This document shows positions 1-64,000 of a stretch of 64,000 nucleotides of DNA, in pieces; the first letter of the stretch is position 1; every line of letters starts with the position of its first letter. The notes beneath the pieces were generated by a model. That model worked only from the letters and a program-made list of their open reading frames with translations. It made no database searches and was not told the DNA's origin. The stretch is from NCBI RefSeq assembly GCF_006715635.1, contig NZ_VFNP01000001.1:1178001-1242000 (forward strand). Direction: 5' to 3'. Origin of the DNA: Streptomyces sp. SLBN-118. GTDB lineage: Bacteria > Actinomycetota > Actinomycetes > Streptomycetales > Streptomycetaceae. A program made the translations under genes and the position numbers.

Positions 1-1
1 T

Positions 2-88
2 GTCCTGGTCACGGTCCCCCTGGTACTCGCTGTCCTGATCTTCCAAAGGCGCATCGTCGCAGGCCTGACAGCTGGTGGAGTGAAGTAG
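2..88 (+). CDS. C-terminal end of a sugar ABC-transporter permease (5' end outside window)
   Basis: Frame 2 reads VLVTVPLVLAVLIFQRRIVA followed by GLTAGGVK and a TAG stop at 86-88. This is the last transmembrane helix and the invariant cytoplasmic tail (RxIVxGLTAGxVK) of MalG-type binding-protein-dependent permeases. The protein would sit in the inner membrane as half of a sugar importer. Only 28 residues are visible, so the substrate cannot be read. The same tail type occurs in the two complete MalG-like permeases of this window (21965-22864 and 41218-42126), but this is a third, separate gene. The gene to the left is probably intact because the stop lies at the normal distance after the tail motif. 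Confidence 0.8.
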   Translation, partial: VLVTVPLVLAVLIFQRRIVAGLTAGGVK

Positions 89-99
89 GGCTGTGACCG

Positions 100-420
100 G
101 GAAGTTGTACCGGGTTGCAGTTGGCGCCAGGGGTGGCACGGGCGTGGGGCTCATAGACGGGAGAAGGTCCGCGCAGCGCCGCCTGTGACCCGATGCCCAG
201 TTCCCGCATGAGCCGCTCGACGGTGCAGCGGGCTACCTGGTTCAACTCGTCGTCGCGGACCGTTCGTTGCGAGGGCGGGGAGTACGGCACAGGCCGGCTC
301 GACACCGCCGAAGCGGACCCACATCTCGTCGATGTCGGTCGTCCCGATCCCCAGCTTGGCGGCGACTGCCTTCATCACGGCCCACTCGGTGTCGTACTCG
401 GGGGCAGGGGTGTCGCGCGG
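100..420 (-). pseudogene. IS3-family transposase remnant (orfA joined to an orfB fragment)
   Basis: The reverse strand reads DTEWAVMKAVAAKLGIGTT, the second half of the IS3 OrfA helix-turn-helix region. After scrambled frames it reads VARCTVERLMRELGI, a hallmark of IS3 OrfB just before the DDE catalytic domain. The OrfA start, the leucine zipper and the whole catalytic core are absent, so this is a deletion fusion of two distant pieces. It is inactive. Positions 241-402 are repeated in the same orientation at 3174-3335, on the other side of the LuxR gene. Confidence 0.75.
241..402. repeat. Direct repeat, copy 1 (second copy 3174-3335)
   Basis: The 162 bp from ttcaactcgtcgtcgcg to gtcgtactcggg recur at 3174-3335 with scattered substitutions and no length change. 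Both copies are IS3 orfA sequence in the same orientation. They bracket the LuxR regulator at 428-2755 and an integrase fragment, and could act as substrates for recombination that loops this interval out. Confidence 0.8.
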
Positions 421-427
421 GGTGGGC

Positions 428-2755
428 TCAGTGGGGTTGTTGGGTGGTCCAGGCGGCGATCTGGGCGCGGGAGGTGAAGCCGAGTTTGACGAGGATGTGT
501 TCGACGTGGCCTTCGGCGGTGCGGGGGGAGATCACTAGTTTGGTGGCGATCTGTTTGTTGCTGAGTCCCTGCGCGATCAGGGCTGCCACTTCGCGTTCCC
601 GCCGGGTGAGCGGCACCGCCTCCTGTGCCGCGGACGCGACCGGGCCTGGGCCCGCTGCGGGTGCCTTCTCACCCAGGGCAAAGGCGTAGGCATCCTCGAC
701 CGAGAGTTCTGCGCCCGAGGCGAAGGCGGCCTGGAACGCAGCTTCACCCAACGCCCCACGCACCGAGGCCTCACACCGGACGTGTTCGGCAAAGAGGGGT
801 CCCTCGAGGATCGATGCCGAGAGGTTTTGATCCGGAGGCGCTGTGATTACCTTGACCGCGCCGAGCAGTCGTGCTGCCTGCTCGTGCTCGCCCTCCTGGG
901 CGGCGATCCAGACCAGCGGCTCGGCGCAGTGCACGCAGGCCAGATAGTCTCCGACGGTTCGCCCGAGCCGCAGGCCTTCACGCAAGAGCGTCGTGGCCCG
1001 GCGGGTGTTGCCCCGGCGGATCATCTCCAGGCCGACAGCCCACAGGGCCCAGGATTTGCCCCAGATGGAGCCCTTCTCCTCACACAGGGCAACCGCCTCT
1101 TCCCCGTACTCGAGGCCACGCGGGTCGCCCAGCAGGGACAAGGCCACGGCCAGAATGATCAGCGAGACCACCATGCCACCGTAATCGCCCAGGGCACGCT
1201 GCCGCTGAAGTCCCTCGGTGGCCAGCGCGAGCCCGCCCTCGATGTCGCCCGTGCCCAAGGTGACCGAAGCGGTGAACTGGGTCGCCCAGGCCAGAGCGGA
1301 CCGGTCACCAATCCGTTCGGCTGCCTCCCGGGATTCCACCAGCAGACGAAGCGCCTCAGTCATGTCACCCTTTTGCCGGTATGCGAACCAGCCCAGGACC
1401 CACAGGGCTTTGGCCCGCTCCGGGCTGTCCTCCACCTCCAGCGCGAGCGCCCGCTCGAGCCAGCCACGGGCCTCGCTCCACGTGCCGACGGAGTACCACG
1501 GCGCCCACAGGCAGCCGGCCATCTCCATGGCGGCTGTGGCCTGGCCGGGCTCGTCCAGGCTGTACTCCAGCGCCGCACGCAGGTTCGGCCGCTCCACCCG
1601 CAGCCACGCCAGCCAGTCCAGATCGTCCGGCCCGAACCAGTCGGTCTCACCCTGCTTGACGAGGTGCTGGTACCAGTCACGGTGCCGGCGTCGCAGAGCC
1701 GGCTGCCGGCCGGAAGCGGCCAGCAGGTCCTGCCCGTACTGGCGCAGCGTCTCCAGCAGCCGGTAGCGCATCCTCCCGCCGCTCTCCTCACACCCCACGA
1801 CCGACTTGTCCACCAGGCCCGCCACCAGGTCAAAGACCGCCCCACGCTCGATCCCCTCCCCACAGCACACCGCCTTAGCCGCTTCCAGGTCCCAGCTGCC
1901 GGAGAACACCGACAAACGCTCCCACAGCAACCGCTCCGGCTCGGAGCACATCCCATAGCTCCAGTCGATCGCCGCCCGCAACGTCCGCTGCCGCGGCAGA
2001 GCAGCGCGAGATCCACCGGTCAGCAGGGCGAAACGGTCATCGAGACGATGCAGAATCTCCTCCACCGACAAAGCCCGCACCCGCGCCGCCGCCAGCTCGA
2101 TCGCCAGAGGAATCCCGTCCAGCCGCCGACAGATCTCGGCGACCACCCCCATCCTGTCCTCACTCACCGCAAACCCCGCACGCGCCGAGGCCGCACGCTG
2201 CATGAACAAGCTCACCGCCTCGCTCTGCGCCGCAGCCTGCGGCGCACAGTCAGGGGCGGGCAACGCCAGCGGCGGCACCGGCACAACACTCTCCCCAGCC
2301 ACCCCCAACACCTGACGGCTGGTGGCCAGCACATTCAACCCCGGGCACGCCTGAAGCAACGCACTCACCAGCGCACCGCACGCATCGATCAGATGCTCGC
2401 AGTTGTCCAGGACCAGCAGCACCTTCCGCTCCGCCAGATAACCACGCAGGATTTCCAGCGGCGCCAGCGACGACTGCTCACGCAGCCCCACAGCATCCAC
2501 AACCGTCTGAGCCAGCAGCCTGCCCTCACTGAGCGCGGCCAGTTCCACCAGACACACCCCGTCCGGAAAGGCACGGCCCACCTCCGCCGCAGACCGGAGC
2601 GCCAACCGGGTCTTACCGATCCCACCCGCCCCCGTCAAGGTGACCAGCCGACCACCCGACAGCAGCTGCCTGACCTGACGCACCTCACCCCGCCGGCCAA
2701 CAAAACCCGTCACCTCAACCGGCAACACCCCCACACCCCGCACACCACCACTCAT
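428..2755 (-). CDS. LuxR-family regulator with N-terminal NB-ARC/AAA-type ATPase
   Basis: A 775-residue cytoplasmic signal-transducing transcription factor. The Walker A motif GAGGIGKTR lies at residues 42-50 and the Walker B region VLLVLDNCEH near 112-121. The sensor segment LNVLATSRQ and the GIPLAIELAAARV motif of NB-ARC/STAND ATPases follow. The middle is an alpha-helical TPR-like array. A LuxR helix-turn-helix (LTRREREVAALIAQGLSNKQ onward) occupies about residues 710-770. Such proteins use ATP binding to switch DNA binding or oligomerisation; the ligand is unknown. The start is the ATG at 2753-2755. The gene is intact although it lies between two IS3 remnants. The target may be itself, the tannase-like gene or the neighbouring beta-lactone genes; nothing in the sequence decides this. 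Confidence 0.9.
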   Translation of the reverse strand: MSGGVRGVGVLPVEVTGFVGRRGEVRQVRQLLSGGRLVTLTGAGGIGKTRLALRSAAEVGRAFPDGVCLVELAALSEGRLLAQTVVDAVGLREQSSLAPLEILRGYLAERKVLLVLDNCEHLIDACGALVSALLQACPGLNVLATSRQVLGVAGESVVPVPPLALPAPDCAPQAAAQSEAVSLFMQRAASARAGFAVSEDRMGVVAEICRRLDGIPLAIELAAARVRALSVEEILHRLDDRFALLTGGSRAALPRQRTLRAAIDWSYGMCSEPERLLWERLSVFSGSWDLEAAKAVCCGEGIERGAVFDLVAGLVDKSVVGCEESGGRMRYRLLETLRQYGQDLLAASGRQPALRRRHRDWYQHLVKQGETDWFGPDDLDWLAWLRVERPNLRAALEYSLDEPGQATAAMEMAGCLWAPWYSVGTWSEARGWLERALALEVEDSPERAKALWVLGWFAYRQKGDMTEALRLLVESREAAERIGDRSALAWATQFTASVTLGTGDIEGGLALATEGLQRQRALGDYGGMVVSLIILAVALSLLGDPRGLEYGEEAVALCEEKGSIWGKSWALWAVGLEMIRRGNTRRATTLLREGLRLGRTVGDYLACVHCAEPLVWIAAQEGEHEQAARLLGAVKVITAPPDQNLSASILEGPLFAEHVRCEASVRGALGEAAFQAAFASGAELSVEDAYAFALGEKAPAAGPGPVASAAQEAVPLTRREREVAALIAQGLSNKQIATKLVISPRTAEGHVEHILVKLGFTSRAQIAAWTTQQPH

Positions 2756-2869
2756 GATCCAAGACTACTCCGCACGCCTGCCGGTTACCGATGAATCATC
2801 CGCCCAGGTCACAGCCGTGATCGGCGATCTCTGGCATGATCGTCGGCCCCTTGCTGTGTTCCCGTGGTC

Positions 2870-3166
2870 CAGTGCGGACGGCATCAAGATCGCCGCATCC
2901 ACCACCGGGAAATCCTCCGCGAGCACTGCATCCCACCCCCGCCGGAACCGCACAGCACCACCTCGGCCGACTTCCTACGCAGCCAGGCCGACGCCCTACT
3001 CGCCCGCGATCTCTTCGAGGCCCGCACTCCGACGCGGCACGCCTGTACGTCTTCTCGGGCATCGAGCACTCAACGAGGGCATCCGGAACCTGGGCGCCAC
3101 CGCACACCCGACAACGGACTGGATCGTGCAGCTCGGGCGCAACGGGACTGCCACGAAAACCCAGTT
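2870..3166 (+). pseudogene. Integrase-core (rve/DDE) transposase fragment
   Basis: Across two frames the plus strand reads EILREHCIPPPPEPHSTTSA, then DFLRSQADALLARDLFEA, and after a frameshift ARLYVFSGIEHSTR and LGATAHPTTDWIVQLGRN. These are the hallmark blocks of Streptomyces integrase-core transposases (first catalytic Asp region, then IEHxTRR and TAHPT). Both ends are missing, so it is dead. The end at about 3166 abuts the reverse-oriented IS3 remnant, which suggests one element jumped into the other. About 110 bp without recognisable genes separates it from the LuxR start. Confidence 0.7.
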
Positions 3167-3173
3167 CTCGATC

Positions 3174-3404
3174 TTCAACTCGTCGTCGCGAACCACTCGT
3201 TGTGCGGGCAGGGGATACGGCGCAGATCGGCTCGACACCACCGAAGCGGCCCCGCCTCTCGTCGGTGTCGGTCGTCCTGATCCCCAGCTTGGCGGCGACT
3301 GCCTTCATCGCAGCCCACTCGGTGTCGTACTCGGGCCGTACCGCGGCGACCATACGGACCGCGCGCTCGCGCAGCTCAAGAGGGTAAGGCGAGGACGTGC
3401 CATG
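3174..3404 (-). pseudogene. IS3-family orfA remnant with frameshift
   Basis: Reading leftward from the ATG at 3404 gives MARP, then after a one-base slip SPYPLELRERAVRMVAAVRP, EYDTEWAAMKAVAAKLGI and a degenerate tail. This is the N-terminal helix-turn-helix half of an IS3 OrfA. OrfB is missing. With the terminal repeat at 3420-3453 it forms the left end of a truncated IS3 element. Positions 3174-3335 repeat 241-402. Confidence 0.75.
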
Positions 3405-3419
3405 ACCCGATCCTCTCAA

Positions 3420-3453
3420 ATGATCGAGTCCCCACCGAACCCGGAACAGTTCA
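3420..3453 (-). mobile_element. IS3-family left terminal inverted repeat
   Basis: Read on the minus strand from 3453 the element begins TGAACTGTTCCGGGTTCGGT and then gggactcg. This has the TGAACnGnnCCGGGTTnG form found at the ends of IS3 elements of this genus; compare TGAACCGTTCCGGGTTTGAT at 17267 on the plus strand. The outermost TGA (3451-3453) is also the stop codon of the tannase-like gene. Confidence 0.7.
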
Positions 3454-5124
3454 CCCCTTGTAGCCCGTCACCTTCGCGACCCACGTGATGAAGTCGCCGG
3501 GGTCGACGTTGGCGGCGTGGCCCTGGTCCCAGTAGTACTCGTGGTTGACGTCGTCGCCCAGGTTGTCCACGGCGGCGGCAAGGTTGGCGGCGACCGTGAG
3601 CGATGTGTCGCTGTCATTGGTGCCGAGGCGGATCCACCAGTGCTTCGACCTGTTCGGGTTCTGCCTCTTGATGAAGTACATCGGGTTCATCAGATTGAGC
3701 AGCTCAGGGATGTCGCCGGCGAGTCGCTTGCTGGTGACGCCGGTGGTGTCGTTCTTGAGGCTGTACGCCGTGAAGTGGCGGGCCTTGGTCGTGCCCTCGC
3801 CGAACTCGTTGTTCTCGCCCGCCGACAGGTCGAAGGCGTCGAAGGCCGGCGTGGACTTCTTTCGCGTGCCCACGTGGGTGAGGTAGTCGGCCCAGGTGAA
3901 GGTCGCCTTGCCACCGGACCACGTGATGAACGTGTTCTTGGCCAGGTAGGTCGTGCGGGCGGAGTCCGACAGGGCCGCGAGGTACTTCGTGGCGGCCGGC
4001 TGGAGGTAGGTCTTCACCAGGTAGTCGTCGTAGTTGCGCGCCGTGAGCGGGCCGTAGCCGTTCAGGCCCTTCAGCTTGAGAGAAGCCTGGTATTCGGCGA
4101 ACTGGGACTGCAGCTCCTTGGACACGGTCTGGTCGACGACCTTGCCGGTGGCCTGCGTGACGTTGGTGCCCCAGTTGAACTCGTAGGCGCCGTCGGCGTG
4201 TTCGAGGTCGGTGATGGGGCACCAGGCGCCGGTGGCGAAGATCGCGTCGCTGGCGTCGGCCGCGCCCGCTTCCTTGAGGTACTTGGCGTAGTGGGGGCTG
4301 TCGCCGGACGCGCCGAGCAGGGCGGACGAGGCGCCGCCCGCGCTGGTGCCGGTGGAGACGATCCGGTTGGTGTTGCCGGGGATGCGGCCCTTGTTGAAGC
4401 GGACGTAACGCACCGCGGCCTTGAGGTCGACGATGACGGCCGGCGCTGTGCCGTAGTACTTGCCGTCCGAGTCGGTGAGGCTGCGGCCCCGCGTGCCCGG
4501 CTCGACGGCGACGTAGCCCGCCGCCAAGGCCAGCTTAGCGAGGTTGACCATCCCGTTGATACCTCCCGTGCCGCCATCGTGGGACGGGCCGCCGTCCGGC
4601 ATATCGCTCGGCAGACTGCCGTCGGTCGGCATGCCGCCGGGCATACCGTCGCCGCCGGACCCGCCGCCCATGTCGCCCATCTCCAGCGCGGCCTGACCCA
4701 CGCCAGTGGCCTTTGCCACGCTCGACGGCATGTAGGCGCCCACCGCGTTGGCGAGGACGATGGGGGCGCGGGTGGCGTCGACGGCCTTGCCGTCGATCTT
4801 GACGGGAACGCTGACGACCAGGCTCTGGTGAGTGTCGTCAGACGGGTTGGTGACGTAGTTGCGGGGCTTGTAGAAGTGGTACACCACCTCGTGGTCGTCG
4901 CCGGCCGCGTCAGTGATGGTCTCCGTCAGCTCCGTGTAGTCGTCCTTGTCGAAGACCAAGGCACCCGACGGCGCCGAGGACTTCGAGCCGCTCGGAGCCG
5001 AGGACTTCGAGTCGCTCGAACCGAACGCGTTTGCGTTCAGGGCGATACCGCCGACTGCCGCGACACCTGCGGTCACGCCGATCCCCGCGATGACGGTCCT
5101 GCGATTCACTGGCCTGTGATTCAC
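3451..5124 (-). CDS. Tat-exported subtype-B tannase-like serine esterase
   Basis: A 557-residue alpha/beta-hydrolase of the bacterial tannase-B type, which cleaves galloyl or related aromatic esters outside the cell. The chosen GTG start (5122-5124) has AGGAG seven bases upstream; the open frame reaching further upstream has no such site. The N-terminus carries NRRTVIAG followed by a hydrophobic stretch, a twin-arginine signal. The nucleophile elbow GTSAGG places Ser261. The C-terminal GTNDSD (Asp504) and DQGHAANVDP (His536) complete the triad. A Gly/Met-rich insert lies at about 150-190. The stop codon TGA is formed by the first bases of an IS3 terminus, so the natural C-terminus may be slightly altered although all catalytic residues precede it. 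Exact ester specificity cannot be read. Confidence 0.82.
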   Translation of the reverse strand: MNHRPVNRRTVIAGIGVTAGVAAVGGIALNANAFGSSDSKSSAPSGSKSSAPSGALVFDKDDYTELTETITDAAGDDHEVVYHFYKPRNYVTNPSDDTHQSLVVSVPVKIDGKAVDATRAPIVLANAVGAYMPSSVAKATGVGQAALEMGDMGGGSGGDGMPGGMPTDGSLPSDMPDGGPSHDGGTGGINGMVNLAKLALAAGYVAVEPGTRGRSLTDSDGKYYGTAPAVIVDLKAAVRYVRFNKGRIPGNTNRIVSTGTSAGGASSALLGASGDSPHYAKYLKEAGAADASDAIFATGAWCPITDLEHADGAYEFNWGTNVTQATGKVVDQTVSKELQSQFAEYQASLKLKGLNGYGPLTARNYDDYLVKTYLQPAATKYLAALSDSARTTYLAKNTFITWSGGKATFTWADYLTHVGTRKKSTPAFDAFDLSAGENNEFGEGTTKARHFTAYSLKNDTTGVTSKRLAGDIPELLNLMNPMYFIKRQNPNRSKHWWIRLGTNDSDTSLTVAANLAAAVDNLGDDVNHEYYWDQGHAANVDPGDFITWVAKVTGYKG

Positions 5125-5402
5125 TGAATTTCTCCTCGTTCGCGGCAGGCGTCGATCCGCCGCTCTGGTGGTTGTCGTACGCTCCGGAGACACACGGGGT
5201 GGCTCGGCCGTGGGCCGACGCGGCCACCACGGCGACGGCAAGGGTCCCGCCACGCAAGGGTGCGTCGCCCCACGATCATCCCCAGCGAATCTGAGAACGT
5301 GATTTGAACGATCTGAGAGAGGGCTGAAGGGTCGAGGGGGACCCGCGGCCGACACGTCGTACTCCAGCAGCAGTTCGCCATTTGTGCTGGTCGGAAAGCC
5401 AT

Positions 5403-5636
5403 CGGATTCCTCGTGTCGCGCGGCCGCTGGACACGGTGCCCCGATCGCCCGCGGCTGCCCCGTTCTTGAGCGCCCCCTCGCCTTGATCCGGCGCTCCTCC
5501 ACCCTCGTTGCCGGGCCGGGATATAGGCAGGGGGGAAGTACGTGTGCCACTACCCGCTCCGCGGCTACGCACCGCTGCGCTTATGGATGTCAAGCAGGGG
5601 TTGTGAGGTGACTGGCTGCCGCTGCGGTGGTCAGGA
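5403..5636 (-). repeat. IS110-family tail remnant, copy 1 (3' coding end plus conserved non-coding tail)
   Basis: Read on the minus strand, 5636-5590 encodes LLTTAAAASHLTTPA and a stop, the C-terminus of IS110-family transposases. About 190 bp of non-coding DNA follow. The whole block is repeated at 17551-17787, and the non-coding half (for example around cctatatcccggcc) is almost unchanged. In the IS1111 branch of this family a guide RNA is encoded beside the transposase, so the conserved non-coding tail may be a relic of such an RNA. Confidence 0.7.
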
Positions 5637-5721
5637 GCTGGTGCTTGGAATCCAGTGGGCTGATGTCCCGTCAGGGTGGCGGTGGTTGGTTACTCGCCTG
5701 ATCGGGGTGCGTTGAACTGGC

Positions 5722-5855
5722 ATGGAGACGGATGTCGAAGCTGCCGTGTGGGCTGCTGAGTTGGAGACGCTGCTGCGGGTGGGCGAGCGCTTCACCCGGG
5801 TCGGGCCAAGACGTCGAATGCGGGGCTATCTCAAACGCTACTCAGAATGGAAGAG
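5722..5855 (+). pseudogene. N-terminal remnant of an IS701-like transposase
   Basis: The plus frame from the ATG at 5722 reads AVWAAELETLLRVGERFTRV, GPRRRMRGYLKRY, the start of IS701-type DDE transposases (WxxELExL...RFxRxEPRRRxxxYxRGL). The match fades after about 45 residues and no catalytic domain follows. Confidence 0.6.
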
Positions 5856-5884
5856 TTCCGTTGATGATGCCGAGATCGAGGGCG

Positions 5885-6154
5885 TTAGAATGCTCTCGAC
5901 AATGCGGCCGTCAGGCTTACTATGAGCAGGCCGCGAAATGCCTCTATCGAAGGCGGGAGTGGCATCTCCTCAGAATTTCTGTATTCCGTCAGCAGATCCA
6001 GCAGATTTCGGTAGCCGCCTGCATCGTCGGTGATATTCTGCCTGGTCAGCAGCGAACCGATGTCGTAGACGAAGGTGACGTTGTCCGTGCGCACTATCCA
6101 GTCGATGCCGCAGTAAATCAAGATCTTCCTTCGATGTACAGTCCTACTCGACAC
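5885..6154 (-). CDS. Unrecognised 89-residue ORF in lower-GC DNA
   Basis: A GTG-started frame encodes a protein containing GIDWIVRTDNVTFVYDIGSL and LLDLLTEYRNSEEMPLPPSI. I recognise no family with confidence. The central block has the look of a beta-hairpin from an ATP-grasp-like domain, but that is only an impression. The DNA between about 5880 and 6450 uses noticeably more A/T at third positions than the rest of the window, which suggests a separate origin. The start overlaps the 3' end of the small ORF at 6144-6296 by 11 nt. It could be a fragment of a longer gene destroyed by the neighbouring insertion sequences. Confidence 0.3.
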   Translation of the reverse strand: MSSRTVHRRKILIYCGIDWIVRTDNVTFVYDIGSLLTRQNITDDAGGYRNLLDLLTEYRNSEEMPLPPSIEAFRGLLIVSLTAALSRAF

Positions 6155-6296
6155 TTACGTTGTCGTTGGCCCCGTCTCCATCCGGAGAATCGACTGGCAC
6201 GCGGAGTCTGCGGACAGGTTCGCTGTCCTTTACAGCTGGCAGTCGCTCACCATCGCGGCCGAAGTGCGTCGGAATACCGAGCGATATCGGTGTCAT
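6144..6296 (-). CDS. Possible 50-residue peptide, unrecognised
   Basis: From the ATG at 6294-6296 the reverse strand encodes MTPISLGIPTHFGRDGERLP and a hydrophilic tail ending GANDNVSVE. It overlaps the next frame (GTG at 6154) by 11 nt, an arrangement compatible with translational coupling. No convincing ribosome binding site is visible and I recognise no family. It is listed because it lies in an otherwise empty low-GC stretch beside a biosynthetic cluster. The remaining DNA (6297-6459) holds nothing I can identify. Confidence 0.2.
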   Translation of the reverse strand: MTPISLGIPTHFGRDGERLPAVKDSEPVRRLRVPVDSPDGDGANDNVSVE

Positions 6297-6459
6297 CCTT
6301 CACAGCGATCGGCCCCAAGCAGAGGGAGTTTTATACCTGATTCAGACTTCCCGTCGGCTTCAGCCGCATCTGCGAGGGCTGAATCACGTGTCTGCTCAAT
6401 TAGCGCGAGCGATCCTTGGACAAAACCAAGAGATGCATGACGACTCTCTACCGGGCTTG

Positions 6460-9456
6460 CTACACAGTCCCTCTGGCATTCTTGGGTTTGGCTGCCTGGG
6501 TGATGTGTTGGAGGGTGGGCTGGCTGATGAGTTGGCGGATCTTAGCCTGAAATTCTGCCTTGTCTTCATGGCCGACGATGTCGCGTGTGACGTGGTTGAT
6601 CATGGTGAGCAGTTCCAGCGAGTCGCCGCCGAGTTGCGTGAAGTCGGACTCCGGCGTGAGGGTAAGTATGTCGATTTCCAGTATTCTTGCCCAGATATCC
6701 GCTACTGCCCGTTCGACTGAGTCTTGGCAACTCTGCCGCCCCTTTCGTCTCAGCGTGCCGTGGCTGATGAGTGCGGGTAGGGCTGCGGTGTTGATCTTGC
6801 CGTTCACCGTGAGCGGGAAACTATCGAGGACACGGACAGCTGCGGGAACGAGATACGGAGGGAGGAGTTGCGCGGCGTGTTCCCGCATGCGTGCGGGTTC
6901 TGTGTCTCCTGTGATGTAGGCGCAGAGGACGGGGGGTCCGTCGTGGCGGATGGGTTTGGCCAGCACGATGGCCTGGGTGACGTCGGGGTGCGTTTCGAGC
7001 GCTGCTTCGACTTCTCGGGGTTCGATGCGGTGTCCGCGGATGGAGAGTTGCTCGTCATTGCGGCCGAGGAATTCGAGGCGTCCCTCGGGTGTGTGTCGGG
7101 CGAGGTCTCCGGTGCGGTAGACGCGGGTGCCGTCGGCGAGGTTGCGAAATCGTTCGCGCGTAAGCTCAGGACGGCCGAGGTAGCCGCGCGCCAGTTGGGC
7201 GGTGGCGAGGTGTATCTCGCCTCGCTCGCCGTGGGGGACGGGGATGCCACGGGGGTCGAGCAAATGGACGGCGGTGTTGTCGGCCGGCAGGCCGATGGGG
7301 ACGGCATAGCGTTCTGCGTCACGCTCAGGGTTGAAGGTGTGAGTGATGCAGCCGATGGTTGCTTCGGTGGGGCCGTACTCGTTGATGATGCGGCAGTCTG
7401 GGCCGAACATCTCCTGGGCGCGGGCGGCCAGTTTGCCTCGCAGTTGGTCGCCGCCGACGATCACGAGGCGGAAGCCTCGCGGTCGGAGGCCGAGATTCGT
7501 GATGAGCTCAAGGTGTGCGGGGGTGAGTTTGAGTGAGTTTATTCCTGAGGTGGTAAGCAGTTCGGTGAGGGTGGTGTGGTCGGGTTCGTCGGAGATGAGG
7601 GTGATGCTGCCGCCGGTCAGGAGTGGCAGCAGGTGGGCGGTACCGGTGAGGTCGAAGGCAAGCGAGGTGAAGACCGCGAAATGGCTGTCTTCGTCGATGC
7701 GGTAGTGACGTATGGCCCAGCGCGCGTAGTCGGTGAGTGCTGTGTGCTCGACCATGACACCTTTGGGCCTGCCGGTAGACCCTGAGGTGTAGATGACGTA
7801 TGCGAGGTCGCTCGGCCCTGGGCGGCGTGGGCAAGGGATGTCCGTGTGTAGTTCCCGTGCAAGGAAGCTGTCGATGAGGTCCTCTAGCACGAGTGTGGGG
7901 CAGGGAAGCTCGGCGGCCTGTGAATCGCGGCCGGCCAGGCAGAGGGCGGCGTCCGCGTCTGCCAGGAGTGAAGCCGTACGGCCGTGGGGGTGGTGGACAT
8001 CGAGTGGGAGATAGGCGGCGCCGACCTTGAGTACGGCCCATAGCCCGATGATCGCTGCAGCGGTCCTTCGGCTGAGGATGCCGATGATGGAGCCGGGTCC
8101 TGCGCCGTGTTGTCGAAGCACTGCGGCGATGGCATCAGAGCGTCGGTCCAACTCCGCGTAGCTGAGTTGGCCGTCGGACCCGGTGATAGCGGTCGCGTCG
8201 GGAGTACGCCTCATCTGCTGTTCCAGCATCTGCGTAAGGGTCGTCAGCGGCTGTGGAATCTGCCGGCCCGTGACAGACGGACCGCGACGAGCCGTGGGTA
8301 CCAGCTCCTCAGTGATGGCGTCGAGAAGCCTCTGAGCCCTCTGGGCAGCACCGGGTTCGGCGGGGCGGGCCATGGTGAGCCGGGTGATACCGCGGAACTC
8401 CGTCGCGGCCAGGCTGAGAGGTATGAAGGGGACTTGCTGGGGCAGCGTGTACACATCGGTGGCCTGGAACCCCGGTGCCTGCAGGTCTTCTTCCCCGATG
8501 CGGCCGAGATGAGTGATCAGGGCCGAACACGGATAGCGGCCCAGAACACGGGTGCTCTTGTCGGCCATGCCCAGGATGGCACTCAGCGGCTTCAGCGGGA
8601 TATTGAGCGCGGCGGCCTCACTGCCCCTTGCAAGCTCATGGTTGTGCTCCAGAGCATGCAGCAGGCGCTCATGCCATTGCTCCCACCTGTCCCCGGGCTG
8701 ACCGTCGAGGAAAACCGGAAGGCTGAGATTGGCCGTAGAGCGCAGACCAGGGCGGTGTCGGCGCAGATCGACCGGAACCATGATGCGCGAGACATCGCCG
8801 GTGATGTGTGTGAGTGCGGTGGCCGCCTTTGCGACCACTGCTGTGTGCGAACCGTCTACTTTCCGCTGCAGCCAACTCTGGCCAGGGCCACCGGCCCTGG
8901 CGGCGAGTGGCGAGCGGAACCGGGGAACCAGCGCAGGCCGCTGCCCCTGGGTGCCCATCTCGTCGAGAAGAGCCAGGTCATACAGTGGAGACGGGGCGCC
9001 CAGGGGCTCCTGGCCGCGCAGAGCGCGGAAGGTGTCCAGGATCCAATCGAGGACACCACGGCCATCCATGACCGCGTGATGAGCACGGAAGAGCAACGCC
9101 GCCTGATCGCCTTCCCTCAGCACTACCTCGCAGCTGCCCGCGGCACTCGCATCAAGCACCCGCGACGTCTGCGTACCCAATGAATTCACGCATCGGATTG
9201 CAGGCGCCCGCCCGCTATCCACCCACACCCTGCCGCGCCGTACCAGCCGAACCCCTGGGCATGCAGCTGCCGAACGGGCAACTGCCTCCGTCAGCCTGCC
9301 GGCGCCGATAGTGCCGGTTCCCTCAACGACCATCTGGATGGTAAACGGTGGCGTCGACCGCTCCCCCGCAAGATAGACCCACTCATTCGGAGACACAGGC
9401 CGTCGAAATACTTTCGATGCCGACAGCGGAGAACCCTGCGGCTGGTGTTTCGTCAT
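6460..9456 (-). CDS. Single-module NRPS (C-A-PCP), predicted Asn-activating; lstE-like
   Basis: A 998-residue synthetase with three domains. The condensation-like domain (about 1-395) has active-site HHAVMDG (His126-Gly132). The adenylation domain spans about 405-895, with YTSGSTGRPKG (556-566), NEYGPTEAT, YRTGD and NGK (Lys887). The carrier domain has GGDSLELL (Ser946). The specificity residues, aligned on the GrsA scheme, are D602, L603, T606, K643, I666, G668, E693, I701, G702 and K887. They read DLTKIGEIGK, one conservative class away from the asparagine code DLTKLGEVGK; Glu at the seventh position argues against Asp. There is no thioesterase, so the C domain probably passes Asn to the hydroxyl of a beta-hydroxy or beta-lactone acyl chain, forming an ester. 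The ATG start follows an AAAGGAAAGAG site. A 131-bp gap, which could hold a promoter, separates it from the acetyltransferase upstream. Confidence 0.9.
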   Translation of the reverse strand: MTKHQPQGSPLSASKVFRRPVSPNEWVYLAGERSTPPFTIQMVVEGTGTIGAGRLTEAVARSAAACPGVRLVRRGRVWVDSGRAPAIRCVNSLGTQTSRVLDASAAGSCEVVLREGDQAALLFRAHHAVMDGRGVLDWILDTFRALRGQEPLGAPSPLYDLALLDEMGTQGQRPALVPRFRSPLAARAGGPGQSWLQRKVDGSHTAVVAKAATALTHITGDVSRIMVPVDLRRHRPGLRSTANLSLPVFLDGQPGDRWEQWHERLLHALEHNHELARGSEAAALNIPLKPLSAILGMADKSTRVLGRYPCSALITHLGRIGEEDLQAPGFQATDVYTLPQQVPFIPLSLAATEFRGITRLTMARPAEPGAAQRAQRLLDAITEELVPTARRGPSVTGRQIPQPLTTLTQMLEQQMRRTPDATAITGSDGQLSYAELDRRSDAIAAVLRQHGAGPGSIIGILSRRTAAAIIGLWAVLKVGAAYLPLDVHHPHGRTASLLADADAALCLAGRDSQAAELPCPTLVLEDLIDSFLARELHTDIPCPRRPGPSDLAYVIYTSGSTGRPKGVMVEHTALTDYARWAIRHYRIDEDSHFAVFTSLAFDLTGTAHLLPLLTGGSITLISDEPDHTTLTELLTTSGINSLKLTPAHLELITNLGLRPRGFRLVIVGGDQLRGKLAARAQEMFGPDCRIINEYGPTEATIGCITHTFNPERDAERYAVPIGLPADNTAVHLLDPRGIPVPHGERGEIHLATAQLARGYLGRPELTRERFRNLADGTRVYRTGDLARHTPEGRLEFLGRNDEQLSIRGHRIEPREVEAALETHPDVTQAIVLAKPIRHDGPPVLCAYITGDTEPARMREHAAQLLPPYLVPAAVRVLDSFPLTVNGKINTAALPALISHGTLRRKGRQSCQDSVERAVADIWARILEIDILTLTPESDFTQLGGDSLELLTMINHVTRDIVGHEDKAEFQAKIRQLISQPTLQHITQAAKPKNARGTV

Positions 9457-9587
9457 TCTCTTTCCTTTGCGGCGTACCGCCTAGAAGCAGAACCTTCATC
9501 ACAGGAGACACTTAATGAGGGACCTAATTCCGCACTTGTACGGGTGGACTGGCCGCTGCTCGTGAGCCGCCGGGATTTTGATCGTCG

Positions 9588-10181
9588 TCAGACGCGCTTC
9601 TCGAGTATCTTGCATGGCCACGGTTTGTCTGTGCCGGGCGTGTGGACGTCTAGCGACTGCGCGGGGTGGAAGCCTAGCTTCTGGTAGTGCTTGACCAGTG
9701 CGCCGTCGCCGTCGTAGCAGTCTGTTCTGAGGAGACCGATACCGCGGCGGGCTGCTTGCGCGTGGGCATCACTAACGAGAGCTTGACCAATCCCCCGGCC
9801 GACCAGTTTGCGGTCGGTGACGAGTAGCATGATGTACAACTCCCGCTCCTCCATAGGGGCTACATAAGGCTGAGGCGTTTCCGACAGGACACAAACGCCC
9901 GCAAAGCTGTCATTGAGTTCCGCGACTCTGACAGTCATGTTTGTCGTGTACCGTCGGATGCGCCGTACAGAGGCGGGCCGTGAGGACCAAGGTTTCGAGC
10001 CCCATTGCTCGCTTCTTCCGCGAGCTGTCAGCCATGCGGTAGCCCTGTCCAGCAAGTTGAGGGTGGCAAGGGCGTCGTCTGGTCCCCCTGCTCGAATCTC
10101 CGGTGCTTCCAATGTGCGGTCCTTGGGAGAATTGTCGCCATGGGTTGCACAACCCAAATACATCGAACCGGATTCGCTCAA
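9588..10181 (-). CDS. GNAT-family N-acetyltransferase, candidate amino-acid tailoring enzyme of the cluster
   Basis: About 190 residues with a GNAT fold. Beta-strand 4 is ELYIMLLVTDRKL, followed by the acetyl-CoA pyrophosphate loop VGRGIGQAL, and the C-terminal motif HYQKLGFHP. The enzyme would move an acetyl group from acetyl-CoA to an amine. It lies in the minus-strand set between the reductase (53 bp upstream) and the NRPS (131 bp downstream), the region where the lipstatin pathway needs an N-formyltransferase. I infer that it N-acetylates the asparaginyl group. The start is uncertain: TTG at 10181 opens the frame, ATG at 10163 is an alternative, and neither has a strong ribosome binding site. 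A resistance or housekeeping role cannot be excluded. Confidence 0.75.
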   Translation of the reverse strand: MSESGSMYLGCATHGDNSPKDRTLEAPEIRAGGPDDALATLNLLDRATAWLTARGRSEQWGSKPWSSRPASVRRIRRYTTNMTVRVAELNDSFAGVCVLSETPQPYVAPMEERELYIMLLVTDRKLVGRGIGQALVSDAHAQAARRGIGLLRTDCYDGDGALVKHYQKLGFHPAQSLDVHTPGTDKPWPCKILEKRV

Positions 10182-10233
10182 CGGGAATCACTGCAATGCG
10201 GGTTGGGGCACCGTCTCTGGCGCGGTTGACTGT

Positions 10234-11271
10234 TCATGCCTTGACTCTGCGGATGTATTCGTTGATGCCGCCGATGCTGTCGATCCACTCGGTCAGCCGC
10301 GTCATCCCGGTTTCGTGGTCGATTTCCGGTGCCACGAGATCACGCCGTGCCGCGAAGGTGTCGTAGGTCGTCGAGCGGGTCAGCAGAGCCAGCGAGTAGC
10401 GCGAGAGCGGTGGTGACGAACGCCGGGCCAGTGGTGGAAGTTTCCAGAGCATGTCCGTCGTGAACGCTGCGGCGCGCAGCAGGCCGAGGGGCACCTGCTT
10501 GGTAGGCGGCACGGCACCGAAGCGCAAGGCCAGTTCGGCCAGGGTGCTCCAGACCTCCACCGGCTCGGGATCCGCGATGAAGTACGCCCTGCCGCCGATC
10601 CCTTCGGCACGCGCGGCGCGGACACTGGCGGCGGCGGCGTTGTCGCAGTGGCAGAGCGAGGCGTGGACCTGCCGCCCGCCGGAGAGGTCCGGCAGGCTCC
10701 CGGTCATCATCTGCGCGAGAAGACGGGGCATGAACCCGGAGTGGTCGCGTGGGCCCCATACGGCGCGGGGCCGCAGGGCGACCGTGGTGAAATCGGGTCG
10801 GTCGCTGGCAAGCACCAGTCGCTCGGCGGCCGCCTTGGTCTCCGAGTAGAGGTTGAGGAAGCGCCGGGGGTACGGCTCGCTCTCGTCGATACCGAGCCGG
10901 TCGCCGTCGCGGATGCCCATCAGAGCGCTGGGACTGCTGATGAAGACGAATCTGCGGGCTCCCGCCCGGCGGGCCGCCGTCATAAGACGCCGGGTCCCCT
11001 CGACGTTCTCGTCCCGGAACTGGGCTCGGGTGCCCTGGTCGGTGACCCTGGCTGCACTGTGGTGCACCGCCTCGATGCCGTCCACCGCAGCACGCAGCGA
11101 CGCAGTGTCCCGAAGGTCTCCGTAGGCGAACTCGATGCCGGGAACAGTGCGCAGGTACCGCAGGTCGCTTTCCCTGCGGACCAGTACGCGCACCTTGTCA
11201 CCGGCGCGCTGACTGGCGTCGACGATGTGGCTGCCCAGGAATCCGGACGCGCCCGTCACCAGTACCTTCAT
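10234..11271 (-). CDS. NAD(P)-dependent 3-beta-HSD/extended-SDR reductase, lstD/oleD-like
   Basis: A 345-residue extended short-chain dehydrogenase. The N-terminus MKVLVTGASGFLGSHI carries the dinucleotide-binding GxxGxxG. The catalytic Ser lies in FISSPSA and the YxxxK pair in YSETK. In olefin and beta-lactone pathways the OleD/LstD enzyme reduces the beta-keto acyl product of the condensing enzyme to the 2-alkyl-3-hydroxy acid, which the AMP ligase then closes. The ATG (11269-11271) overlaps the stop of the upstream AMP ligase by four bases (ATGA), so the two are translationally coupled. The frame extends further upstream but only inside the ligase gene. Confidence 0.88.
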   Translation of the reverse strand: MKVLVTGASGFLGSHIVDASQRAGDKVRVLVRRESDLRYLRTVPGIEFAYGDLRDTASLRAAVDGIEAVHHSAARVTDQGTRAQFRDENVEGTRRLMTAARRAGARRFVFISSPSALMGIRDGDRLGIDESEPYPRRFLNLYSETKAAAERLVLASDRPDFTTVALRPRAVWGPRDHSGFMPRLLAQMMTGSLPDLSGGRQVHASLCHCDNAAAASVRAARAEGIGGRAYFIADPEPVEVWSTLAELALRFGAVPPTKQVPLGLLRAAAFTTDMLWKLPPLARRSSPPLSRYSLALLTRSTTYDTFAARRDLVAPEIDHETGMTRLTEWIDSIGGINEYIRRVKA

Positions 11272-13235
11272 GTCGAAGCGGCCTTTCTCCTGCGGAGGGC
11301 CGTCCGCCACCACGTCGCTCCGAAGATCATGGTGAGAGCGGCGGTCGCTCGTGGTGTGCGTCCGGTGGCGAGTTCCTGCTCCGCGTCCAGGGCGGCCGGT
11401 ATCTGCGCCGCGTGGGCGACGACGCTCAGGAAGAAGTCGACCCACCACAGTGCGGTGAGTGCCGGATGGTCCCAGGGCAGGAACGGCCAGGCACCGATGT
11501 AGGCCCAGCCCGCCAGGGGCAGGGCACGCAGCGCGAGGTCCCCGGCCGTCGGGCGGAGTCGTCCCGTGAGGCGGTCCTCGGCCCAGCCCGCCAGCAACTC
11601 CCTGCGAATCTTGGCGTTGTGCCGGATGTCTACGGGGAAGCCCGGGTGCGGAAGGAAATGGGTGATCGGCTTGGTCATGGGGTTGCTCGTACCAAGGCCG
11701 CGCAACTCCTGCTCGATCCGGGGCCATTGTGCGGGGTCGGTGCCCGGCGCCAGCTCCACACACACCACCGGTTGTTGCCGGCCGTGCAGTCCGATGCCCA
11801 CCAGGGCGGTGCGTTGCACCGCAGGATGGGCGTTGAAGGCGCTCTCACAGAGCACCGTGTGGAGATCGCCGTCGGCGGTACGGACCCGGTGACTCTTTCG
11901 TCCGCAGAACCAGATCCGTCCCTCCGCATCGATCCACCCGACGTCGCCGGTGCGGTGCCAGCGGTCGTCACCGTCCTGGATCTTGTGCTCGGCGTCCGCC
12001 TGGGGAGACCTGAAGTACCGGGGGCTGACCGCCGGGCCGCGTGCGACGATCTCGCCCGGTTCCCCCGGTGCAGTCGGCAGGTCCGGAGTCCAGTGGGGCA
12101 CGGGTCCGTCAGTGATCCTGATGGTGCGCAGTGTGATGCCCGGTGCGGGACGGCCCAGACACACCCCGAGTCCCGCGGCCGGCCCTTCAGCGAGCCAGGT
12201 GAGTGCCGCACGGCTCTCCAACTGGGCCATCGGCAGGGCCTCGGTGGCCCCATAGGTGCTGTACACCCGTGCCTCGTCGGTCAGTACGGCGCGCAGCTCG
12301 CGCATCAGACCGGGGCTCACCGGAGCACCGCCCGAGATGACCAGGCGCAACGAGGGCAACAGAGTGCCGACCATCGCGAGATGCGCGGCAAGCGGTGCCA
12401 ACAGCGCCGGGGAGGCAAACATGGCAGTGACCGAGAAGCGCCCTATCGCGTCCGTCAGGGCGGCCGGGTCGGCGGCGCCGACCCGTGCCATGTCCATCTT
12501 CGGGACGACCACCATGCGTCCGGCGATCAAGTCGAAGACCCCCATCAAGGGCATGGTGACCAGGGTGGTCGTCAACTCGTCGGTGAAGTGGCCCTCTTCG
12601 GCGCTGTCGGCCATGCCGCGCAGCATGCCGACCGTGAGTTCCACCGGCTTGGCCGGACCGGTGCTGCCCGTGGTGTATGCGATGAGCGCGAGGTCGTCAG
12701 ACTCGGTCTCCGCGGCGGGCAACTCCCCCAGGTCGGTGCCGAGGGCGATCAGCTCCGTGAGGCCCGAGCCGTCTGTGCGGCCCACCGTGACCCGGGACTG
12801 CACCCCCGCGAAGGCGCGCGGACGCAGCCGTCGCAGCACGTGTGCCGCCGGGACACCGATGAAAGCCTCCACCTCCGCCCGTTGGAAGCAGTCGAGCATG
12901 CGGCTCAGCCCCATGCCCGGATCGACCACCACCGGCACGGCGCCGAGGTGCATCATGGCGAAGACCAGCGTCAGCAGGTCACCGCCGGGCGGTACCAGCA
13001 GGGCGGTACGGGTGCCGCGGCGAATGCCGTGCGCCTCCAGCCCGGCCGAGCAGGTCGCGACCCGGGAGGCGAGTTCGGCGTAGTCGACCGAGGCGTAGGC
13101 CGCCCGGCCCGACGGCTCCTTGCGGTCACCGTCGGGGTGGATGATGGCGAGCGCGTCCGGCGTGCGGGCCGCGTGCCGGGCGAGGAGCCCGGCCAGTGAC
13201 GTCTGCCGGTGGGCCTGTGGCGATCCGGCTGGCAT
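11268..13235 (-). CDS. Acyl-AMP ligase / beta-lactone synthetase-like (lstC/oleC type) with C-terminal membrane tail
   Basis: A 655-residue ANL-superfamily enzyme. The nucleotide loop is YTTGSTGPAKPVEL, the acyl-binding core is YSTYGATEALPM, and the hinge is WHRTGDVGWIDAEGRIWFCG. OleC/LstC proteins adenylate a beta-hydroxy acid and close it to a beta-lactone, and this is the role inferred here. Unusually, about 90 residues follow the ANL fold (roughly 565-655). They hold two hydrophobic segments, including LALRALPLAGWAYIGAWPFL and WWVDFFLSVVAHAAQI, which would anchor the protein to the membrane. The ATG overlaps the upstream stop (TGATG) and its own stop overlaps the reductase start (ATGA). 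Confidence 0.85.
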   Translation of the reverse strand: MPAGSPQAHRQTSLAGLLARHAARTPDALAIIHPDGDRKEPSGRAAYASVDYAELASRVATCSAGLEAHGIRRGTRTALLVPPGGDLLTLVFAMMHLGAVPVVVDPGMGLSRMLDCFQRAEVEAFIGVPAAHVLRRLRPRAFAGVQSRVTVGRTDGSGLTELIALGTDLGELPAAETESDDLALIAYTTGSTGPAKPVELTVGMLRGMADSAEEGHFTDELTTTLVTMPLMGVFDLIAGRMVVVPKMDMARVGAADPAALTDAIGRFSVTAMFASPALLAPLAAHLAMVGTLLPSLRLVISGGAPVSPGLMRELRAVLTDEARVYSTYGATEALPMAQLESRAALTWLAEGPAAGLGVCLGRPAPGITLRTIRITDGPVPHWTPDLPTAPGEPGEIVARGPAVSPRYFRSPQADAEHKIQDGDDRWHRTGDVGWIDAEGRIWFCGRKSHRVRTADGDLHTVLCESAFNAHPAVQRTALVGIGLHGRQQPVVCVELAPGTDPAQWPRIEQELRGLGTSNPMTKPITHFLPHPGFPVDIRHNAKIRRELLAGWAEDRLTGRLRPTAGDLALRALPLAGWAYIGAWPFLPWDHPALTALWWVDFFLSVVAHAAQIPAALDAEQELATGRTPRATAALTMIFGATWWRTALRRRKAAST

Positions 13236-14203
13236 CAGCGGGCGGTTCCGTCTGCGGTGCCGGTCAACCGGTAGAGAGAAGCCGCCGACGTCGGTCCGGC
13301 GCCGACCGCGACGAACAGGATCGCGTCGTATGCCGCGAGCCGTCCTGCGAGCTGCGCCTGCCGGTACCCGTGGACGAGCGCCGACGTGTGCGGGTCGCCG
13401 TGGACGCCCTCGACGGTGATGACGGCATCGGACGCAAGTCCCAGCCGCTTGGCGAGCTGTGTCGGGAACTCGCGTGAGGGCTGTGAGGTGACGAGCAGCA
13501 CACGATCCAACTCCACCCCAGAGCCATGTCCGGCATTGGCCCCTGTTGCAGCCGCGGCGCTCTCCCGCACAAGGACGACATCCACCGCATCGACCGCGAG
13601 ACCCAGCAGCCGCTCAACTGCATCGTCGTCACGATCGACAATTGCCGTGTTCCGACCGTCGGAACCCACCTCGCCCATCGGCAGATAGCCATTCACCCCA
13701 TAGCCGCCAAGACCCGACGAACGATGGTGGACACGGCCGAAGCCGCGGGCGTCCGTTGTGTGCTCCAGCAGTAGCGCCGCTCCGGTACTCGCGTAGGGGA
13801 AAGTGTCCGTTCCAGCCCGGGACGGGTCCATCGAAGGATGCGTGTCGGAGGACACCACCAGCACCCGGCGGGCACTGCCGGTGGACAACAAGGCGTCCGC
13901 CGCCTGGACAGCATTGAGCAGGCCGCAGGCCCCGTTCATCAGGTCGAACGAGAACGCGGCCCGCTTGTCGGCAGAGCGGAGGTAGTCGAGGTGGATGCCG
14001 ATCCGCTTCTGGATCAGCGCTGCGACGGACGGCTCGACGATGTTGGAGTCCCGGTAGACACCGACGTTGATGAGGACGTCGACGTCCGCTGCAGTGATCC
14101 CAGCGTGCCCCAAGCACAGGACACCGGCGGCCGCCGCATGGCCGATCGAACTGCCCGAGCCGTCGGTCGGGGCCAACGCGGCCGAGGTGATGACGGTCGC
14201 CAT
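13235..14203 (-). CDS. KAS III-like protein lacking catalytic His/Asn, lstB-like partner subunit
   Basis: A 322-residue thiolase-fold protein. A Cys is kept (NGACG, Cys93), but the usual His region reads LLVTSQPSREF and the usual Asn region reads EGVHGDPHTS, so the catalytic His and Asn are gone. In the lipstatin system LstB is such a partner of LstA and lends a glutamate to the LstA active site. Here Glu57 in NIVEPSVAALIQ is the candidate. The ATG at 14201-14203 is chosen because GGAGG lies seven bases upstream; an ATG two codons earlier overlaps the lstA-like stop (ATGA) but sits too close to that site. Translation is coupled on both sides. Confidence 0.87.
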   Translation of the reverse strand: MATVITSAALAPTDGSGSSIGHAAAAGVLCLGHAGITAADVDVLINVGVYRDSNIVEPSVAALIQKRIGIHLDYLRSADKRAAFSFDLMNGACGLLNAVQAADALLSTGSARRVLVVSSDTHPSMDPSRAGTDTFPYASTGAALLLEHTTDARGFGRVHHRSSGLGGYGVNGYLPMGEVGSDGRNTAIVDRDDDAVERLLGLAVDAVDVVLVRESAAAATGANAGHGSGVELDRVLLVTSQPSREFPTQLAKRLGLASDAVITVEGVHGDPHTSALVHGYRQAQLAGRLAAYDAILFVAVGAGPTSAASLYRLTGTADGTAR

Positions 14204-14205
14204 GA

Positions 14206-15255
14206 TCATACCTCCAGAGAGGAAACGGTCGCGGACAGAAAACCGGTCACCACACCCGAGGCGGCGGGCACCATGAGCACCTTCGAGCCCTTGGGTATCC
14301 AACCCTCCGCAAGTGCCTGATGCAGCACCAAGTAGTGGGAAGTGGTCGCAGTGTTCGCAAACCTGTCGAGGACACTCAACGACTGCGGCATGGGCACTCC
14401 AAACTGGCGCCTACCCACCAAATTGATGAAGTCGACGAAGCGGCTGCCCACTTGATGCTGGATTACGAAGTCGTATCCCTCGCCTGCAAATGTGCTGCCC
14501 CGCTCGGCGAGCTGGTCGCGATGGAAAGCAGGCCACAAGGAAAGCCGGTCCTGCGCATGCATCTCCTTGTTGTTCGTATACATCGCCAAGCCACCCGTAT
14601 CATCACTCGGCATCCCCAGACACAGGTGCGAATACTGAGAGCACGTCATCAACTCAACATCGTGAATGATATCCCGCTCGTCCACGGCACAATCCATCAC
14701 GACAGCGGCAGCGGAATCACCCACCGACATGGATGCGAACTGCTCGTCGCGGCTGTCCTCCATCTCGCGCGCCGCGGTGAAGGCAATGGGCGTGATCTGC
14801 TCACCGCTGACCACCAGCCCGTTACGTACGGCGCCGGAGCGAATCATCCGGTCCAGCAGAAGAACACCCGTCGTCATTCCCGCACAAGCATTGGACACAT
14901 CAAAGTGGATGGCCTTGAACGCGCCGAGCTCACCAGCAATACGAAATGCGAATGACGGCTCGAACTGCAGACGACGTCCATCCGCAAGCCGACTGATAGA
15001 GCAGGAGATCACAACATCAATCTCCCCAGCGGCGTAGCGCGAGCGCTCCAGACAGTCCCGGGCGGCCGCAACAGCCATCGTCAGGCTGTCCTCTGGGCTC
15101 TCCAGAGCATCATCGGCTACACGCCGCTCCATCATTCCCGTGATCTTCGCGAGGTCGAACTTCGGAGCCTTCTCCAAACACCCAAGAAGCTCCTCCGTGC
15201 CCATAACCGTCGAGGGCAGATAGGCCCCGATGGCTTCTAACCGGCTACTACTCAC
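14206..15255 (-). CDS. KAS III-like acyl-CoA condensing enzyme, lstA/oleA-like catalytic subunit
   Basis: A 349-residue thiolase-fold enzyme with a complete triad: Cys124 (SNACAGMTTG), His267 (VIQHQVGS) and Asn301 (NTATTSHY). OleA/LstA enzymes join two acyl-CoAs in a head-to-head Claisen condensation to a 2-alkyl-3-keto acid. In lipstatin the partners are a C14 beta-hydroxy dienoyl chain and octanoyl-CoA. It is the first gene of the operon. The GTG start has GGGAG four bases upstream, and the next gene overlaps its stop. An ordinary fatty-acid FabH role is unlikely given the neighbouring lstB-, lstC- and lstD-like genes. Confidence 0.9.
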   Translation of the reverse strand: MSSSRLEAIGAYLPSTVMGTEELLGCLEKAPKFDLAKITGMMERRVADDALESPEDSLTMAVAAARDCLERSRYAAGEIDVVISCSISRLADGRRLQFEPSFAFRIAGELGAFKAIHFDVSNACAGMTTGVLLLDRMIRSGAVRNGLVVSGEQITPIAFTAAREMEDSRDEQFASMSVGDSAAAVVMDCAVDERDIIHDVELMTCSQYSHLCLGMPSDDTGGLAMYTNNKEMHAQDRLSLWPAFHRDQLAERGSTFAGEGYDFVIQHQVGSRFVDFINLVGRRQFGVPMPQSLSVLDRFANTATTSHYLVLHQALAEGWIPKGSKVLMVPAASGVVTGFLSATVSSLEV

Positions 15256-15572
15256 AACACTCCCTCAAAGAATAGTCGCCCCGAATAACACGGCGGCGAA
15301 AGTACGACCCTGCCGCCATCTCACACAGATTCCCCGGACTCTCGAGATTCGAGAAAAGCGGGGAACGCCGTCAAGGGCCGCTCAGGTGGGTACATCCCGG
15401 GACCACCCCTCTCCAGCAGCTGCGATTTCGAGCCGGGAGAAGGGGGATCCCCATACACTCCCTCGATGACGAAGCCCTCGTGCCGGCTGATACAGGGTCA
15501 CTGCCAGCCGATCACCAGATCGCCACCAAGCGAACGCTCACTCATCATGCAGACGCGGCAGGCGGTTGAGCA
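15256..15572. promoter_or_regulatory. Intergenic promoter region of the beta-lactone operon
   Basis: These 317 bp separate the truncated LAL regulator from the lstA-like gene, and I see no credible ORF. They contain the perfect palindrome GGGGATCCCC at 15443-15452 and the imperfect repeat ctcgagattcgag near 15340. This is the only stretch upstream of the lst-like genes large enough to hold the operon promoter. No -35/-10 pair is clear. Confidence 0.4.
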
Positions 15573-17258
15573 TCACGACTTCTCGTGATCTTTGCGCAAC
15601 GCCAGACGGGTAAGCCCCACTCGACTGGTGACGCCAAGCTTCCTGAACACTTTTCGCAAGTGACTGTCGACGGTGTGTGGCGAGACCGACAGAGCAGCGG
15701 CGACTGCGTGATTGGTCATCCCCTGTGTCACGAGTTCAGCCACCCGACGCTCCGCCCGGGTCAGCGCACCCCAGCCGGTATCGTCGCCAGGTCGCGGCGT
15801 CATATGACGCACACCTACGCCGCGCAGAAGAGCCTTCACCCGCTCGGCAGCACGCACTACACCCAGGCTGTCGTAAATGCCCAAGGCTTCCTGCCCGAAC
15901 ACAGATGCCGCACTCCGGCGACCGACAGCATGCTCAGCCTTAGCGGCGTCCTCCAACGCAGACGCAACGGCAAGCTTCCGGGGGCTGCCCCGATACGCCT
16001 GCACCGCAACCCGCAACGCATCCAGGTCAGAGTCCAGCAAACCCTGCGCATGGGCTGCAGCACCGACAAGAGATGGCACGGAACGGTTAGCCTGTGCAAG
16101 CCCGACCAACGCGGCGCACACACGATCCGCCTCCCGGACAGCTCCTGACCTGATAAGTATGCGCACCATCTGCGGCCCTACTGGCGGATCATCGGTAAGC
16201 AGTAGGAGTCGGCTCGGTAGTACTCCTGCCAACTGGACAGCCTTCCGCGCTGCCCGCTCGTCCTCACCGCATGCGTCATATACGAGCGCCAGGTCCCACC
16301 CCACTTGATCTTCCACAGCGTTGAGGCCTTGTGACATCAGCCGATCAGCTCTGCGCATGTATCTGGTCGCATCAGCCAGGTTCCCGCGATGCACGGCAAC
16401 TTGGGAAAGCACCCCGAGCATGCAGACGTTGCGCACATGGGCAGTGAGGCGAGATGCCCCTTCAAGGCCGAGTCGGGCCTCAGTTTCTGCCTGATCCAGC
16501 CGTCCTTCCGACAGTCGCAACTTGGCACGAAAACAGTGCCAGAGAGGGAGAGACCAACAGGCACCAGCGGACTCGGCCTCTTGCTGACCACGTTCAAGAG
16601 CGGACTCAGCCTCTGAGAACCGATCCACAGCAGCGGCAGCCCTGGCCGCCCACAACCGAGGGTGGCGATGCCGTTCCACCCCCCAGCCCTCTTCACCGGA
16701 CCTCAGCGCCTCCCTGGCCGCCGAGACGGAGTCTTCAAGCCTCCCCTCAGCTCGGGCAACCGCGCTCTGAGCGAGGACCGCAAACACCATGGCAGCACGA
16801 TCACCACAAGAACGCGCCAAGCCGGCGGCCGCATCCGCAGCACACCGAGCCGCACCTACGTCGGACGCATACAACAAGCCATGAGCTTCGACAGCAAGCA
16901 GAGAAGCCCTCACGTCGTCCGGTACGCCCTCTAAAGCAAGCGCCCGCCGCACGCGGGCGACGACAACGTCCGCGCGACCTGTGTACATGAGCGCCTCAGC
17001 AAGGCCGGCTTCGATCGACGCCTTCGTTGCAGTGTCCATCTCAAGGCGCAAGGCGGACCTCCCCAACAGCCGGGCTTCAGTGAGCCTCCCCGCAAATGAC
17101 AGCAGGCGCACTGCTTCCGCAAGTAGTTGAGGTCGAGCACTGTGCCCCGCTCCCACAAGCCCCAGAGTGCGGATCAACACATTCGCCGCCGTATCAGGCG
17201 ACCGTACAGCTATGTCCCTTGCAGCGTCACTCAACACCGCCAGCACTTGTCTGTCCAC
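15573..17258 (-). CDS. LuxR/LAL-type regulator, N-terminally truncated by an IS3 element
   Basis: About 560 residues corresponding to the C-terminal part of a large ATP-binding LuxR (LAL) regulator. A helical TPR-like array begins at AARDIAVRSPDTAANVLIRT, and a C-terminal LuxR helix-turn-helix follows (LTRAERRVAELVTQGMTNHA onward). LAL proteins are normally around 900 residues with Walker A and B motifs in the first 250; that part is missing. The homologous reading frame meets the IS3 terminal repeat at 17267, so the loss is due to the insertion. The GTG at 17258 is a formal start without a ribosome binding site. The DNA-binding domain is intact, so residual function cannot be excluded. Its position directly upstream of the lst-like operon makes it the natural pathway regulator. 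Confidence 0.75.
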   Translation of the reverse strand: MDRQVLAVLSDAARDIAVRSPDTAANVLIRTLGLVGAGHSARPQLLAEAVRLLSFAGRLTEARLLGRSALRLEMDTATKASIEAGLAEALMYTGRADVVVARVRRALALEGVPDDVRASLLAVEAHGLLYASDVGAARCAADAAAGLARSCGDRAAMVFAVLAQSAVARAEGRLEDSVSAAREALRSGEEGWGVERHRHPRLWAARAAAAVDRFSEAESALERGQQEAESAGACWSLPLWHCFRAKLRLSEGRLDQAETEARLGLEGASRLTAHVRNVCMLGVLSQVAVHRGNLADATRYMRRADRLMSQGLNAVEDQVGWDLALVYDACGEDERAARKAVQLAGVLPSRLLLLTDDPPVGPQMVRILIRSGAVREADRVCAALVGLAQANRSVPSLVGAAAHAQGLLDSDLDALRVAVQAYRGSPRKLAVASALEDAAKAEHAVGRRSAASVFGQEALGIYDSLGVVRAAERVKALLRGVGVRHMTPRPGDDTGWGALTRAERRVAELVTQGMTNHAVAAALSVSPHTVDSHLRKVFRKLGVTSRVGLTRLALRKDHEKS

Positions 17259-17266
17259 TATCGGTA

Positions 17267-17500
17267 TGAACCGTTCCGGGTTTGATCGAGACTTTAGGTT
17301 GTGACTGTGACCTGGAGATTTGCGTTCTGCTGGTGGTAGGCGGCCTCGTAATTCTGCGGGTGGGACGTGGGCCCATCTCACTGTGCAGGCGTCAGTGGTT
17401 GAACCAGTCGACCCACACGACGGTGGCCAACTCGACCTCGGACAGGGATTTCCAGGTCCGCTGGGGCTTGATCACATCGGTTTGGTCCTGATCCCAGGTG
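17267..17500 (-). pseudogene. IS3-family orfB C-terminal fragment with right terminal repeat
   Basis: Reading leftward, KPQRTWKSLSEVELATVVWV, DWFNH is the conserved C-terminal region of IS3 OrfB (WxSxxEVExATxxWVDWFNHRRLH). After a frame change the tail AAYHQQNANLQVTVTT and a stop follow. The terminal repeat at 17267, TGAACCGTTCCGGGTTTGAT on the plus strand, is the outer end. The catalytic core and orfA are gone. The inner end of the terminal repeat exactly delimits the loss of the LAL regulator. Confidence 0.78.
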
Positions 17501-17550
17501 TCGCTGGGTTGCCGACATGGCCGTGTCCATCTTTCCTCGTGTTCGACGAT

Positions 17551-17787
17551 CGAATTCCTCGTGTCGCGCAGTGGCGGGACACGGTGCGCCCGATCCCCCG
17601 CGGGTGCCCGTTCTTGAGCGTCCCCCTTGCCTGGAATCCGGCGCTCCTCCACCCTCGTTGCCGGGCCGGGATATAGGCAGGGGGGAAGTACGTGTGCCAC
17701 TACCCGCTCCGCGGCTACGCACCCGCTTCGCTTATGGATGTCAAGCAGCTGTTGTGAGGTGACTCGAGGCTGCTGCGGTGGTCAGGA
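17551..17787 (-). repeat. IS110-family tail remnant, copy 2
   Basis: This is the second copy of the block at 5403-5636, in the same orientation about 12.1 kb away. It ends with the transposase stop at 17741-17743 (HLTTAA, stop), followed leftward by the conserved non-coding tail. Part of the upstream transposase coding sequence survives here, which identifies the family for both copies. Confidence 0.75.
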
Positions 17788-18126
17788 CGTGGTAGATCTC
17801 GCGGGCGACGAACCGCTTGAGGCAGCGGATGATCTCCTTCTTCGACAGGCCCTCTGTGGTGCGTCGTTCCATGTAGGCGCGGGTGCGTTGGTCCCAGCGC
17901 AGGTGGCAAAGCACGATCCGTTAGAGGGCTGCGTTCGAGGCCCGCTCATCGCCCCGGTTGAGGCGGTGGCGGTGAGTCAAGCGGAGTGGCGGGTGCGGAA
18001 GTTCAGCAGATAGTCAGGGGTCGCTCCGGTGAAGGAGTAAATCGTCCTGAAGAAACTGTCAGTGGTGCGACGCCGCAGACCATTGCGAACGCGGCCTCGG
18101 AGCGGAGCCGGTCGGGATTGTCGCCC
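17741..18126 (-). pseudogene. IS110-family transposase C-terminal half, broken
   Basis: In successive frames the reverse strand reads GDNPDRLRSEAAFAMVCGVA, PLTVSSGR, then HRLNRGDERASNAAL, an in-frame stop, then RIVLCHLRWDQRTRAYMERR and TTEGLSKKEIIRCLKRFVAR, EIYHVLTTAAASSHLTTAA. These are the transposase_20 domain blocks of IS110 elements, including the RLNRGG-like and KEIIRCLKR motifs. At least one frameshift and one stop disrupt it, and the N-terminal RuvC-like DEDD domain is absent. Confidence 0.85.
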
Positions 18127-18139
18127 GCGGTGGGCCATA

Positions 18140-18200
18140 CACGTTCGCCAGATACGCAGTCCGCACAGCCGTTCCAAGATCAGTGATCTACTCAGCCATC
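18140..18200. repeat. Short repeated IS-end-like sequence containing a palindrome (second copy 29150-29211)
   Basis: About 60 bp running through cagtccgcac and ccgttccaagatcagtgatc to tactcag are found again at 29150-29211 in the same orientation. Both contain the perfect palindrome AGATCAGTGATCT. The flanks differ abruptly after tactcag, as at the end of a transposable element. I cannot name the element. The rest of 18127-18339 holds nothing else I can support. Confidence 0.55.
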
Positions 18201-18339
18201 GGCTTCGCTGTCGTGGTGAACAGCACCCGCAGCGGCTCCGAACCCAGCCGCTGCCGGGCCCTGAACAGCGGCCACTCTGCCGCAACGTGCGTGATGCCGG
18301 AGCTTACGCCCGGATCAGATGAGGGACGTTGAGGGTCTG

Positions 18340-18640
18340 TTGTGCCGACGGGATCTGTCGGGGACGCGGATGCGTCTTGGGTGTGTGCGACTGGCGGGTC
18401 AGGGGCGCACTGTCGCGGAAGTTGCCTCGATCCTGGAGGTTCACCCGGTGACGGTCCTCACGGCGGTGCACCGCTTCGAGGCCGGTGGCGCGCTGCCATG
18501 GCGGATGCGTCCCGCAGCGGGCGGCCGCCGAAGGACACCCGGGCAGACCTCGACGCCTTGGAAGCAATGTTGGACGAGAGCGCCGCGTTGGGCGGCCCTG
18601 CGTGGACGCTCCAACGCACCCGCACCAGCGTGCGGCACAA
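18340..18640 (+). pseudogene. IS630-like transposase N-terminal remnant, frameshifted
   Basis: One plus frame reads RLAGQGRTVAEVASILEVHP and VTVLTAVHRFEAGG, a helix-turn-helix typical of IS630-type transposases. Another frame continues DASRSGRPPKDTRADLDALE and AMLDESAALGGPAWTL. A frameshift near 18490 separates the two. No DDE domain follows. Confidence 0.65.
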
Positions 18641-18673
18641 GGCCGACGAAGCCCTCCAGCAGATCGCAAAGGA

Positions 18674-18958
18674 TCAGCTGGAGGGCCTGCTGCCTGTACG
18701 GACGAGACACAATCCGCTCACGCCATCCTTCTGCCAGCGCCGCCAGTAGTTTGCCACCGTCTGCCACGGTGGCAAATCATGCAGCAAGAGTCTCCAGGCG
18801 CAGCCGGCTCGCAGCCAGTAGGCCAGCGCGTTGAGGATCTCCCGCCGTGCGTGCTTCGCTGGTCGCCCACCAGACTTGACAGCCGGAACCAGCGGAAACA
18901 GGATCCCCCACTCCGCATCAGAAAGATCCGTCGAGTATCGGGTACGCAGCCCGCACAC
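18674..18958 (-). pseudogene. IS5-family transposase N-terminal remnant
   Basis: From 18958 the reverse strand reads RYSTDLSDAEWGILFPLVPA, GGRPAKHARREILNALAYWL, RAGCAWRLLLHDLPPWQTVA and NYWRRWQKDG. This is the N-terminal DUF4096 region of IS5-family transposases. The frame then runs into unrelated sequence, so the DDE core has been deleted. It lies about 70 bp from the 3' end of the first mannosidase gene. Confidence 0.8.
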
Positions 18959-19030
18959 CCCAGCCCCCGAAAATGCGCCACCGCCCCGCTACCAGGCAAC
19001 ATGCCCAATGACAGGCTTTTCAGACGCCCT

Positions 19031-21868
19031 CTAGGAGCCGTATACCTCCAGCTCATAGATACGTGTTGCGGGGTCACTGCTCTGGGTGGGAGCGGCGTTC
19101 AACCTGACGTAGCGGGCAGTGCGGGCAGCGATCGGGTGTGTGGTGACGTCCGCGGTGTTGTCCGAGACCGTCACCGCTGTCGTCCAGGTCACGCCGTCCG
19201 GCGACGTCTCGATCGTGAACGCCCGCGTGTTGTACGAGGCCGGTTCACCGCCGACGCCGGCGTGCCTGACAGTGAAGCTCCTGACCGACTGCACGGATCC
19301 AAGATCCACCTGAAGCCAGGACTGCGATGCCTTGGAGCAGAATTTGTCGGAGTTCCCGCCGGACACCGACCCGTTGAATGCCTTGTCCACCGTCTCCGTG
19401 GCCGAGCACGGAGCCGATCCGGTCGCCGGCTTGTTCAACGCCAGGTTTACCGAAGGCTTTGTTGCGCTGTTGACGGAGGGCGGTGCGTCGCCGGCACCTG
19501 TGCCCCAGGTGCCTGGTGCGCCGGACAGGGTGTACCCGAGGTTGCCGCCGTGGGCGATGTCAGCGTGAGACACCCACGTCTTGGTGAACGAGTTGCCGCC
19601 GAGCACCGCACCCGTTATGTAGCGGTTGGTGTCGCTGACGTTGGGTGCGCTGATCCACAGGTTGCCGCCCTGGGTGGCCCCGTACGAGCCGATCGTGACT
19701 CTCGTCTGGTCGAACTGCGGGGTGCTGATGCCGTAGAAGTTGGCGCCGTTCATCAGCGGATATATGCCGAGGGATGAGAAGACGTACCAGGCGGACATGG
19801 TGCCCAGATCGTCGTTGCCGGTGACGCCGTCGGGGGCGTTGGTGAACAGCGTGAAGGCGGCCCGCGTCACGGTGGCCGTCTTGTACGGCTGTCCGGTGTA
19901 CAGGTACATGTACGGGGCCAGCAGGTCCGGTTCGTTGTTGGGGTTGTAGGTCTTGAAGCTGTAGTAGTCGTAGGCTCCGTTGACCCACTTGGTCCTGGCG
20001 GCTTGGGACGGGTTGGCCAGCAGGTCGTTGTAGGCGAAGAACTCGTCCAGCCGGGAGTTGGCGCCGGCCTTGCCTCCCAGGAGGCCGATCAGGCCCGTCG
20101 GGTCCTGCGGCACCAGCCACTGGTACTGGTAGGCGCCGGCCTCGTGGAACTGGTGTGCCCCGTCAGTGGGGTTGTAGGGCGAGACCCATGCGCCGTCGCT
20201 GTTGCGGGGCCGGAAGAATCCCAGGGAGTTGTCGAAGAGACTGCGGTAGTTCTGGCCGCGTGCGGCGAGGGTGTTGGCGTCGTCGCTGTGCCCCAGAGCC
20301 CTGGCCATGATCGCCAGGCTTGCGTCGGCGACTGCGTACTCCAGTGTGGCCGACGCGGGGTGTTCGCAGTCCTTGTCGTATTCGTTATTGGGGGTGCACG
20401 TCATGCCGCTGGCAACGTATCCCCGCGACTTGTAGGAGGAGTTGCCGTTGCGGCCGTTGAGGCCAATGCCACTGGGCGGTGTGCCGGTGGCGTTCTTGAG
20501 CAATGCTTGGTACGCCTCTTCCTCGTGGCCGCTGAGCAGTCCGCGGGACCAGAGGTCCACCAGGAAGGGGGTGACCGGGTCACCGGTCATCGTGTTGGTC
20601 TCGGTGTTGTACAGCGACCACCGTGGTAGCCAGCCGAGTTCCTTGTCGACCGCGAGCAGTGACAGGCCGTAGTCGCGGGCGACGGTCGGCTCCAGCAACG
20701 CGACGAGCTGGTTCTGGGCACGGTAGGTGTCCCACAGCGAGAACGTCTGGTAGGGGGTGTATCCCACTGCGGTGTGAGGGGTTTTGTCGAAGCCCATGTA
20801 GCGGCCGTCGACGTCGCTTTGCACGTTGGGGTGCAGGAGTGAGTGATACAGGGCGGTGTAGAAGGATGTCTGACGGTCGGTGGTGCCGCCGTATATATCA
20901 ATCTTGTGCAGCTTGTTGTTCCATGTGTCGTGGGCCGCTTGCTGGATCTTGGTGAAGTCGAAGCCCGAGGCGTCAGTCTCCGTCGCCAGATTGCGGCGGG
21001 CTCCGTCGATGCCCGTGTAGGACAGGCCGAGCTTGACCGTGACATCGCCCGTTCCGGTGCCGAAGCTCACCCAGCCGCCCCGAGCGCCGGCACCGCTCGT
21101 CTCACGGGTGCCCGCGTTGAGGGTCGACCCCGACCAGGTGCCGAAGGAGGTGAAGGACCGGCTGAACTTCGCGGAGAAGTAGGCCGTGTAGGCCGGTGAG
21201 CTGCCGCAGAAGTCCTTCGTGCTGACATAGCCCTCGACCGTGTCACTGCCGACGACCGACAGCTTCGAGTCGCTGGCCCCGTTGCGATTGCCCTTGACCT
21301 CACCGGTGTTGACGAGCACGTTCGCGGCAGCACCTGCGGGGAAGGTATAGCGCTGCCAGCCGGTGCGCATGGTAGCGGTCAGCTCGGCCTTCACGCTGTT
21401 CGGCATGTCAACGGAGTAGTAACCCGGTGTCGCCTTTTCCTTGCCGTGGTCGAACGCCTGTCCGTAGAGGGAGGGGTCGACGGAAGTGACGGCTCCTGTG
21501 GTGGGCATGAACGGGATCTGGGTTCCGGCATTGCAGCCGACACCGGACAGGTGGGTCTGGGAGAAGCCTCGGATCTTCGTGTGGTCGTAGTTGTAGCCGA
21601 CGCCCGAGCCGGTGTCGGGGCTGACCTGCACCATGCCGAACGGCAGGGTGGCTCCGGGGAAGGTGTTACCCTCCGTCTTGGTTCCGATCAAGGGATTGAC
21701 CACCGTGGTCAGATCGTACGGCGGCGCGTCGGCCGCCGAGGCTGCCGGGGTACCTGTTCCCGCCAGGGCCAAGGCGACAAGGGCTGTGCCGGTCACTGCG
21801 GCGAGGAACGAACGGCCGAGTGATCTCAGACCCTTTGCCTGTGGACGGTGGGCGAGGCGATGGAACAT
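19031..21868 (-). CDS. Secreted GH92 alpha-1,2-type mannosidase with C-terminal discoidin (F5/8C) module
   Basis: 945 residues. GH92 enzymes are calcium-dependent exo-alpha-mannosidases acting on N-glycan or mannan side chains. A Sec signal (FLAAVTGTALVALALAGTGT, cleavage after ASA) precedes the N-terminal domain starting VNPLIGT. The GH92 catalytic half includes FSLWDTYRAQN and the hallmark GNDDLGTMSAWYVFSSLGIY. The last 140 residues (NLALNKPATG to YELEVYGS) are an F5/8-type C/CBM32 carbohydrate-binding module. The ATG at 21866-21868 is preferred because AAAGG lies five bases upstream. An operator palindrome lies at 21887-21900, immediately upstream. It follows the ABC importer genes by about 100 bp and reads the same way, but has its own control region. 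Confidence 0.92.
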   Translation of the reverse strand: MFHRLAHRPQAKGLRSLGRSFLAAVTGTALVALALAGTGTPAASAADAPPYDLTTVVNPLIGTKTEGNTFPGATLPFGMVQVSPDTGSGVGYNYDHTKIRGFSQTHLSGVGCNAGTQIPFMPTTGAVTSVDPSLYGQAFDHGKEKATPGYYSVDMPNSVKAELTATMRTGWQRYTFPAGAAANVLVNTGEVKGNRNGASDSKLSVVGSDTVEGYVSTKDFCGSSPAYTAYFSAKFSRSFTSFGTWSGSTLNAGTRETSGAGARGGWVSFGTGTGDVTVKLGLSYTGIDGARRNLATETDASGFDFTKIQQAAHDTWNNKLHKIDIYGGTTDRQTSFYTALYHSLLHPNVQSDVDGRYMGFDKTPHTAVGYTPYQTFSLWDTYRAQNQLVALLEPTVARDYGLSLLAVDKELGWLPRWSLYNTETNTMTGDPVTPFLVDLWSRGLLSGHEEEAYQALLKNATGTPPSGIGLNGRNGNSSYKSRGYVASGMTCTPNNEYDKDCEHPASATLEYAVADASLAIMARALGHSDDANTLAARGQNYRSLFDNSLGFFRPRNSDGAWVSPYNPTDGAHQFHEAGAYQYQWLVPQDPTGLIGLLGGKAGANSRLDEFFAYNDLLANPSQAARTKWVNGAYDYYSFKTYNPNNEPDLLAPYMYLYTGQPYKTATVTRAAFTLFTNAPDGVTGNDDLGTMSAWYVFSSLGIYPLMNGANFYGISTPQFDQTRVTIGSYGATQGGNLWISAPNVSDTNRYITGAVLGGNSFTKTWVSHADIAHGGNLGYTLSGAPGTWGTGAGDAPPSVNSATKPSVNLALNKPATGSAPCSATETVDKAFNGSVSGGNSDKFCSKASQSWLQVDLGSVQSVRSFTVRHAGVGGEPASYNTRAFTIETSPDGVTWTTAVTVSDNTADVTTHPIAARTARYVRLNAAPTQSSDPATRIYELEVYGS

Positions 21869-21886
21869 CGCGCTACCTTTCCTGTG

Positions 21887-21900
21887 TGACAACGTTGTCA
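21887..21900. promoter_or_regulatory. Palindromic operator TGACAACGTTGTCA upstream of the GH92 gene
   Basis: A perfect 14-bp palindrome 18 bp before the mannosidase start codon. The same site with one central change (TGACAACGATGTCA) lies upstream of the second GH92 gene at 28829-28842. Size and symmetry suit a LacI- or ROK-family sugar regulator, which is not encoded in the visible part of this locus. Confidence 0.7.
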
Positions 21901-21964
21901 GATGCACGGGGACTGGGCGTCAGCGCCGGAGTACCCGCGCACTTCGCCCACCCCGGCAAGAGAG

Positions 21965-22864
21965 TCAGTTCTTGACCGAGCCGGCCATGAGGCCGCCGAT
22001 GAACCATCGGCCGAGGACGATGTATACGAGCAGCGTCGGGAGGGAGGCGATGAGGGCGCCGGCCATCGAGGCGGCATAGTCCGGCGACTGGGCGCCGGCC
22101 AGGGCGTTGAGTGCGATCGTGATGGGGCCGTTGCCCGTGTTCGACAGGAAAATGGCGAACAGGTAGTCGTTCCAGGCTGAGGTGAACTGCCAGATGACCG
22201 TGACGACGAAGCCAGGCGCGGAGATCGGGAGGATGACCGAGGTGAACGCGCGGAGCAGGCCCGCACCGTCGATCCGGCAGGCTTCGATCAGCTCCATCGG
22301 AACCGTCGTCGCGTAGAAGTTCCGGAAGATCAGCGTGCAGATCGGGATGCCGTAGACGCAGTGGACGAAGACCAGCGTTGGGATGCCCGGTGGCAAGCCG
22401 ACCTCGTGGACTATCTGCCGCAGCGGGATCATGACGGCCTGGTAGGGAATGAACATCCCGAAGAGGATCAGCGTGAACACGACATCCGCACCGGGGAACC
22501 GCCAGCGCGACAGCACGAACCCGTTGGCCGCGCCCAGCAACGAGGAGATCAGAGCGACCGGTACCGCCAGCTCGAAGGTGCGGACGAACGAGGGCCGCAG
22601 CGAGGTCCATGCCTTCTCCCAGGAGGAGAACGTCCAGTGCTCAGGCAGGTTCCACTGGCCGTTGACGCCGATCTCCTGACCGGACTTGAGACTCGTCACG
22701 ATGAGGACGTAGGCCGGCATCAACACGAGGGCCATGAAGAACAGAAGGAGGGCGAAGGTGGTGAAGCGCGCGATCGGCGACCGGCGCCCCAGTCCGTATC
22801 GGGCAACGTGGGCCGGTCCTGGCGCGTGGTCGGCCGGAGTACGGGTGATGGTACTGGCGGTCAT
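21965..22864 (-). CDS. Sugar ABC-transporter permease, MalG-type
   Basis: A 299-residue inner-membrane permease with six predicted helices. The cytoplasmic EAA-like loop is ELIEACRIDGAGLLRAFTSV and the C-terminal tail is WFIGGLMAGSVKN. It pairs with the MalF-type partner encoded just upstream, and the two genes overlap by four bases (ATGA at 22861-22864). Together with the lipoprotein at 23902-25182 they form an importer, probably for manno-oligosaccharides released by the flanking GH92 enzymes. No ATPase gene is present. Streptomyces importers of this class usually share the MsiK ATPase, which fits. The longer upstream extension of this frame lies inside the partner gene and is not translated. 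Confidence 0.92.
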   Translation of the reverse strand: MTASTITRTPADHAPGPAHVARYGLGRRSPIARFTTFALLLFFMALVLMPAYVLIVTSLKSGQEIGVNGQWNLPEHWTFSSWEKAWTSLRPSFVRTFELAVPVALISSLLGAANGFVLSRWRFPGADVVFTLILFGMFIPYQAVMIPLRQIVHEVGLPPGIPTLVFVHCVYGIPICTLIFRNFYATTVPMELIEACRIDGAGLLRAFTSVILPISAPGFVVTVIWQFTSAWNDYLFAIFLSNTGNGPITIALNALAGAQSPDYAASMAGALIASLPTLLVYIVLGRWFIGGLMAGSVKN

Positions 22865-23796
22865 GATGAGCGGCGCTCCACCCGGTTGTTGTAGATGAGG
22901 TAAGGGACGATCACGAGTGCCACGAGGAACAGCAGGATGATCGAGATCGCGGCAGCCTTGGCGTAGTCGCTGGTAAGCAGGGTCTGCCACACGTAGACGG
23001 CGGGGACCTCGGTGATCCACTGGGCGCCGGAGACCGACATGATGAGGTCGAACATCTTCATCGACATATGGCCGAGGATGATCAGGGCCGACAGAGCGGT
23101 AGGCGTGAGCTGCGGGAACAGTACGTACCTGTAGAGCTGGTAGCCGGTGGCGCCGTCGACCGCCGCTGCTTCGCGCAGTTCGGAGGGGATGCCGCGGAAG
23201 CCGGACAGGAACAGCGCCATGACGTATCCGGAGAGCTGCCAGATGGCGGGCAGGGCCATGGCGGCCATGCCCCAGTCGGGGTCGGTCCACCAGGGGTTCT
23301 CGAGGAAGCCGAGGTGGAGGCCCGAAAAGACGCGGTTGAGGCCGCCTGCGGCGTCGCCGGTACCGGAGTTCATCAGCCAGCGCCACACGACACCGGACGC
23401 CACGAAGGAGACCGCCATGGGAAAGAGATATATGGCGCGGAAGAGACCCTCACCGCGCACACCGCGGTCGAGGAGGAACGCCCACAGCAGCCCCATGAGC
23501 AGTGCACCACCCATGAACACGACGGTGAACGTCAGCAGATTCCCGAGTGAGTGGACGAACCGGTCGTTGATGTCATCGGTGAACAGGGCCGTGAAGTTGT
23601 CCAGGCCCGCGAAGCCTTTGCTTCCCATCGCGTCGTGCTCATCGCTGACGGCCAGCTTGGCGGTCCAGCCGATCAGCCCGTAGACGAAGATCGCAAGCAG
23701 GACGAGCGACGGTGAGAGCAGGACGAGCCCCGACCCCCACCAGGGGTACGGTGCGCGCCTCGGGCGGGGCTTGGCCCGCTTCCCGTTTGTTTTCAT
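22861..23796 (-). CDS. Sugar ABC-transporter permease, MalF-type
   Basis: 311 residues with a basic N-terminus, transmembrane helices from residue 20 on, and the permease EAA loop ELREAAAVDGATGYQLYRYV. It forms the MalF-like half of the importer with the overlapping downstream gene. The ATG at 23796 lies 105 bp after the binding-protein gene. Its ribosome binding site is weak, so expression may rely on read-through from the binding-protein transcript. Confidence 0.92.
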   Translation of the reverse strand: MKTNGKRAKPRPRRAPYPWWGSGLVLLSPSLVLLAIFVYGLIGWTAKLAVSDEHDAMGSKGFAGLDNFTALFTDDINDRFVHSLGNLLTFTVVFMGGALLMGLLWAFLLDRGVRGEGLFRAIYLFPMAVSFVASGVVWRWLMNSGTGDAAGGLNRVFSGLHLGFLENPWWTDPDWGMAAMALPAIWQLSGYVMALFLSGFRGIPSELREAAAVDGATGYQLYRYVLFPQLTPTALSALIILGHMSMKMFDLIMSVSGAQWITEVPAVYVWQTLLTSDYAKAAAISIILLFLVALVIVPYLIYNNRVERRSS

Positions 23797-23901
23797 CGGG
23801 TGGTGATCCTCTGTGTGGGTCGCCCGGCGAGCCGAGCTGCTCCAGATCGGAGTGAGCGGGGCACACGGGCCAAGCCTGTATGCCCCGCCACGCCGATCAC
23901 A

Positions 23902-25182
23902 TCACTGAGCCGCGAACTGCTTCGCCGCGGCGACGAGTGCACTTTGCAGGTTGGCGACGTCTCCGTCGCCGGAGAACTTGCCCTGCGCCGAGTTGACCGC
24001 GCCCTGCCAGCCCTGCGAGCACGCCGAGCCGTGCGGGCAGGACGGTACGGGGACGCCCATGACCCAGTCGCCGATCGCAGACTGCTGATACGGCGGGTAG
24101 TCGGAGGCGACAGCGTCCGTGCGGGCCGGGATGGAGCCCTTCTTGGTGTTGAACGCCTTCTGCCCTGCCGCGCTGCCGAGCGTCTTCAACCAGCACTTGG
24201 TGCCCGAAGGGTTCTTGGCACCCTTCGGCAGGACGAAGGAATCGGCGAGCCACTGGTAGGCGTTGCCGTTACCCGGGAACGACGAGTAGTTGTAGTCCGT
24301 GAAGCCCTTGGTGTCGAGGTCGGCGGCCGCCCAGTCGCCCATCAGCATGTAGGCGGCCTTGCCTTCCATGACGAGCTTCTCGGCGTCGGTCCAGTCGAAG
24401 GTGTCGCGGTCCTTGTTGGTGTAGGACAGCAGCTTCTTGTAGTCGTTGATCGCGTCGGTGACAGCGGAGCCGGCCCAGTCGGTCTTGTTGTTCCACAGAC
24501 CGATGAACTTGTCCGGCCCCAGGTCGGAGATCAGGACAGCCTCGAACAGCATCTGCTGGGTCCAGTCCTTGCCCAGAGCGAGAGGAGCCGCTGTGCCCTT
24601 GGACTTGAGGGTGTCGAGCTGGGTGAAGAACTCCTGCAGCGTCGTGGCCGGATTGGTGATCCCGGCCTTGGACAGGACGGTCTTGTTCCCCCACAGCACG
24701 TTCGCGCGGTGGATGTTCGCCGGGACCGAGTAGATCTTTCCGTCCACGGTCAGGCTGTCGATGAGGCCCTTCGGGAAGGCCGAGGTCAGGCCCCACTCCT
24801 TGTATTCGGAGCTGAGGTCCTCGATCTGCCCGTTCTTGATGTAGTCCGACAGTTCGGCACCGGCGTGCGCCTGGAAGGTGTCCGGTGGATCGTTCTGCTG
24901 CAGCCGCGAGGCCAGCACTTGCTTGGCGTTGGCGCCGGCACCGCCGGCGATCGCGCCGTTCTCGAACTGGTATTGCCCGCAGTCCGTCTTGAACTGCGAG
25001 ACCAGGCCGTCCAGGCCGGCTTTCTCGCCGCCATCGGCCCACCAGGTGAAGACCTCGACCTTCTTGCTGCCGTTACCGTCATTGCTGGTGCCGCCGTCGC
25101 CGTCATCGGCGCCACAACCGGTGGCTGTCAGGGTCAGGGCCAGGCCGGCCGCGGCGATGGCTGCACGGGTGCTGAGACGCAT
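23902..25182 (-). CDS. ABC-transporter sugar-binding lipoprotein
   Basis: A 426-residue extracellular solute-binding protein (family 1). The signal peptide ends in the lipobox LTATGC, with Cys the lipidated residue, and is followed by an Asp/Gly/Ser-rich linker. The mature part begins KKVEVFTWWADGGEKAGLDG, and WADSFVLPKGAKNP is typical of glucoside and mannoside binders. The ATG has GGAGG four bases upstream. It is first in the SBP-permease-permease order. The mannosidase neighbours suggest it captures mannose-containing oligosaccharides; this is context, not proof. Confidence 0.92.
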   Translation of the reverse strand: MRLSTRAAIAAAGLALTLTATGCGADDGDGGTSNDGNGSKKVEVFTWWADGGEKAGLDGLVSQFKTDCGQYQFENGAIAGGAGANAKQVLASRLQQNDPPDTFQAHAGAELSDYIKNGQIEDLSSEYKEWGLTSAFPKGLIDSLTVDGKIYSVPANIHRANVLWGNKTVLSKAGITNPATTLQEFFTQLDTLKSKGTAAPLALGKDWTQQMLFEAVLISDLGPDKFIGLWNNKTDWAGSAVTDAINDYKKLLSYTNKDRDTFDWTDAEKLVMEGKAAYMLMGDWAAADLDTKGFTDYNYSSFPGNGNAYQWLADSFVLPKGAKNPSGTKCWLKTLGSAAGQKAFNTKKGSIPARTDAVASDYPPYQQSAIGDWVMGVPVPSCPHGSACSQGWQGAVNSAQGKFSGDGDVANLQSALVAAAKQFAAQ

Positions 25183-25291
25183 CGGTCCTCCAATGGTTCA
25201 GGGGGTGATTGTTGCGGGGAACTCAATTGATGGCGGCTTCAGCCTGACTCTTTTGCGGGCCCAGCCAATTCGCGTGTATCGATTCAGAACT

Positions 25292-25320
25292 CAGCGGCCA
25301 CGCCGCCCGGAGGCGTGCGA
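25292..25320 (-). terminator. Possible weak terminator after the second GH92 gene
   Basis: CACGCC (25299-25304) and GGCGTG (25312-25317) can pair around a seven-base loop, about 105 bp past the mannosidase stop codon and 117 bp before the binding-protein start. No T-run follows. The remaining DNA of 25183-25422 must hold the importer promoter, but I see no clear boxes. Confidence 0.3.
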
Positions 25321-25422
25321 TTCGTTGTTGTCGTCACCAGCCCGCTCGGCGTCCCTGTTCCAGCCGGACGGTGTGATCGAGAGGGCCGGTGACGTCAACT
25401 TTCGTCGCTGGTCAGGTGCGGC

Positions 25423-28400
25423 TCATCCAAGCAACTCCCATTCGGCGAGCTGCGTTTCCGCTGCGCCGTGGTTGGCCGTCACCTGAAGTCGGTATCCCGA
25501 ATAGGCGTTGCTGTTATTGATGACGAACGCCCGGGTCTGCCGCCGGTCGGAGAAATCGATGTTGGTCCGGGTGTCCAGCGTGACCCAATTGATCCCGTCG
25601 AATCCCTGCAGCGTCCAGCTCTTGGGGTCTCGGCCGGGGTAGTCGTTCGCCGAGGTCAGTGTGTACTGCTTGACGACGGTGTTACTGGAGAGCTGGGACG
25701 TCAGCGTGGCGGTGTTCTGGAAGGCCAGCCACTTGGTGAGCGAGGTGTCGTCGACCAATTTGTCCTTGGTCTCATTGGGCGCGTTCTCTCCGCTTACGGT
25801 GATCGTGCTCCCGGTGGTCTTGTCCACCAGCGGTTGAGGTTTGGCGTTGCTCGCGGTGATGGAGGGCGGGATGTCGGAGGCCCCCGTGCCCCATGACGAC
25901 GGCGTGGGCCCCATGGTCAAGGTCAGTTTGCCGCCTCCGGCGATTTGGCCGTGAGTGATGAAGTTCTTTGTGTAGGGCACGCCGTCGAGCGTGGCGCTCT
26001 GTATGTAGCGGTTGGTGTCGCTGACACCGGGTGCCTCGACGGTGAACTTCTGGCCGCTCTCCAGGGTGATGGTGGCCTTCGGGTGGAGGGGCGCGCCGAT
26101 CGTGTAGTCGAGGCTGCCCATCCGCGCCGGGTAGAAGCCGAGGGCACTGAAGATGTACCAGGCGGACATCTGGCCGTTGTCCTCGTCTCCGAGGTAGCCG
26201 TTCCCGGTGCCGGCCCCCGAGTTGTAGAGCTTCGTGAGGACGTCACGGACCTTGTCCTGCGTCTTGGCCGGTTTGCCGGCGTAGTTGTACATGTAAAGCA
26301 TGTGGTGGATGGGCTCGTTGGAGTGGGCGTACTGGCCCATATTGGTCTCGTAGGCCTCCCGCATCTCGTGGATCGTCCCGCCGTACGAGCCGGTCAGGTA
26401 GTCGCGCGACGCCGAGAACACCGCATCGATCTTGTCGCTGAGCTTGTCCCGGCCGCCGTAGAGGTTGGCCATGCCCTGCGGATCCTGCGGCGCCGCCATC
26501 GCGTAGTGCCACGGCGCACCTTCGGTGAACTCATAGCCCCACTCGTTGGGCTTGAAGTCCGAGCCGGTTTTGCGCCAGTTGCCGGCCTTGTCCTTGCCGT
26601 GGAAGAACCCGGGCGTGCCGGTCGAGTCGGTGTTGGCATTTATGTCGAAGAGATTGGCGTAGTCGAGGCTCCGGTTCTTGAAGTAGGCGGCATCCTCCGT
26701 GAAGCCCAGCGCGCCGCCCATCTGCGCGATGCCGAAGTTGTTGTTGGCGTCCTCCAGCGTCCATGACGCCGACTCTGGCACCACGTCCGTGGGCACGTAG
26801 TGCTTGAAGGTGGAGACCTCGATACCCTTGCGGCCCTTCGAAACCGAGCCGGAGTAGGTGCTGGCGTTCCTCACCATGGAGGCGTACGCCATCTGGTAGT
26901 CGAAGTTGCGCACGCCCTTCATGTAGGCGTCGGCGAAGGCCAGGTCCTGGTTGGTGCCGACCATGATGTCGATGTAACCGGGGCCGGTCCACCGAGGCGT
27001 CCAGCCACTGTTCAGGTAGGCGTTGGCCATGCCGTCGAGCATCTGGCCGGTCTTCGTCGGCGTGAGCAGTGTGTACAGCGGCCAGACCGCTCGCGCGGTG
27101 TCCCAGAAGCCGTTGTTCACATACATCTGCCCACTGTGGACGGTGCTGTCGTAGGGGCTCATGTACTTGCGGACCCCGTTGACCATCTCAGACCTGTTGT
27201 TCGGGTACATGAACGCGCGGTACATGCAGGAGTAGAAGGTGGTGAGCCGGTCGTCCGAGGCGCCCTCGATCTGCACGCGGCCGAGCTCCCTGTCCCAAAG
27301 GTTCGCCGCCGACTCCTTCACTGTGTCGAAGGAGTTGGTGCCGACCTCCTGGTTCAGATTGGCCGTCGCCTGGGCGACGCTGATGAAGGAGGTGGCCATT
27401 TTGAGCGTCACCACCTCGCCGGGGTCCGTGAACCGGATCCAGGAGGTCACGCCCTGCCCGCTGATGCTGCCGGACGCGGCGATCGCCCTGTCTACCGTCG
27501 CGTAGAAGTAGACCTTCTGTCCGTGCTGAACGATATCGCCGGAGATGGTGCGCGCCGCGGTATCGATGTTGATCGAGCCGGTGGCGCTGTCGACGGTGTC
27601 GAAGAGGATGGCCGAAGCCTTGTCCGTCCCCCCGGGATACCAGAACCGCATCACCCCGGCGTGGTCGGTCGGCGTCATTTCAGCCATGATGTCGGAGGTG
27701 TCGAGGCGCGTCTTGTAGTAATGCGCTTTTGCGACCTCGTTGGCGTGGCTGAATGTCGATTTGCGCGCGTCCGGCGTCGACTTCGCCGAGTCCACCGAGC
27801 CGGTCATCGGCATCACCTGCAGCTGCCCGTAGTCACCGATCCATGGGCTCGGCTCGTGACTGATCCCGAAGCCCTGCACGGTCGAACTGCCGTACTTGTA
27901 GAGCCAGCTGTCGCTGTTGCCCTCGGTGATGGGGGTCCAGAAGTTGAAGCCGTTCGGTACCGTGCTGCCGGGGAAGGTGTTGCCACGCGAGAAATCGGGG
28001 GTGGAGTTGGAACCCCGCCGGGTGTCGACGTAGTCCGAGAGCCGCTTCGCGGGAACGGCGCCGGCCGCCTTGATCTCGATGTCGTCGAAGAAGCCGCGGA
28101 AGGTGCCCGTCTGCGCCGGGTGATCGTAGCCGATCAGAATGCGGTCGATGGTCTTCCCCGCATTCTTGTCCCCGATGGCCGAAGTGATGTGATTCCACTG
28201 GTCGAACTGAAGTTTCCCGCCCTGTCCTTGGTATCGAGGATGCAGCGGCACGCCGTACTGGTCGACCGCGCCGGAGTCACGCAACCAGGTGCCGTCGGTG
28301 AAGGCCATGTCGACAGCAACGTCGAGGTGCTTGCCCTGCGGGTAGACCCAGTACGAGAGGGTGCTGGTGGCGCCGACGGGGATGTCCACGTCGAAGACCT

Positions 28401-28713
28401 TGTTGTAGGAGTACGACGAGTCGTCACTCTGGTCGTTGCCGGAATACATCAGTGCCGACGACCCGGTGTGCGCTTGTTCCGTGCGCGGACTGCTCTGCAT
28501 CGCGGTCAGGCCGCAGCAGAAGCCGCCGATATTTTGGCTTATCGCGACGGTGTCCAGCCAGGTCGGTTGCGGATCTCCGGATTCGAAACCGGAGGAGAAA
28601 TCGCCGGAGCCGGCGACGGCGGGCGTCGCCGTCACAACAGTCAAGGCGGCGGCCAGCAGAGCCACCACCGCCAACCAGACAGAAACCAGGCGAGGTTTCG
28701 CATTTATGGACAT
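25423..28713 (-). CDS. Large secreted GH92 alpha-mannosidase with N-terminal sandwich and C-terminal discoidin-like module
   Basis: 1096 residues. A Sec signal (VWLAVVALLAAALTVVTATP, cleavage near AVAG) is followed by about 190 residues of a jelly-roll-like module (FSSGFESGDPQPTWLDT onward). The GH92 fold starts at YVDTRRGSNSTPDFSRGNTF. It carries NNGFWDTARAVWPLYTLLTP and the family hallmark GDEDNGQMSAWYIFSALGFY. The C-terminal 120 residues (SGENAPNETKDKLVDDTSLT onward) resemble an F5/8C module. The ATG follows an AGG site. It is transcribed separately from the importer and has its own copy of the TGACAACG-type operator at 28829-28842. It differs strongly from the 945-residue paralogue, so the two probably have different linkage preferences. 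Confidence 0.92.
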   Translation of the reverse strand: MSINAKPRLVSVWLAVVALLAAALTVVTATPAVAGSGDFSSGFESGDPQPTWLDTVAISQNIGGFCCGLTAMQSSPRTEQAHTGSSALMYSGNDQSDDSSYSYNKVFDVDIPVGATSTLSYWVYPQGKHLDVAVDMAFTDGTWLRDSGAVDQYGVPLHPRYQGQGGKLQFDQWNHITSAIGDKNAGKTIDRILIGYDHPAQTGTFRGFFDDIEIKAAGAVPAKRLSDYVDTRRGSNSTPDFSRGNTFPGSTVPNGFNFWTPITEGNSDSWLYKYGSSTVQGFGISHEPSPWIGDYGQLQVMPMTGSVDSAKSTPDARKSTFSHANEVAKAHYYKTRLDTSDIMAEMTPTDHAGVMRFWYPGGTDKASAILFDTVDSATGSINIDTAARTISGDIVQHGQKVYFYATVDRAIAASGSISGQGVTSWIRFTDPGEVVTLKMATSFISVAQATANLNQEVGTNSFDTVKESAANLWDRELGRVQIEGASDDRLTTFYSCMYRAFMYPNNRSEMVNGVRKYMSPYDSTVHSGQMYVNNGFWDTARAVWPLYTLLTPTKTGQMLDGMANAYLNSGWTPRWTGPGYIDIMVGTNQDLAFADAYMKGVRNFDYQMAYASMVRNASTYSGSVSKGRKGIEVSTFKHYVPTDVVPESASWTLEDANNNFGIAQMGGALGFTEDAAYFKNRSLDYANLFDINANTDSTGTPGFFHGKDKAGNWRKTGSDFKPNEWGYEFTEGAPWHYAMAAPQDPQGMANLYGGRDKLSDKIDAVFSASRDYLTGSYGGTIHEMREAYETNMGQYAHSNEPIHHMLYMYNYAGKPAKTQDKVRDVLTKLYNSGAGTGNGYLGDEDNGQMSAWYIFSALGFYPARMGSLDYTIGAPLHPKATITLESGQKFTVEAPGVSDTNRYIQSATLDGVPYTKNFITHGQIAGGGKLTLTMGPTPSSWGTGASDIPPSITASNAKPQPLVDKTTGSTITVSGENAPNETKDKLVDDTSLTKWLAFQNTATLTSQLSSNTVVKQYTLTSANDYPGRDPKSWTLQGFDGINWVTLDTRTNIDFSDRRQTRAFVINNSNAYSGYRLQVTANHGAAETQLAEWELLG

Positions 28714-28828
28714 TTCAGGAACCTGCCATCAAGAGGGGCGGGCGGACCGCATCGCCGCTGGGCCGACGAGTGGGATGCAGGGGAGCGAGCTCAACCAGCA
28801 CGAAGATGACGTCGTTGCCATAACGTGA

Positions 28829-28842
28829 TGACAACGATGTCA
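28829..28842. promoter_or_regulatory. Operator TGACAACGATGTCA upstream of the second GH92 gene
   Basis: Identical to the site at 21887-21900 except for one central base, and 116 bp before the ATG. The two sites suggest one regulator for both mannosidase genes. The other bases of 28714-28913 show no gene. Confidence 0.65.
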
Positions 28843-28913
28843 GAGGGGTGAAGTACCTCACTGCGGAGGTAGATTGTCAAGAGGTGTGCCGTTCAGAAAC
28901 TCGTCGCGGCCGG

Positions 28914-29000
28914 TCAGGCCGCGTGTCTGTACTCATTGAGCAGGCCGCCAAGTACACGCTTCTCGAGTAGCCGATGCGTGGTTACATGCCGGACGCTGTT
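28914..29000 (-). pseudogene. C-terminal scrap of an integrase-core transposase
   Basis: The reverse frame ends LLEKRVLGGLLNEYRHAA and a stop. That is the usual C-terminus (RRRVLGGLINEYxRAA) of the integrase-core transposases whose middle part survives at 2870-3166. The catalytic region is missing. The DNA between here and 29150 has no recognisable gene. Confidence 0.6.
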
Positions 29001-29149
29001 CGGATGCCGCTGGGACCACCGGCGACCGATCGGCGGTGTGGCGTGACGTACGGACATGGCGACCCTCCATAACCGTGCTTTGCAGCAGGGATGTCTGGAA
29101 GAAGGATGGTCTTGGGGGGTACGTTCAGGGGCCGGAAAAGTACCTGTTT

Positions 29150-29211
29150 GGATACGCGTTCGCCGGGTACGTAGTCCGCACGGCCGTTCCAAGATCAGTG
29201 ATCTACTCAGG
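29150..29211. repeat. Second copy of the palindrome-containing IS-end-like sequence
   Basis: Matches 18140-18200, including AGATCAGTGATCT, and ends abruptly at tactcag. Here the following base pair is the first of a foreign coding-like frame (29207-29452), as expected if an element end was inserted into a gene. Confidence 0.55.
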
Positions 29212-29452
29212 TTGGACTCATGGTTGCCGTTTCGGCGATCTTGGTTATGTCCAGGGTCGGTCCGGTCTCGGCGAGGACGCCCTCGATCAGCTCGGGTCGT
29301 CCAGCGCCCCAGGCACCAGTGATGCTCCGCACCGCCGCCCCGAACTCGGCCCGATACTCGGCCAGCAGCACGGGCTCGCTCGCCCCCGCCTCGGGGTTCT
29401 CCCCCCGCCGGCCACCGGTACACCGACCACGGCCACGGCACCTCACAGGCAT
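29207..29452 (-). CDS. Unrecognised ORF fragment, cut at its 3' end by an IS end
   Basis: The reverse frame includes EPVLLAEYRAEFGAAVRSIT and GAWGAGRPELIEGVLAETGP with Streptomyces-like codon bias, then ends within the repeated IS-end sequence. I do not recognise the family. It looks like the remains of a chromosomal gene whose C-terminus was replaced by the insertion. No ribosome binding site or reliable start is visible. Confidence 0.3.
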   Translation of the reverse strand: MPVRCRGRGRCTGGRRGENPEAGASEPVLLAEYRAEFGAAVRSITGAWGAGRPELIEGVLAETGPTLDITKIAETATMSPT

Positions 29453-29498
29453 GGAAGTTGAGGCTCCGTCAATCTACTTGATCTTTCACTTCACGCTT

Positions 29499-29537
29499 GA
29501 GGTTCGATGCCCCCCGCCTGGGGCGTCGAATTGCCTC
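29499..29537. other. Imperfect inverted repeat (hairpin)
   Basis: The arm gaggttcgatgcccc (29499-29513) can pair with ggggcgtcgaattgcctc (29520-29537), leaving two unpaired bases and a six-base loop. It lies in the non-coding stretch 29453-29631. The sequence ggttcga recalls a tRNA T-loop, but no acceptor or anticodon arm can be drawn. Confidence 0.35.
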
Positions 29538-29631
29538 CACAGCAGCCCGAGGGTTCGTACCCCGTTACCTTTTTCGTGGCCCCGCAATGGGGCTCCTGGC
29601 CCCCAGGTCCGGCATGACTGTTCGCCCCGTT

Positions 29632-29661
29632 ACCGCCGTAGCAGCCGAGCCCCTACGGCGG
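29632..29661 (-). terminator. Terminator hairpin of the M14/S15 peptidase operon
   Basis: CCGCCGTAG (29633-29641) pairs perfectly with CTACGGCGG (29653-29661) around an 11-base loop, 12 bp beyond the M14 peptidase stop codon. GC-rich hairpins without a T-run are the usual Streptomyces form. Confidence 0.6.
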
Positions 29662-29673
29662 GCCCAACCGGCC

Positions 29674-30954
29674 TCAGCAAGCGGCCACCGGATCCCCTGA
29701 GGTGAGGTGATATGTCGCACGGGAATCGAGCAGCAGCGGGATCAGTTCGCGCTGGGACTGCCGCAGTGGTACGAACGCCCCCTCGCCGTCCGGTCTCGAC
29801 GCGACGCCGTGCAGGGCCAGTTCGTCCTTGACGCCCGCGTACTGGGCGGCGTCGAGGCGGTAGCCGCAGGGCGGGTCCTTCAGGGTCTCCTCCGGGGTTG
29901 CCGGATCATTGTCGGCGCCACCCAGATACACCGGGCCACGGTCTCTCCATCCGGCCAGCCGGGCCGCGGCGGTCACCGCCTCGATCCGGCCGCGTCGTTC
30001 GTCGGCGAAGGCCAACAGTCCGCTCAGAGCGTCCAGTTGGCTGCCCACCCGACGGCGGTTGTTCAGCGCGGGATCGGCCTTCTCCTCGGGTGTCCTGGGG
30101 TCGACACGGCTCTCGATGAGCAGTCCCAGCGCGTTCTTGATGCCCGAGGCATTGCGCAGGATGCGCTCCTGGCCGTCGCCCGTGGTCTGCTTGATCGGAT
30201 CGCCGGTGACCGGGTCGGTCCAGATTCCGTAGGTGCCCGTACTGAGGCCGCCTTCATGTGCGGCCGGGCGGACATAGTCCCGCGAGAGCGTCTGCGACTC
30301 CTCGTGGACCTTGGCGTCCGTGTTCAGGTTGCGCGGCCAGAGGTCGAACAGATCCTTGTCGTAGTACGGAGGGGTCGCACCGTACTCGTGCAAGTCGTAG
30401 ACCACGTCCGGGCGTTGGTCCCGGATCACCGCGGCCGTCGCCCGCGCCTCGGCGGTTTTCAGGGCGATGTGGTCGCGGTTGATGTCCACGCCGTCGGAAT
30501 TCTCGCGGGTGCCGGCGGCCCGTCCGTCCGGGTTGGCGGTGGGGACGACGAGGATCCTCGTACGGGACAGCAGTCTGCGGGTGCCGCCGTCCCTCGCGTA
30601 CGCGAGATCGCGGATCGTGGTCAGACAGGCTTCCCGGCCCGAGGGCTCGTCTCCGTGCTGCGTGCAGACCAGCAGCACGGTGTTCGGCGCGTGCCGGGAA
30701 CCGATCCGTACGAGCTGGAGCGGCCGGCCCTGCTTCGTCGTACCGACCCGGACGACCGAGACCCGGTCGCTTCCCCGGTCGACGGCGGCGAGGAAGGTCT
30801 GCTCCTCCGGCTCGCCGGTCCAGCGTGCGCCCTTGCTGGTCTCGAAGCCGGTCCGCGGCACACTGTGCGCCGCCTGAGCCGGAGCGGAGACGAACGGCAG
30901 CGCGAGCGCAGCGGCCGTGACCGGGAGCGCCAGGGCGCGGATACGGGGGATCAT
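29674..30954 (-). CDS. Secreted M14-family zinc carboxypeptidase
   Basis: 426 residues with a Sec signal ([20 protein letters not shown], cleavage after AQAA). The zinc ligands are in [11 protein letters not shown] (HxxE) and the later His in YDLHEYG. The general-base Glu is in LLIESR, and substrate-binding Asn/Arg lie in GVDINRDH. M14 enzymes remove C-terminal residues or cut peptides outside the cell. The ATG overlaps the stop of the S15-type gene (ATGA at 30951-30954), so both peptidases are made from one message. Confidence 0.88.
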
Positions 30955-32927
30955 CGGCCGCTGCCTCCCGGGATCGGGCGGACCCTGCGAGGCTCGGCGA
31001 CGCCGCGCGGGCGCGACTCGCTCGGGGCGGCGGACGCCGTGGCGCCCGCGGTGGCACGTACGAAGGCGGGAGCGCCGCCGACGATCGGCAGCTTCGCCGC
31101 GGTACGTGCCAGATCGAGGGTGAGCGCCGGGGTGCTCGCGGGCGGGTCGATCAGATCCCTGTCCGTGCCGCCGACGATCAGCGCGAGCCGGTGCCCGGCC
31201 GGGACGACATGGTCACTGGCATGCAGATCGAGCGTGATGATGTAGGCCGTTCCGGGCGTCAGCGGGCGGCCCTTGCCGTCGGAGGCGTAGTTGCCGAGAT
31301 CGGCCCAGCCGCGGCTGAAGACCGTGTAGTCGACGGCGGCCGTGCGCGGCTTGGTCTCCTTGAAGCAGGAGCTGTCGCCCGCCGTGCTCGCTCCCCAGCA
31401 GCTGCGTTCGGTGAGAGTGGTGATCCCCTCGCCCGCCGCCGCGTAGTCGCGGATGGTGTCGGGCCCCAGGTCGACGAGGACCGCGGAGAGATGGGCGCTG
31501 GTGGTGGACGGGGTCGCGGTGATTGTCACCTTGGAGGAGCCGGAGATCCGCAGATCGCGGCCGAGCGGCTTGGTGAGGAAACCGGCCTTGCCGGGGGTCG
31601 AGGTGTCGATCGCCGCGGCCCAGTCGGTCTCGTCCAGCGTCCGGTCGTCGGTGAACGTCTCGGTCGCGCCCGGGCGTGCCGGGGACAGCGCGAGGGTGCC
31701 GACGCCCGCGGCTGCGCCCTTACCCGGCCGGAGGCTGGTGGTGGCGGTGGCCCGTGGCGGCCAGACCCGGTCGGTGGACCACTGGTCGGGGGCGCGCTCG
31801 ATGTCCGCCATCGGCTCGCGGTCGATGCCGTTGTCGTAGCCGAGGAGGTAGTGGTCGAACCAGCGGTGCAGGGTCTTGGTCCACTCGGCCCGTCGGAAGT
31901 CGAACGGGTCGACGTGCCCGGTCTGCGAGAGCCACACCTTGCGCTCCACGCCCCGGTCGGCGAGGGCGTCCCACCACTGGCCGAAGTTCTTGGTGCGGAC
32001 GTTGAGGTCCTGCATGCCGTGCACCGCGAAGACGCTGGCGCGGACGTGGTCGGCGGTGCGGACGTAGTCGCGCTCGCTCCACAGCCGGGTCAGGTCACCG
32101 GTGCGCGGGGCCTCGTCCACCAGCCGCTTCTGGACGGCCTGGCAGTGGGCGCGGGCCTCGGGGCTCTCGACATAGCCGGAGAGCCACTCGGGGCCGGAGT
32201 CGTAGAGCGGGGCGCCCTTGGCGAAGTAGTAGTCGTACCAGGAGGAGATGGCGGCGATCGGGACGATCGTCTTCAGCCCCTCGACTCCCGTCGCGGCGAC
32301 GCCGTTGGCGATGGTGCCGTCGTAGCTCTTGCCGATCATCCCGGTGTCGCCGTTGGTCCAGCCGGCCCGGGCGCGTTCGCCGCCGGTGCGGGTGGTGTAG
32401 CCGCGGGCCCTGCCGTTCAGCCAGTCGACGACGGCCTTCGCGGACTGGATGTCGGAGCGCCCGCCGACATCCACGCAGCCGTCGGACCGGTTGGTGCCTG
32501 CCAGGTCGACGGCGACGAAGGCGTAGCCGCGCGGGACGAAGAAGTTGTCGTAGTAGAGCGGGAACTGGACGACGTTGCCGTTCGCGTCGTAGGTCTTCTT
32601 CTGGCTCTCGTTGCCGCGTCCGCAGCAGGAGTAGTACGGACTCGCGTCCATGATCACGGGGATTTTCCGGCCCTGCTGCGCGGGCTCACGCGGCCGGACG
32701 ACGTCCACGGCGACACGGTCGGTCTTTCCGTCTCCGTCACCGTCGAGCCTGGTGTCCACCCACACGGACTCGCGGACCGCATTCTCGTACGAGTAGACGG
32801 GCCTGCTCTCCTGTAAGGACGCGCTCTGGGCGCCCGTCGGGGCCAGGGTCATGACCATCAGGGCGGCCGAAGCCGCCACCACCAGCGATCTGCACGTCAA
32901 GCGGGTGCCCCGCGCGCGTATCGGCAT
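30951..32927 (-). CDS. Secreted CocE/NonD-type (S15, Xaa-Pro dipeptidyl-peptidase-like) hydrolase
   Basis: 658 residues with a signal peptide ([20 protein letters not shown]) and an alpha/beta-hydrolase core. The nucleophile motif is [10 protein letters not shown]. The Asp is in VHGMQDLNV and the His in [11 protein letters not shown]. The C-terminal jelly-roll (from about residue 430) is typical of the X-Pro dipeptidyl-peptidase family, which clips Xaa-Pro dipeptides from N-termini. With the overlapping M14 gene it forms a two-gene secreted peptidase operon. A divergent promoter region (32928-33115, no further gene) separates it from the M1 aminopeptidase. Confidence 0.87.
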
Positions 32928-33115
32928 GGGCGGAAGGTACTCCGGCCGACTCTCCTGCGACAGAGGGCAATCACGGCATCAAAGTGGCGACTGGGACACC
33001 CGGGTTCATGTCGGCCGAATGGCGGTCGCATGAAAGGCCGAGCTTCGCTCCTGACTGCGGGCTCGGGTCTGCATAGGCTCCAATCGATCACCACCCCCCA
33101 CGACTTGGAGCATCC

Positions 33116-34615
33116 GTGCACCGCAGACTCATCGTCCCGAGCGCGCTCGCGGCCTCTCTTGTGCTGGCGATCCCGGCATCGGCCGCCGACTTCGAGCCGG
33201 GCGCACCGGGCATCGGCGACCCCTACTACCCGGCCAGCGGAAACGGCGGATACGACGTATCCCACTACGACCTGAGGCTCACGTACCAGCCCACGACCGA
33301 TCTGCTGAAGGGTACGGCGACGATCCTCGCCACGACGAAGCAGAATCTGAGCCGCTTCAACCTCGACTTCGGTCTGAAGGTGAACGAGGTCAGGGTCAAC
33401 GGCAAGAAGGCTGCCTTCTCCAAGGAGGGCGAGTCGGAGCTGGTCATCACCCCCGCCGCCCCGCTGGAGAAGGACAGTCATGTCTCAGTGGTGGTCCGTT
33501 ACGCGGGCAAGCCCTCCGAGCTGAGCATCGGCGGATACACCGCATGGCACCGCGCCCCGGACGGCGGCGTCGCGGCTCAGGAGCCGGACTCGGCCGTGTG
33601 GTGGTTCCCGAGCAATGACCATCCTCTGGACAAGGCCACGTACGACGTCTCCGTCTCGGTGCCGGACGGCACCCAGGCCATCAGCAACGGCGTGCTGCAG
33701 TCGCAGAGTTCTAAGCTCGGGTGGACCCGCTACAACTGGCGCTCCAACAAGCCGCAGGCGTCGTATCTGGCCACGCTCGCCGTCGGGAAGTTCGACATCA
33801 CGACCGACAAGACGGCCGACGGACTGCCGATCCTCAACGCGTACAGCAAGGATCTGGGCGACAACGCGGGGGCGGCACGTGCGAGCGTCGAGCGGACCGG
33901 GGAGGTCGCCGAGTGGCTGACCGGGGTTTTCGGTCCGTACCTCTTCAATGCGCTCGGCGGCTATGTCCCGAACGTGAAGAGCGGCTACGCGCTGGAGACG
34001 CAGACCCGCCCGTTCTACAGCCCGCGACAGTTCGCGAACGGCGCCAATGCCTCCGTCGTCGTCCATGAGCTGGCCCACCAGTGGTACGGCGACAGCGTCT
34101 CCGTCGACGGCTGGAAGGACATCTGGGTCAACGAGGGCTTTGCCCGGTACAGCCAGTGGCTGTGGTCGGAGAAGGAAGGCGAGGGCACCGCGCAGCAGCT
34201 CGCGGACTGGGTCTACGCACAGCACCCGGCCGACGATGCCTTCTGGACGGTCAGGCCGGGCGACCCGGGCGCGGACAAGCAGTTCGACATCGCCGTGTAC
34301 GACCGGGGTGCGCTGGCGCTGCAGGCGCTGCGCAGCGAGGTCGGCGACAAGGACTTCTTCGCGATCCTCAAGGGCTGGCCGGCCGAGCACGCCTACGGCA
34401 ACGCCAAGGTCGGCGACTTCGTGAAGTTCGCCGAGAAGATCTCCGGCAAGCCGCTGGCCGGGTTCTTCGACACCTGGCTCTACCAGCCGTCGAAGCCGGG
34501 CGCCCCGGCCGCGGCCGGGGCGCGCATCGCGCGGGCGGACGTGAAGCCCACCCGGCCCGCGTCGTGGAGGAAGATCGCCGCGACGAACTCGGTCCACGAT
34601 CACGACCACCACTGA
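33116..34615 (+). CDS. Secreted M1-family zinc aminopeptidase
   Basis: 499 residues with a signal peptide (LAASLVLAIPASAA). The gluzincin site is HELAHQWYGD (His317, His321), with the third ligand Glu340 in WVNEGFA. The substrate-anchoring loop reads YALETQTRP, in place of the classical GxMEN, as in the secreted Streptomyces subfamily. At 499 residues it lacks the large C-terminal ERAP-like domain. It ends with a His-rich tail (HDHDHH). The GTG start has TTGGAG six bases upstream. It is divergent from the S15 gene, giving a compact extracellular peptide-degradation locus. Confidence 0.9.
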   Translation: MHRRLIVPSALAASLVLAIPASAADFEPGAPGIGDPYYPASGNGGYDVSHYDLRLTYQPTTDLLKGTATILATTKQNLSRFNLDFGLKVNEVRVNGKKAAFSKEGESELVITPAAPLEKDSHVSVVVRYAGKPSELSIGGYTAWHRAPDGGVAAQEPDSAVWWFPSNDHPLDKATYDVSVSVPDGTQAISNGVLQSQSSKLGWTRYNWRSNKPQASYLATLAVGKFDITTDKTADGLPILNAYSKDLGDNAGAARASVERTGEVAEWLTGVFGPYLFNALGGYVPNVKSGYALETQTRPFYSPRQFANGANASVVVHELAHQWYGDSVSVDGWKDIWVNEGFARYSQWLWSEKEGEGTAQQLADWVYAQHPADDAFWTVRPGDPGADKQFDIAVYDRGALALQALRSEVGDKDFFAILKGWPAEHAYGNAKVGDFVKFAEKISGKPLAGFFDTWLYQPSKPGAPAAAGARIARADVKPTRPASWRKIAATNSVHDHDHH

Positions 34616-34629
34616 GGTGCCCACCTGCG

Positions 34630-34660
34630 GCGCCGCTGTCCCGAGCCGGGGCGGCGGCGC
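34630..34660 (+). terminator. Possible terminator after the M1 peptidase
   Basis: GCGCCGC (34630-34636) can pair with GCGGCGC (34654-34660) across a 17-base loop, 14 bp past the stop codon. It lies just before the operator of the next gene. Confidence 0.4.
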
Positions 34661-34673
34661 TGCTCGGCTAGGG

Positions 34674-34687
34674 TGGGAGCGCTCTCA
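34674..34687. promoter_or_regulatory. CebR-type operator TGGGAGCGCTCTCA upstream of the LacI gene
   Basis: This differs by one base from the known CebR box TGGGAGCGCTCCCA and shares the GAGCGCTC core with the sites at 38659-38672 and 38811-38824. It lies 69 bp before the regulator start, so the repressor probably controls itself. Confidence 0.75.
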
Positions 34688-34756
34688 GCCGCCGCCGGGA
34701 CCCGATATCCTGAATGTCCCACGCGGCTGAAATGACGCAGACGAGGAGCGCCCGCC

Positions 34757-35797
34757 TTGCCCGAGCAGACCACTGGGTCACGCCCCACTCTTGAAGCCGT
34801 CGCCGCCCGCGCGGGTGTCTCACGGGCCACGGCATCGCGGGTCGTCAACGGCGGAGCGGGAGTCAGGCCGCCGCTGGTCGACAAGGTGCGCCAGGCGGTC
34901 GAGGAGCTCGGTTACGTACCGAATCACGCGGCCCGCACCCTGGTCACCCGGCGCAACGGCGCGGTCGCGGTGATCATCGCCGAGCCGGAGTTCCGCATCT
35001 TCTCGGACCCCTTTTTCGAGCAGCAGGTGCGCGGAATCAGCCGTGAGCTGGCGGCGCACGACTCCCAGCTGGTGCTGCTGTGGGTGGAAGGTCCCGGGGA
35101 CTACGACCGGATCGACCGCTATCTCGGCGGAGGCCACGTCGACGGCGCGCTGGCCTTCTCGCTGCACAACGACGACGAACTGCCCTCCATCATCAGCCGG
35201 GTGAAGGTCCCGACCGTGTTCGGCGGCCGCCCGGGCTGGCCGGGCGCTGCCGCCGAGTCCGCCGTCCCGTATGTGGACTGCGACAACCGCGGGGGCGCAC
35301 GTGAGGCCGTGCGGTATCTCGTCTCCCTCGGCCGCGAGCGGATCGCGCACATCGCGGGCCCGCGCGACCAGACCTCCGCGACGGACCGGATCGACGGCTA
35401 CCGCGACGTTCTGCTGGACGCGGATCCCGGCCTTGTCTGCCAGGGCGACTTCACCGCGGAGAGCGGCGCCCGGGCGATGGCCGAGCTCCTCGACCGTCGG
35501 CCCGAGCTGGACGCCGTCTTCGCCGCCAACGATCTGATGGCGTCGGGTGCCCTGCGGACGCTGCGTGAGCGGGGACGGCGCGTGCCGGAGGATGTGGCGC
35601 TGGTCGGTTTCGACGACATGGCCTCGGTAGTCGAGTCGACCGATCCTCCGCTGACGACGATCCGTCAGGACATTGAGGGAATGGGCCGGTTGATGGTCCG
35701 GCTGCTGATGCGCCTGCTGAACGAGGGCGAGCCGGGCTCCGGCGCCCCCACTTCCGTGATCACCCCGACGACACTGGTGCGGCGGGCCTCGGCCTGA
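34757..35797 (+). CDS. CebR-like LacI-family repressor of the beta-glucan locus
   Basis: A 346-residue LacI/GalR regulator. The N-terminal helix-turn-helix is PTLEAVAARAGVSRATASRV and the hinge region follows NHAARTL. A periplasmic-binding-protein-like effector domain with DAVFAANDLMASGALRTLRE completes it. The TTG start has GAGGAG nine bases upstream. Such repressors bind the GAGCGCTC palindrome and are released by beta-gluco-oligosaccharides (cellobiose in classical CebR). The GH81 neighbour suggests a beta-1,3-linked inducer here. Three matching operators lie upstream of this gene, the GH81 gene and the importer operon. Confidence 0.9.
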   Translation: MPEQTTGSRPTLEAVAARAGVSRATASRVVNGGAGVRPPLVDKVRQAVEELGYVPNHAARTLVTRRNGAVAVIIAEPEFRIFSDPFFEQQVRGISRELAAHDSQLVLLWVEGPGDYDRIDRYLGGGHVDGALAFSLHNDDELPSIISRVKVPTVFGGRPGWPGAAAESAVPYVDCDNRGGAREAVRYLVSLGRERIAHIAGPRDQTSATDRIDGYRDVLLDADPGLVCQGDFTAESGARAMAELLDRRPELDAVFAANDLMASGALRTLRERGRRVPEDVALVGFDDMASVVESTDPPLTTIRQDIEGMGRLMVRLLMRLLNEGEPGSGAPTSVITPTTLVRRASA

Positions 35798-35827
35798 GCG
35801 ACCTGGGACCCGCCGCACACAGTATGG

Positions 35828-38623
35828 TCAGCTGTAGGGGATCACCAATACGGACGTGCCCGTACCGGTCTGGAGCCTGGACGGGCCGTTGCCGATGGCG
35901 CTCCACACCTCAAGACGTACGGTGCCGCCGCTCAGGTTGCCGAGGCTTCCAGTCGCCGCCTTCAGCCCCCGTGACTGCGCGTACTCCTCCCAGCCGGTGA
36001 CCGGATCAGTCGCGAAGTACTGATAGGTCTCCGCCCGGTCGAAGCTGCCGTCGCCCGTGAAGTCGTAGCTGATACGGGCCTGCTGGCCGAGGCCGACCGT
36101 GCTGTCCGCGTCCAGCTGGAGGCGGAACGCGGTCGCCGCACCCGGGGTGAGGGTGCCGTTGACGTTCCTGATCTCGTAGACGAGCGGCTGGTGCGGAGTG
36201 CCGTCGTAGTTTGCGCCGCCCGCCGAGGCGATCGTGTCACTGCCCGCCGTGCCGTCCGTCGCGGTCGTGAGCACTCCTCCCGTACGGAGCTGGAAGGTAT
36301 TGCCCGTCGGCGGCTCGGGGTCGGGATCCGGGTCCGGGTCCGGGTCCGGGTCGCCTCCCCCGGTGCCCGTGCCCGTCGCGGTCGAGCGCGCAGGGACGGA
36401 GAGCGTCTTGCCGTCGGAGAAGGTCACCGTGAGGGCCGTGGCGCCGTAGTTGTGCGCGGCGTAGGTCCGCACGGTGCCCTTGGTGAACACGGCGGAGCTC
36501 GGGATGTCCCCGGTCACCGTCGCGTCGGGTGCGCCGAGCGTGTCCAGTGTCGTGATCCAGTGGTAGGTGTGCGCCTTGGACTCGCCCTGCTCGGGGGTGT
36601 AACCGGCGTTGTCCGCATCCCACTTGGCCTTGGCGGTCGCCGGGTCGGCGAACGACTGGAACTCCCAGAGGATGTCGCGCCATTCGACGGCCGGGCCGCC
36701 GTTCTCCCGTTCCATTTCGGCGATATTGCGGCGGATCGCGGTCTTGTCGCCGCCCAGATGGAGTGAACCACCCGTCACCGGAAGGGCGTTGATGCCGTGG
36801 ATCTCCTCGGGGTTGGCGGTCCACCAGGTGGCGTACGCCGCGCCGCTGCCCCACACCATGCCGGCCGTGTCATGGCCGAAGGAGGACGGGAAGACCTGCT
36901 CGTCGGCGTCGAACCAGTACTGGGCGATCGCTTCGGACTCGGTGGTGAGGAGATACGTGCCGAGGTCGCGCAGCGTGTCGTCGCCGGTTGCCGATCCCCA
37001 CAGCACAAGGCCCGCGCTGAGGTTGGTTGACTCCGATGACGACTCCTGGTTGTTGCCCGCGGCGAAGCCCTGGTGCCCGGAGGCCCAGCTGTGGCCCGCG
37101 TACACATCGAAGCCGCGCAGGAAGGGGAAGGCAGCGTCGGTGCGGCTGGGGTTGACCGCGTCCCGAACCAGGGTCTTCACCATGCCGCCCCAGGCGGAGT
37201 CGGCGGCCCAGGCCGGGTCGTACTGGGCGACGACCGCGGCCGAGTGGACGTAGTAGCCGTAGTGGAAGTGGTGGTCGTTGAGCTCGGTGTCGCTGCCGTA
37301 CGAGGCCGGGTAGCCGGTGAGCGTCTTCCATTCCTTGTCGTACGAGAACTCGTTCGCGCCCCCGGCGGTGAACCAGTCCTGGAGCTTGCCCTTCATCAGG
37401 CCGATGAGCTTGTCGCGGGTCGCGGTCTCACCGATCTGGTCGGCGAGCGGCACAAGCTGGGCGAGCTGCCCGAGCACCTTTCCGGTCCAGTAGGTGTCGG
37501 TGTAGTTCTTGAACGGGTTGGGGTCGTTCGCGACCTGGTCCAGATAGCCCTTCAGCCGGGCCTGGTCGACGGCGCTGGTCTTCGGCAGGCCGGGCAGGAC
37601 CGCCGACGCCTTCTGGCTGGTGGTGAAGGAGTCCGCTTCGCGGACCTTCATGGTGCCGCGCGGCGAGACGTAGGTGTACGGGGTGAGCGGGTCGGCCGTG
37701 TGCAGCCACTGGTGGCGGTAGAGGGCCTGGAGCGTTCCGCGCTCGGTGCCCTCCTTGGCCTCGGTGGTCAGGCTGTAGGTTGCCTGGACGGTGCCGCCGG
37801 TGTAGCTCCAGGTGGCCTTGGATCCGGTGACGAAGCTGTAGGCGTACTTCTTGTACGTCGCGAGCGCGTCGGTGGAGGGCAGCACGGCGAGCGAGAAGTA
37901 GTCCTTGTCGCCGAGGCCCGCGGTGATCGTGGAGCCGGAGACGGTCCAGTCGCTGCCCGTGGGGGCGAACAGCGCGTAGTGGTGGCCGGCGACGGTGATG
38001 CCGAGGACATTGCCCTGGTCGGCGAAGACCGCGGGTGCGGCGGCGGTGGTGATCTGGGCGTTGGCGCCGGTGCCCTTGGCGTATACGAACGGCAGGCCGT
38101 GGCCGATGGTCGTGCGCAGGGTGCGAGTGCCGTCCGACCAGTAGGGGGTCACGGTCCAGTCGGACCAGTCGTCGGCCCTGGTGTCGGGCGAGTTGAGGCC
38201 GGTGAGACCGAGCGTGAGGTCCCGCGTGTGTGCGTACTCGTACTGGCGGCCGCCGCCGACGATCGCCGGGGTTGTCGGATAGCCGATGTCGAGTCCGCCG
38301 GCGGTGGCCTGGTAGGTGAGCGGGTGGCCGTACATGGGGGTGGAGTACGGGTTGTCGCCGTAGCGCTGGAAGGCGAGCGAGGACCACCAGTCGTTGGTGG
38401 GTACCGGCTTGTCCTTGGCTGCGGGGGTGACCTTGGGGGTGACCGGCGCACCGGTGTTGGTGGTCGGTCCTGACGTACCGGCGGGGCGGGTGTCGGAGTA
38501 GCTGCCTGAGCCTACGGGGACGGTTGCGGCCGCCGCCGGGGAGGCGGCCGGGCCCAGACCGAAGGCGGCCAGGGCGGTGACCAGGACCAGCGCGGCAGCT
38601 GGTCCGGTGCGGATGGCTGGCAT
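35828..38623 (-). CDS. Secreted GH81 endo-beta-1,3-glucanase with CBM56-like C-terminal module
   Basis: 931 residues. A signal peptide (ALVLVTALAAFGLGPAASPA) is followed by the GH81 fold, with NDWWSSLAFQRYGDNPYSTP and the catalytic blocks ELNDHHFHYGYYVHSAAVVA and GHSWASGHQGFAAGNNQESS. A Pro-Asp repeat linker (PDPDPDPDPDPE) at about 765-780 leads to a 145-residue beta-sandwich (ISYDFTGDGSFDRAETYQYF) resembling CBM56, a beta-1,3-glucan binder. It would cut laminarin, curdlan or fungal wall glucan outside the cell. The ATG at 38621-38623 is preferred over the GTG three codons earlier because GAGG lies eight bases upstream of it. It is transcribed divergently from the importer operon under a LacI operator. 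Confidence 0.92.
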   Translation of the reverse strand: MPAIRTGPAAALVLVTALAAFGLGPAASPAAAATVPVGSGSYSDTRPAGTSGPTTNTGAPVTPKVTPAAKDKPVPTNDWWSSLAFQRYGDNPYSTPMYGHPLTYQATAGGLDIGYPTTPAIVGGGRQYEYAHTRDLTLGLTGLNSPDTRADDWSDWTVTPYWSDGTRTLRTTIGHGLPFVYAKGTGANAQITTAAAPAVFADQGNVLGITVAGHHYALFAPTGSDWTVSGSTITAGLGDKDYFSLAVLPSTDALATYKKYAYSFVTGSKATWSYTGGTVQATYSLTTEAKEGTERGTLQALYRHQWLHTADPLTPYTYVSPRGTMKVREADSFTTSQKASAVLPGLPKTSAVDQARLKGYLDQVANDPNPFKNYTDTYWTGKVLGQLAQLVPLADQIGETATRDKLIGLMKGKLQDWFTAGGANEFSYDKEWKTLTGYPASYGSDTELNDHHFHYGYYVHSAAVVAQYDPAWAADSAWGGMVKTLVRDAVNPSRTDAAFPFLRGFDVYAGHSWASGHQGFAAGNNQESSSESTNLSAGLVLWGSATGDDTLRDLGTYLLTTESEAIAQYWFDADEQVFPSSFGHDTAGMVWGSGAAYATWWTANPEEIHGINALPVTGGSLHLGGDKTAIRRNIAEMERENGGPAVEWRDILWEFQSFADPATAKAKWDADNAGYTPEQGESKAHTYHWITTLDTLGAPDATVTGDIPSSAVFTKGTVRTYAAHNYGATALTVTFSDGKTLSVPARSTATGTGTGGGDPDPDPDPDPDPEPPTGNTFQLRTGGVLTTATDGTAGSDTIASAGGANYDGTPHQPLVYEIRNVNGTLTPGAATAFRLQLDADSTVGLGQQARISYDFTGDGSFDRAETYQYFATDPVTGWEEYAQSRGLKAATGSLGNLSGGTVRLEVWSAIGNGPSRLQTGTGTSVLVIPYS

Positions 38624-38658
38624 GGACGGCACCTCGAAGTCATCAAGGGGAGGGTGAC

Positions 38659-38711
38659 TGAGAGCGCTCTCAGATGTCAGGAACGTAAAACTCCTGAAAC
38701 AGAGCTGTCAA
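38659..38711 (-). promoter_or_regulatory. GH81 promoter with overlapping CebR-type operator
   Basis: On the minus strand TTGACA (38711-38706) and TTACGT (38688-38683) are separated by 17 bp. The perfect palindrome TGAGAGCGCTCTCA (38659-38672) lies just downstream of the expected start point, where a bound repressor would block transcription. Confidence 0.6.
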
Positions 38712-38810
38712 TAGGCAGGACACAGGCGGGAGTTGACAGAGGGCCCAATCCGTTATGCGTTCGGGACTTGACGGGGCCACCGCCTCCGGGGCACGCTCCA
38801 GGCGCAACTT

Positions 38811-38824
38811 TGAGAGCGCTCTCA
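38811..38824. promoter_or_regulatory. CebR-type operator TGAGAGCGCTCTCA of the importer operon
   Basis: A perfect palindrome identical to the GH81 site. It lies 38 bp before the binding-protein ATG and just downstream of a possible TTGACG (38768-38773) promoter. The remaining 240 bp between the divergent genes hold only control sequences. Confidence 0.75.
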
Positions 38825-38862
38825 ACGCGTTCTCGCTCCACCGAAGCCAAGGGAGGCTTCCC

Positions 38863-40167
38863 ATGCCCATCGCCCGAGCCGCCAAAAGGGCCACCGTCCG
38901 CCTGGGTGCGGTCGCGCTCGCCGGGGCACTGCTCACCGCGTGTGGATCCGGCTCGACCGGTGGATCCTCCGACAGCGCGGGCGGCAAGGTCACGCTCACC
39001 GTCGACCTGTTCGGATCCTTCGGTTACAAGGAGGCCGGGCTGTACGCGGAGTACGAGAAGCTCCACCCGAACATCAAGATCAAGCAGAGCGACACCGAGG
39101 ACGAGCAGGACTACTGGAAGTCGCTGCAGACCCGGCTCGCGGGCGGTGGCGGCCTCGCAGATGTGCAGGGCATCGAGGTGGGCCGGATCGCCGCCGTCAC
39201 CCAGCAGCAGGCCGACAAGTTCGAGGATCTGAAGAAGTACGGCGCCGACAAGCTCAAGGACCAGTTCGCCGAGGCCAAGTGGTCCGCGGCGACCGGCAAG
39301 GAGGGCCAGATCCTGGGGCTGGGCACCGATGTCGGCCCCGAGGCCATGTGCTACCGCACCGACCTCTTCAAGCAGGCCGGACTGCCCACCGACCGCACGC
39401 AGCTGGCTGCAAAATGGTCCACCTGGGACGGCTATCTGGCGCTCGGCAAGGAGTACAAGAAGAAGGCCCCGGCCAAGAGTGCCTGGGTGGACAGCGTCGG
39501 CAGCCTGTACGCGATCATGGTCGGCCAGCAGAAGGAGCGGTACTACGACGCCTCCGGAAAGCTGATCTACGAGAACAACCCGGCGATCAAGGCCGCCTGG
39601 GATGCTTCCACCGAGGCCGCGCAGGCAGGACTGAGCGCCAAGCTCGACCAGTGGTCACCCCAGTGGAACCAGGCCTTCTCCGCGGGCTCCTTCGCCACCA
39701 TGCCCTGCCCCGCCTGGATGCTCGGCTACATCAGAGGCCAGGCCGGCGACGCCGGCAAGGGCAAGTGGGACGTCGCCAAGCTGCCCGCCGGGGCGGGCAA
39801 CTGGGGCGGCTCGTATCTCTCGATCCCGCGCGCGGCCGAGCACAAGAAGGAGGCGTACGAGCTGATCCAATGGCTCACCGCAGCCGAGCAGCAGGCCAGG
39901 CTCTTCACCAAGCAGGGCAACTTCCCCTCCTCGACCGGTGCCATCGCCAAGGTCGCGGCCGCCAGGGACCCGTACTTCTCGAACGCACCGATCGGCCAGA
40001 TCTTCGGCGACGCCGCCAAGGCCGCACCGGTCCAGGTCCTCGGGGTCCACGACAAGAACGTCGCCGACCAGATCACCAACGCGCTGAGCGAGGTCGAGCG
40101 CAAGGGCACGTCGCCCGACAAGGCCTGGTCAACCGCGAAGAAGAACGTGGAGAACGCGACCGGCTGA
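38863..40167 (+). CDS. ABC-transporter oligosaccharide-binding lipoprotein (CebE-like)
   Basis: 434 residues. The signal peptide ends in LLTAC (lipobox), followed by a Gly/Ser linker and an extracellular solute-binding fold (VTLTVDLFGSFGYKEAGLYA). The ATG at 38863 has GGGAGG seven bases upstream, so the earlier in-frame start is rejected. It is the first gene of an operon with two permeases and a GH1 glucosidase under a CebR-type operator. The layout matches cebEFG-bglC, but with GH81 as neighbour the ligand is more likely laminari-oligosaccharide than cellobiose. Confidence 0.92.
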   Translation: MPIARAAKRATVRLGAVALAGALLTACGSGSTGGSSDSAGGKVTLTVDLFGSFGYKEAGLYAEYEKLHPNIKIKQSDTEDEQDYWKSLQTRLAGGGGLADVQGIEVGRIAAVTQQQADKFEDLKKYGADKLKDQFAEAKWSAATGKEGQILGLGTDVGPEAMCYRTDLFKQAGLPTDRTQLAAKWSTWDGYLALGKEYKKKAPAKSAWVDSVGSLYAIMVGQQKERYYDASGKLIYENNPAIKAAWDASTEAAQAGLSAKLDQWSPQWNQAFSAGSFATMPCPAWMLGYIRGQAGDAGKGKWDVAKLPAGAGNWGGSYLSIPRAAEHKKEAYELIQWLTAAEQQARLFTKQGNFPSSTGAIAKVAAARDPYFSNAPIGQIFGDAAKAAPVQVLGVHDKNVADQITNALSEVERKGTSPDKAWSTAKKNVENATG

Positions 40168-40185
40168 CCTCCTGGTGCCCCGACT

Positions 40186-40228
40186 CCGAAAGGCCGGTCC
40201 TCGGCACCCGGCCGGGCCGGCCTTTCGG
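40186..40228 (+). terminator. Intercistronic hairpin between binding protein and permease genes
   Basis: CCGAAAGGCCGG (40186-40197) is perfectly complementary to CCGGCCTTTCGG (40217-40228), with a 19-base loop. It lies 18 bp past the lipoprotein stop and 36 bp before the permease start. Such a structure would protect or partly terminate the message, giving more binding protein than permease. Confidence 0.7.
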
Positions 40229-40264
40229 TTCCACGTCTGCAACTACTCATTGAAGGGCCGCACC

Positions 40265-41221
40265 GTGACCCTCACCGCCACCGCACATCCGGTGACCCCC
40301 AGTCCCGGGGCCCGGCCGTCGGCCGCGCTCAGGACCTGGCGCACGCTCTCGCCGTACGCCTATATCGCCCCGTTCTTCACGCTCTTCGCCGCCTTCGGTC
40401 TCTTCCCGCTGATCTACACGGCCTTCGTCTCGCTCTACCGGGTCGAGCTGCAGACGCCCGGCCGGATGGAGTGGCGGGGCCTCGGCAACTACACCGCGCT
40501 CTTCGGCGACGAGATCTTCTGGACCGCGCTGCGCAACACCTTCACCATCGGAGTGCTCTCCACCGTCCCGCAGCTGGTGATGGCACTGGGTCTGGCCCAT
40601 CTGCTCAACTACCGGCTGCGCGGCCGGACTTTTCTGCGCACGGCCATGCTGCTGCCGTACGCGACGAGCGTCGCCGCCGCGACCCTGGTCTTCGCGCAGC
40701 TCTTCGGCCGCGACTTCGGGCTCATCAACTACGTCCTGTCCCTGGTCGGCTTCGACCCGGTGGACTGGCAGGCGGGCACGGTCTCCTCGCAGATCGCCGT
40801 CTCGACCATCGTGATCTGGCGCTGGACCGGCTACAACGCGCTGATCTATCTGGCGGGCATGCAGTCCATCCCGAGCGAGCTGTACGAGGCCGCCGCGATG
40901 GACGGCGCCTCGCGCTGGCGGCAGTTCTTCCATGTGACCCTGCCGGGCCTGCGTCCCACGATCCTGTTCACGGTCGTCGTCTCGACGATCGGCGCGACCC
41001 AGCTGTTCGGTGAGCCGCTGCTGTTCGAGGGCTCCATCTCCGGCGGTATCTCGCACCAGTACCAGACGCTCGGTCTGTACATGTACGAGCAGGGCTGGGG
41101 CTTCTTCCATCTGGGCCGCGCCGCCGCCATCGCGTGGGTGATGTTCCTGCTGATCCTGGTGCTCGTGGGGGTCAACGCCCTGATCGCGCGCCGCCGTTCG
41201 ATCAAGGAGGCCGGCCGATGA
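40265..41221 (+). CDS. ABC-transporter permease, MalF/CebF-type
   Basis: 318 residues with six helices (YIAPFFTLFAAFGLFPLIYT first) and the EAA loop ELYEAAAMDGASRWRQFFHV. The GTG at 40265 is chosen because GAAGGG lies seven bases upstream; the open frame reaching back to 40175 would run through the intercistronic hairpin. The stop overlaps the next gene's ATG (ATGA). Confidence 0.92.
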   Translation: MTLTATAHPVTPSPGARPSAALRTWRTLSPYAYIAPFFTLFAAFGLFPLIYTAFVSLYRVELQTPGRMEWRGLGNYTALFGDEIFWTALRNTFTIGVLSTVPQLVMALGLAHLLNYRLRGRTFLRTAMLLPYATSVAAATLVFAQLFGRDFGLINYVLSLVGFDPVDWQAGTVSSQIAVSTIVIWRWTGYNALIYLAGMQSIPSELYEAAAMDGASRWRQFFHVTLPGLRPTILFTVVVSTIGATQLFGEPLLFEGSISGGISHQYQTLGLYMYEQGWGFFHLGRAAAIAWVMFLLILVLVGVNALIARRRSIKEAGR

Positions 41222-42126
41222 CCGCGCTCGCCGCCCCGCCGGCAAAGCCGCCCGCCGGGGGCGCCCGGCCCGCGCGGTCCCCGCGCGGCAGGAGGAACCG
41301 GGCAGGGCGCACGATGCAGGGCGGCAGGCTCGCGTACGCGATGCTGATCCTCGCCGTGCTGATCTCGGCGTTCCCGTTCTACTGGACGATTGTCGCCGCC
41401 AGCCGCTCCAACGCCGATCTCGCGAAGGTGCCTCCGACGCTGCTGCCGGGGTCGAATCTGTTCCGCAACTTCGAGGCGGTGACGGAGGAGGCCGATATCG
41501 GCAAGGCGCTGCTGAACTCCTTCATCGTCGCCGGCTCGATCACCGTGGGCACGGTGCTGTGCTGCACGCTCGCCGGATTCGCCTTCGCCAAACTGCGCTT
41601 CCGCGGCCGCGGCGCACTGCTCGCTGTCACGGTCGGCACGATGATGATTCCGCCGCAGCTCGGTGTGATCCCGCTGTTCATGCTCATCGCCAAGCTGCAG
41701 TGGGTGAACCAGTTGCAGGCCGTGATCCTGCCGGGCCTTGTCTCCGCATTCGGGGTGTTCTTCATGCGGCAGTACCTGGTGCAGTCGCTGCCGGACGAGC
41801 TGATCGAAGCGGCCCGGGTCGACGGCGCGTCGACCGCCCGGATCTTCTGGTCGATCGTGGTGCCCATCGCCAGGCCTGGTATGGCGGTGCTGGGGATGCT
41901 GACCTTCATGGCCGCGTGGAACGACTTCTTCTGGCCGATCGTGGCGCTCTCCTCGCAGGAGCCGACCGTACAGGTCGCGCTGCGCCAGCTCGGCGGCGGC
42001 TATGTCCACGACCAGTCCGTGATCATGGCCGGCACCCTGCTGGGCACGCTCCCCGTGCTGCTCGTCTTCGGCCTGCTCGGCCGGCAGATCGTCGGCGGCA
42101 TCATGCAGGGCGCCGTCAAGGGCTGA
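41218..42126 (+). CDS. ABC-transporter permease, MalG/CebG-type
   Basis: 302 residues. A Pro/Arg-rich cytoplasmic N-terminus precedes six helices, with the EAA loop ELIEAARVDGASTARIFWSI and the conserved tail GRQIVGGIMQGAVKG. It overlaps the MalF-type gene by four bases. The ATPase is not encoded nearby, in line with shared use of MsiK in this genus. The product would import beta-gluco-oligosaccharides for the GH1 enzyme encoded 48 bp downstream. Confidence 0.92.
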   Translation: MTALAAPPAKPPAGGARPARSPRGRRNRAGRTMQGGRLAYAMLILAVLISAFPFYWTIVAASRSNADLAKVPPTLLPGSNLFRNFEAVTEEADIGKALLNSFIVAGSITVGTVLCCTLAGFAFAKLRFRGRGALLAVTVGTMMIPPQLGVIPLFMLIAKLQWVNQLQAVILPGLVSAFGVFFMRQYLVQSLPDELIEAARVDGASTARIFWSIVVPIARPGMAVLGMLTFMAAWNDFFWPIVALSSQEPTVQVALRQLGGGYVHDQSVIMAGTLLGTLPVLLVFGLLGRQIVGGIMQGAVKG

Positions 42127-42174
42127 CCACTCTCTTGCTCCACCGCCATCTCACTTTCCGGGAGTTCTTTCCTC

Positions 42175-43572
42175 ATGACCGCACTCGACGCACGCCCCGG
42201 CACGACGACGGAGCTCCGCTTCCCGGCGGGTTTCCGCTGGGGCACCGCCACCGCCGCCTACCAGATCGAGGGCGCCGCCGCGGAGGACGGCCGTACCGCC
42301 TCGATCTGGGACACCTTCAGCCGCACGCCCGGCAGGGTGCGCAACGGTGACACCGGCGACATCGCCGCCGACCACTACCACCGCATGCGCGAGGACGTCG
42401 CGCTGATGAAGCAACTCGGCGTCACCGACTACCGGTTCTCCGTCGCCTGGCCACGGGTCCAGCCGACCGGGCACGGTCCCGCCGTCCAGAAGGGCCTGGA
42501 CTTCTACCGGCGGCTCACCGACGAGCTGCGGGACGCGGGCATCCGCCCGGTCGCCACCCTCTACCACTGGGATCTGCCGCAGGAGTTGGAGGACGCGGGC
42601 GGCTGGCCGCAGCGCGAGACCGCGCAGCGGTTCGGCGACTACGCCAGGATCGTGGCAGAGGCGATCGGCGACCGTGTGGCGACCTGGACCACACTGAACG
42701 AGCCGTGGTGTGCGGCCTTTCTCGGCTACGGCTCCGGGGTCCACGCACCCGGGCGCACCAGCGCGAGCGCCTCGCTGCGAGCCGCCCACCACTTCAATCT
42801 CGCGCACGGCTGGGCGGCGCAGGCGCTGCGCGCGTCACCCTCCGGCTCCGAGATCTCGCTGACGCTCAACCTGCACGCGGTACGTCCGCTCACCGGCTCG
42901 GAGGCCGACCAGGACGCCGCCCGCCGTATCGACGCCGTCGCCAACCGGATCTTCCTCGACCCGGTGTTCCATGGCCGCCTTCCGGAGGATCTGGTCCGCG
43001 ACACGGCCGCGGTGACCGACTGGTCCTTCGTCCAGGACGGCGATCTTGAGGTCGTCTCCACGCCGATCGACTCCCTGGGCATCAACTACTACTCCCCCAC
43101 GGTCGTGGGCGCCGGCACCTCGGAGGCTCCCTCGCCGTGGGCCGGCGCCGAGGAGCATGTGCGCTTCCTCCCGGCGCCGGGCCCGCGCACGGCGATGGAC
43201 TGGCCGGTGGACGCCGAGGGTCTGTACGAGCTTCTGATCCGCCTGCGGGACGATCTGCCGGGTGTGCCGCTCTTGATCACCGAGAACGGCGCCGCGTACG
43301 ACGATTACGCCGACCCGTCCGGCGACGTCCACGACCCGGAGCGGGTGGAGTATGTGCGCACCCATCTCGCCGCCGCGCACCGGGCGATCGCCGACGGCGC
43401 GGATGTGCGCGGCTACTTCCTGTGGTCGCTGCTCGACAACTTCGAGTGGGCGTACGGCTACAGCAAGCGGTTCGGCATCGTGCATGTCGACTTCGCGACC
43501 CAGCGCCGTACGTTCAAGGACAGCGCCCGCTGGTACGCGGATGTGATCGCACGCGGCGGACTGACCGGCTGA
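42175..43572 (+). CDS. Intracellular GH1 beta-glucosidase (BglC-like)
   Basis: 465 residues without a signal peptide. The (beta/alpha)8 GH1 fold shows [14 protein letters not shown], the acid/base Glu176 in TLNEPW and the nucleophile Glu370 in LLITENG. The C-terminal signature is [20 protein letters not shown]. It hydrolyses imported beta-gluco-oligosaccharides to glucose in the cytoplasm, the last step of the operon's pathway. The ATG follows a GGGAG site at ten bases. The last 59 bp overlap the convergent DUF2236 gene. Confidence 0.93.
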
Positions 43573-44428
43573 GCCCGGCGGACCGCCGCGCCTGGCGCGC
43601 GAACGGGAGGTAGCGCAGTCGCTCGGGGAGTACGGGAACCACCACCCGTACGACCCGGGCGAATCTGCGCAGGGCCCGCTCCTGCTCCACGGTCCACTGC
43701 AGACCGATCGCGTCGCGCGCCTCGGGCGGCATCAGCCCGATGGTGAGGAAGCGGCGGAAGCGGACGAAGGAGGGGAGCAGCATCGGCCAGAGCATCGCGA
43801 GCAGCGCCCTGACGGGCAGCGGCCCGCGGTCGGGCGGCGGCAAGGTCACGTCGAGGGCTGTCAGTTCGCGGACGACGGCCGTCTCCTCCACCTCCTCGGT
43901 GAGCCTCCCCCGGAAGTACGGCCAGAACTCCTCGACCGTCCGCGGCATCTCCCGCTCCTCGATGCCGAGGATCCGACCGACCTGGAGCCACTCGGCGTAC
44001 AGCTGCCGCTCCTGCGCCTCGGTGAGCGGGCGCGCCAGATGGCGCAGCGCGTGCTGGAAGACGGGGAAGCCGGTGGCGTGGACCCAGGAGTAGCACTCGG
44101 GATCCAGCGCCTGATACGGGCGACCGCGGGAGTCGGTGCCCCGGATCGGCCGGTGGAGCTCGCGGAGCCTGCGCCCCTCTTCGGCCGCCGCCTCGCCTCC
44201 GTACACCCACAGCTGGAGCGAGCGCAGGGAGCGCTCGCCGCGGCCCCAGGGGTCGCTGCGGAAGACGGAGTACTCGTCGACGCCCGCGGCGACGGCCGGG
44301 TGGGCGACCTGTAGAGCCAGGGCGGCGGGCAGCATGAGCAGCTCGCGGATGTCGCCGACGACGGACCACAGCACTCCGCCGGGCGGCGGCGGGAGGGGAT
44401 CTGCCACGGCCCCGGTCATGTCCACCAT
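43514..44428 (-). CDS. Oxygenase MpaB family (DUF2236) protein
   Basis: About 304 residues, all helical, with [45 protein letters not shown] and the conserved [15 protein letters not shown]. This is the DUF2236/MpaB signature shared with latex-clearing protein; members bind a b-type haem and the physiological substrates are mostly unknown. The start is uncertain. The ATG at 44426-44428 directly follows an A/T-rich block (taaaagttac) and may be leaderless; the ATG at 44419 is an alternative. Its 3' end overlaps the convergent glucosidase gene, which may limit co-expression. Confidence 0.8.
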
Positions 44429-44576
44429 CGTAACTTTTAGGGGGTCGGGCGTGCTGGAGTTGGTGTGATCGTGCGGCTGCGGAAAGAAAGTGGGCACCTG
44501 GTCATTACCAGGAGGTAACTCTGGCTGATTTGATGTGCGGCGCCGGTCCTACCCCCCACCTGAATCGGGAGTTCCT

Positions 44577-45566
44577 GTGCCACACTCCATGCTCCGCCGT
44601 ATCCCTGGCGCAGCGCTGTCCACCGCACTCGCCGCCGCCGTCCTGACCGGGACGGCTCCGGCGGCTTCCGCCGCCGAGACGGCGGTGACCCCGCCGCTGA
44701 AGGTGCTGACGTACAACACCTTCCTCTTCAGCAAGACGCTGTACCCCAACTGGGGCCAGGACCACCGGGCCGCCGCGATAACCGCGGCCCCGTTCTTCCA
44801 GGGCAAGGACGTCGTCGTGGTCCAGGAGGCCTTCGACAACTCCTCGTCGGACGCGCTCAAGCAGAAGGCCGCAGACCAGTACCCGTACCAGACGCCGGTG
44901 ATGGGGCGGAGCAAGGACGGCTGGGACGCGACGGGCGGTTCGTACTCGGCTGTCACGCCCGAGGACGGCGGTGTCGCGATCCTCAGCAAGTGGCCCGTCG
45001 TCCGCAAGGAGCAGTACGTCTACAAGGACGCCTGCGGTGCCGACTGGTGGTCCAACAAGGGCTTCGTGTATGTCGTGCTGAATGTGAACGGCACGAAGGT
45101 CCATGTCGTTGGCACGCACGCGCAGTCCACCGACCCGGGCTGCGGCGCGGGCGAGGCGGCGCAGATGCGCAGCCGCCAGTTCAGGGCGATCGACGCCTTC
45201 CTCGACGGCAAGAACATCCCCGCGTCCGAACAGGTCATGGTCGCGGGCGACTTCAATGTCGACTCGCGGACGCCGGAGTACAGCACGATGCTCGCCGACG
45301 CCGGGCTCACGGCAGCGGACGCCCGCACCGGGCACCCGTACTCCTTCGACACCGAGCAGAACTCGATCGCGAACTACCGGTACCCGGACGACCCGCGCGA
45401 GGACCTCGACTACGTCCTGCACCGCGCCGGGCACGCGAAGCCCGCCGGCTGGTCCAATGAGGTGATCAAGGAGCAGAGCGCGCCATGGTCGGTCTCCAGC
45501 TGGGGCAGGACGTACACGTACACCAATCTCAGCGACCATTACCCCGTGATCGCGTCCGGCCAGTAG
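44577..45566 (+). CDS. Secreted sphingomyelinase C-like phosphodiesterase (DNase I fold)
   Basis: 329 residues. A Sec signal (LSTALAAAVLTGTAPAASAA) precedes an endonuclease/exonuclease/phosphatase fold with LTYNTFLF, the metal-binding Glu in VVVQEAF, GDFNVDSRTPEY, LDYVLHRAG and the catalytic His in LSDHYPV. This combination fits bacterial neutral sphingomyelinases, which release ceramide from sphingomyelin, although other phosphodiesters are possible. The GTG at 44577 is chosen because GGGAG lies five bases upstream; the in-frame ATG five codons later is less well placed. Confidence 0.85.
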   Translation: MPHSMLRRIPGAALSTALAAAVLTGTAPAASAAETAVTPPLKVLTYNTFLFSKTLYPNWGQDHRAAAITAAPFFQGKDVVVVQEAFDNSSSDALKQKAADQYPYQTPVMGRSKDGWDATGGSYSAVTPEDGGVAILSKWPVVRKEQYVYKDACGADWWSNKGFVYVVLNVNGTKVHVVGTHAQSTDPGCGAGEAAQMRSRQFRAIDAFLDGKNIPASEQVMVAGDFNVDSRTPEYSTMLADAGLTAADARTGHPYSFDTEQNSIANYRYPDDPREDLDYVLHRAGHAKPAGWSNEVIKEQSAPWSVSSWGRTYTYTNLSDHYPVIASGQ

Positions 45567-45644
45567 TCGCGAGCCCTTCGCAGCTGGTCAGAGGCCGCTT
45601 TTCGACAGTGGCTGCAAGGTAGTTGATGTGTCACGGTGGTGACC

Positions 45645-46565
45645 ATGACGGGGTACGGACACGTCCATGGTCACCACCATCACTCTGCGCACGACCGGAT
45701 CGACGCGGCCCTCGAAGGGTCGGCGCTGGGGCTGCGCACGCTCTGCTTCTCCTTCGGTGTGCTGGCCGCGACGACCGCCGTCCAGGCGGTGATCGCGGCC
45801 GCTTCCGGCTCGGTGGCACTGCTGGGCGACACCGTCCACAACGCGGCCGACGCACTCACCGCGCTGCCGCTCGCCCTGGCCTTTCTCCTCGGCAGGCGGG
45901 CGGCCACGCGCCGCTACACCTACGGCTTCGGGCGAGCCGAGGATCTGGCGGGCGTCTTCGTCGTGCTGGTGATCGCCGCGTCCGCCCTCTTCGCCGGATA
46001 CGAGGCGCTGCGACGGCTGTTCGAGCCGCAGGAGGTCAGTCATCTGACCGCGGTGGCCGGGGGCGCGCTGGTCGGCTTCGCCGGCAACGAGTGGGTGGCG
46101 CGGGCCCGCATCCGGACCGGCCGCAGGATCGGTTCGGCCGCGCTCGTGGCCGACGGACTGCACGCCCGCAGCGACGGGTTCACCTCTCTGGCCGTACTGC
46201 TGGGCGCGGGCGGATCTGCACTCGGATGGCGGTGGGCCGATCCGGTGACCGGGCTGGCGATCACCGGGGCAATCGCCCTGGTGCTGCGGGGTGCGGCCCG
46301 TGAGGTCTGGCACCGGCTGATGGACGCGGTCGACCCGGCGCTGATCGACGCGGCCGAGCACGCGTTGTCCCATGTCGAGGGCGTACTGGCCGTGGGGGAC
46401 GTGCGTATGCGCTGGCTCGGGCACGGGCTGCGGGCGGAGACCTCGATCGTTGTCGACCCCGCGCTGACGGTGATGCAGGCGCATAAAGTGGCGTTGGCCG
46501 CCGAGCACGCCCTGATCAACGGGGTCCGGCGGCTGAGCACGGCCACCGTGCAGATCCATCCCTGA
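45645..46565 (+). CDS. Cation diffusion facilitator (CDF) metal exporter
   Basis: 306 residues with a His-rich N-terminus (GHVHGHHHHSAHD) and six helices. The CDF metal site is in helices II and V (GDTVHNAADALTALP and ADGLHARSDGFTSLAV, i.e. HxxxD pairs). A C-terminal cytoplasmic ferredoxin-like domain follows. It exports Zn2+ or a related divalent ion in exchange for protons. Start choice lies between GTG 45636, GTG 45639 and ATG 45645; I take the ATG. Confidence 0.9.
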   Translation: MTGYGHVHGHHHHSAHDRIDAALEGSALGLRTLCFSFGVLAATTAVQAVIAAASGSVALLGDTVHNAADALTALPLALAFLLGRRAATRRYTYGFGRAEDLAGVFVVLVIAASALFAGYEALRRLFEPQEVSHLTAVAGGALVGFAGNEWVARARIRTGRRIGSAALVADGLHARSDGFTSLAVLLGAGGSALGWRWADPVTGLAITGAIALVLRGAAREVWHRLMDAVDPALIDAAEHALSHVEGVLAVGDVRMRWLGHGLRAETSIVVDPALTVMQAHKVALAAEHALINGVRRLSTATVQIHP

Positions 46566-46707
46566 CCGTCTTGCCAGGAGGGTGCTCCAGCATTCCCACA
46601 CCCGTGCGCGCATGACAGGGCCATGCCAAATCGGGCTCCGGACTGCTCCACTCCGCATCACTCCTGGGCACTCCCCCACAGCGGACTCGTACGAAGGAGA
46701 AGCCCCC

Positions 46708-47775
46708 ATGAGACGCACGCTCCGCGCGCGCATCTTCCTTTCCGTCCTTATCTCCCTGCCCGCCGTCGGCCTGGGCTCGGGCACCGCCGGCGCCGCCTCG
46801 GAACCCACACCGGGCGTCACAGCCTCCGCCAGCCAGTACGCCGTCAACACCAACCTCGAACGCGAACTCGACGACGACAACAGCGCCGGGTCGTATCTCG
46901 ACCCCGCGACAGGCGAACTGGTCGTCACCGTCACCGATTCGGCCGCGGCCGAAGCGGTGACAGCCGCCGGCGCCCGCCCCAAGCTCGTCGAGCGCAGCAC
47001 CGCACAGCTCAAGACCGTCATGAACACCCTCGACACCCAGGCGAACATCACCGGCACCTCGTGGGGCATCGACCCCTCCAGGAACCAGGTCGCCGTCGAG
47101 GCCGACGCGTCCGTCTCCGTGGCCTCCATGACCCAGCTGCGGAAGGTGGCCGCGGGACTCGGCGAGGCCGTGCGCGTCCAGCGCGTGCCGGGCGTCTTCA
47201 AGAAGGAGGTGGACGGCGGCGACGCGATCTACGGCGGGGGCTACCGCTGCTCGGCCGCCTTCAACGTGGCCGGCGGCGGCACGGCCCGCTACTTCCTGAC
47301 GGCAGGCCACTGCACCAACCAGGCCTACAGGTGGGCGGCGTGGCCCGGCGGACCGTCCATCGGCACCCGCGTAGGCACGAGCTTCCCGACCAACGACTAC
47401 GGCATCGTCCGCTACTCGGCCAGCGGGCAGCCCTACGGGAGGGTCGACCTGTACAACGGCTCGTACCAGGACATCGCGTCCTCGGCCGATGCCATCGTCG
47501 GCCAGTACATCAGGAAGAGCGGCTCGACCACCCATGTGACCACCGGGCGGGTCACCGCGGTGAACGTCACGGTGCACTACCCCGAGGGGACCGTCTACCA
47601 AATGGTCCGCACCACGGCGTGTTCGGCCGCCGGCGACAGCGGCGGCGCGCACTTCGCCGGCAACGTGGCCCTGGGCATCCACTCGGGCAGCGCCGGCTGC
47701 TCCGGCACCAACGGCTCGGCGATCTTCCAGCCGGTGCGGGAAGCGCTCAGCGCGTACGGAGTGCACGTGTACTGA
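46708..47775 (+). CDS. Secreted streptogrisin-type S1 serine protease
   Basis: A 355-residue preproenzyme. A Sec signal (FLSVLISLPAVGLGSGTAGA) and an alpha-lytic-type propeptide (about 30-170, with LERELDDDNSAGSYLDPATG) precede the mature chymotrypsin fold. That fold holds TAGHC (His), TNDYG (Asp) and GDSGGAHFAG (Ser). The propeptide folds the protease and is then removed. The ATG is preceded by GAAGGAGAAG. A strong terminator follows at 47790-47823. Confidence 0.92.
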   Translation: MRRTLRARIFLSVLISLPAVGLGSGTAGAASEPTPGVTASASQYAVNTNLERELDDDNSAGSYLDPATGELVVTVTDSAAAEAVTAAGARPKLVERSTAQLKTVMNTLDTQANITGTSWGIDPSRNQVAVEADASVSVASMTQLRKVAAGLGEAVRVQRVPGVFKKEVDGGDAIYGGGYRCSAAFNVAGGGTARYFLTAGHCTNQAYRWAAWPGGPSIGTRVGTSFPTNDYGIVRYSASGQPYGRVDLYNGSYQDIASSADAIVGQYIRKSGSTTHVTTGRVTAVNVTVHYPEGTVYQMVRTTACSAAGDSGGAHFAGNVALGIHSGSAGCSGTNGSAIFQPVREALSAYGVHVY

Positions 47776-47789
47776 CGCACGACGCGCGG

Positions 47790-47823
47790 CGACGGCGTGC
47801 CCACGGGCGTGGGCACGCCGTCG
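47790..47823 (+). terminator. Strong terminator of the S1 protease gene
   Basis: CGACGGCGTGCCCAC (47790-47804) and GTGGGCACGCCGTCG (47809-47823) form a perfect 15-bp stem with a four-base loop, 14 bp after the stop codon. It also shields the following EamA gene from read-through. Confidence 0.8.
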
Positions 47824-47873
47824 TGCCGCCGCGCCGCGGGGGCGGGCGCGCCACCCCGGCCTACGGTGGTCCG

Positions 47874-48764
47874 ATGCGCCGCCCCCAGGACCGTGTGGCT
47901 CTCGCCTCCTTCGCCGGATGCTCCCTCCTCGCGGGTGGCAACGCCGTCGGCGTCAGGTTCAGCAACCGCGAGCTGGACCCGCTGTGGGGAGCGGCGGTGC
48001 GCTTCGGCGCCGCCGCGGTGGTGCTGCTCGCGATCATGGTTCTGCGCCGGCTGCCCCTGCCACGCGGGCGGGCGCTGGCCGGAACCCTGCTCTTCGGCGT
48101 GCTGAACTTCGCGGTGACCTTCGGGCTGGCCTACCACGCGCTCGTCCGTATCCACGCCGGTCTCGGCCAGACGATCCTGGCCCTGGTGCCGCTCGTGACC
48201 CTTCTGCTGGCCGTGGCCCAGCACCAGGAGCGGTTCCGGACCTCGGCCGTGGTGGGCACCCTCTTCGCGGTCGCGGGAGTCGCACTGGCCTCCCGCGCGC
48301 CCCTGCAGAACTCGGTACCGCCGGGCTATCTGCTGGCGCTGCTCGGCAGTGTTCTCTGCCTCGCCCAGGCGGCGGTCCTGGTGCGCCGCCTCCCGGCGGT
48401 CCACCCGGTGACCATGAACGCCTTGGGCATGACGGCGGCCGCGGTGGTGCTCTTCGCCGGATCTCTCGTCGCCCGCGACCACTGGACCCTGCCGGAGCGC
48501 GCCACTACCTGGTGGGCGCTGGGCTATCTGGTGATCGGTGGCTCAGTGCTGACCTTTGTCCTCTACCTGGTCGTGATCCAGCGCTGGAGCGCGTCGCGGG
48601 CCGCGTATGTGTTCGTGATCATCCCGTTGATCACGATCGTCCTGTCGGCCTGGCTCGACGACGAACCCCTGACCGCGGGACTCCTGCTGGGCGCGCCGCT
48701 GATCCTTACGGGTGTGTACCTGGGAGCCCTGCGTCCGATACGGCATCCGGTTGACGGCCAATGA
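47874..48764 (+). CDS. EamA/DMT-family transporter
   Basis: 296 residues with ten predicted helices arranged as two EamA repeats, including LLAGGNAVGVRFSNRELDPL and GSVLTFVLYLVVIQRWSASR. These inner-membrane proteins export small metabolites; the substrate is not visible. The ATG at 47874 follows GGTGG at five bases. The much longer open frame extending upstream runs through the protease gene in another frame and is not real. Confidence 0.88.
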   Translation: MRRPQDRVALASFAGCSLLAGGNAVGVRFSNRELDPLWGAAVRFGAAAVVLLAIMVLRRLPLPRGRALAGTLLFGVLNFAVTFGLAYHALVRIHAGLGQTILALVPLVTLLLAVAQHQERFRTSAVVGTLFAVAGVALASRAPLQNSVPPGYLLALLGSVLCLAQAAVLVRRLPAVHPVTMNALGMTAAAVVLFAGSLVARDHWTLPERATTWWALGYLVIGGSVLTFVLYLVVIQRWSASRAAYVFVIIPLITIVLSAWLDDEPLTAGLLLGAPLILTGVYLGALRPIRHPVDGQ

Positions 48765-48857
48765 CAATCGGTCTTCGCTGTACGGCGCCTTTCACAACAA
48801 TGGTGAGACAGCAATACTGTTGCACCGGACGGATGCCCAGGAGAGGCGAGGCAGACC

Positions 48858-49589
48858 ATGGCGACCGAGACCGAGGAGCCGACGCTCACCGTCGACGAGC
48901 TGGCCGCGCGGGCCGGGGTGACGGTGCGGACCATTCGCTTCTACAGCACGCGCGGACTGCTGCCGCCGCCGGTCATCGGGGCGCGGCGCGTCGGGCACTA
49001 CGGGCCCGGGCATCTGTCCCGGCTCGCCCTGATCGAGGAGCTTCAGCACCAGGGCATGACGCTCGCCGCGATCGAGCGCTATCTGGAGCAGCTGCCGCCG
49101 GATCTGAGCGCGCACGATCTCGCCATCCACCGTGCCCTGGTGGCCTCCTGGGCGCCGGACTCGGCCGAGGAGGCCAGCCGCGGCGAGCTGGAGCGCCGCG
49201 CGGGGCGGTCGCTCGGCGAGGAGGACATCGACCGGCTCGCTGCGATGGGCGTCCTGGAGCGCGAGGCCGCCGGGGGCGGCTACCGGCTCGACCCGGGGCT
49301 GTTGCGGCTCGGGGTGCAGTTGCTCGACGTGCCCATCGCGCACGAGACGATCCTCGCCGCCCGTACCGTCCTGCTGGAGCACACCCGCTCGGCCGCGCAC
49401 GAGCTCACCCGGCTGTTCCGCGACGAGGTGTGGAACCCTTACCGGGAGCGGGAGTCGGACCCCGAGCATGTGGCCGCGATGAAGTCGCTGTCCGCCCATA
49501 TGCAGCCGATGGTCGTGCAGGCGCTGGTCACCGCCTTCCAGCGGTCGTTGAAGGAGGAGTTGCGGGCCGCGTTCCGTCAGGAGGGCTGA
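48858..49589 (+). CDS. MerR-family transcriptional regulator
   Basis: 243 residues. The N-terminal MerR helix-turn-helix is LTVDELAARAGVTVRTIRFY, with the wing residues GHYGPGHLSRLALIEEL. A C-terminal helical effector domain of about 140 residues lacks Cys clusters, so it is not a typical metal sensor. Upstream (48800-48835) caaca and tgttg flank a spacer, a possible self-operator. It is convergent with the FadB-like gene. Confidence 0.9.
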   Translation: MATETEEPTLTVDELAARAGVTVRTIRFYSTRGLLPPPVIGARRVGHYGPGHLSRLALIEELQHQGMTLAAIERYLEQLPPDLSAHDLAIHRALVASWAPDSAEEASRGELERRAGRSLGEEDIDRLAAMGVLEREAAGGGYRLDPGLLRLGVQLLDVPIAHETILAARTVLLEHTRSAAHELTRLFRDEVWNPYRERESDPEHVAAMKSLSAHMQPMVVQALVTAFQRSLKEELRAAFRQEG

Positions 49590-49605
49590 ACGCGGCCCGG
49601 ACACC

Positions 49606-49642
49606 AGGCGTCACGCGTCGGGCGTCAGGCGTCACGCGTCGG
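49606..49642. repeat. Tandem duplication covering the stop codon of the FadB-like gene
   Basis: The 16-mer aggcgtcacgcgtcgg occurs at 49606-49621 and 49627-49642, a 21-bp period. Read on the minus strand the second unit contains the last codons and TGA of the FadB-like gene; the first is a duplicate beyond it. Confidence 0.75.
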
Positions 49643-51806
49643 TGAAGACCTCGCCGCGCTCCGCCTTCTCGACGAGCAGCGCGGGCGGCTCGAACCGCTC
49701 GCCGTAGCGCTCGGCGAGTTCACGGGCGCGCGCCACGAAGCCGGGCAGCCCGCCCTCGTAGCCGTTGATGTACTGCAGCACACCGCCCGTCCACGCCGGG
49801 AAGCCGATGCCCATGATCGAGCCGATGTTGGCGTCGGCGACCGACGTCAGCACGTCCTCCTCCAGGCAGCGGACCGAGTCCAGCGCTTCGGAGAACAGCA
49901 TCCGCTCCTTCATGTCGGTGAAGGGGACATCGACGTCCGGCTTCGCGAAGTGCTCGCGCAGGCCCGGCCACAGTCCGGCCCGCTTGCCGTCCTGCCCGTA
50001 CTCGTAGAAGCCCGCCCCGCCGCTGCGGCCGGTACGCCCGAACTCGTCGACCATCCGGTCGATCACCGCGTCCGCCGGGTGCCCGGCCCACGTGCCGCCC
50101 GTCTCCTCGACCGCGCGCCTGGTCTCGTTGCGGATCTTGCGTGGCAGGGTCAGCGTCAGCTCGTCCATCAGCGAGAGCACCTTGGCGGGGTAACCGGCCT
50201 GTGCCGCGGCCTGCTCGACCGACACGGGGTCGACGCCCTCGCCGACCATCGCAACGCCTTCGTTGATGAACTGGCCGATCACACGCGAGGTGAAGAAGCC
50301 GCGTGAGTCGTTGACCACGATCGGGGTCTTGTTGATCTGGCGGACCAGGTCGAAGGCGCGGGCAAGCGCCTCGTCGCCGGTGCGCTCGCCCTTGATGATC
50401 TCGACCAGCGGCATCTTGTCGACGGGCGAGAAAAAGTGCAGACCGATGAAGTCGGCGGGCCGCGAGACACCCTCGGCGAGCACGGTGATGGGCAGCGTCG
50501 AGGTGTTGGAGCAGAGCAGCGCGTCCGGCTCGATGACGTCCTGGATCTCCTGGAACACCTTGTGCTTGAGTGCGGTGTCCTCGAACACCGCCTCGATCAC
50601 GGCGTCGCAGCCCGCGAGATCGGCGGGGTCGGCCGTCGGCGTGATCCGGGCGAGCAGGGCGTCCCGCTTGGCCTCCGTGGTACGGCCCCGGGATAGCGCC
50701 TTGTCGAGCAGCTTCTCGGAGTACGCCTTGCCCTTCTGAGCCGCCTCGCCCGTCACGTCCTTGAGGACCACGTCGATGCCCGCACGGGCGCAGCTGTACG
50801 CGATGCCCGCGCCCATCATCCCGGCGCCGAGGACGGCGACCTTGCGAACCGGCCGCGGCTCGATGCCCCCCGGGCGGTTGGCGCCGGAGTTGACGGCCTG
50901 GAGGTCGAAGAAGAAGGCCTGGATCATGTTCTTGGAGATCTGCCCGGTGACCAGCTCGGTGAAGTACCGGGCCTCGATGGTCAGCGCGGTCTCGAAGTCG
51001 ACCTGGGAGCCCTCGACGGCCGCGGCGAGGATGTTGCGCGGCGCCGGGTACGGGGCGCCCGCCGTCTGCTTCTTGAGGTTGGCCGGGAAGGCCGGGAGGT
51101 TCGCCGCGAAGCGGGGGTTGGAGGGGGTTCCGCCGGGGATCTTGTAGCCCTTGACGTCCCAGGGCTGCTGGGATTCGGGGTTGGCGTCGATGAAGGCGCG
51201 CGCCTTGGCGAGCATCTCCTCGGTCGTGGCGGCGACTTCGTGGACGAGCCCGTTTTCCAGGGCGCGCTGCGGCGAGTACTGCGTGCCCTGCAGGAGCACC
51301 TTCAGCAGGGCGTCGGCGATGCCCATCAGCCGCACGGTACGGGTGACTCCGCCGCCCGCCGGGAGCAGTCCGAGCGTGACCTCGGGCAGGCCGATCTTGG
51401 AGCCGGGTGCGTCGAGCGCGACGCGGTGGTGGCTGGCGAGCGCGATCTCGTAACCGCCGCCCAGCGCCGCGCCGTTGATCGCCGCGACGACCGGCTTGCC
51501 GAGGGTCTCGATCCGGCGCAGGGAGTTCTTGATGGCCGTACCGGTGTCGAATGCCTGCTGGGCCTGCTCGGGACCGACCTTGATCATGTCCTTGAGGTCA
51601 CCGCCGGCGAAGAAGGTCTTCTTGGCGGAGGTGTAGATGATGCCGCGGATCGAGTCCTTCTCGGCCTCGGCCCGGTCGGCGATCGCCGCGATCGAGGCCC
51701 TGAAGGCCTGGTTCATGGTGTTCGCGGACTGGTTGGGGTCGTCGAGGACGAGGGTGACGATCCCCGTCTCGTCCTGCTCCCAGCGGATGGTGGTGCTCTC
51801 GGTCAT
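49632..51806 (-). CDS. Multifunctional enoyl-CoA hydratase / 3-hydroxyacyl-CoA dehydrogenase (FadB-like)
   Basis: 724 residues. The N-terminal crotonase domain has NGAALGGGYEIALASHHRVA and KIGLPEVTLGLLPAGGG, including the two catalytic Glu positions. The Rossmann domain has VAVLGAGMMGAGIAYSCARA, SNTSTLPIT and GLHFFSPVDKMPLVEI, with the catalytic His in HFF. C-terminal 3-HCDH domains follow. It catalyses steps two and three of beta-oxidation. The ATG at 51804-51806 has AGGAG eight bases upstream. With the thiolase 144 bp upstream it forms the usual FadB-FadA pair. Confidence 0.93.
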   Translation of the reverse strand: MTESTTIRWEQDETGIVTLVLDDPNQSANTMNQAFRASIAAIADRAEAEKDSIRGIIYTSAKKTFFAGGDLKDMIKVGPEQAQQAFDTGTAIKNSLRRIETLGKPVVAAINGAALGGGYEIALASHHRVALDAPGSKIGLPEVTLGLLPAGGGVTRTVRLMGIADALLKVLLQGTQYSPQRALENGLVHEVAATTEEMLAKARAFIDANPESQQPWDVKGYKIPGGTPSNPRFAANLPAFPANLKKQTAGAPYPAPRNILAAAVEGSQVDFETALTIEARYFTELVTGQISKNMIQAFFFDLQAVNSGANRPGGIEPRPVRKVAVLGAGMMGAGIAYSCARAGIDVVLKDVTGEAAQKGKAYSEKLLDKALSRGRTTEAKRDALLARITPTADPADLAGCDAVIEAVFEDTALKHKVFQEIQDVIEPDALLCSNTSTLPITVLAEGVSRPADFIGLHFFSPVDKMPLVEIIKGERTGDEALARAFDLVRQINKTPIVVNDSRGFFTSRVIGQFINEGVAMVGEGVDPVSVEQAAAQAGYPAKVLSLMDELTLTLPRKIRNETRRAVEETGGTWAGHPADAVIDRMVDEFGRTGRSGGAGFYEYGQDGKRAGLWPGLREHFAKPDVDVPFTDMKERMLFSEALDSVRCLEEDVLTSVADANIGSIMGIGFPAWTGGVLQYINGYEGGLPGFVARARELAERYGERFEPPALLVEKAERGEVFTDA

Positions 51807-51950
51807 TGCGAAGTCTCCTGAGGGTGTGGTGAGGACGCGCACGGACCCGTCGCGCTGCGACGGTCACGCACACGTCCGCGCGGCTGCGCCGTAGCGGCCG
51901 GCGGGCTCGCGCACCGGGCGTACGCGTGCCCCGGGCGTGTGCGCGCAGCG

Positions 51951-53165
51951 CTACAGGCGCTCGACGATCGTGGCGATGCCCATGCCGCCGCCCACGCAGA
52001 GCGTGACAAGGCCGTACCGCTTGTCCTGGCGTTCCAGTTCGTCGATGACGGTGCCGAGGATCATCGCGCCCGTCGCACCGAGCGGGTGGCCCATCGCGAT
52101 CGCGCCGCCGTTGACGTTGATCTTGTCCAGCGGGAGGTTCAGATCCCGGGCGAAGCGCAGCACGACACCGGCGAACGCCTCGTTGATCTCGACGAGATCG
52201 ATGTCGTCGATCGTCAGTCCGGCCTTGGCGAGCGCCTTGCGGGTGGCGGGCGCGGGACCGGTGAGCATGATGGTCGGCTCGGAGCCGGAGACAGCGGCCG
52301 AGACGATGCGGGCGCGCGGGGTCAGGCCGTAGCGCTCGCCGACCTCCTTCGTACCGATCGCGACGAGCGCCGCTCCGTCGACGATGCCGGAGGAGTTGCC
52401 CGCGTGGTGGACGTGGTCGATCTTCTCCACCCAGTGGTACTTCTGCAGCGCCACCGCGTCGAAGCCGCCCATGTCGCCGATGCCCGCGAAGGAGGGCTTG
52501 AGCGCGGCGAGGCTGTCGGCGGTGGTGCCGGGGCGCATGTGCTCGTCGTGGTCGAGGACGACGAGGCCGTTGCGGTCGCGCACCGCAACGACGGACCGGT
52601 CGAAGCGGCCGTCCTTCCAGGCCGCGGCGGCACGCTCCTGGGAGAGCGCGGCGTACTCGTCGACATCGCGCCGGGAGAAGCCCTCGATGGTGGCGATGAG
52701 GTCGGCTCCGATGCCCTGCGGGACGAATCCGGTCTCGTAGTTGGTCATCGGATCGGCGAACCAGGCGCCACCGTCGGAGGCCATCGGCACGCGCGACATC
52801 GACTCGACGCCACCGGCGAGCACCAGGTCCTCCCAGCCCGAACGGACCTTCATCGCGGCCATGTTGACGGCTTCGAGACCCGACGCACAGAAGCGGTTCT
52901 CCTGTACGCCGGCGACGGTGTCGGGCAGTCCGGCGGCGATGGCCGCGATACGGGCGATGTCGGAGCCCTGGTCGCCGACCGGTCCGACGACGCCGAGCAC
53001 GATGTCGTCGACGGCCGCCGGGTCGAGGCCCGGGAAGCGACTGCGAAGTTCATGGATCAGGCCGACGACGAGATCGATCGGCTTGGTGCCGTGCAGGGCG
53101 CCATTGGCCTTGCCGCGCCCACGCGGAGTGCGGATCGCGTCGTACACATACGCTTCGGTACTCAA
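51951..53165 (-). CDS. Acetyl-CoA acyltransferase (thiolase, FadA-like)
   Basis: 404 residues of thiolase fold. The acyl-accepting Cys is in [13 protein letters not shown], the GHPLGATGA motif carries the catalytic His, and the second Cys is in TLCVGGGMG. It cleaves 3-ketoacyl-CoA to acetyl-CoA and a shortened acyl-CoA. The TTG start (53163-53165) has AAAGG eight bases upstream. It lies 32 bp after the acyl-CoA dehydrogenase, as part of the same operon. Confidence 0.93.
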
Positions 53166-53197
53166 GACAGCAGCCTTTCAATAAGTGTCAGCAGGTG

Positions 53198-54340
53198 TCA
53201 GCCGAGAAGGGAACGGCCGATGATTTCCTTCATGATCTCGGTCGTGCCGCCGTAGATCGTCTGGATACGGCCGTCCGTGAATGCCCTGGCGACGCGGTAT
53301 TCCGTCATATAGCCGTAGCCGCCGTGCAGTTGGAGACAGCGGTCGGCGACCCGCTTGTGGAGTTCGGTGGCCCACCACTTGGCCATCGAGGCATGGACCG
53401 CGTCGAGTTCCCCGTTCGAGTGATCCACGATGCAGCGGTCGAGGAAGCTGCGGGTCACGGCGCATTCCGTGGCCATTTCGGCGATCTCGAAGCGAATGTG
53501 CTGGAGCTTGGAGAGCGACCGCCCGAAGGCCTCCCGCTCCTTGACGTACTGCGTGGTGATCTCGAGGAGATGTTCGGCGCCGGCGATCCCGGCGACCGCG
53601 ATGCCCATCCGCTCCTGCGCGAGATTGGTCATCAGATGGATGAAAGCGCCGTTGAGTTCGCCGAGCAGGTTCTCTTTGGGGACGCGTACGTCGTTGAAGA
53701 ACAGCTCCGCGGTGTCCTGGGACTTCTGGCCGATCTTGTCGAGATTGCGGCCGCGCTCGAACCCTTCCGCTCCGCGCTCGACGACCAGCAGCGAGAGGCC
53801 CTTGGCCCCGCCCTCCGGGGTGGTCTTTGCGACGACGATCACCAGGTCGGCGAGGATTCCGTTGGAGATGAAGGTCTTGGAGCCGCCCAGGACCCAGTGG
53901 TCTCCGCGGTCCTCGGCGCTGGTGCGGATGCCCTGGAGGTCGGAACCGGCACCCGGCTCGGTCATCGCGATGGCGGTGATGATCTCGCCACTGCAGAAGC
54001 CGGGCAGCCAGCGCCGCTTCTGCTCCTCGGTGGCGAGGCCGGTGAGGTACGGGCCGATGATGTCGTTGTGCAGTCCGAGTGCGAGTCCGGCCACGCCTGC
54101 GCGCGTGAACTCCTCGGCCAGGACGGCGCTGTAGCGGAAGTCGGCGTTCCCGCCGCCTCCGTACTCTTCGGGCACGGCCAGACCGAGCAGGCCCTGCCTC
54201 CCTGCCGCCAGCCAGGCGTCGCGGCTGACGATGCCGTTTTTCTCCCACTGCTCGTAGTGCGGAAGGACCTCCTTCGCGAGGAAGGTGCGCACGGTTTCGC
54301 GAAAGGCGTCGTGCTCGGCGGTGAAGATCTGACGCTTCAA
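53198..54340 (-). CDS. Acyl-CoA dehydrogenase
   Basis: 380 residues with the FAD/substrate signatures AMTEPGAGSDLQGIRT and GGYGYMTEYRVARAFTDGRI and the terminal IYGGTTEIMKEIIGRSLL. It introduces the alpha-beta double bond in acyl-CoA. The TTG start overlaps the stop of the CaiB gene by four bases (TTGA) and has GGAGG four bases upstream. Confidence 0.93.
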   Translation of the reverse strand: MKRQIFTAEHDAFRETVRTFLAKEVLPHYEQWEKNGIVSRDAWLAAGRQGLLGLAVPEEYGGGGNADFRYSAVLAEEFTRAGVAGLALGLHNDIIGPYLTGLATEEQKRRWLPGFCSGEIITAIAMTEPGAGSDLQGIRTSAEDRGDHWVLGGSKTFISNGILADLVIVVAKTTPEGGAKGLSLLVVERGAEGFERGRNLDKIGQKSQDTAELFFNDVRVPKENLLGELNGAFIHLMTNLAQERMGIAVAGIAGAEHLLEITTQYVKEREAFGRSLSKLQHIRFEIAEMATECAVTRSFLDRCIVDHSNGELDAVHASMAKWWATELHKRVADRCLQLHGGYGYMTEYRVARAFTDGRIQTIYGGTTEIMKEIIGRSLLG

Positions 54341-55479
54341 CAGTCCTCCTCGGACTCTGTCCCGGTGAGGTCGGGCAGTTGCCAGTCGCGGGCCACATCG
54401 GCGGTGTCGGCGCCCGGCTGGGCGGGCCCCCGGTCCACGGAGCCGGGCGTGGCCGAGAAGCGGGGTGCGGGCGCGGGCTGGGTGATTCCGCCGTGGTCGA
54501 CGAAGGTTCCGCGGGCTGCGAGATGGGGGTGCGAGGGGGCTTCACTCAGGGAGAGCACGGGTGCGACGCAGGCGTCCGAGCCCTCGAAGACCGCCGTCCA
54601 TTCCTCGCGGGTCCTGGTTCTGAAGCGGGCGGCGACGGCGGCACGCAGTTCGCCCCAGCGGGCGAAGTCCTTACGGGCCGGAGCCTCGTCCTTGATGCCG
54701 AGCAGTTCGATGAACTCGTTGTAGAACTGCTGCTCCAGCGCCCCGACGGCCATGTACTGGCCGTCCGAGGTCTCGTAGTTCCCGTAGAAGGGGCAGCCTC
54801 CGTCGAGGAGGTTCGCCCCGCGCCGGTCCTGCCAGCCGCCGGCCGCCATCATTCCGTGGATCATCGTGGCGAGATGGGCGGCTCCGTCGACGATGGCCGC
54901 GTCCACGACCTGGCCGGATCCCCCCTCGGTCCGCGCGTAGTGCAGGGCCGCGAGGACTCCGACGACGAGATAGAGCGAGCCGCCCGCGTAGTCGCCGACG
55001 AGATTGGCCGGGACGGCGGGCGGCTCGTCGGGCTTGCCGATCATGCCGAGCGTGCCGCTGACGGCGATGTACGCGATGTCGTGGCCGGCACGCTGGGCGA
55101 GCGGTCCCCCCTGGCCCCAGCCGGTCATCCGCCCGTAGACCAGCTTCGGATTGCGCTCCAGGCATTCCTGCGGCCCGACGCCGAGCCGCTCCGCGACGCC
55201 GGGACGGTAGCCCTCGATCAGTACGTCGGCCCGCTCGACCATGTCGAGGACCCTGGCCGGGCCGTCGGCGGCCTTGAGATCGAGGAGGACGGAGCGCTTG
55301 TTGCGGTTGGTGAGGTCGTACGCCGGATCAATCGCGAGCCCCGAACCGCCGGGCCGGTCGACCCGTACGACATCGGCGCCCAGATCGGCCAGGAGCATGG
55401 CGGCGAACGGACCGGGCCCGATGCCCGCCAGTTCGACCACCCGCACCCCGGCGAGCGGGCCGTTCCCCATCGCTGCCAT
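54337..55479 (-). CDS. CaiB/BaiF CoA-transferase family (alpha-methylacyl-CoA racemase-like)
   Basis: 380 residues. The N-terminal GVRVVELAGIGPGPFAAMLL, the CoA-binding NRNKRSVLLDLK and GDYAGGSLYLVVGVLAALHY are family III signatures. It could transfer CoA onto an acid or racemise a 2-methylacyl-CoA, either of which would feed the beta-oxidation enzymes downstream. I take the ATG at 55479 (GGGGG four bases upstream); the longer frame reaching 55551 is unlikely. It heads the operon CaiB, acyl-CoA dehydrogenase, thiolase, FadB-like. Confidence 0.88.
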   Translation of the reverse strand: MAAMGNGPLAGVRVVELAGIGPGPFAAMLLADLGADVVRVDRPGGSGLAIDPAYDLTNRNKRSVLLDLKAADGPARVLDMVERADVLIEGYRPGVAERLGVGPQECLERNPKLVYGRMTGWGQGGPLAQRAGHDIAYIAVSGTLGMIGKPDEPPAVPANLVGDYAGGSLYLVVGVLAALHYARTEGGSGQVVDAAIVDGAAHLATMIHGMMAAGGWQDRRGANLLDGGCPFYGNYETSDGQYMAVGALEQQFYNEFIELLGIKDEAPARKDFARWGELRAAVAARFRTRTREEWTAVFEGSDACVAPVLSLSEAPSHPHLAARGTFVDHGGITQPAPAPRFSATPGSVDRGPAQPGADTADVARDWQLPDLTGTESEEDC

Positions 55480-55529
55480 CGAGCCCCCAGCACTGCTTGT
55501 GACACAACTGATGTAACACCAGCGATGGT

Positions 55530-55543
55530 AAGAACACGTTCCA
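55530..55543. promoter_or_regulatory. Candidate KstR-like TetR operator before the acyl-CoA operon
   Basis: AAGAACACGTTCCA fits TnnAACnnGTTnnA, the consensus of actinobacterial KstR-type regulators of lipid/sterol catabolism, except for its first base. It lies 51 bp upstream of the CaiB start. A second palindrome, AAGCGCTT, lies at about 55569-55576. Confidence 0.4.
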
Positions 55544-55654
55544 CCCGGCACAAGGGTCTGGGCCGAGCAAGCGCTTAGAATTGGCCGTAGCCTACACGCG
55601 CCTTCTGACCGAAATCATGCCTTTCCGGCGGATGTCGTCGAGGTAAGCCGGTGT

Positions 55655-56101
55655 TCACCGCGCCGGAGCGCCTCCCGCCCTCACCTGGCCCGCCGCCGTC
55701 TTGACGGCTCTGGACACCTCGTCGGCACGCGAGAGTCCGGGGGCCAGCCAGTGGTAGGTGCCCACGGCCATGACCCTGGCCCGCGAACCGTCCGTCAGCC
55801 GGATGTCCACCGCGCCGTGGCCCGGAGCGGCGGATGCGACCTCCGTCAGGGAAATGTGCCGGTCGGCGACCAGATTGCGGACAACGACCTCGTCGTCGGT
55901 CAGGGACACCCGGCGGTTGAAGGCGAGCAGCAGCAGATAGCCGGAGAAGACGATCAGCACCCCCGCCATGCCGTAGAGCTGGCCCACCCCCTCGTCGGCG
56001 GTCGCGGCGAGTGCCAGCAGTGCGGCGCCCGCGACGAGCCCGCACACCGCGAGCGCGGTGTGGAACCACCGCAACAGGCGGTGGGGACGCCATGTACGCA
56101 T
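55655..56101 (-). CDS. Small membrane protein with bacterial PH domain
   Basis: 148 residues. Two transmembrane helices (FHTALAVCGLVAGAALLALA and YGMAGVLIVFSGYLLLLAFN) are followed by a cytoplasmic PH-like beta domain (RRVSLTDDEVVVRNLVADRH onward). This layout is common in Streptomyces PH-domain membrane proteins of unknown role. No strong ribosome binding site is visible and the mRNA may be nearly leaderless. Confidence 0.75.
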   Translation of the reverse strand: MRTWRPHRLLRWFHTALAVCGLVAGAALLALAATADEGVGQLYGMAGVLIVFSGYLLLLAFNRRVSLTDDEVVVRNLVADRHISLTEVASAAPGHGAVDIRLTDGSRARVMAVGTYHWLAPGLSRADEVSRAVKTAAGQVRAGGAPAR

Positions 56102-56228
56102 GTCTTCACGCTAGATCCGGCCCCGGGGCCGGGCATGTTACCGATGGGAAACGCATCTTCTTCCCAGGACCGTTCGCACGCTAGCCTCAGCCACCGACAT
56201 GACCGCGGGGGCAACGGCGGAGGAGCCA

Positions 56229-57428
56229 TTGAACAGGCAGAACGGGACCGATCGCGCACAGCGCCCGTACGACATCGTGCTCTTTGGGGCGACGGGTTTC
56301 GTCGGCGTGCTCACCGCGGAGTACCTCGCGGCACACGCGCCCGACGGCTGCCGCTGGGCCGTCGCGGGCCGCAGCCGGGAGAAGCTGGAGCAGCTGCGTG
56401 AGCGTCTTGCCGCCAAGCACCCCGGCTGCGCCGGGCTGCCGCTGATCGAGGCGGACGTGAACGATCCCGAGGCGCTTCGCCAACTCGCCGAGTCCGCCCG
56501 TGTGGTGGCCACGACCGTGGGCCCCTACCTGCTGTACGGCGAGGCACTGGTCGCCGCGTGCGCGGAGGCCGGGACCGACTACGTCGACCTGACTGGCGAG
56601 CCCGAGTTCGTGGACCTGATGTACCTACGTCATGACGCGCGGGCCAGGGAGACCGGGGCCCGGCTGATCCACGCCTGTGGCTTCGACTCGGTACCGCACG
56701 ACCTGGGCGCGTACTTCACCGTCCAGCAGCTGCCCGAGGACGTGCCGCTGCGCGTCGACGGGTTCGTACGCTCCAACGCCTCCTTCTCCGGCGGGACTCT
56801 CGCCTCCGCGCTGAACGCCATGGGCCGGGGCCGGCAGATGCTGCGGGCCGCGCACGAGCGGCGGCTGCACGAGCCGCGACTGGTGGGACGACGTGCGCGG
56901 GCGCCGCTCGGCGGGCCACGGTTCAGCCGCGAGACCGGGGCCTGGGCGCTGCCGCTGCCGACGGTCGACGCGCAGATCATCGCGCGCTCGGCTCGGTCGC
57001 TGAAGCGGTACGGCCCGGACTTCCGCTACCGGCACTACGCGGCGGTCCGCACACTGCCGATGGCAGCGGGCGGTGCCGCGGCCGTGGGTACGCTCTTCGC
57101 GCTGGCCCAACTGCCGCCCGCACGGCGCTGGTTGTCGGAGCGGATCAAGCCGGGCGAGGGTCCGGACGAGCGGCGACGGGCGAAAAGCTGGTTCTCGGTG
57201 CGTTTCGTGGGCGAGGGCGGCGGCCGCACGGTGTTCACCGAGGTGTCGGGCGGCGATCCGGGCTACGGCGAGACGGCGAAGATGCTCGCCGAGTCCATGC
57301 TGTGCCTGGCCTACGACCAACTGCCTGACACCTCCGGGCAGGTGACCACGGCGGTGGCGATGGGTGATGCGCTGCTGGAGCGGCTTCAGGCGGCGGGTAT
57401 CCGCTTCCGGGTGGCCGCCACCCGCTGA
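56229..57428 (+). CDS. Saccharopine dehydrogenase-like / trans-acting enoyl reductase family oxidoreductase
   Basis: 399 residues with an N-terminal Rossmann motif VLFGATGFVGVLTAEYLAAH, AVAGRSREKLEQLRE and ARVVATTVGPYLLYGEALVA. DYVDLTGEPEFVDLMYLRHD and ACGFDSVPHDLGAY then follow, as in the mycobacterial Rv2449c/trans-enoyl-reductase group. The TTG at 56229 is preferred because GGAGGAG lies just upstream; an ATG ten codons earlier has no such site. The substrate is unknown, possibly a lipid or polyketide. Confidence 0.85.
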   Translation: MNRQNGTDRAQRPYDIVLFGATGFVGVLTAEYLAAHAPDGCRWAVAGRSREKLEQLRERLAAKHPGCAGLPLIEADVNDPEALRQLAESARVVATTVGPYLLYGEALVAACAEAGTDYVDLTGEPEFVDLMYLRHDARARETGARLIHACGFDSVPHDLGAYFTVQQLPEDVPLRVDGFVRSNASFSGGTLASALNAMGRGRQMLRAAHERRLHEPRLVGRRARAPLGGPRFSRETGAWALPLPTVDAQIIARSARSLKRYGPDFRYRHYAAVRTLPMAAGGAAAVGTLFALAQLPPARRWLSERIKPGEGPDERRRAKSWFSVRFVGEGGGRTVFTEVSGGDPGYGETAKMLAESMLCLAYDQLPDTSGQVTTAVAMGDALLERLQAAGIRFRVAATR

Positions 57429-57440
57429 GCCGTCGGCCGG

Positions 57441-57504
57441 GGCGGTCAGGCGGTCAGGCGGTCAGGCGGTCGGGCGGTCAGGCGGTCAGGCGGTCAGGCG
57501 GTCA
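57441..57504. repeat. Octanucleotide tandem repeat, eight units of ggcggtca
   Basis: Eight consecutive 8-bp units, the fourth reading ggcggtcg. The array lies between two convergent genes and runs through the stop codon and last codons of the small membrane protein at 57494-57631. An array like this can slip during replication. Confidence 0.9.
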
Positions 57505-57631
57505 GGGCCGTGTAGACCATGGATCCCACCCAGGCGAAGCCCGCCAGCGCGCCCAGGATGAGCACCGCCGTCACGATCCGCTCCACGGGGTGGCTGGTCT
57601 CGGTCGCACTGTGCGTCGTGTGTGAAGTCAT
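57494..57631 (-). CDS. 45-residue single-span membrane protein
   Basis: From ATG 57629-57631 the reverse strand encodes MTSHTTHSATETSHPVERIV, TAVLILGALAGFAWVGSMVY, TALTA and a stop inside the octamer array. A polar His/Thr-rich head precedes one strongly hydrophobic helix with GxxxG-like spacing. Codon bias is typical Streptomyces. No clear ribosome binding site is visible. The function is unknown and I recognise no family. Confidence 0.6.
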   Translation of the reverse strand: MTSHTTHSATETSHPVERIVTAVLILGALAGFAWVGSMVYTALTA

Positions 57632-57685
57632 GCGTGGGAGCTTGCCGATCACGGCTCGCTCCCCGCATCCGCGTTGCTACTCAGA

Positions 57686-58408
57686 TCACCGCCCGGGTAC
57701 GTGAGTACGAGGTACCCGGGCGGTGCTCTCCGCGAGAGCACGCCGGCAGAGGCGGTCGGCCAGGCGCGTCGATTCGGGGAGCCGGTATCGGGACGCGAGG
57801 TGGAGGGTGTGCGCGCAGGCGTTGTCGAGCGTGGTTCGGTGGCCGACCGAGACGAAGACCGGCTTGACGTCGTCCTGGGTGCGCAGCGCCCGGCCGACCT
57901 CCTCGCCGTCATCGGCCAGCAGGGCGGCGAAGTCGCCGCGCCGCGGCCCCAGTTCGCCGTAGCTGAAGACGAAAGGGTTCTTGGCGACGCCGATCACGGG
58001 CAGCCCGGTCAGCACACCCAGATGTGAGGCGAGCCCGAGACGGCGGGGATGCGCCCGGCCGTAGCCGTCGCAGACGACAAGTCCGGGATCCGATGTGAGG
58101 GATTCCAGGACGGCGAGCACGGTCGGGATCTCCCGGAAGGCCAGCAGCCCGGGAACGTACGGGAAGGCCACCCGCCCGAGGGCCGTGGCCTCTTCGACGA
58201 CGGTGAGCGTCGCGGCATCCAGGACGACGGCCGCCGCGGCCACGACGTCGCGGTCGTCGTCGTAGGCGACATCGACGCCCGTCACCAGGCCGGTGGCGGG
58301 CGGCGGCCCCGGCTGGTCGAAGACGACGCGCGTGCGCAGTTCGTCCTGGACGGCCAGGGCGGCGGCCTCGTCGGCGGGCCAGTGCGGGGGCGTCTCGATG
58401 ATCTTCAT
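57686..58408 (-). CDS. nfi: Endonuclease V (deoxyinosine 3' endonuclease)
   Basis: 240 residues with the family's metal-binding Asp in GVDVAYDDD, PYVPGLLAFREIPTVLAVLE, the second Asp in VVCDGYGRAHPRRLGLASHLG and GVAKNPFVF. The enzyme nicks DNA at the second phosphodiester 3' to deoxyinosine, repairing adenine deamination. The ATG at 58406-58408 is chosen over the longer frame. The 3' end lies 54 bp from the small membrane protein gene, in the same direction. Confidence 0.92.
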   Translation of the reverse strand: MKIIETPPHWPADEAAALAVQDELRTRVVFDQPGPPPATGLVTGVDVAYDDDRDVVAAAAVVLDAATLTVVEEATALGRVAFPYVPGLLAFREIPTVLAVLESLTSDPGLVVCDGYGRAHPRRLGLASHLGVLTGLPVIGVAKNPFVFSYGELGPRRGDFAALLADDGEEVGRALRTQDDVKPVFVSVGHRTTLDNACAHTLHLASRYRLPESTRLADRLCRRALAESTARVPRTHVPGR

Positions 58409-58499
58409 AGTGACGCCCAGCCTACGACCCGGATCGCACCCTACGAGGGCGTCCCGGCCTGCGGGTGCCCCTCGCACCGTGTCGCGTAGCCTGGCGATC

Positions 58500-58799
58500 A
58501 TGTTTGTACTGGAATTGACCTACACCGCACCCGTCGAGCGCGTCGACGAGCTCCTCGACGCGCATGTGGCCTGGCTGGACGCGCTGTACGAGGAGGGCGT
58601 GTTCATCGCGTCGGGCCGCAAGAATCCCCGGGACGGCGGGGTGATCCTGGCCGTGGGGGACGACCGCGCGACGATCGAGAAGATCGCGGCGGCCGACCCC
58701 TTCACGGTGGGCGGCGTGTGCGAGTACCGGATCACCGAGTTCATCGCGACCAAGACCGCGCCCGAACTCGCCCCGTACCGCCAGCAGTTGCCCTCCTAG
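58500..58799 (+). CDS. YCII-related domain protein
   Basis: 99 residues of alpha-beta ferredoxin-like fold: MFVLELTYTAPVERVDELLD, AHVAWLDALYEEGVFIASGR and ADPFTVGGVCEYRITEFIAT, typical of YciI. The conserved His and Asp (HVAWLD) are present. The ATG follows gtagcctggcgatc with no ribosome binding site and is probably leaderless. It is divergent from endonuclease V. Confidence 0.85.
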   Translation: MFVLELTYTAPVERVDELLDAHVAWLDALYEEGVFIASGRKNPRDGGVILAVGDDRATIEKIAAADPFTVGGVCEYRITEFIATKTAPELAPYRQQLPS

Positions 58800-58815
58800 C
58801 ACGATGGACGGGCGT

Positions 58816-58855
58816 GGCTCAGAACTCCAGCCGTGCGGCTCAGAACTCCAGCCGT
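58816..58855. repeat. Tandem duplication of the 3' end of the beta-propeller gene
   Basis: gctcagaactccagccgtgc occurs twice head to tail (58816-58835 and 58836-58855). On the minus strand each unit encodes ARLEF followed by TGA, so the true last codons and stop are copied once immediately downstream. Confidence 0.9.
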
Positions 58856-59934
58856 GCCACGCGGCCCTTCTCGCCCGAGGCCCAGCAGCCGAAGTCGGCC
58901 GTGCAGTCGACGGTGTCGTACGAACCGGTGTCGACCGTGCGCCAGCTGCGGCCGCCGTCCAGGGTCAGGTCGGTCCCGGTCGGGCCGACGGCGAGCGCCG
59001 CCGAACGGCTGTGCGGCAGCCAGGTCACGCCCGAGCGGTAGGCGGGCGGGGGTGTCTTCGCCTGCTGCCAGCTGCGGCCGCCGTCGCCGCTGACCGCTCC
59101 GGCGCTCGGGGATGTCTGGTCGGGGCGGTAGTCACCGCCGACGGCGATGCCGTGGGCGCGGTCGTTGAAGGCGAGCGCGAAGACTCCGCGGGCCGGGTCC
59201 CCCGCCGGGATGGTCGTGTGGGTGGCGCTCCAGTGGAGGCCGCGGTCGGAGGAGTGCAGCACGCGCGCGGTCGCGCCGCCGCCGGTGGCCAGCCAGACGT
59301 CCTTGGGCCCTGAGCTGACCAGGCACTGGCCGCTGGCCGCGAAGGCCGCCTCGCCCGGCAGCGCATCGGGCATCCCGGCGCTCGGCAGCACCTTCCACGA
59401 CTTTCCGCCGTCGCCGGTCGACAGGATGCGGTACTTGCCGTCCACCGGATCGCTCATCGCCAGGCCGTGGCGGTTGTCGAAGAAGGTGATGCAGTCGTAG
59501 AAGGCCTTCGGGTCGGTGTTACGGAAGGACTCGGACCAGCTCGCGCCGCCGTCGTCGGTGCGCAAGACCCGGGACGCCTCGCCCTCGCCGATGGCCAGCA
59601 CCACGGCCCGCCTGCCGTCGAAGGCCTCGATGTCGCGGAACTCCAGCCCGCCCGCTCCCGGCGGAGAGACGTCTCGCCAGCTGCGCCCCCCGTCCGCCGT
59701 GCGCAGGACCGTGCCTTTGGATCCCGCCACCCAGGCGGTCCGCCGGCTGACCGCCGCGAGGCCGCGGAACCGTACGTCGGTGCCTGTGTTCTTCAGGTTC
59801 CAGGCGGGCCTCTCCCCGGCCGTCGTCTCTTCCGCTTGTTGAGTCGCCTGTGCCGGGGCGGCCAGTGCGGCGGCGACCGCCGCCGCGCACAGCCCCACCG
59901 ACACCATTCGTCGCGTCTTCCCCTTGGACGTCAT
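58840..59934 (-). CDS. Secreted YCF48/sialidase-like beta-propeller protein
   Basis: 364 residues with a signal peptide (VSVGLCAAAVAAALAAPAQA) and repeated propeller blades marked by DGGRSW, DGGASW, GDGGKSW, SDRGLHW and LDGGRSW (Asp-box-like). Proteins of this type are often annotated as oxidoreductases or exo-alpha-sialidase-like, but no catalytic site is visible and binding is more likely. The ATG at 59932-59934 is the first Met before the signal peptide. Confidence 0.82.
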   Translation of the reverse strand: MTSKGKTRRMVSVGLCAAAVAAALAAPAQATQQAEETTAGERPAWNLKNTGTDVRFRGLAAVSRRTAWVAGSKGTVLRTADGGRSWRDVSPPGAGGLEFRDIEAFDGRRAVVLAIGEGEASRVLRTDDGGASWSESFRNTDPKAFYDCITFFDNRHGLAMSDPVDGKYRILSTGDGGKSWKVLPSAGMPDALPGEAAFAASGQCLVSSGPKDVWLATGGGATARVLHSSDRGLHWSATHTTIPAGDPARGVFALAFNDRAHGIAVGGDYRPDQTSPSAGAVSGDGGRSWQQAKTPPPAYRSGVTWLPHSRSAALAVGPTGTDLTLDGGRSWRTVDTGSYDTVDCTADFGCWASGEKGRVARLEF

Positions 59935-60094
59935 GGCGCTGGAAGCTAACCCACGGGCATGAGCCCGTCCAGGGTGCGGTCCGACGGCGGCGGTGACACA
60001 GGTCACTCCTACTTCGGATGCACGGATTCCGTCGTTCCGACGTCTCTGACGGTGTCAGCCAGACGTCAGCGAGCCGCGCACGAAGGAGCAGGCC

Positions 60095-60511
60095 TTGTCC
60101 ACCGTCATCGAGCAGGCCGTGCAGGCCCGCCTGGTCGCCTCGGCGCCCCAGATGGAGACTGTTCCCGCCACGCTGCGTTACGACCGCGAGGACCCCTTCG
60201 CCGTACGGATGGCCTTCCCGCCCCCCGCGACCCTGGAGGGCAATGAAGTGTCGTGGGCCTTCTCGCGCGAGCTGCTCACGGCGGGAGTCGACGGACCGGC
60301 CGGCGTCGGCGACGTGCGCGTCAGACCCTTTGGCTTCGACCGCACGGTCCTGGAGTTCCACGCCCCCGAAGGCGTTGCGATGGTGCACATCCGCACCAGC
60401 GAGGTGCGCCGTTTCCTCAAGCGCGTCCAGGGCATGGTCCCCCGCGGCCGTGAGCACATCTATCTCGATCTCGACCACAACCTGGCCGAGCTGCTGCGCG
60501 ACGCCTGCTGA
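60095..60511 (+). CDS. SsgA-family sporulation / cell-division protein
   Basis: 138 residues of the actinomycete-specific SALP family: VPATLRYDREDPFAVRMAFP, EVSWAFSRELLTAGVDGPAG, GDVRVRPFGFDRTVLEFHAP and the final LDLDHNLAELLRDAC. SALPs control septum placement and spore-wall building. The closest recalled member is SsgD, but I do not assign the symbol. The TTG start has AAGGAG six bases upstream. Confidence 0.9.
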   Translation: MSTVIEQAVQARLVASAPQMETVPATLRYDREDPFAVRMAFPPPATLEGNEVSWAFSRELLTAGVDGPAGVGDVRVRPFGFDRTVLEFHAPEGVAMVHIRTSEVRRFLKRVQGMVPRGREHIYLDLDHNLAELLRDAC

Positions 60512-60541
60512 CGTCGGCGTTCCCCCTTCCCTGATATTTCA

Positions 60542-60570
60542 TTGACAGCCATCGGACCCCCTCCTACGGT
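60542..60570 (+). promoter_or_regulatory. Sigma-70-type promoter of the ABC-F gene
   Basis: TTGACA (60542-60547) and TACGGT (60565-60570) are separated by exactly 17 bp. The predicted start point near 60577 leaves a leader of about 230 nt before the ABC-F gene. Confidence 0.7.
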
Positions 60571-60595
60571 GTACAGCGGTTCTGTTGCCGCCCGA

Positions 60596-60628
60596 ATGGA
60601 GAAGGACGTTGCTCGTCTGAGGTCTTGA
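60596..60628 (+). CDS. Leader peptide upstream of the ABC-F gene
   Basis: The leader contains ATG-GAG-AAG-GAC-GTT-GCT-CGT-CTG-AGG-TCT-TGA, encoding MEKDVARLRS. Beyond it cacagc and gctgtg can form a stem near 60646-60670, followed by C/G-rich blocks. Antibiotic-resistance ABC-F genes are often controlled by ribosome stalling on such short leaders, and this layout fits. Confidence 0.45.
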   Translation: MEKDVARLRS

Positions 60629-60809
60629 GACACCGTGCGTCACAGCTGCTCTTGTCACGCTGTGCGCTCCGCGTGCGACCTCGGCATTCGAGCCGTCCTC
60701 CCCTGCCGGGACCTGTTCCATCCCCTTTGTGTCCCCCGGCGGCCGTCGCCCGCGCCCAGGTGTCTCCACCCGTTGCCCTCACCCCTCTTCACGCAACCGG
60801 GAGACCCGT

Positions 60810-62450
60810 ATGTCTACTGCCCCCACCCACATCACCTGCTCCTCGCTCACTTTCGCCTGGCCGGACGGCACCGGCGTCTTCGACGACTTCCAGCTGGCGG
60901 TCGGTCCGGGCAGAACCGGGCTGATCGGTCTCAACGGGTCAGGAAAGTCAACGCTGTTGAAGCTGATCGCCGCCGAACTGACGCCGACGGACGGCACGGT
61001 CCGCACCACGGGCGAGGTCGGCTATCTGGCACAGGACCTCGTCCTCGACACGGCGCTACGGGTGGACGAAGTGCTGGGCATCGCCCGCACGCGCGCCGCC
61101 CTGCACGCCATCGAGGCGGGCGACCCGAGCGAGGAACACTTCACGACGGTCGGTGACGATTGGGACGTCGAGGAGCGGGCTCACGCCACCCTCGACCAGC
61201 TCGGGCTCGGCCGCATCGGGCTGGAGCGCACCATCGGCGAAGTCTCGGGCGGCGAGGGCGTCCTGCTGCGGCTGGCTGCTCTGCTGCTGGCCCGGCCCGG
61301 CGTGCTGCTGCTCGACGAGCCGACCAACAACCTCGATCTGTACGCGCGCCGAAGGCTGTACGAGGCCGTCGCCTCCTGGTCCGGCGTGATGGTCGTGGTC
61401 AGCCACGACCGTGAACTGCTGGAGCGGGTCGACCAGATCGCCGATCTGCGCGACGGGGAGGTCAGGTGGTACGGCGGCAACTTCTCCGCGTACGAGGAGG
61501 CACTCGCCGTCGAGCAGGACGCCGCGGAGCGGATGGTGCGCGTCGCCGAGGCGGACATGCAGCGGCAGAAGCGCGAACTGGCCGATTCCCACGTGAAGTT
61601 GGCGCGACGCAAGCGGTTCGGGCAGAAGAGTTATGAGAACCGGCGCGTACCCAAGATCATCGCCAATGCCCGCAAGGCCGAGGCCCAGGTCTCGGCGGGC
61701 AAACTCCGCCTCATGCACGAAGGCAGGCTCGCCGAGGCCAGGGAACGCCTCGACGAGGCTGTGGACGCGGTGCGCGACGACGACGAGATCCGCATCGAGC
61801 TGCCGTTCACCACGGTCCATCCGGGCCGGGACGTTCTGCGCCTGAGCGAGCTGCGGCTGCGCTACGGAGCCGAGGTGAGGGGAGAGTTCGAAATCCGCGG
61901 CCCCGAGAGGGTCGCGCTGCTCGGGCGCAACGGAGCGGGCAAGACGACGCTCCTGAGGACCATCGCAGGCGAGCTGGAGCCGCTCGCGGGTGAGGCCGTG
62001 GCGCAGGTCCCGGTGCGTTTTCTGCCGCAGCGGCTCGATGTGCTGGACGACGAGCTGAGCGTGGTGGAGAACGTGGCGCGGTTCGCGCCCGACGCCACCA
62101 ACAACCGGATCAGGGCGCGGCTGGCCCGCTTTCTCTTCCGGGGCGCGCGGGCCGACCAGCTTGCCGGGACGCTGTCGGGCGGTGAGCGGTTCCGCGCCGC
62201 ACTTGCCGCGCTGCTGCTCGCCGAACCGGCGCCGCAGCTGGTGATGCTGGACGAGCCGACGAACAATCTGGACATGGCGAGCGTCCGGAAGCTGACGGCG
62301 GCCCTGGAGTCGTACGAGGGAGCGCTGATCGTGGCGAGCCACGATGTGCCGTTCCTGGACTCGATCGGCATCACGCGCCGGCTGTTGCTGGACGGCGAAC
62401 TGCGCGACATCACGCCGGGCGAGGTACGGGAGGGGGCGCCGGGTCGCTGA
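60810..62450 (+). CDS. ABC-F family ribosome-associated ATPase
   Basis: 546 residues with two ABC domains and no membrane segments. NBD1 has GLNGSGKST, EVSGGEGVLLRLAALLLARP and LLLDEPTNNLDL. A charged linker (about 245-330, QRQKRELADSHVKLARRKRF) is the P-site tRNA interaction motif region. NBD2 has LGRNGAGKTT, TLSGGERFRAALAALLLAEP and VMLDEPTNNLDM. ABC-F proteins act on the ribosome and many rescue it from antibiotics. The ATG has GGGAG seven bases upstream. The promoter, leader peptide and hairpin suggest drug-inducible expression. Confidence 0.92.
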   Translation: MSTAPTHITCSSLTFAWPDGTGVFDDFQLAVGPGRTGLIGLNGSGKSTLLKLIAAELTPTDGTVRTTGEVGYLAQDLVLDTALRVDEVLGIARTRAALHAIEAGDPSEEHFTTVGDDWDVEERAHATLDQLGLGRIGLERTIGEVSGGEGVLLRLAALLLARPGVLLLDEPTNNLDLYARRRLYEAVASWSGVMVVVSHDRELLERVDQIADLRDGEVRWYGGNFSAYEEALAVEQDAAERMVRVAEADMQRQKRELADSHVKLARRKRFGQKSYENRRVPKIIANARKAEAQVSAGKLRLMHEGRLAEARERLDEAVDAVRDDDEIRIELPFTTVHPGRDVLRLSELRLRYGAEVRGEFEIRGPERVALLGRNGAGKTTLLRTIAGELEPLAGEAVAQVPVRFLPQRLDVLDDELSVVENVARFAPDATNNRIRARLARFLFRGARADQLAGTLSGGERFRAALAALLLAEPAPQLVMLDEPTNNLDMASVRKLTAALESYEGALIVASHDVPFLDSIGITRRLLLDGELRDITPGEVREGAPGR

Positions 62451-62533
62451 CACGGTCCGTAGGGATTCCATCACCCGAGCGCGGCGGGTCATGATGGGCG
62501 CCACCAGCCCCGTATCCCCCTGGAGAACCCCTC

Positions 62534-63310
62534 GTGCCCAGCAGGAAAGCCTTGATCCGCCGCCCCAGCCCGCGTCTCGCCGAGGGTCTGGTCACCCATG
62601 TCGAGCGCTCCCCTGTCGACGTCGAACTGGCGCTGGAACAGTGGGAGACGTACGCCGAGACCTTGCGTGAGCACGGTTGGGAGACCGTCGAGACGGAACC
62701 GGCCGACGACTGCCCGGACGGTGTGTTCATCGAGGACACGGTGGTGATGTTCCGCAATGTCGCGCTGATCGCCCGGCCGGGGGCCGAGTCCCGCAGGCCG
62801 GAGACGGCGGCCGTCGAGGAGACCGTGGCTCGCCTGGGCTGCTCGGTGAACTGGGTGTGGGAGCCGGGCACGCTCGACGGCGGAGATGTGCTCAAGGTCG
62901 GCGACACGATCTACGTGGGGCGCGGCGGGCGTACGAACGCGGCGGGCGTGCAGCAGCTGCGCGCCACGTTCGAGCCGCTGGGCGCCCGGGTCGTGGCGGT
63001 GCCGGTGACCAAGGTGCTGCATCTGAAGTCGGCGGTGACCGCGCTGCCCGACGGGGCCGTCATCGGCTACCCGCCGCTGGTGGACACCCCCACTGTCTTC
63101 CCGCGCCACCTGCCCGTGCCGGAGGAGTCGGGGGCGCATGTGGTGCTCCTCGGCGGCGGGAAGCTGCTGATGGCGGCGAGCGCGCCGAAGACGGCAGAGC
63201 TGTTCACGGATCTCGGCTACCAGCCCGTGATGGTGGACATCAGCGAGTTCGAGAAGCTCGAAGGCTGCGTGACCTGCCTCTCCGTACGCGTCCGCGACCT
63301 GTACGCATAA
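62534..63310 (+). CDS. ddaH: Dimethylargininase (N-omega,N-omega-dimethylarginine dimethylaminohydrolase)
   Basis: 258 residues of the amidinotransferase fold: FIEDTVVMFRNVALIARPGA, LDGGDVLKVGDTIYVGRGGR, catalytic His163 (KVLHLKSAVT) and catalytic Cys248 in GCVTCLSVRV. It hydrolyses methylated arginines to citrulline and methylamines. The GTG start follows GGAG at eight bases. Confidence 0.92.
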   Translation: MPSRKALIRRPSPRLAEGLVTHVERSPVDVELALEQWETYAETLREHGWETVETEPADDCPDGVFIEDTVVMFRNVALIARPGAESRRPETAAVEETVARLGCSVNWVWEPGTLDGGDVLKVGDTIYVGRGGRTNAAGVQQLRATFEPLGARVVAVPVTKVLHLKSAVTALPDGAVIGYPPLVDTPTVFPRHLPVPEESGAHVVLLGGGKLLMAASAPKTAELFTDLGYQPVMVDISEFEKLEGCVTCLSVRVRDLYA

Positions 63311-63379
63311 CGGAACGTAACCGGACATCCGTCATCCGGGCTTGGCCGGGGGCTTACTGCGGCCTTAACCTACGGTCTC

Positions 63380-63403
63380 GTAACCTACGAATACGTAGGT
63401 AAC
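63380..63403. promoter_or_regulatory. Near-perfect inverted repeat before the desaturase gene
   Basis: The arms GTAACCTACG (63380-63389) and CGTAGGTAAC (63394-63403) match at nine of ten positions around a four-base centre, 23 bp before the GTG start. A further half-site (taacctacgg) lies at 63366-63375. This is a likely operator for a TetR-type regulator of fatty-acid desaturation. Confidence 0.65.
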
Positions 63404-63426
63404 TGTCCCGTCCCCCTGGAGCACCC

Positions 63427-64000
63427 GTGACGATCACCTCTCCCCACCTCGGCAGTTCGGAAGCGTGGACTGACGCCCGACTGCTGTACGCGCTGGAAGA
63501 GGTGGTGGAGAAGGAGCTCAACCGCCATCTCAAGGTCGCCAAGGACTGGATGCCGCACGAGTACGTCCCGTTCGGCGACGGCCGCAACTTCCCCGGCTTC
63601 TTCGAGGACGGCCAGGCCTGGGAGTCCGAGCAGTCCAAGGTCACCGACATCGGCCGGATCGCGCTGGTGGTGAACCTGCTGACCGAGGACAACCTCCCCA
63701 GCTACCACCACGAGATCGCCTCGCTCTTCGGCCGCGACGGCGCCTGGGGCACCTGGGTGCACCGCTGGACCGCGGAAGAGGGCCGGCACGGCATCGTGAT
63801 GCGCGACTACCTGCTCACCTCGCGTGCGGTCGACCCGGACAAGCTCGAGGAGTTCCGGATGGCGCACATGGCGGAGGGCTTCGAGTCCGACAACCGCCAC
63901 TCGATGCTGCACTCCGTGGCGTACGTCGCCTTCCAGGAGCTCGCCACCCGCGTCTCGCACCGCAACACCGGCCACCAGTCCGGCGACCCGGTCTGCGACC
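63427..64000 (+). CDS. Acyl-ACP desaturase (DesA-like), 3' end outside window
   Basis: The first 191 residues are visible: a di-iron ferritin-like fatty-acid desaturase with the first ligand region LEEVVEKELNRHLKVAKDWM, VVNLLTEDNLPSYHHEIASL and the EExxH pair in AEEGRHGIVMRDYLL. It introduces a double bond into acyl-ACP. The GTG at 63427 has GGAG five bases upstream. Confidence 0.92.
   Translation, partial: MTITSPHLGSSEAWTDARLLYALEEVVEKELNRHLKVAKDWMPHEYVPFGDGRNFPGFFEDGQAWESEQSKVTDIGRIALVVNLLTEDNLPSYHHEIASLFGRDGAWGTWVHRWTAEEGRHGIVMRDYLLTSRAVDPDKLEEFRMAHMAEGFESDNRHSMLHSVAYVAFQELATRVSHRNTGHQSGDPVCD

Follow-up and report, generated by a model that had tools for sequence, protein, structure and literature searches.

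What is made by the run of six minus-strand genes at positions 6460-15255 of a 64-kb stretch of Streptomyces sp. SLBN-118 DNA, termed here the window? The genes encode, in order, two KAS III-like proteins (KASa and KASb), an AMP ligase, a reductase, a GNAT acetyltransferase and an NRPS. Lipstatin, the parent of the obesity drug orlistat, has its operon, lstA-lstF, in Streptomyces toxytricini. Esterastin, an N-acetyl-asparaginyl inhibitor of esterases and lipases, is known from its chemistry, and Streptomyces lavendulae MD4-C1 is a producer. With a probability of about 0.7, we propose that the product is a beta-lactone of the lipstatin type with an N-acetyl-asparagine head group, i.e. esterastin or a close analogue.

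Layout and conservation of the six-gene unit

All six genes that a sequence-only reading had placed on the minus strand were found there by open reading frame and Pfam analysis. The overlapping stop and start codons that it described for the first four genes are also present, and read ATGA, TGATG and ATGA. The reductase start was corrected to the ATG at 11271, which is coupled to the ligase stop; a 509-amino-acid open reading frame (10234-11763) begins too early. The GNAT and NRPS genes are not translationally coupled and are preceded by gaps of 52 bp and 131 bp, respectively. A promoter and terminator scan gave one promoter-like site (1.9 expected) and 10 terminator-like sites (5.2 expected, SD 2.6). 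One weak terminator-like hairpin, of 8 pairs with 3 G-C, is at 10183-10161, between the reductase and GNAT genes, and therefore the GNAT may be off the shared transcript. The GC3 is low in the GNAT (0.66) and NRPS (0.73) genes, but also in KASa (0.71), and base composition was accordingly rejected as a mark of late arrival of the GNAT and NRPS.

Locus L103, from a different genus of the Streptomycetaceae, has the six genes in the window's order, with the GNAT and an Asn-type code. This identical order suggests that the set is more than a chance neighbourhood. Blastn homology to L103 consists of three pieces inside window positions 6512-15246; none was detected in the flanks or elsewhere in the 19 kb compared. 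Upstream of the unit is a LuxR-type regulator gene (15573-17381, minus strand), for which no counterpart was found at L103 and whose membership is unsure. The cluster is flanked by a direct repeat, with the downstream copy (5401-5642) 90.7% identical to the upstream copy (17549-17793); 147 kb away there is one more copy, which is incomplete and spans 182 of the 245 bases (92%). A BD-FAE alpha/beta hydrolase (PF20434; 3451-5550) was considered as a cluster member, either for self-protection or as an OleB, and was rejected. At E <= 1e-5 no homolog of it was detected in L103 or in the more distant flanks of that locus (L147 and L148), and it does not resemble the esterase found alongside the plasmid-borne clusters.

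Condensing enzymes, ligase and reductase

Related loci were collected by tblastn. The set comprised 43 loci, including the window and a second cluster from the same genome, and 41 after the duplicates L101 (= L029) and L058 (= L032) were dropped. KASa (14206-15255; PF08545/PF08541) is an OleA/LstA-like KAS III with the triad C124, H267 and N301; its top NCBIfam model, PRK09258, scores 123 bits, below the cut-off of 285. The Cys-His-Asn triad is kept by KASa in all 41 aligned rows. The LstB-like partner KASb (13235-14209), whose start overlaps the KASa stop, has lost the triad by alignment. It has Ala94 with a Cys one residue further on, and Ser242 and Asp272 in place of the His and Asn; E59 is kept. 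Two of the 41 rows in the KASb alignment are gapped at the triad columns, and in the 39 readable rows neither His nor Asn is found in its column, with a His one residue on in three. The structure prediction for KASb is of low confidence (pLDDT 50). The alignments confirm the adjacent KAS III pair, one with a full triad and one without, that had been read from the sequence and that is a mark of lst-type clusters.

The AMP ligase (11268-13235) is OleC/LstC-like and is a predicted beta-lactone synthetase. It matches NCBIfam PRK09274 with 564.6 bits (cut-off 478); with two olefin beta-lactone synthetase models it scores 465 and 395 bits, under the cut-offs of 900 and 850. The reductase (10234-11271; PF01073) is an OleD/LstD-like, predicted 3-oxoacyl reductase. 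Its best model is OleD, at 199 bits, under the cut-off of 580. The unit has the OleC-type ligase and OleD-type reductase that go with an lst-type cluster, though both are below the strict Ole equivalog cut-offs.

The OleABCD system and this unit have in common a KAS III for head-to-head condensation, predicted in the unit, and enzymes of the OleD (reductase) and OleC (beta-lactone synthetase) families. The unit differs in its triad-less KAS partner, in the added NRPS and GNAT, and in having no OleB: no hydrolase is found within the conserved six-gene unit, and the BD-FAE protein lies outside. Ole or Ole-related models are best or near-best for KASa, ligase and reductase, which raises the question of whether the genes belong to an olefin pathway, or to a different fatty-acid pathway with chance neighbours, and yield no amino-acyl beta-lactone. 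Loci L037, L116, L119 and L120 (KASa 33-53% identical) do show the KAS pair, yet in these neither a ligase nor a reductase nor a complete NRPS of lst type was detected, and thus the pair by itself does not define the pathway. We nevertheless consider this origin highly improbable for the six-gene unit, which lacks OleB; moreover, in 30 of the 41 loci the reductase is followed by a single-module NRPS whose code can be read, and five more loci (L065, L109, L114, L117 and L118) show part of such an NRPS.

Adenylation code and predicted N-capping enzyme

The NRPS (6460-9456) is a single module, predicted from its domains to add one amino acid, as is typical of lst-type clusters. It had been described as C-A-PCP. 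The A and PCP domains were borne out, but the N-terminal ~400 amino acids have no Pfam Condensation match. PF00668 matches this domain in none of 10 members tested, the window among them. The window domain carries an HHxxxDG motif; its Pfam matches are sub-threshold only (G6B, E 0.018; WS/DGAT, E 0.029), and it has no PDB relative under E 0.23 by sequence search or E 0.89 by profile search. No TE match was found in the NRPS. The ten-residue A-domain code is DLTKIGEIGK, which from code tables we take to be of Asn type, in agreement with the amino acid first predicted. Loci L103, L061 and L062 have the code DLTKVGEIGK.

The lipstatin operon resembles the window in having a KAS III-like pair with one triad-less member, a ligase, a reductase and a single-module NRPS. 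Its A domain is of the Leu type, whereas that of the window is Asn-type, and the window has no formyltransferase but has a GNAT between the reductase and NRPS. In the 64 kb, four formyltransferase queries found no match at E <= 1e-6. The same genome has a second, ordinary lst-type cluster (L033/L034, C1:568060 onward) with a formyltransferase at C1:576156-576836. This cluster and those of Kitasatospora aureofaciens CPD02 (L029), S. wuyuanensis (L030), Streptomyces sp. I6 (L031) and S. pacificus (L032) have the window's order of the first four genes, with KASa 77-80% and reductase about 77-85% identical to those of the window (the L031 reductase in two pieces, 77% and 73%). In contrast, their NRPSs are about 39-42% identical and have DLM-type codes, and the formyltransferase follows the NRPS.

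A code was readable in 30 of the 41 loci and in none of L036, L037, L065, L070, L109, L114 and L116-L120; some of these 11 are at a contig end, and others are without a detected full NRPS of this type. Plasmid loci L137-L140, the best 4 of 103 records, were added, to give 34 loci with readable code, window included; H5 and H6 (Rhodococcus, 60%) were left out of the plasmid set. Every locus with a non-Asn code (30/30) has a lipstatin-type formyltransferase; that of L068 was detected after the locus was extended (L146), and that of L107 sits between the reductase and NRPS. An Asn code is found in four loci. Three, the window, L103 and L062, have a GNAT in place of the formyltransferase, and one, L061, keeps the formyltransferase. 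Thus Asn alone does not imply acetyl.

The GNAT (9588-10181; PF00583) is predicted to acetylate the Asn amine. The view that it stands where relatives carry a formyltransferase was upheld, since the arrangement is kept in the orthologous L103 cluster, where the GNAT is at the equivalent position and 71% identical. Its exact start is uncertain, the alignment with the L103 counterpart beginning at residue 23, and its structure prediction is of low confidence (pLDDT 38). A dN/dS of about 0.21 between the two points to purifying selection. Of 60 other genomes, 26 have a member of the family at E <= 1e-25 (38-45% identity) and 37 at E <= 1e-4; genomes without lst-type KASa are among them.

The product may instead be an N-formyl-asparaginyl beta-lactone, formed by the second cluster's formyltransferase acting in trans, with the GNAT as a passenger or in another role. 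The presence of this enzyme in the genome, the combination of Asn code and formyltransferase in L061, the commonness of the GNAT family and the hairpin ahead of the gene are consistent with this. However, the GNAT has the same position in the window and L103 clusters and is under purifying selection, and the L103 genome (G437, about 99% complete) has a GNAT but no match to the lst-type formyltransferase. N-formylation is considered unlikely. Equally doubtful is a GNAT that moves a different acyl group, or acts at a different site, on the same chassis with Asn, to give an analogue and not esterastin. Sequence does not reveal the GNAT substrate, and the window and L062 GNATs are alike only in general fold motifs. 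Nonetheless, in both cases an Asn code occurs with a GNAT and without a formyltransferase, which points to the same amine. The L062 genome (G257, about 99% complete) has as its sole formyltransferase match an 82-residue stretch at 31%.

Proposed route and possible exchange of head groups

In the proposed route, of which we infer every chemical step, the step order, the lipid chains and the product, KASa and KASb would join two fatty acyl-CoAs head-to-head, the reductase would reduce the 3-oxo group, and the ligase would adenylate the acid and close the beta-lactone. The NRPS would activate Asn, and its N-terminal HHxxxDG domain would esterify the lipid hydroxyl. The GNAT would acetylate the Asn amine, in the role of the formyltransferase in lipstatin clusters. 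The lst-like chassis with Asn and GNAT, proposed in the sequence-only reading, gains support from the Ole-family models, the code, the L103 ortholog and the L062 parallel; these, together with the constant formyltransferase at other codes, favour the N-acetyl-asparagine reading. Weighing against it are the L061 formyltransferase, the widespread GNAT family, possible action in trans from the second cluster, the hairpin, the poor GNAT model, an Asn call made from code tables, and independent GNAT recruitments that number only two. The L062 GNAT overlaps the NRPS stop, unlike that of the window.

The NRPS and KAS III trees conflict (p-AU 0.003), and because of this disagreement the Asn NRPS appears to have been exchanged between chassis. 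Tree building used sets of 30 and 36 rows. It seems somewhat probable that the head group is an exchangeable cassette: a single lineage of Asn-type NRPS would occur on two KAS/ligase/reductase chassis, and on at least two occasions a GNAT, each time from a different source, would have taken the place of the earlier N-capping enzyme. The one scaffold would then occur with a formyl or an acetyl cap and with Asn or another amino acid, and this strain would have two of these versions. If these proposals are right, the locus is a candidate gene cluster for esterastin, with three sister clusters to compare, and offers natural cases of amino acid and cap swaps on the scaffold of orlistat. The strain, with both an Asn/GNAT and a formyltransferase cluster, would provide a ready test of cross-talk.

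The six-gene unit and its flanks

The six genes lie on the minus strand from 15255 down to 6460, in the order KASa, KASb, AMP ligase, reductase, GNAT and single-module NRPS, and the sequence-only reading had listed them correctly. The start of the reductase is at 11271, not at 11763. Stop and start codons overlap between neighbouring genes from KASa through KASb and the ligase to the reductase, and a weak terminator-like hairpin stands directly before the GNAT gene. A blastn comparison of window 3001-22000 with L103, a locus with the same six genes in another genus of the family, reveals homology in three pieces. Because these are all confined to 6512-15246, the unit is taken to consist of the six genes.

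At the protein level, the Cys, His and Asn residues of KASa (LstA-like) align with those of FabH, and this triad is present in all 41 rows of the alignment. KASb (LstB-like) displays Ala, Ser and Asp at these positions, and His and Asn are missing from the triad columns in 39/39 readable rows. Both KASa and KASb retain a Glu-Pro pair (41/41 rows); in OleA and LstB the Glu of this pair is the catalytic base. The ligase passes the cut-off of PRK09274 and has high scores against olefin beta-lactone synthetase models, yet it falls under the cut-offs of the olefin biosynthesis (Ole) equivalogs. The reductase has OleD as top model, with a score also under the Ole equivalog cut-off.

Direct repeats of ∼245 bp, 91% identical, are found at 5401-5642 and 17549-17793 and bracket the cluster together with a LuxR gene. 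A third, partial copy is situated 147 kb away (G000 C1:1342677-1342859) in this genome of 7.79 Mb and two contigs. An IS4/5-type (DUF4096) transposase fragment is present at 18674-18958, in the region 17977-18958. The repeats and the transposase fragment suggest acquisition or rearrangement of the cluster. On the strand opposite the fragment, an open reading frame at 18319-18834 resembles by eye the start of a helix-turn-helix transposase.

Amino acid code and N-terminal domain of the NRPS

The adenylation domain of the window NRPS has the code DLTKIGEIGK. Asn-selecting domains have DLTK(L/V/I)GEVGK and Asp-selecting domains DLTKVGHIGK; Glu at the seventh place therefore favours Asn over Asp, and the code speaks for a predicted selection of Asn. 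A domain search of the same NRPS gave no match to a thioesterase.

The N-terminal 400 residues (window 8260-9456) have H127, D131 and G134 invariant across 36 NRPSs, two of which come from other kinds of cluster. The best Pfam matches of the window domain, G6B (E 0.018) and WS/DGAT (E 0.029), are both below cut-off. With ten members, the best Pfam match is Erythro-docking (E 0.0015, 3/10) and Condensation is absent from the matches; against the PDB no match is better than E 0.23. From its place and motif the domain should be ester-forming, and it is possibly an undescribed family of such domains, unrecognised by Pfam and the PDB.

NRPS exchange and the predicted N-modifying enzyme

A code could be read at 34 loci: 30 have one of the DLM, DIF, DII or DVF type and four (the window, L103, L062 and L061) one of the Asn type. 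A GNAT is found in 3/4 Asn-code loci versus a formyltransferase in 30/30 of the others, GNAT presence in the latter being judged with two query GNATs. The L103 GNAT is 71% identical to that of the window and occupies the identical place. In L062 the start of the GNAT gene overlaps the stop of the NRPS gene, and this GNAT shows only generic similarity to that of the window. The association thus represents two independent events, as the window and L103 share one. An lst-type formyltransferase was not matched in the L103 genome, and the L062 genome gave just an 82-residue stretch at 31%. L061 (10223-13941) combines the Asn-type code with a formyltransferase, which predicts an N-formyl-asparaginyl beta-lactone.

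The window GNAT family is found in 26 of 60 other genomes (E <= 1e-25, 38-45% identity), and in a search of the same genome set none of these 26 had an lst-type KASa. Recruitment from a common Streptomyces GNAT is therefore probable. Between the window and L103 the GNAT dN/dS is ∼0.21, a value bracketed by those of the remaining five genes (0.12-0.29), and hence the gene is kept by selection.

By KASa phylogeny, the window and L103 group with DLM/formyltransferase loci (12 rows, support 100), not as resolved sisters, and the remaining 16 rows group with L061 and L062 (18 rows, support 100). The NRPS phylogeny unites all four Asn-code loci in a single clade (support 100). Forcing them together on KASa data is rejected (p-AU 0.003, from quick trees and with the group set by NRPS code when KASa identities were already known). 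Separate trees of the N-terminal and A-PCP parts both unite the four loci (support 99 each), and thus the whole NRPS gene moved. Next to them branch an S. angustmyceticus NRPS and that of a polyketide-linked cluster of a different kind in S. atratus (code DLTKVGEIGK, adjoining a TauD/TfdA dioxygenase). Since their branches are long, kinship with a donor is only possible.

Relatives and predicted product

Counting the window's own genome, and with overlapping genome sets, KASb is found in 18/392 Streptomyces genomes (E <= 1e-30) and KASa in 21/394 genomes of the family and 6/394 of the class (E <= 1e-60). A second lipstatin-type cluster of the same genome (L033/L034; G000 C1:568060-576836) has a KASa 80% identical to that of the window, the code DLMAHGIVAK and a formyltransferase downstream of the NRPS; a GMC oxidoreductase gene follows it. 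Four fetched clusters of this type (L137-L140) are on large linear Streptomyces plasmid records. A putative esterase gene (PF00756) near the DIF-type cluster of L137, at 11438-12532, has homologs near the DIF-type clusters of L138, L140, L069 and L139, and such genes may serve in self-protection.

As defined, the lst cluster includes lstF, the formyltransferase gene. The window unit differs from it, and is a variant of the lst cluster rather than a member. The genes present are consistent with a lipstatin-type beta-lactone bearing N-acetyl-asparagine, which is the predicted product with a probability of about 0.7. That this product is esterastin itself is a good hypothesis, at roughly even odds.
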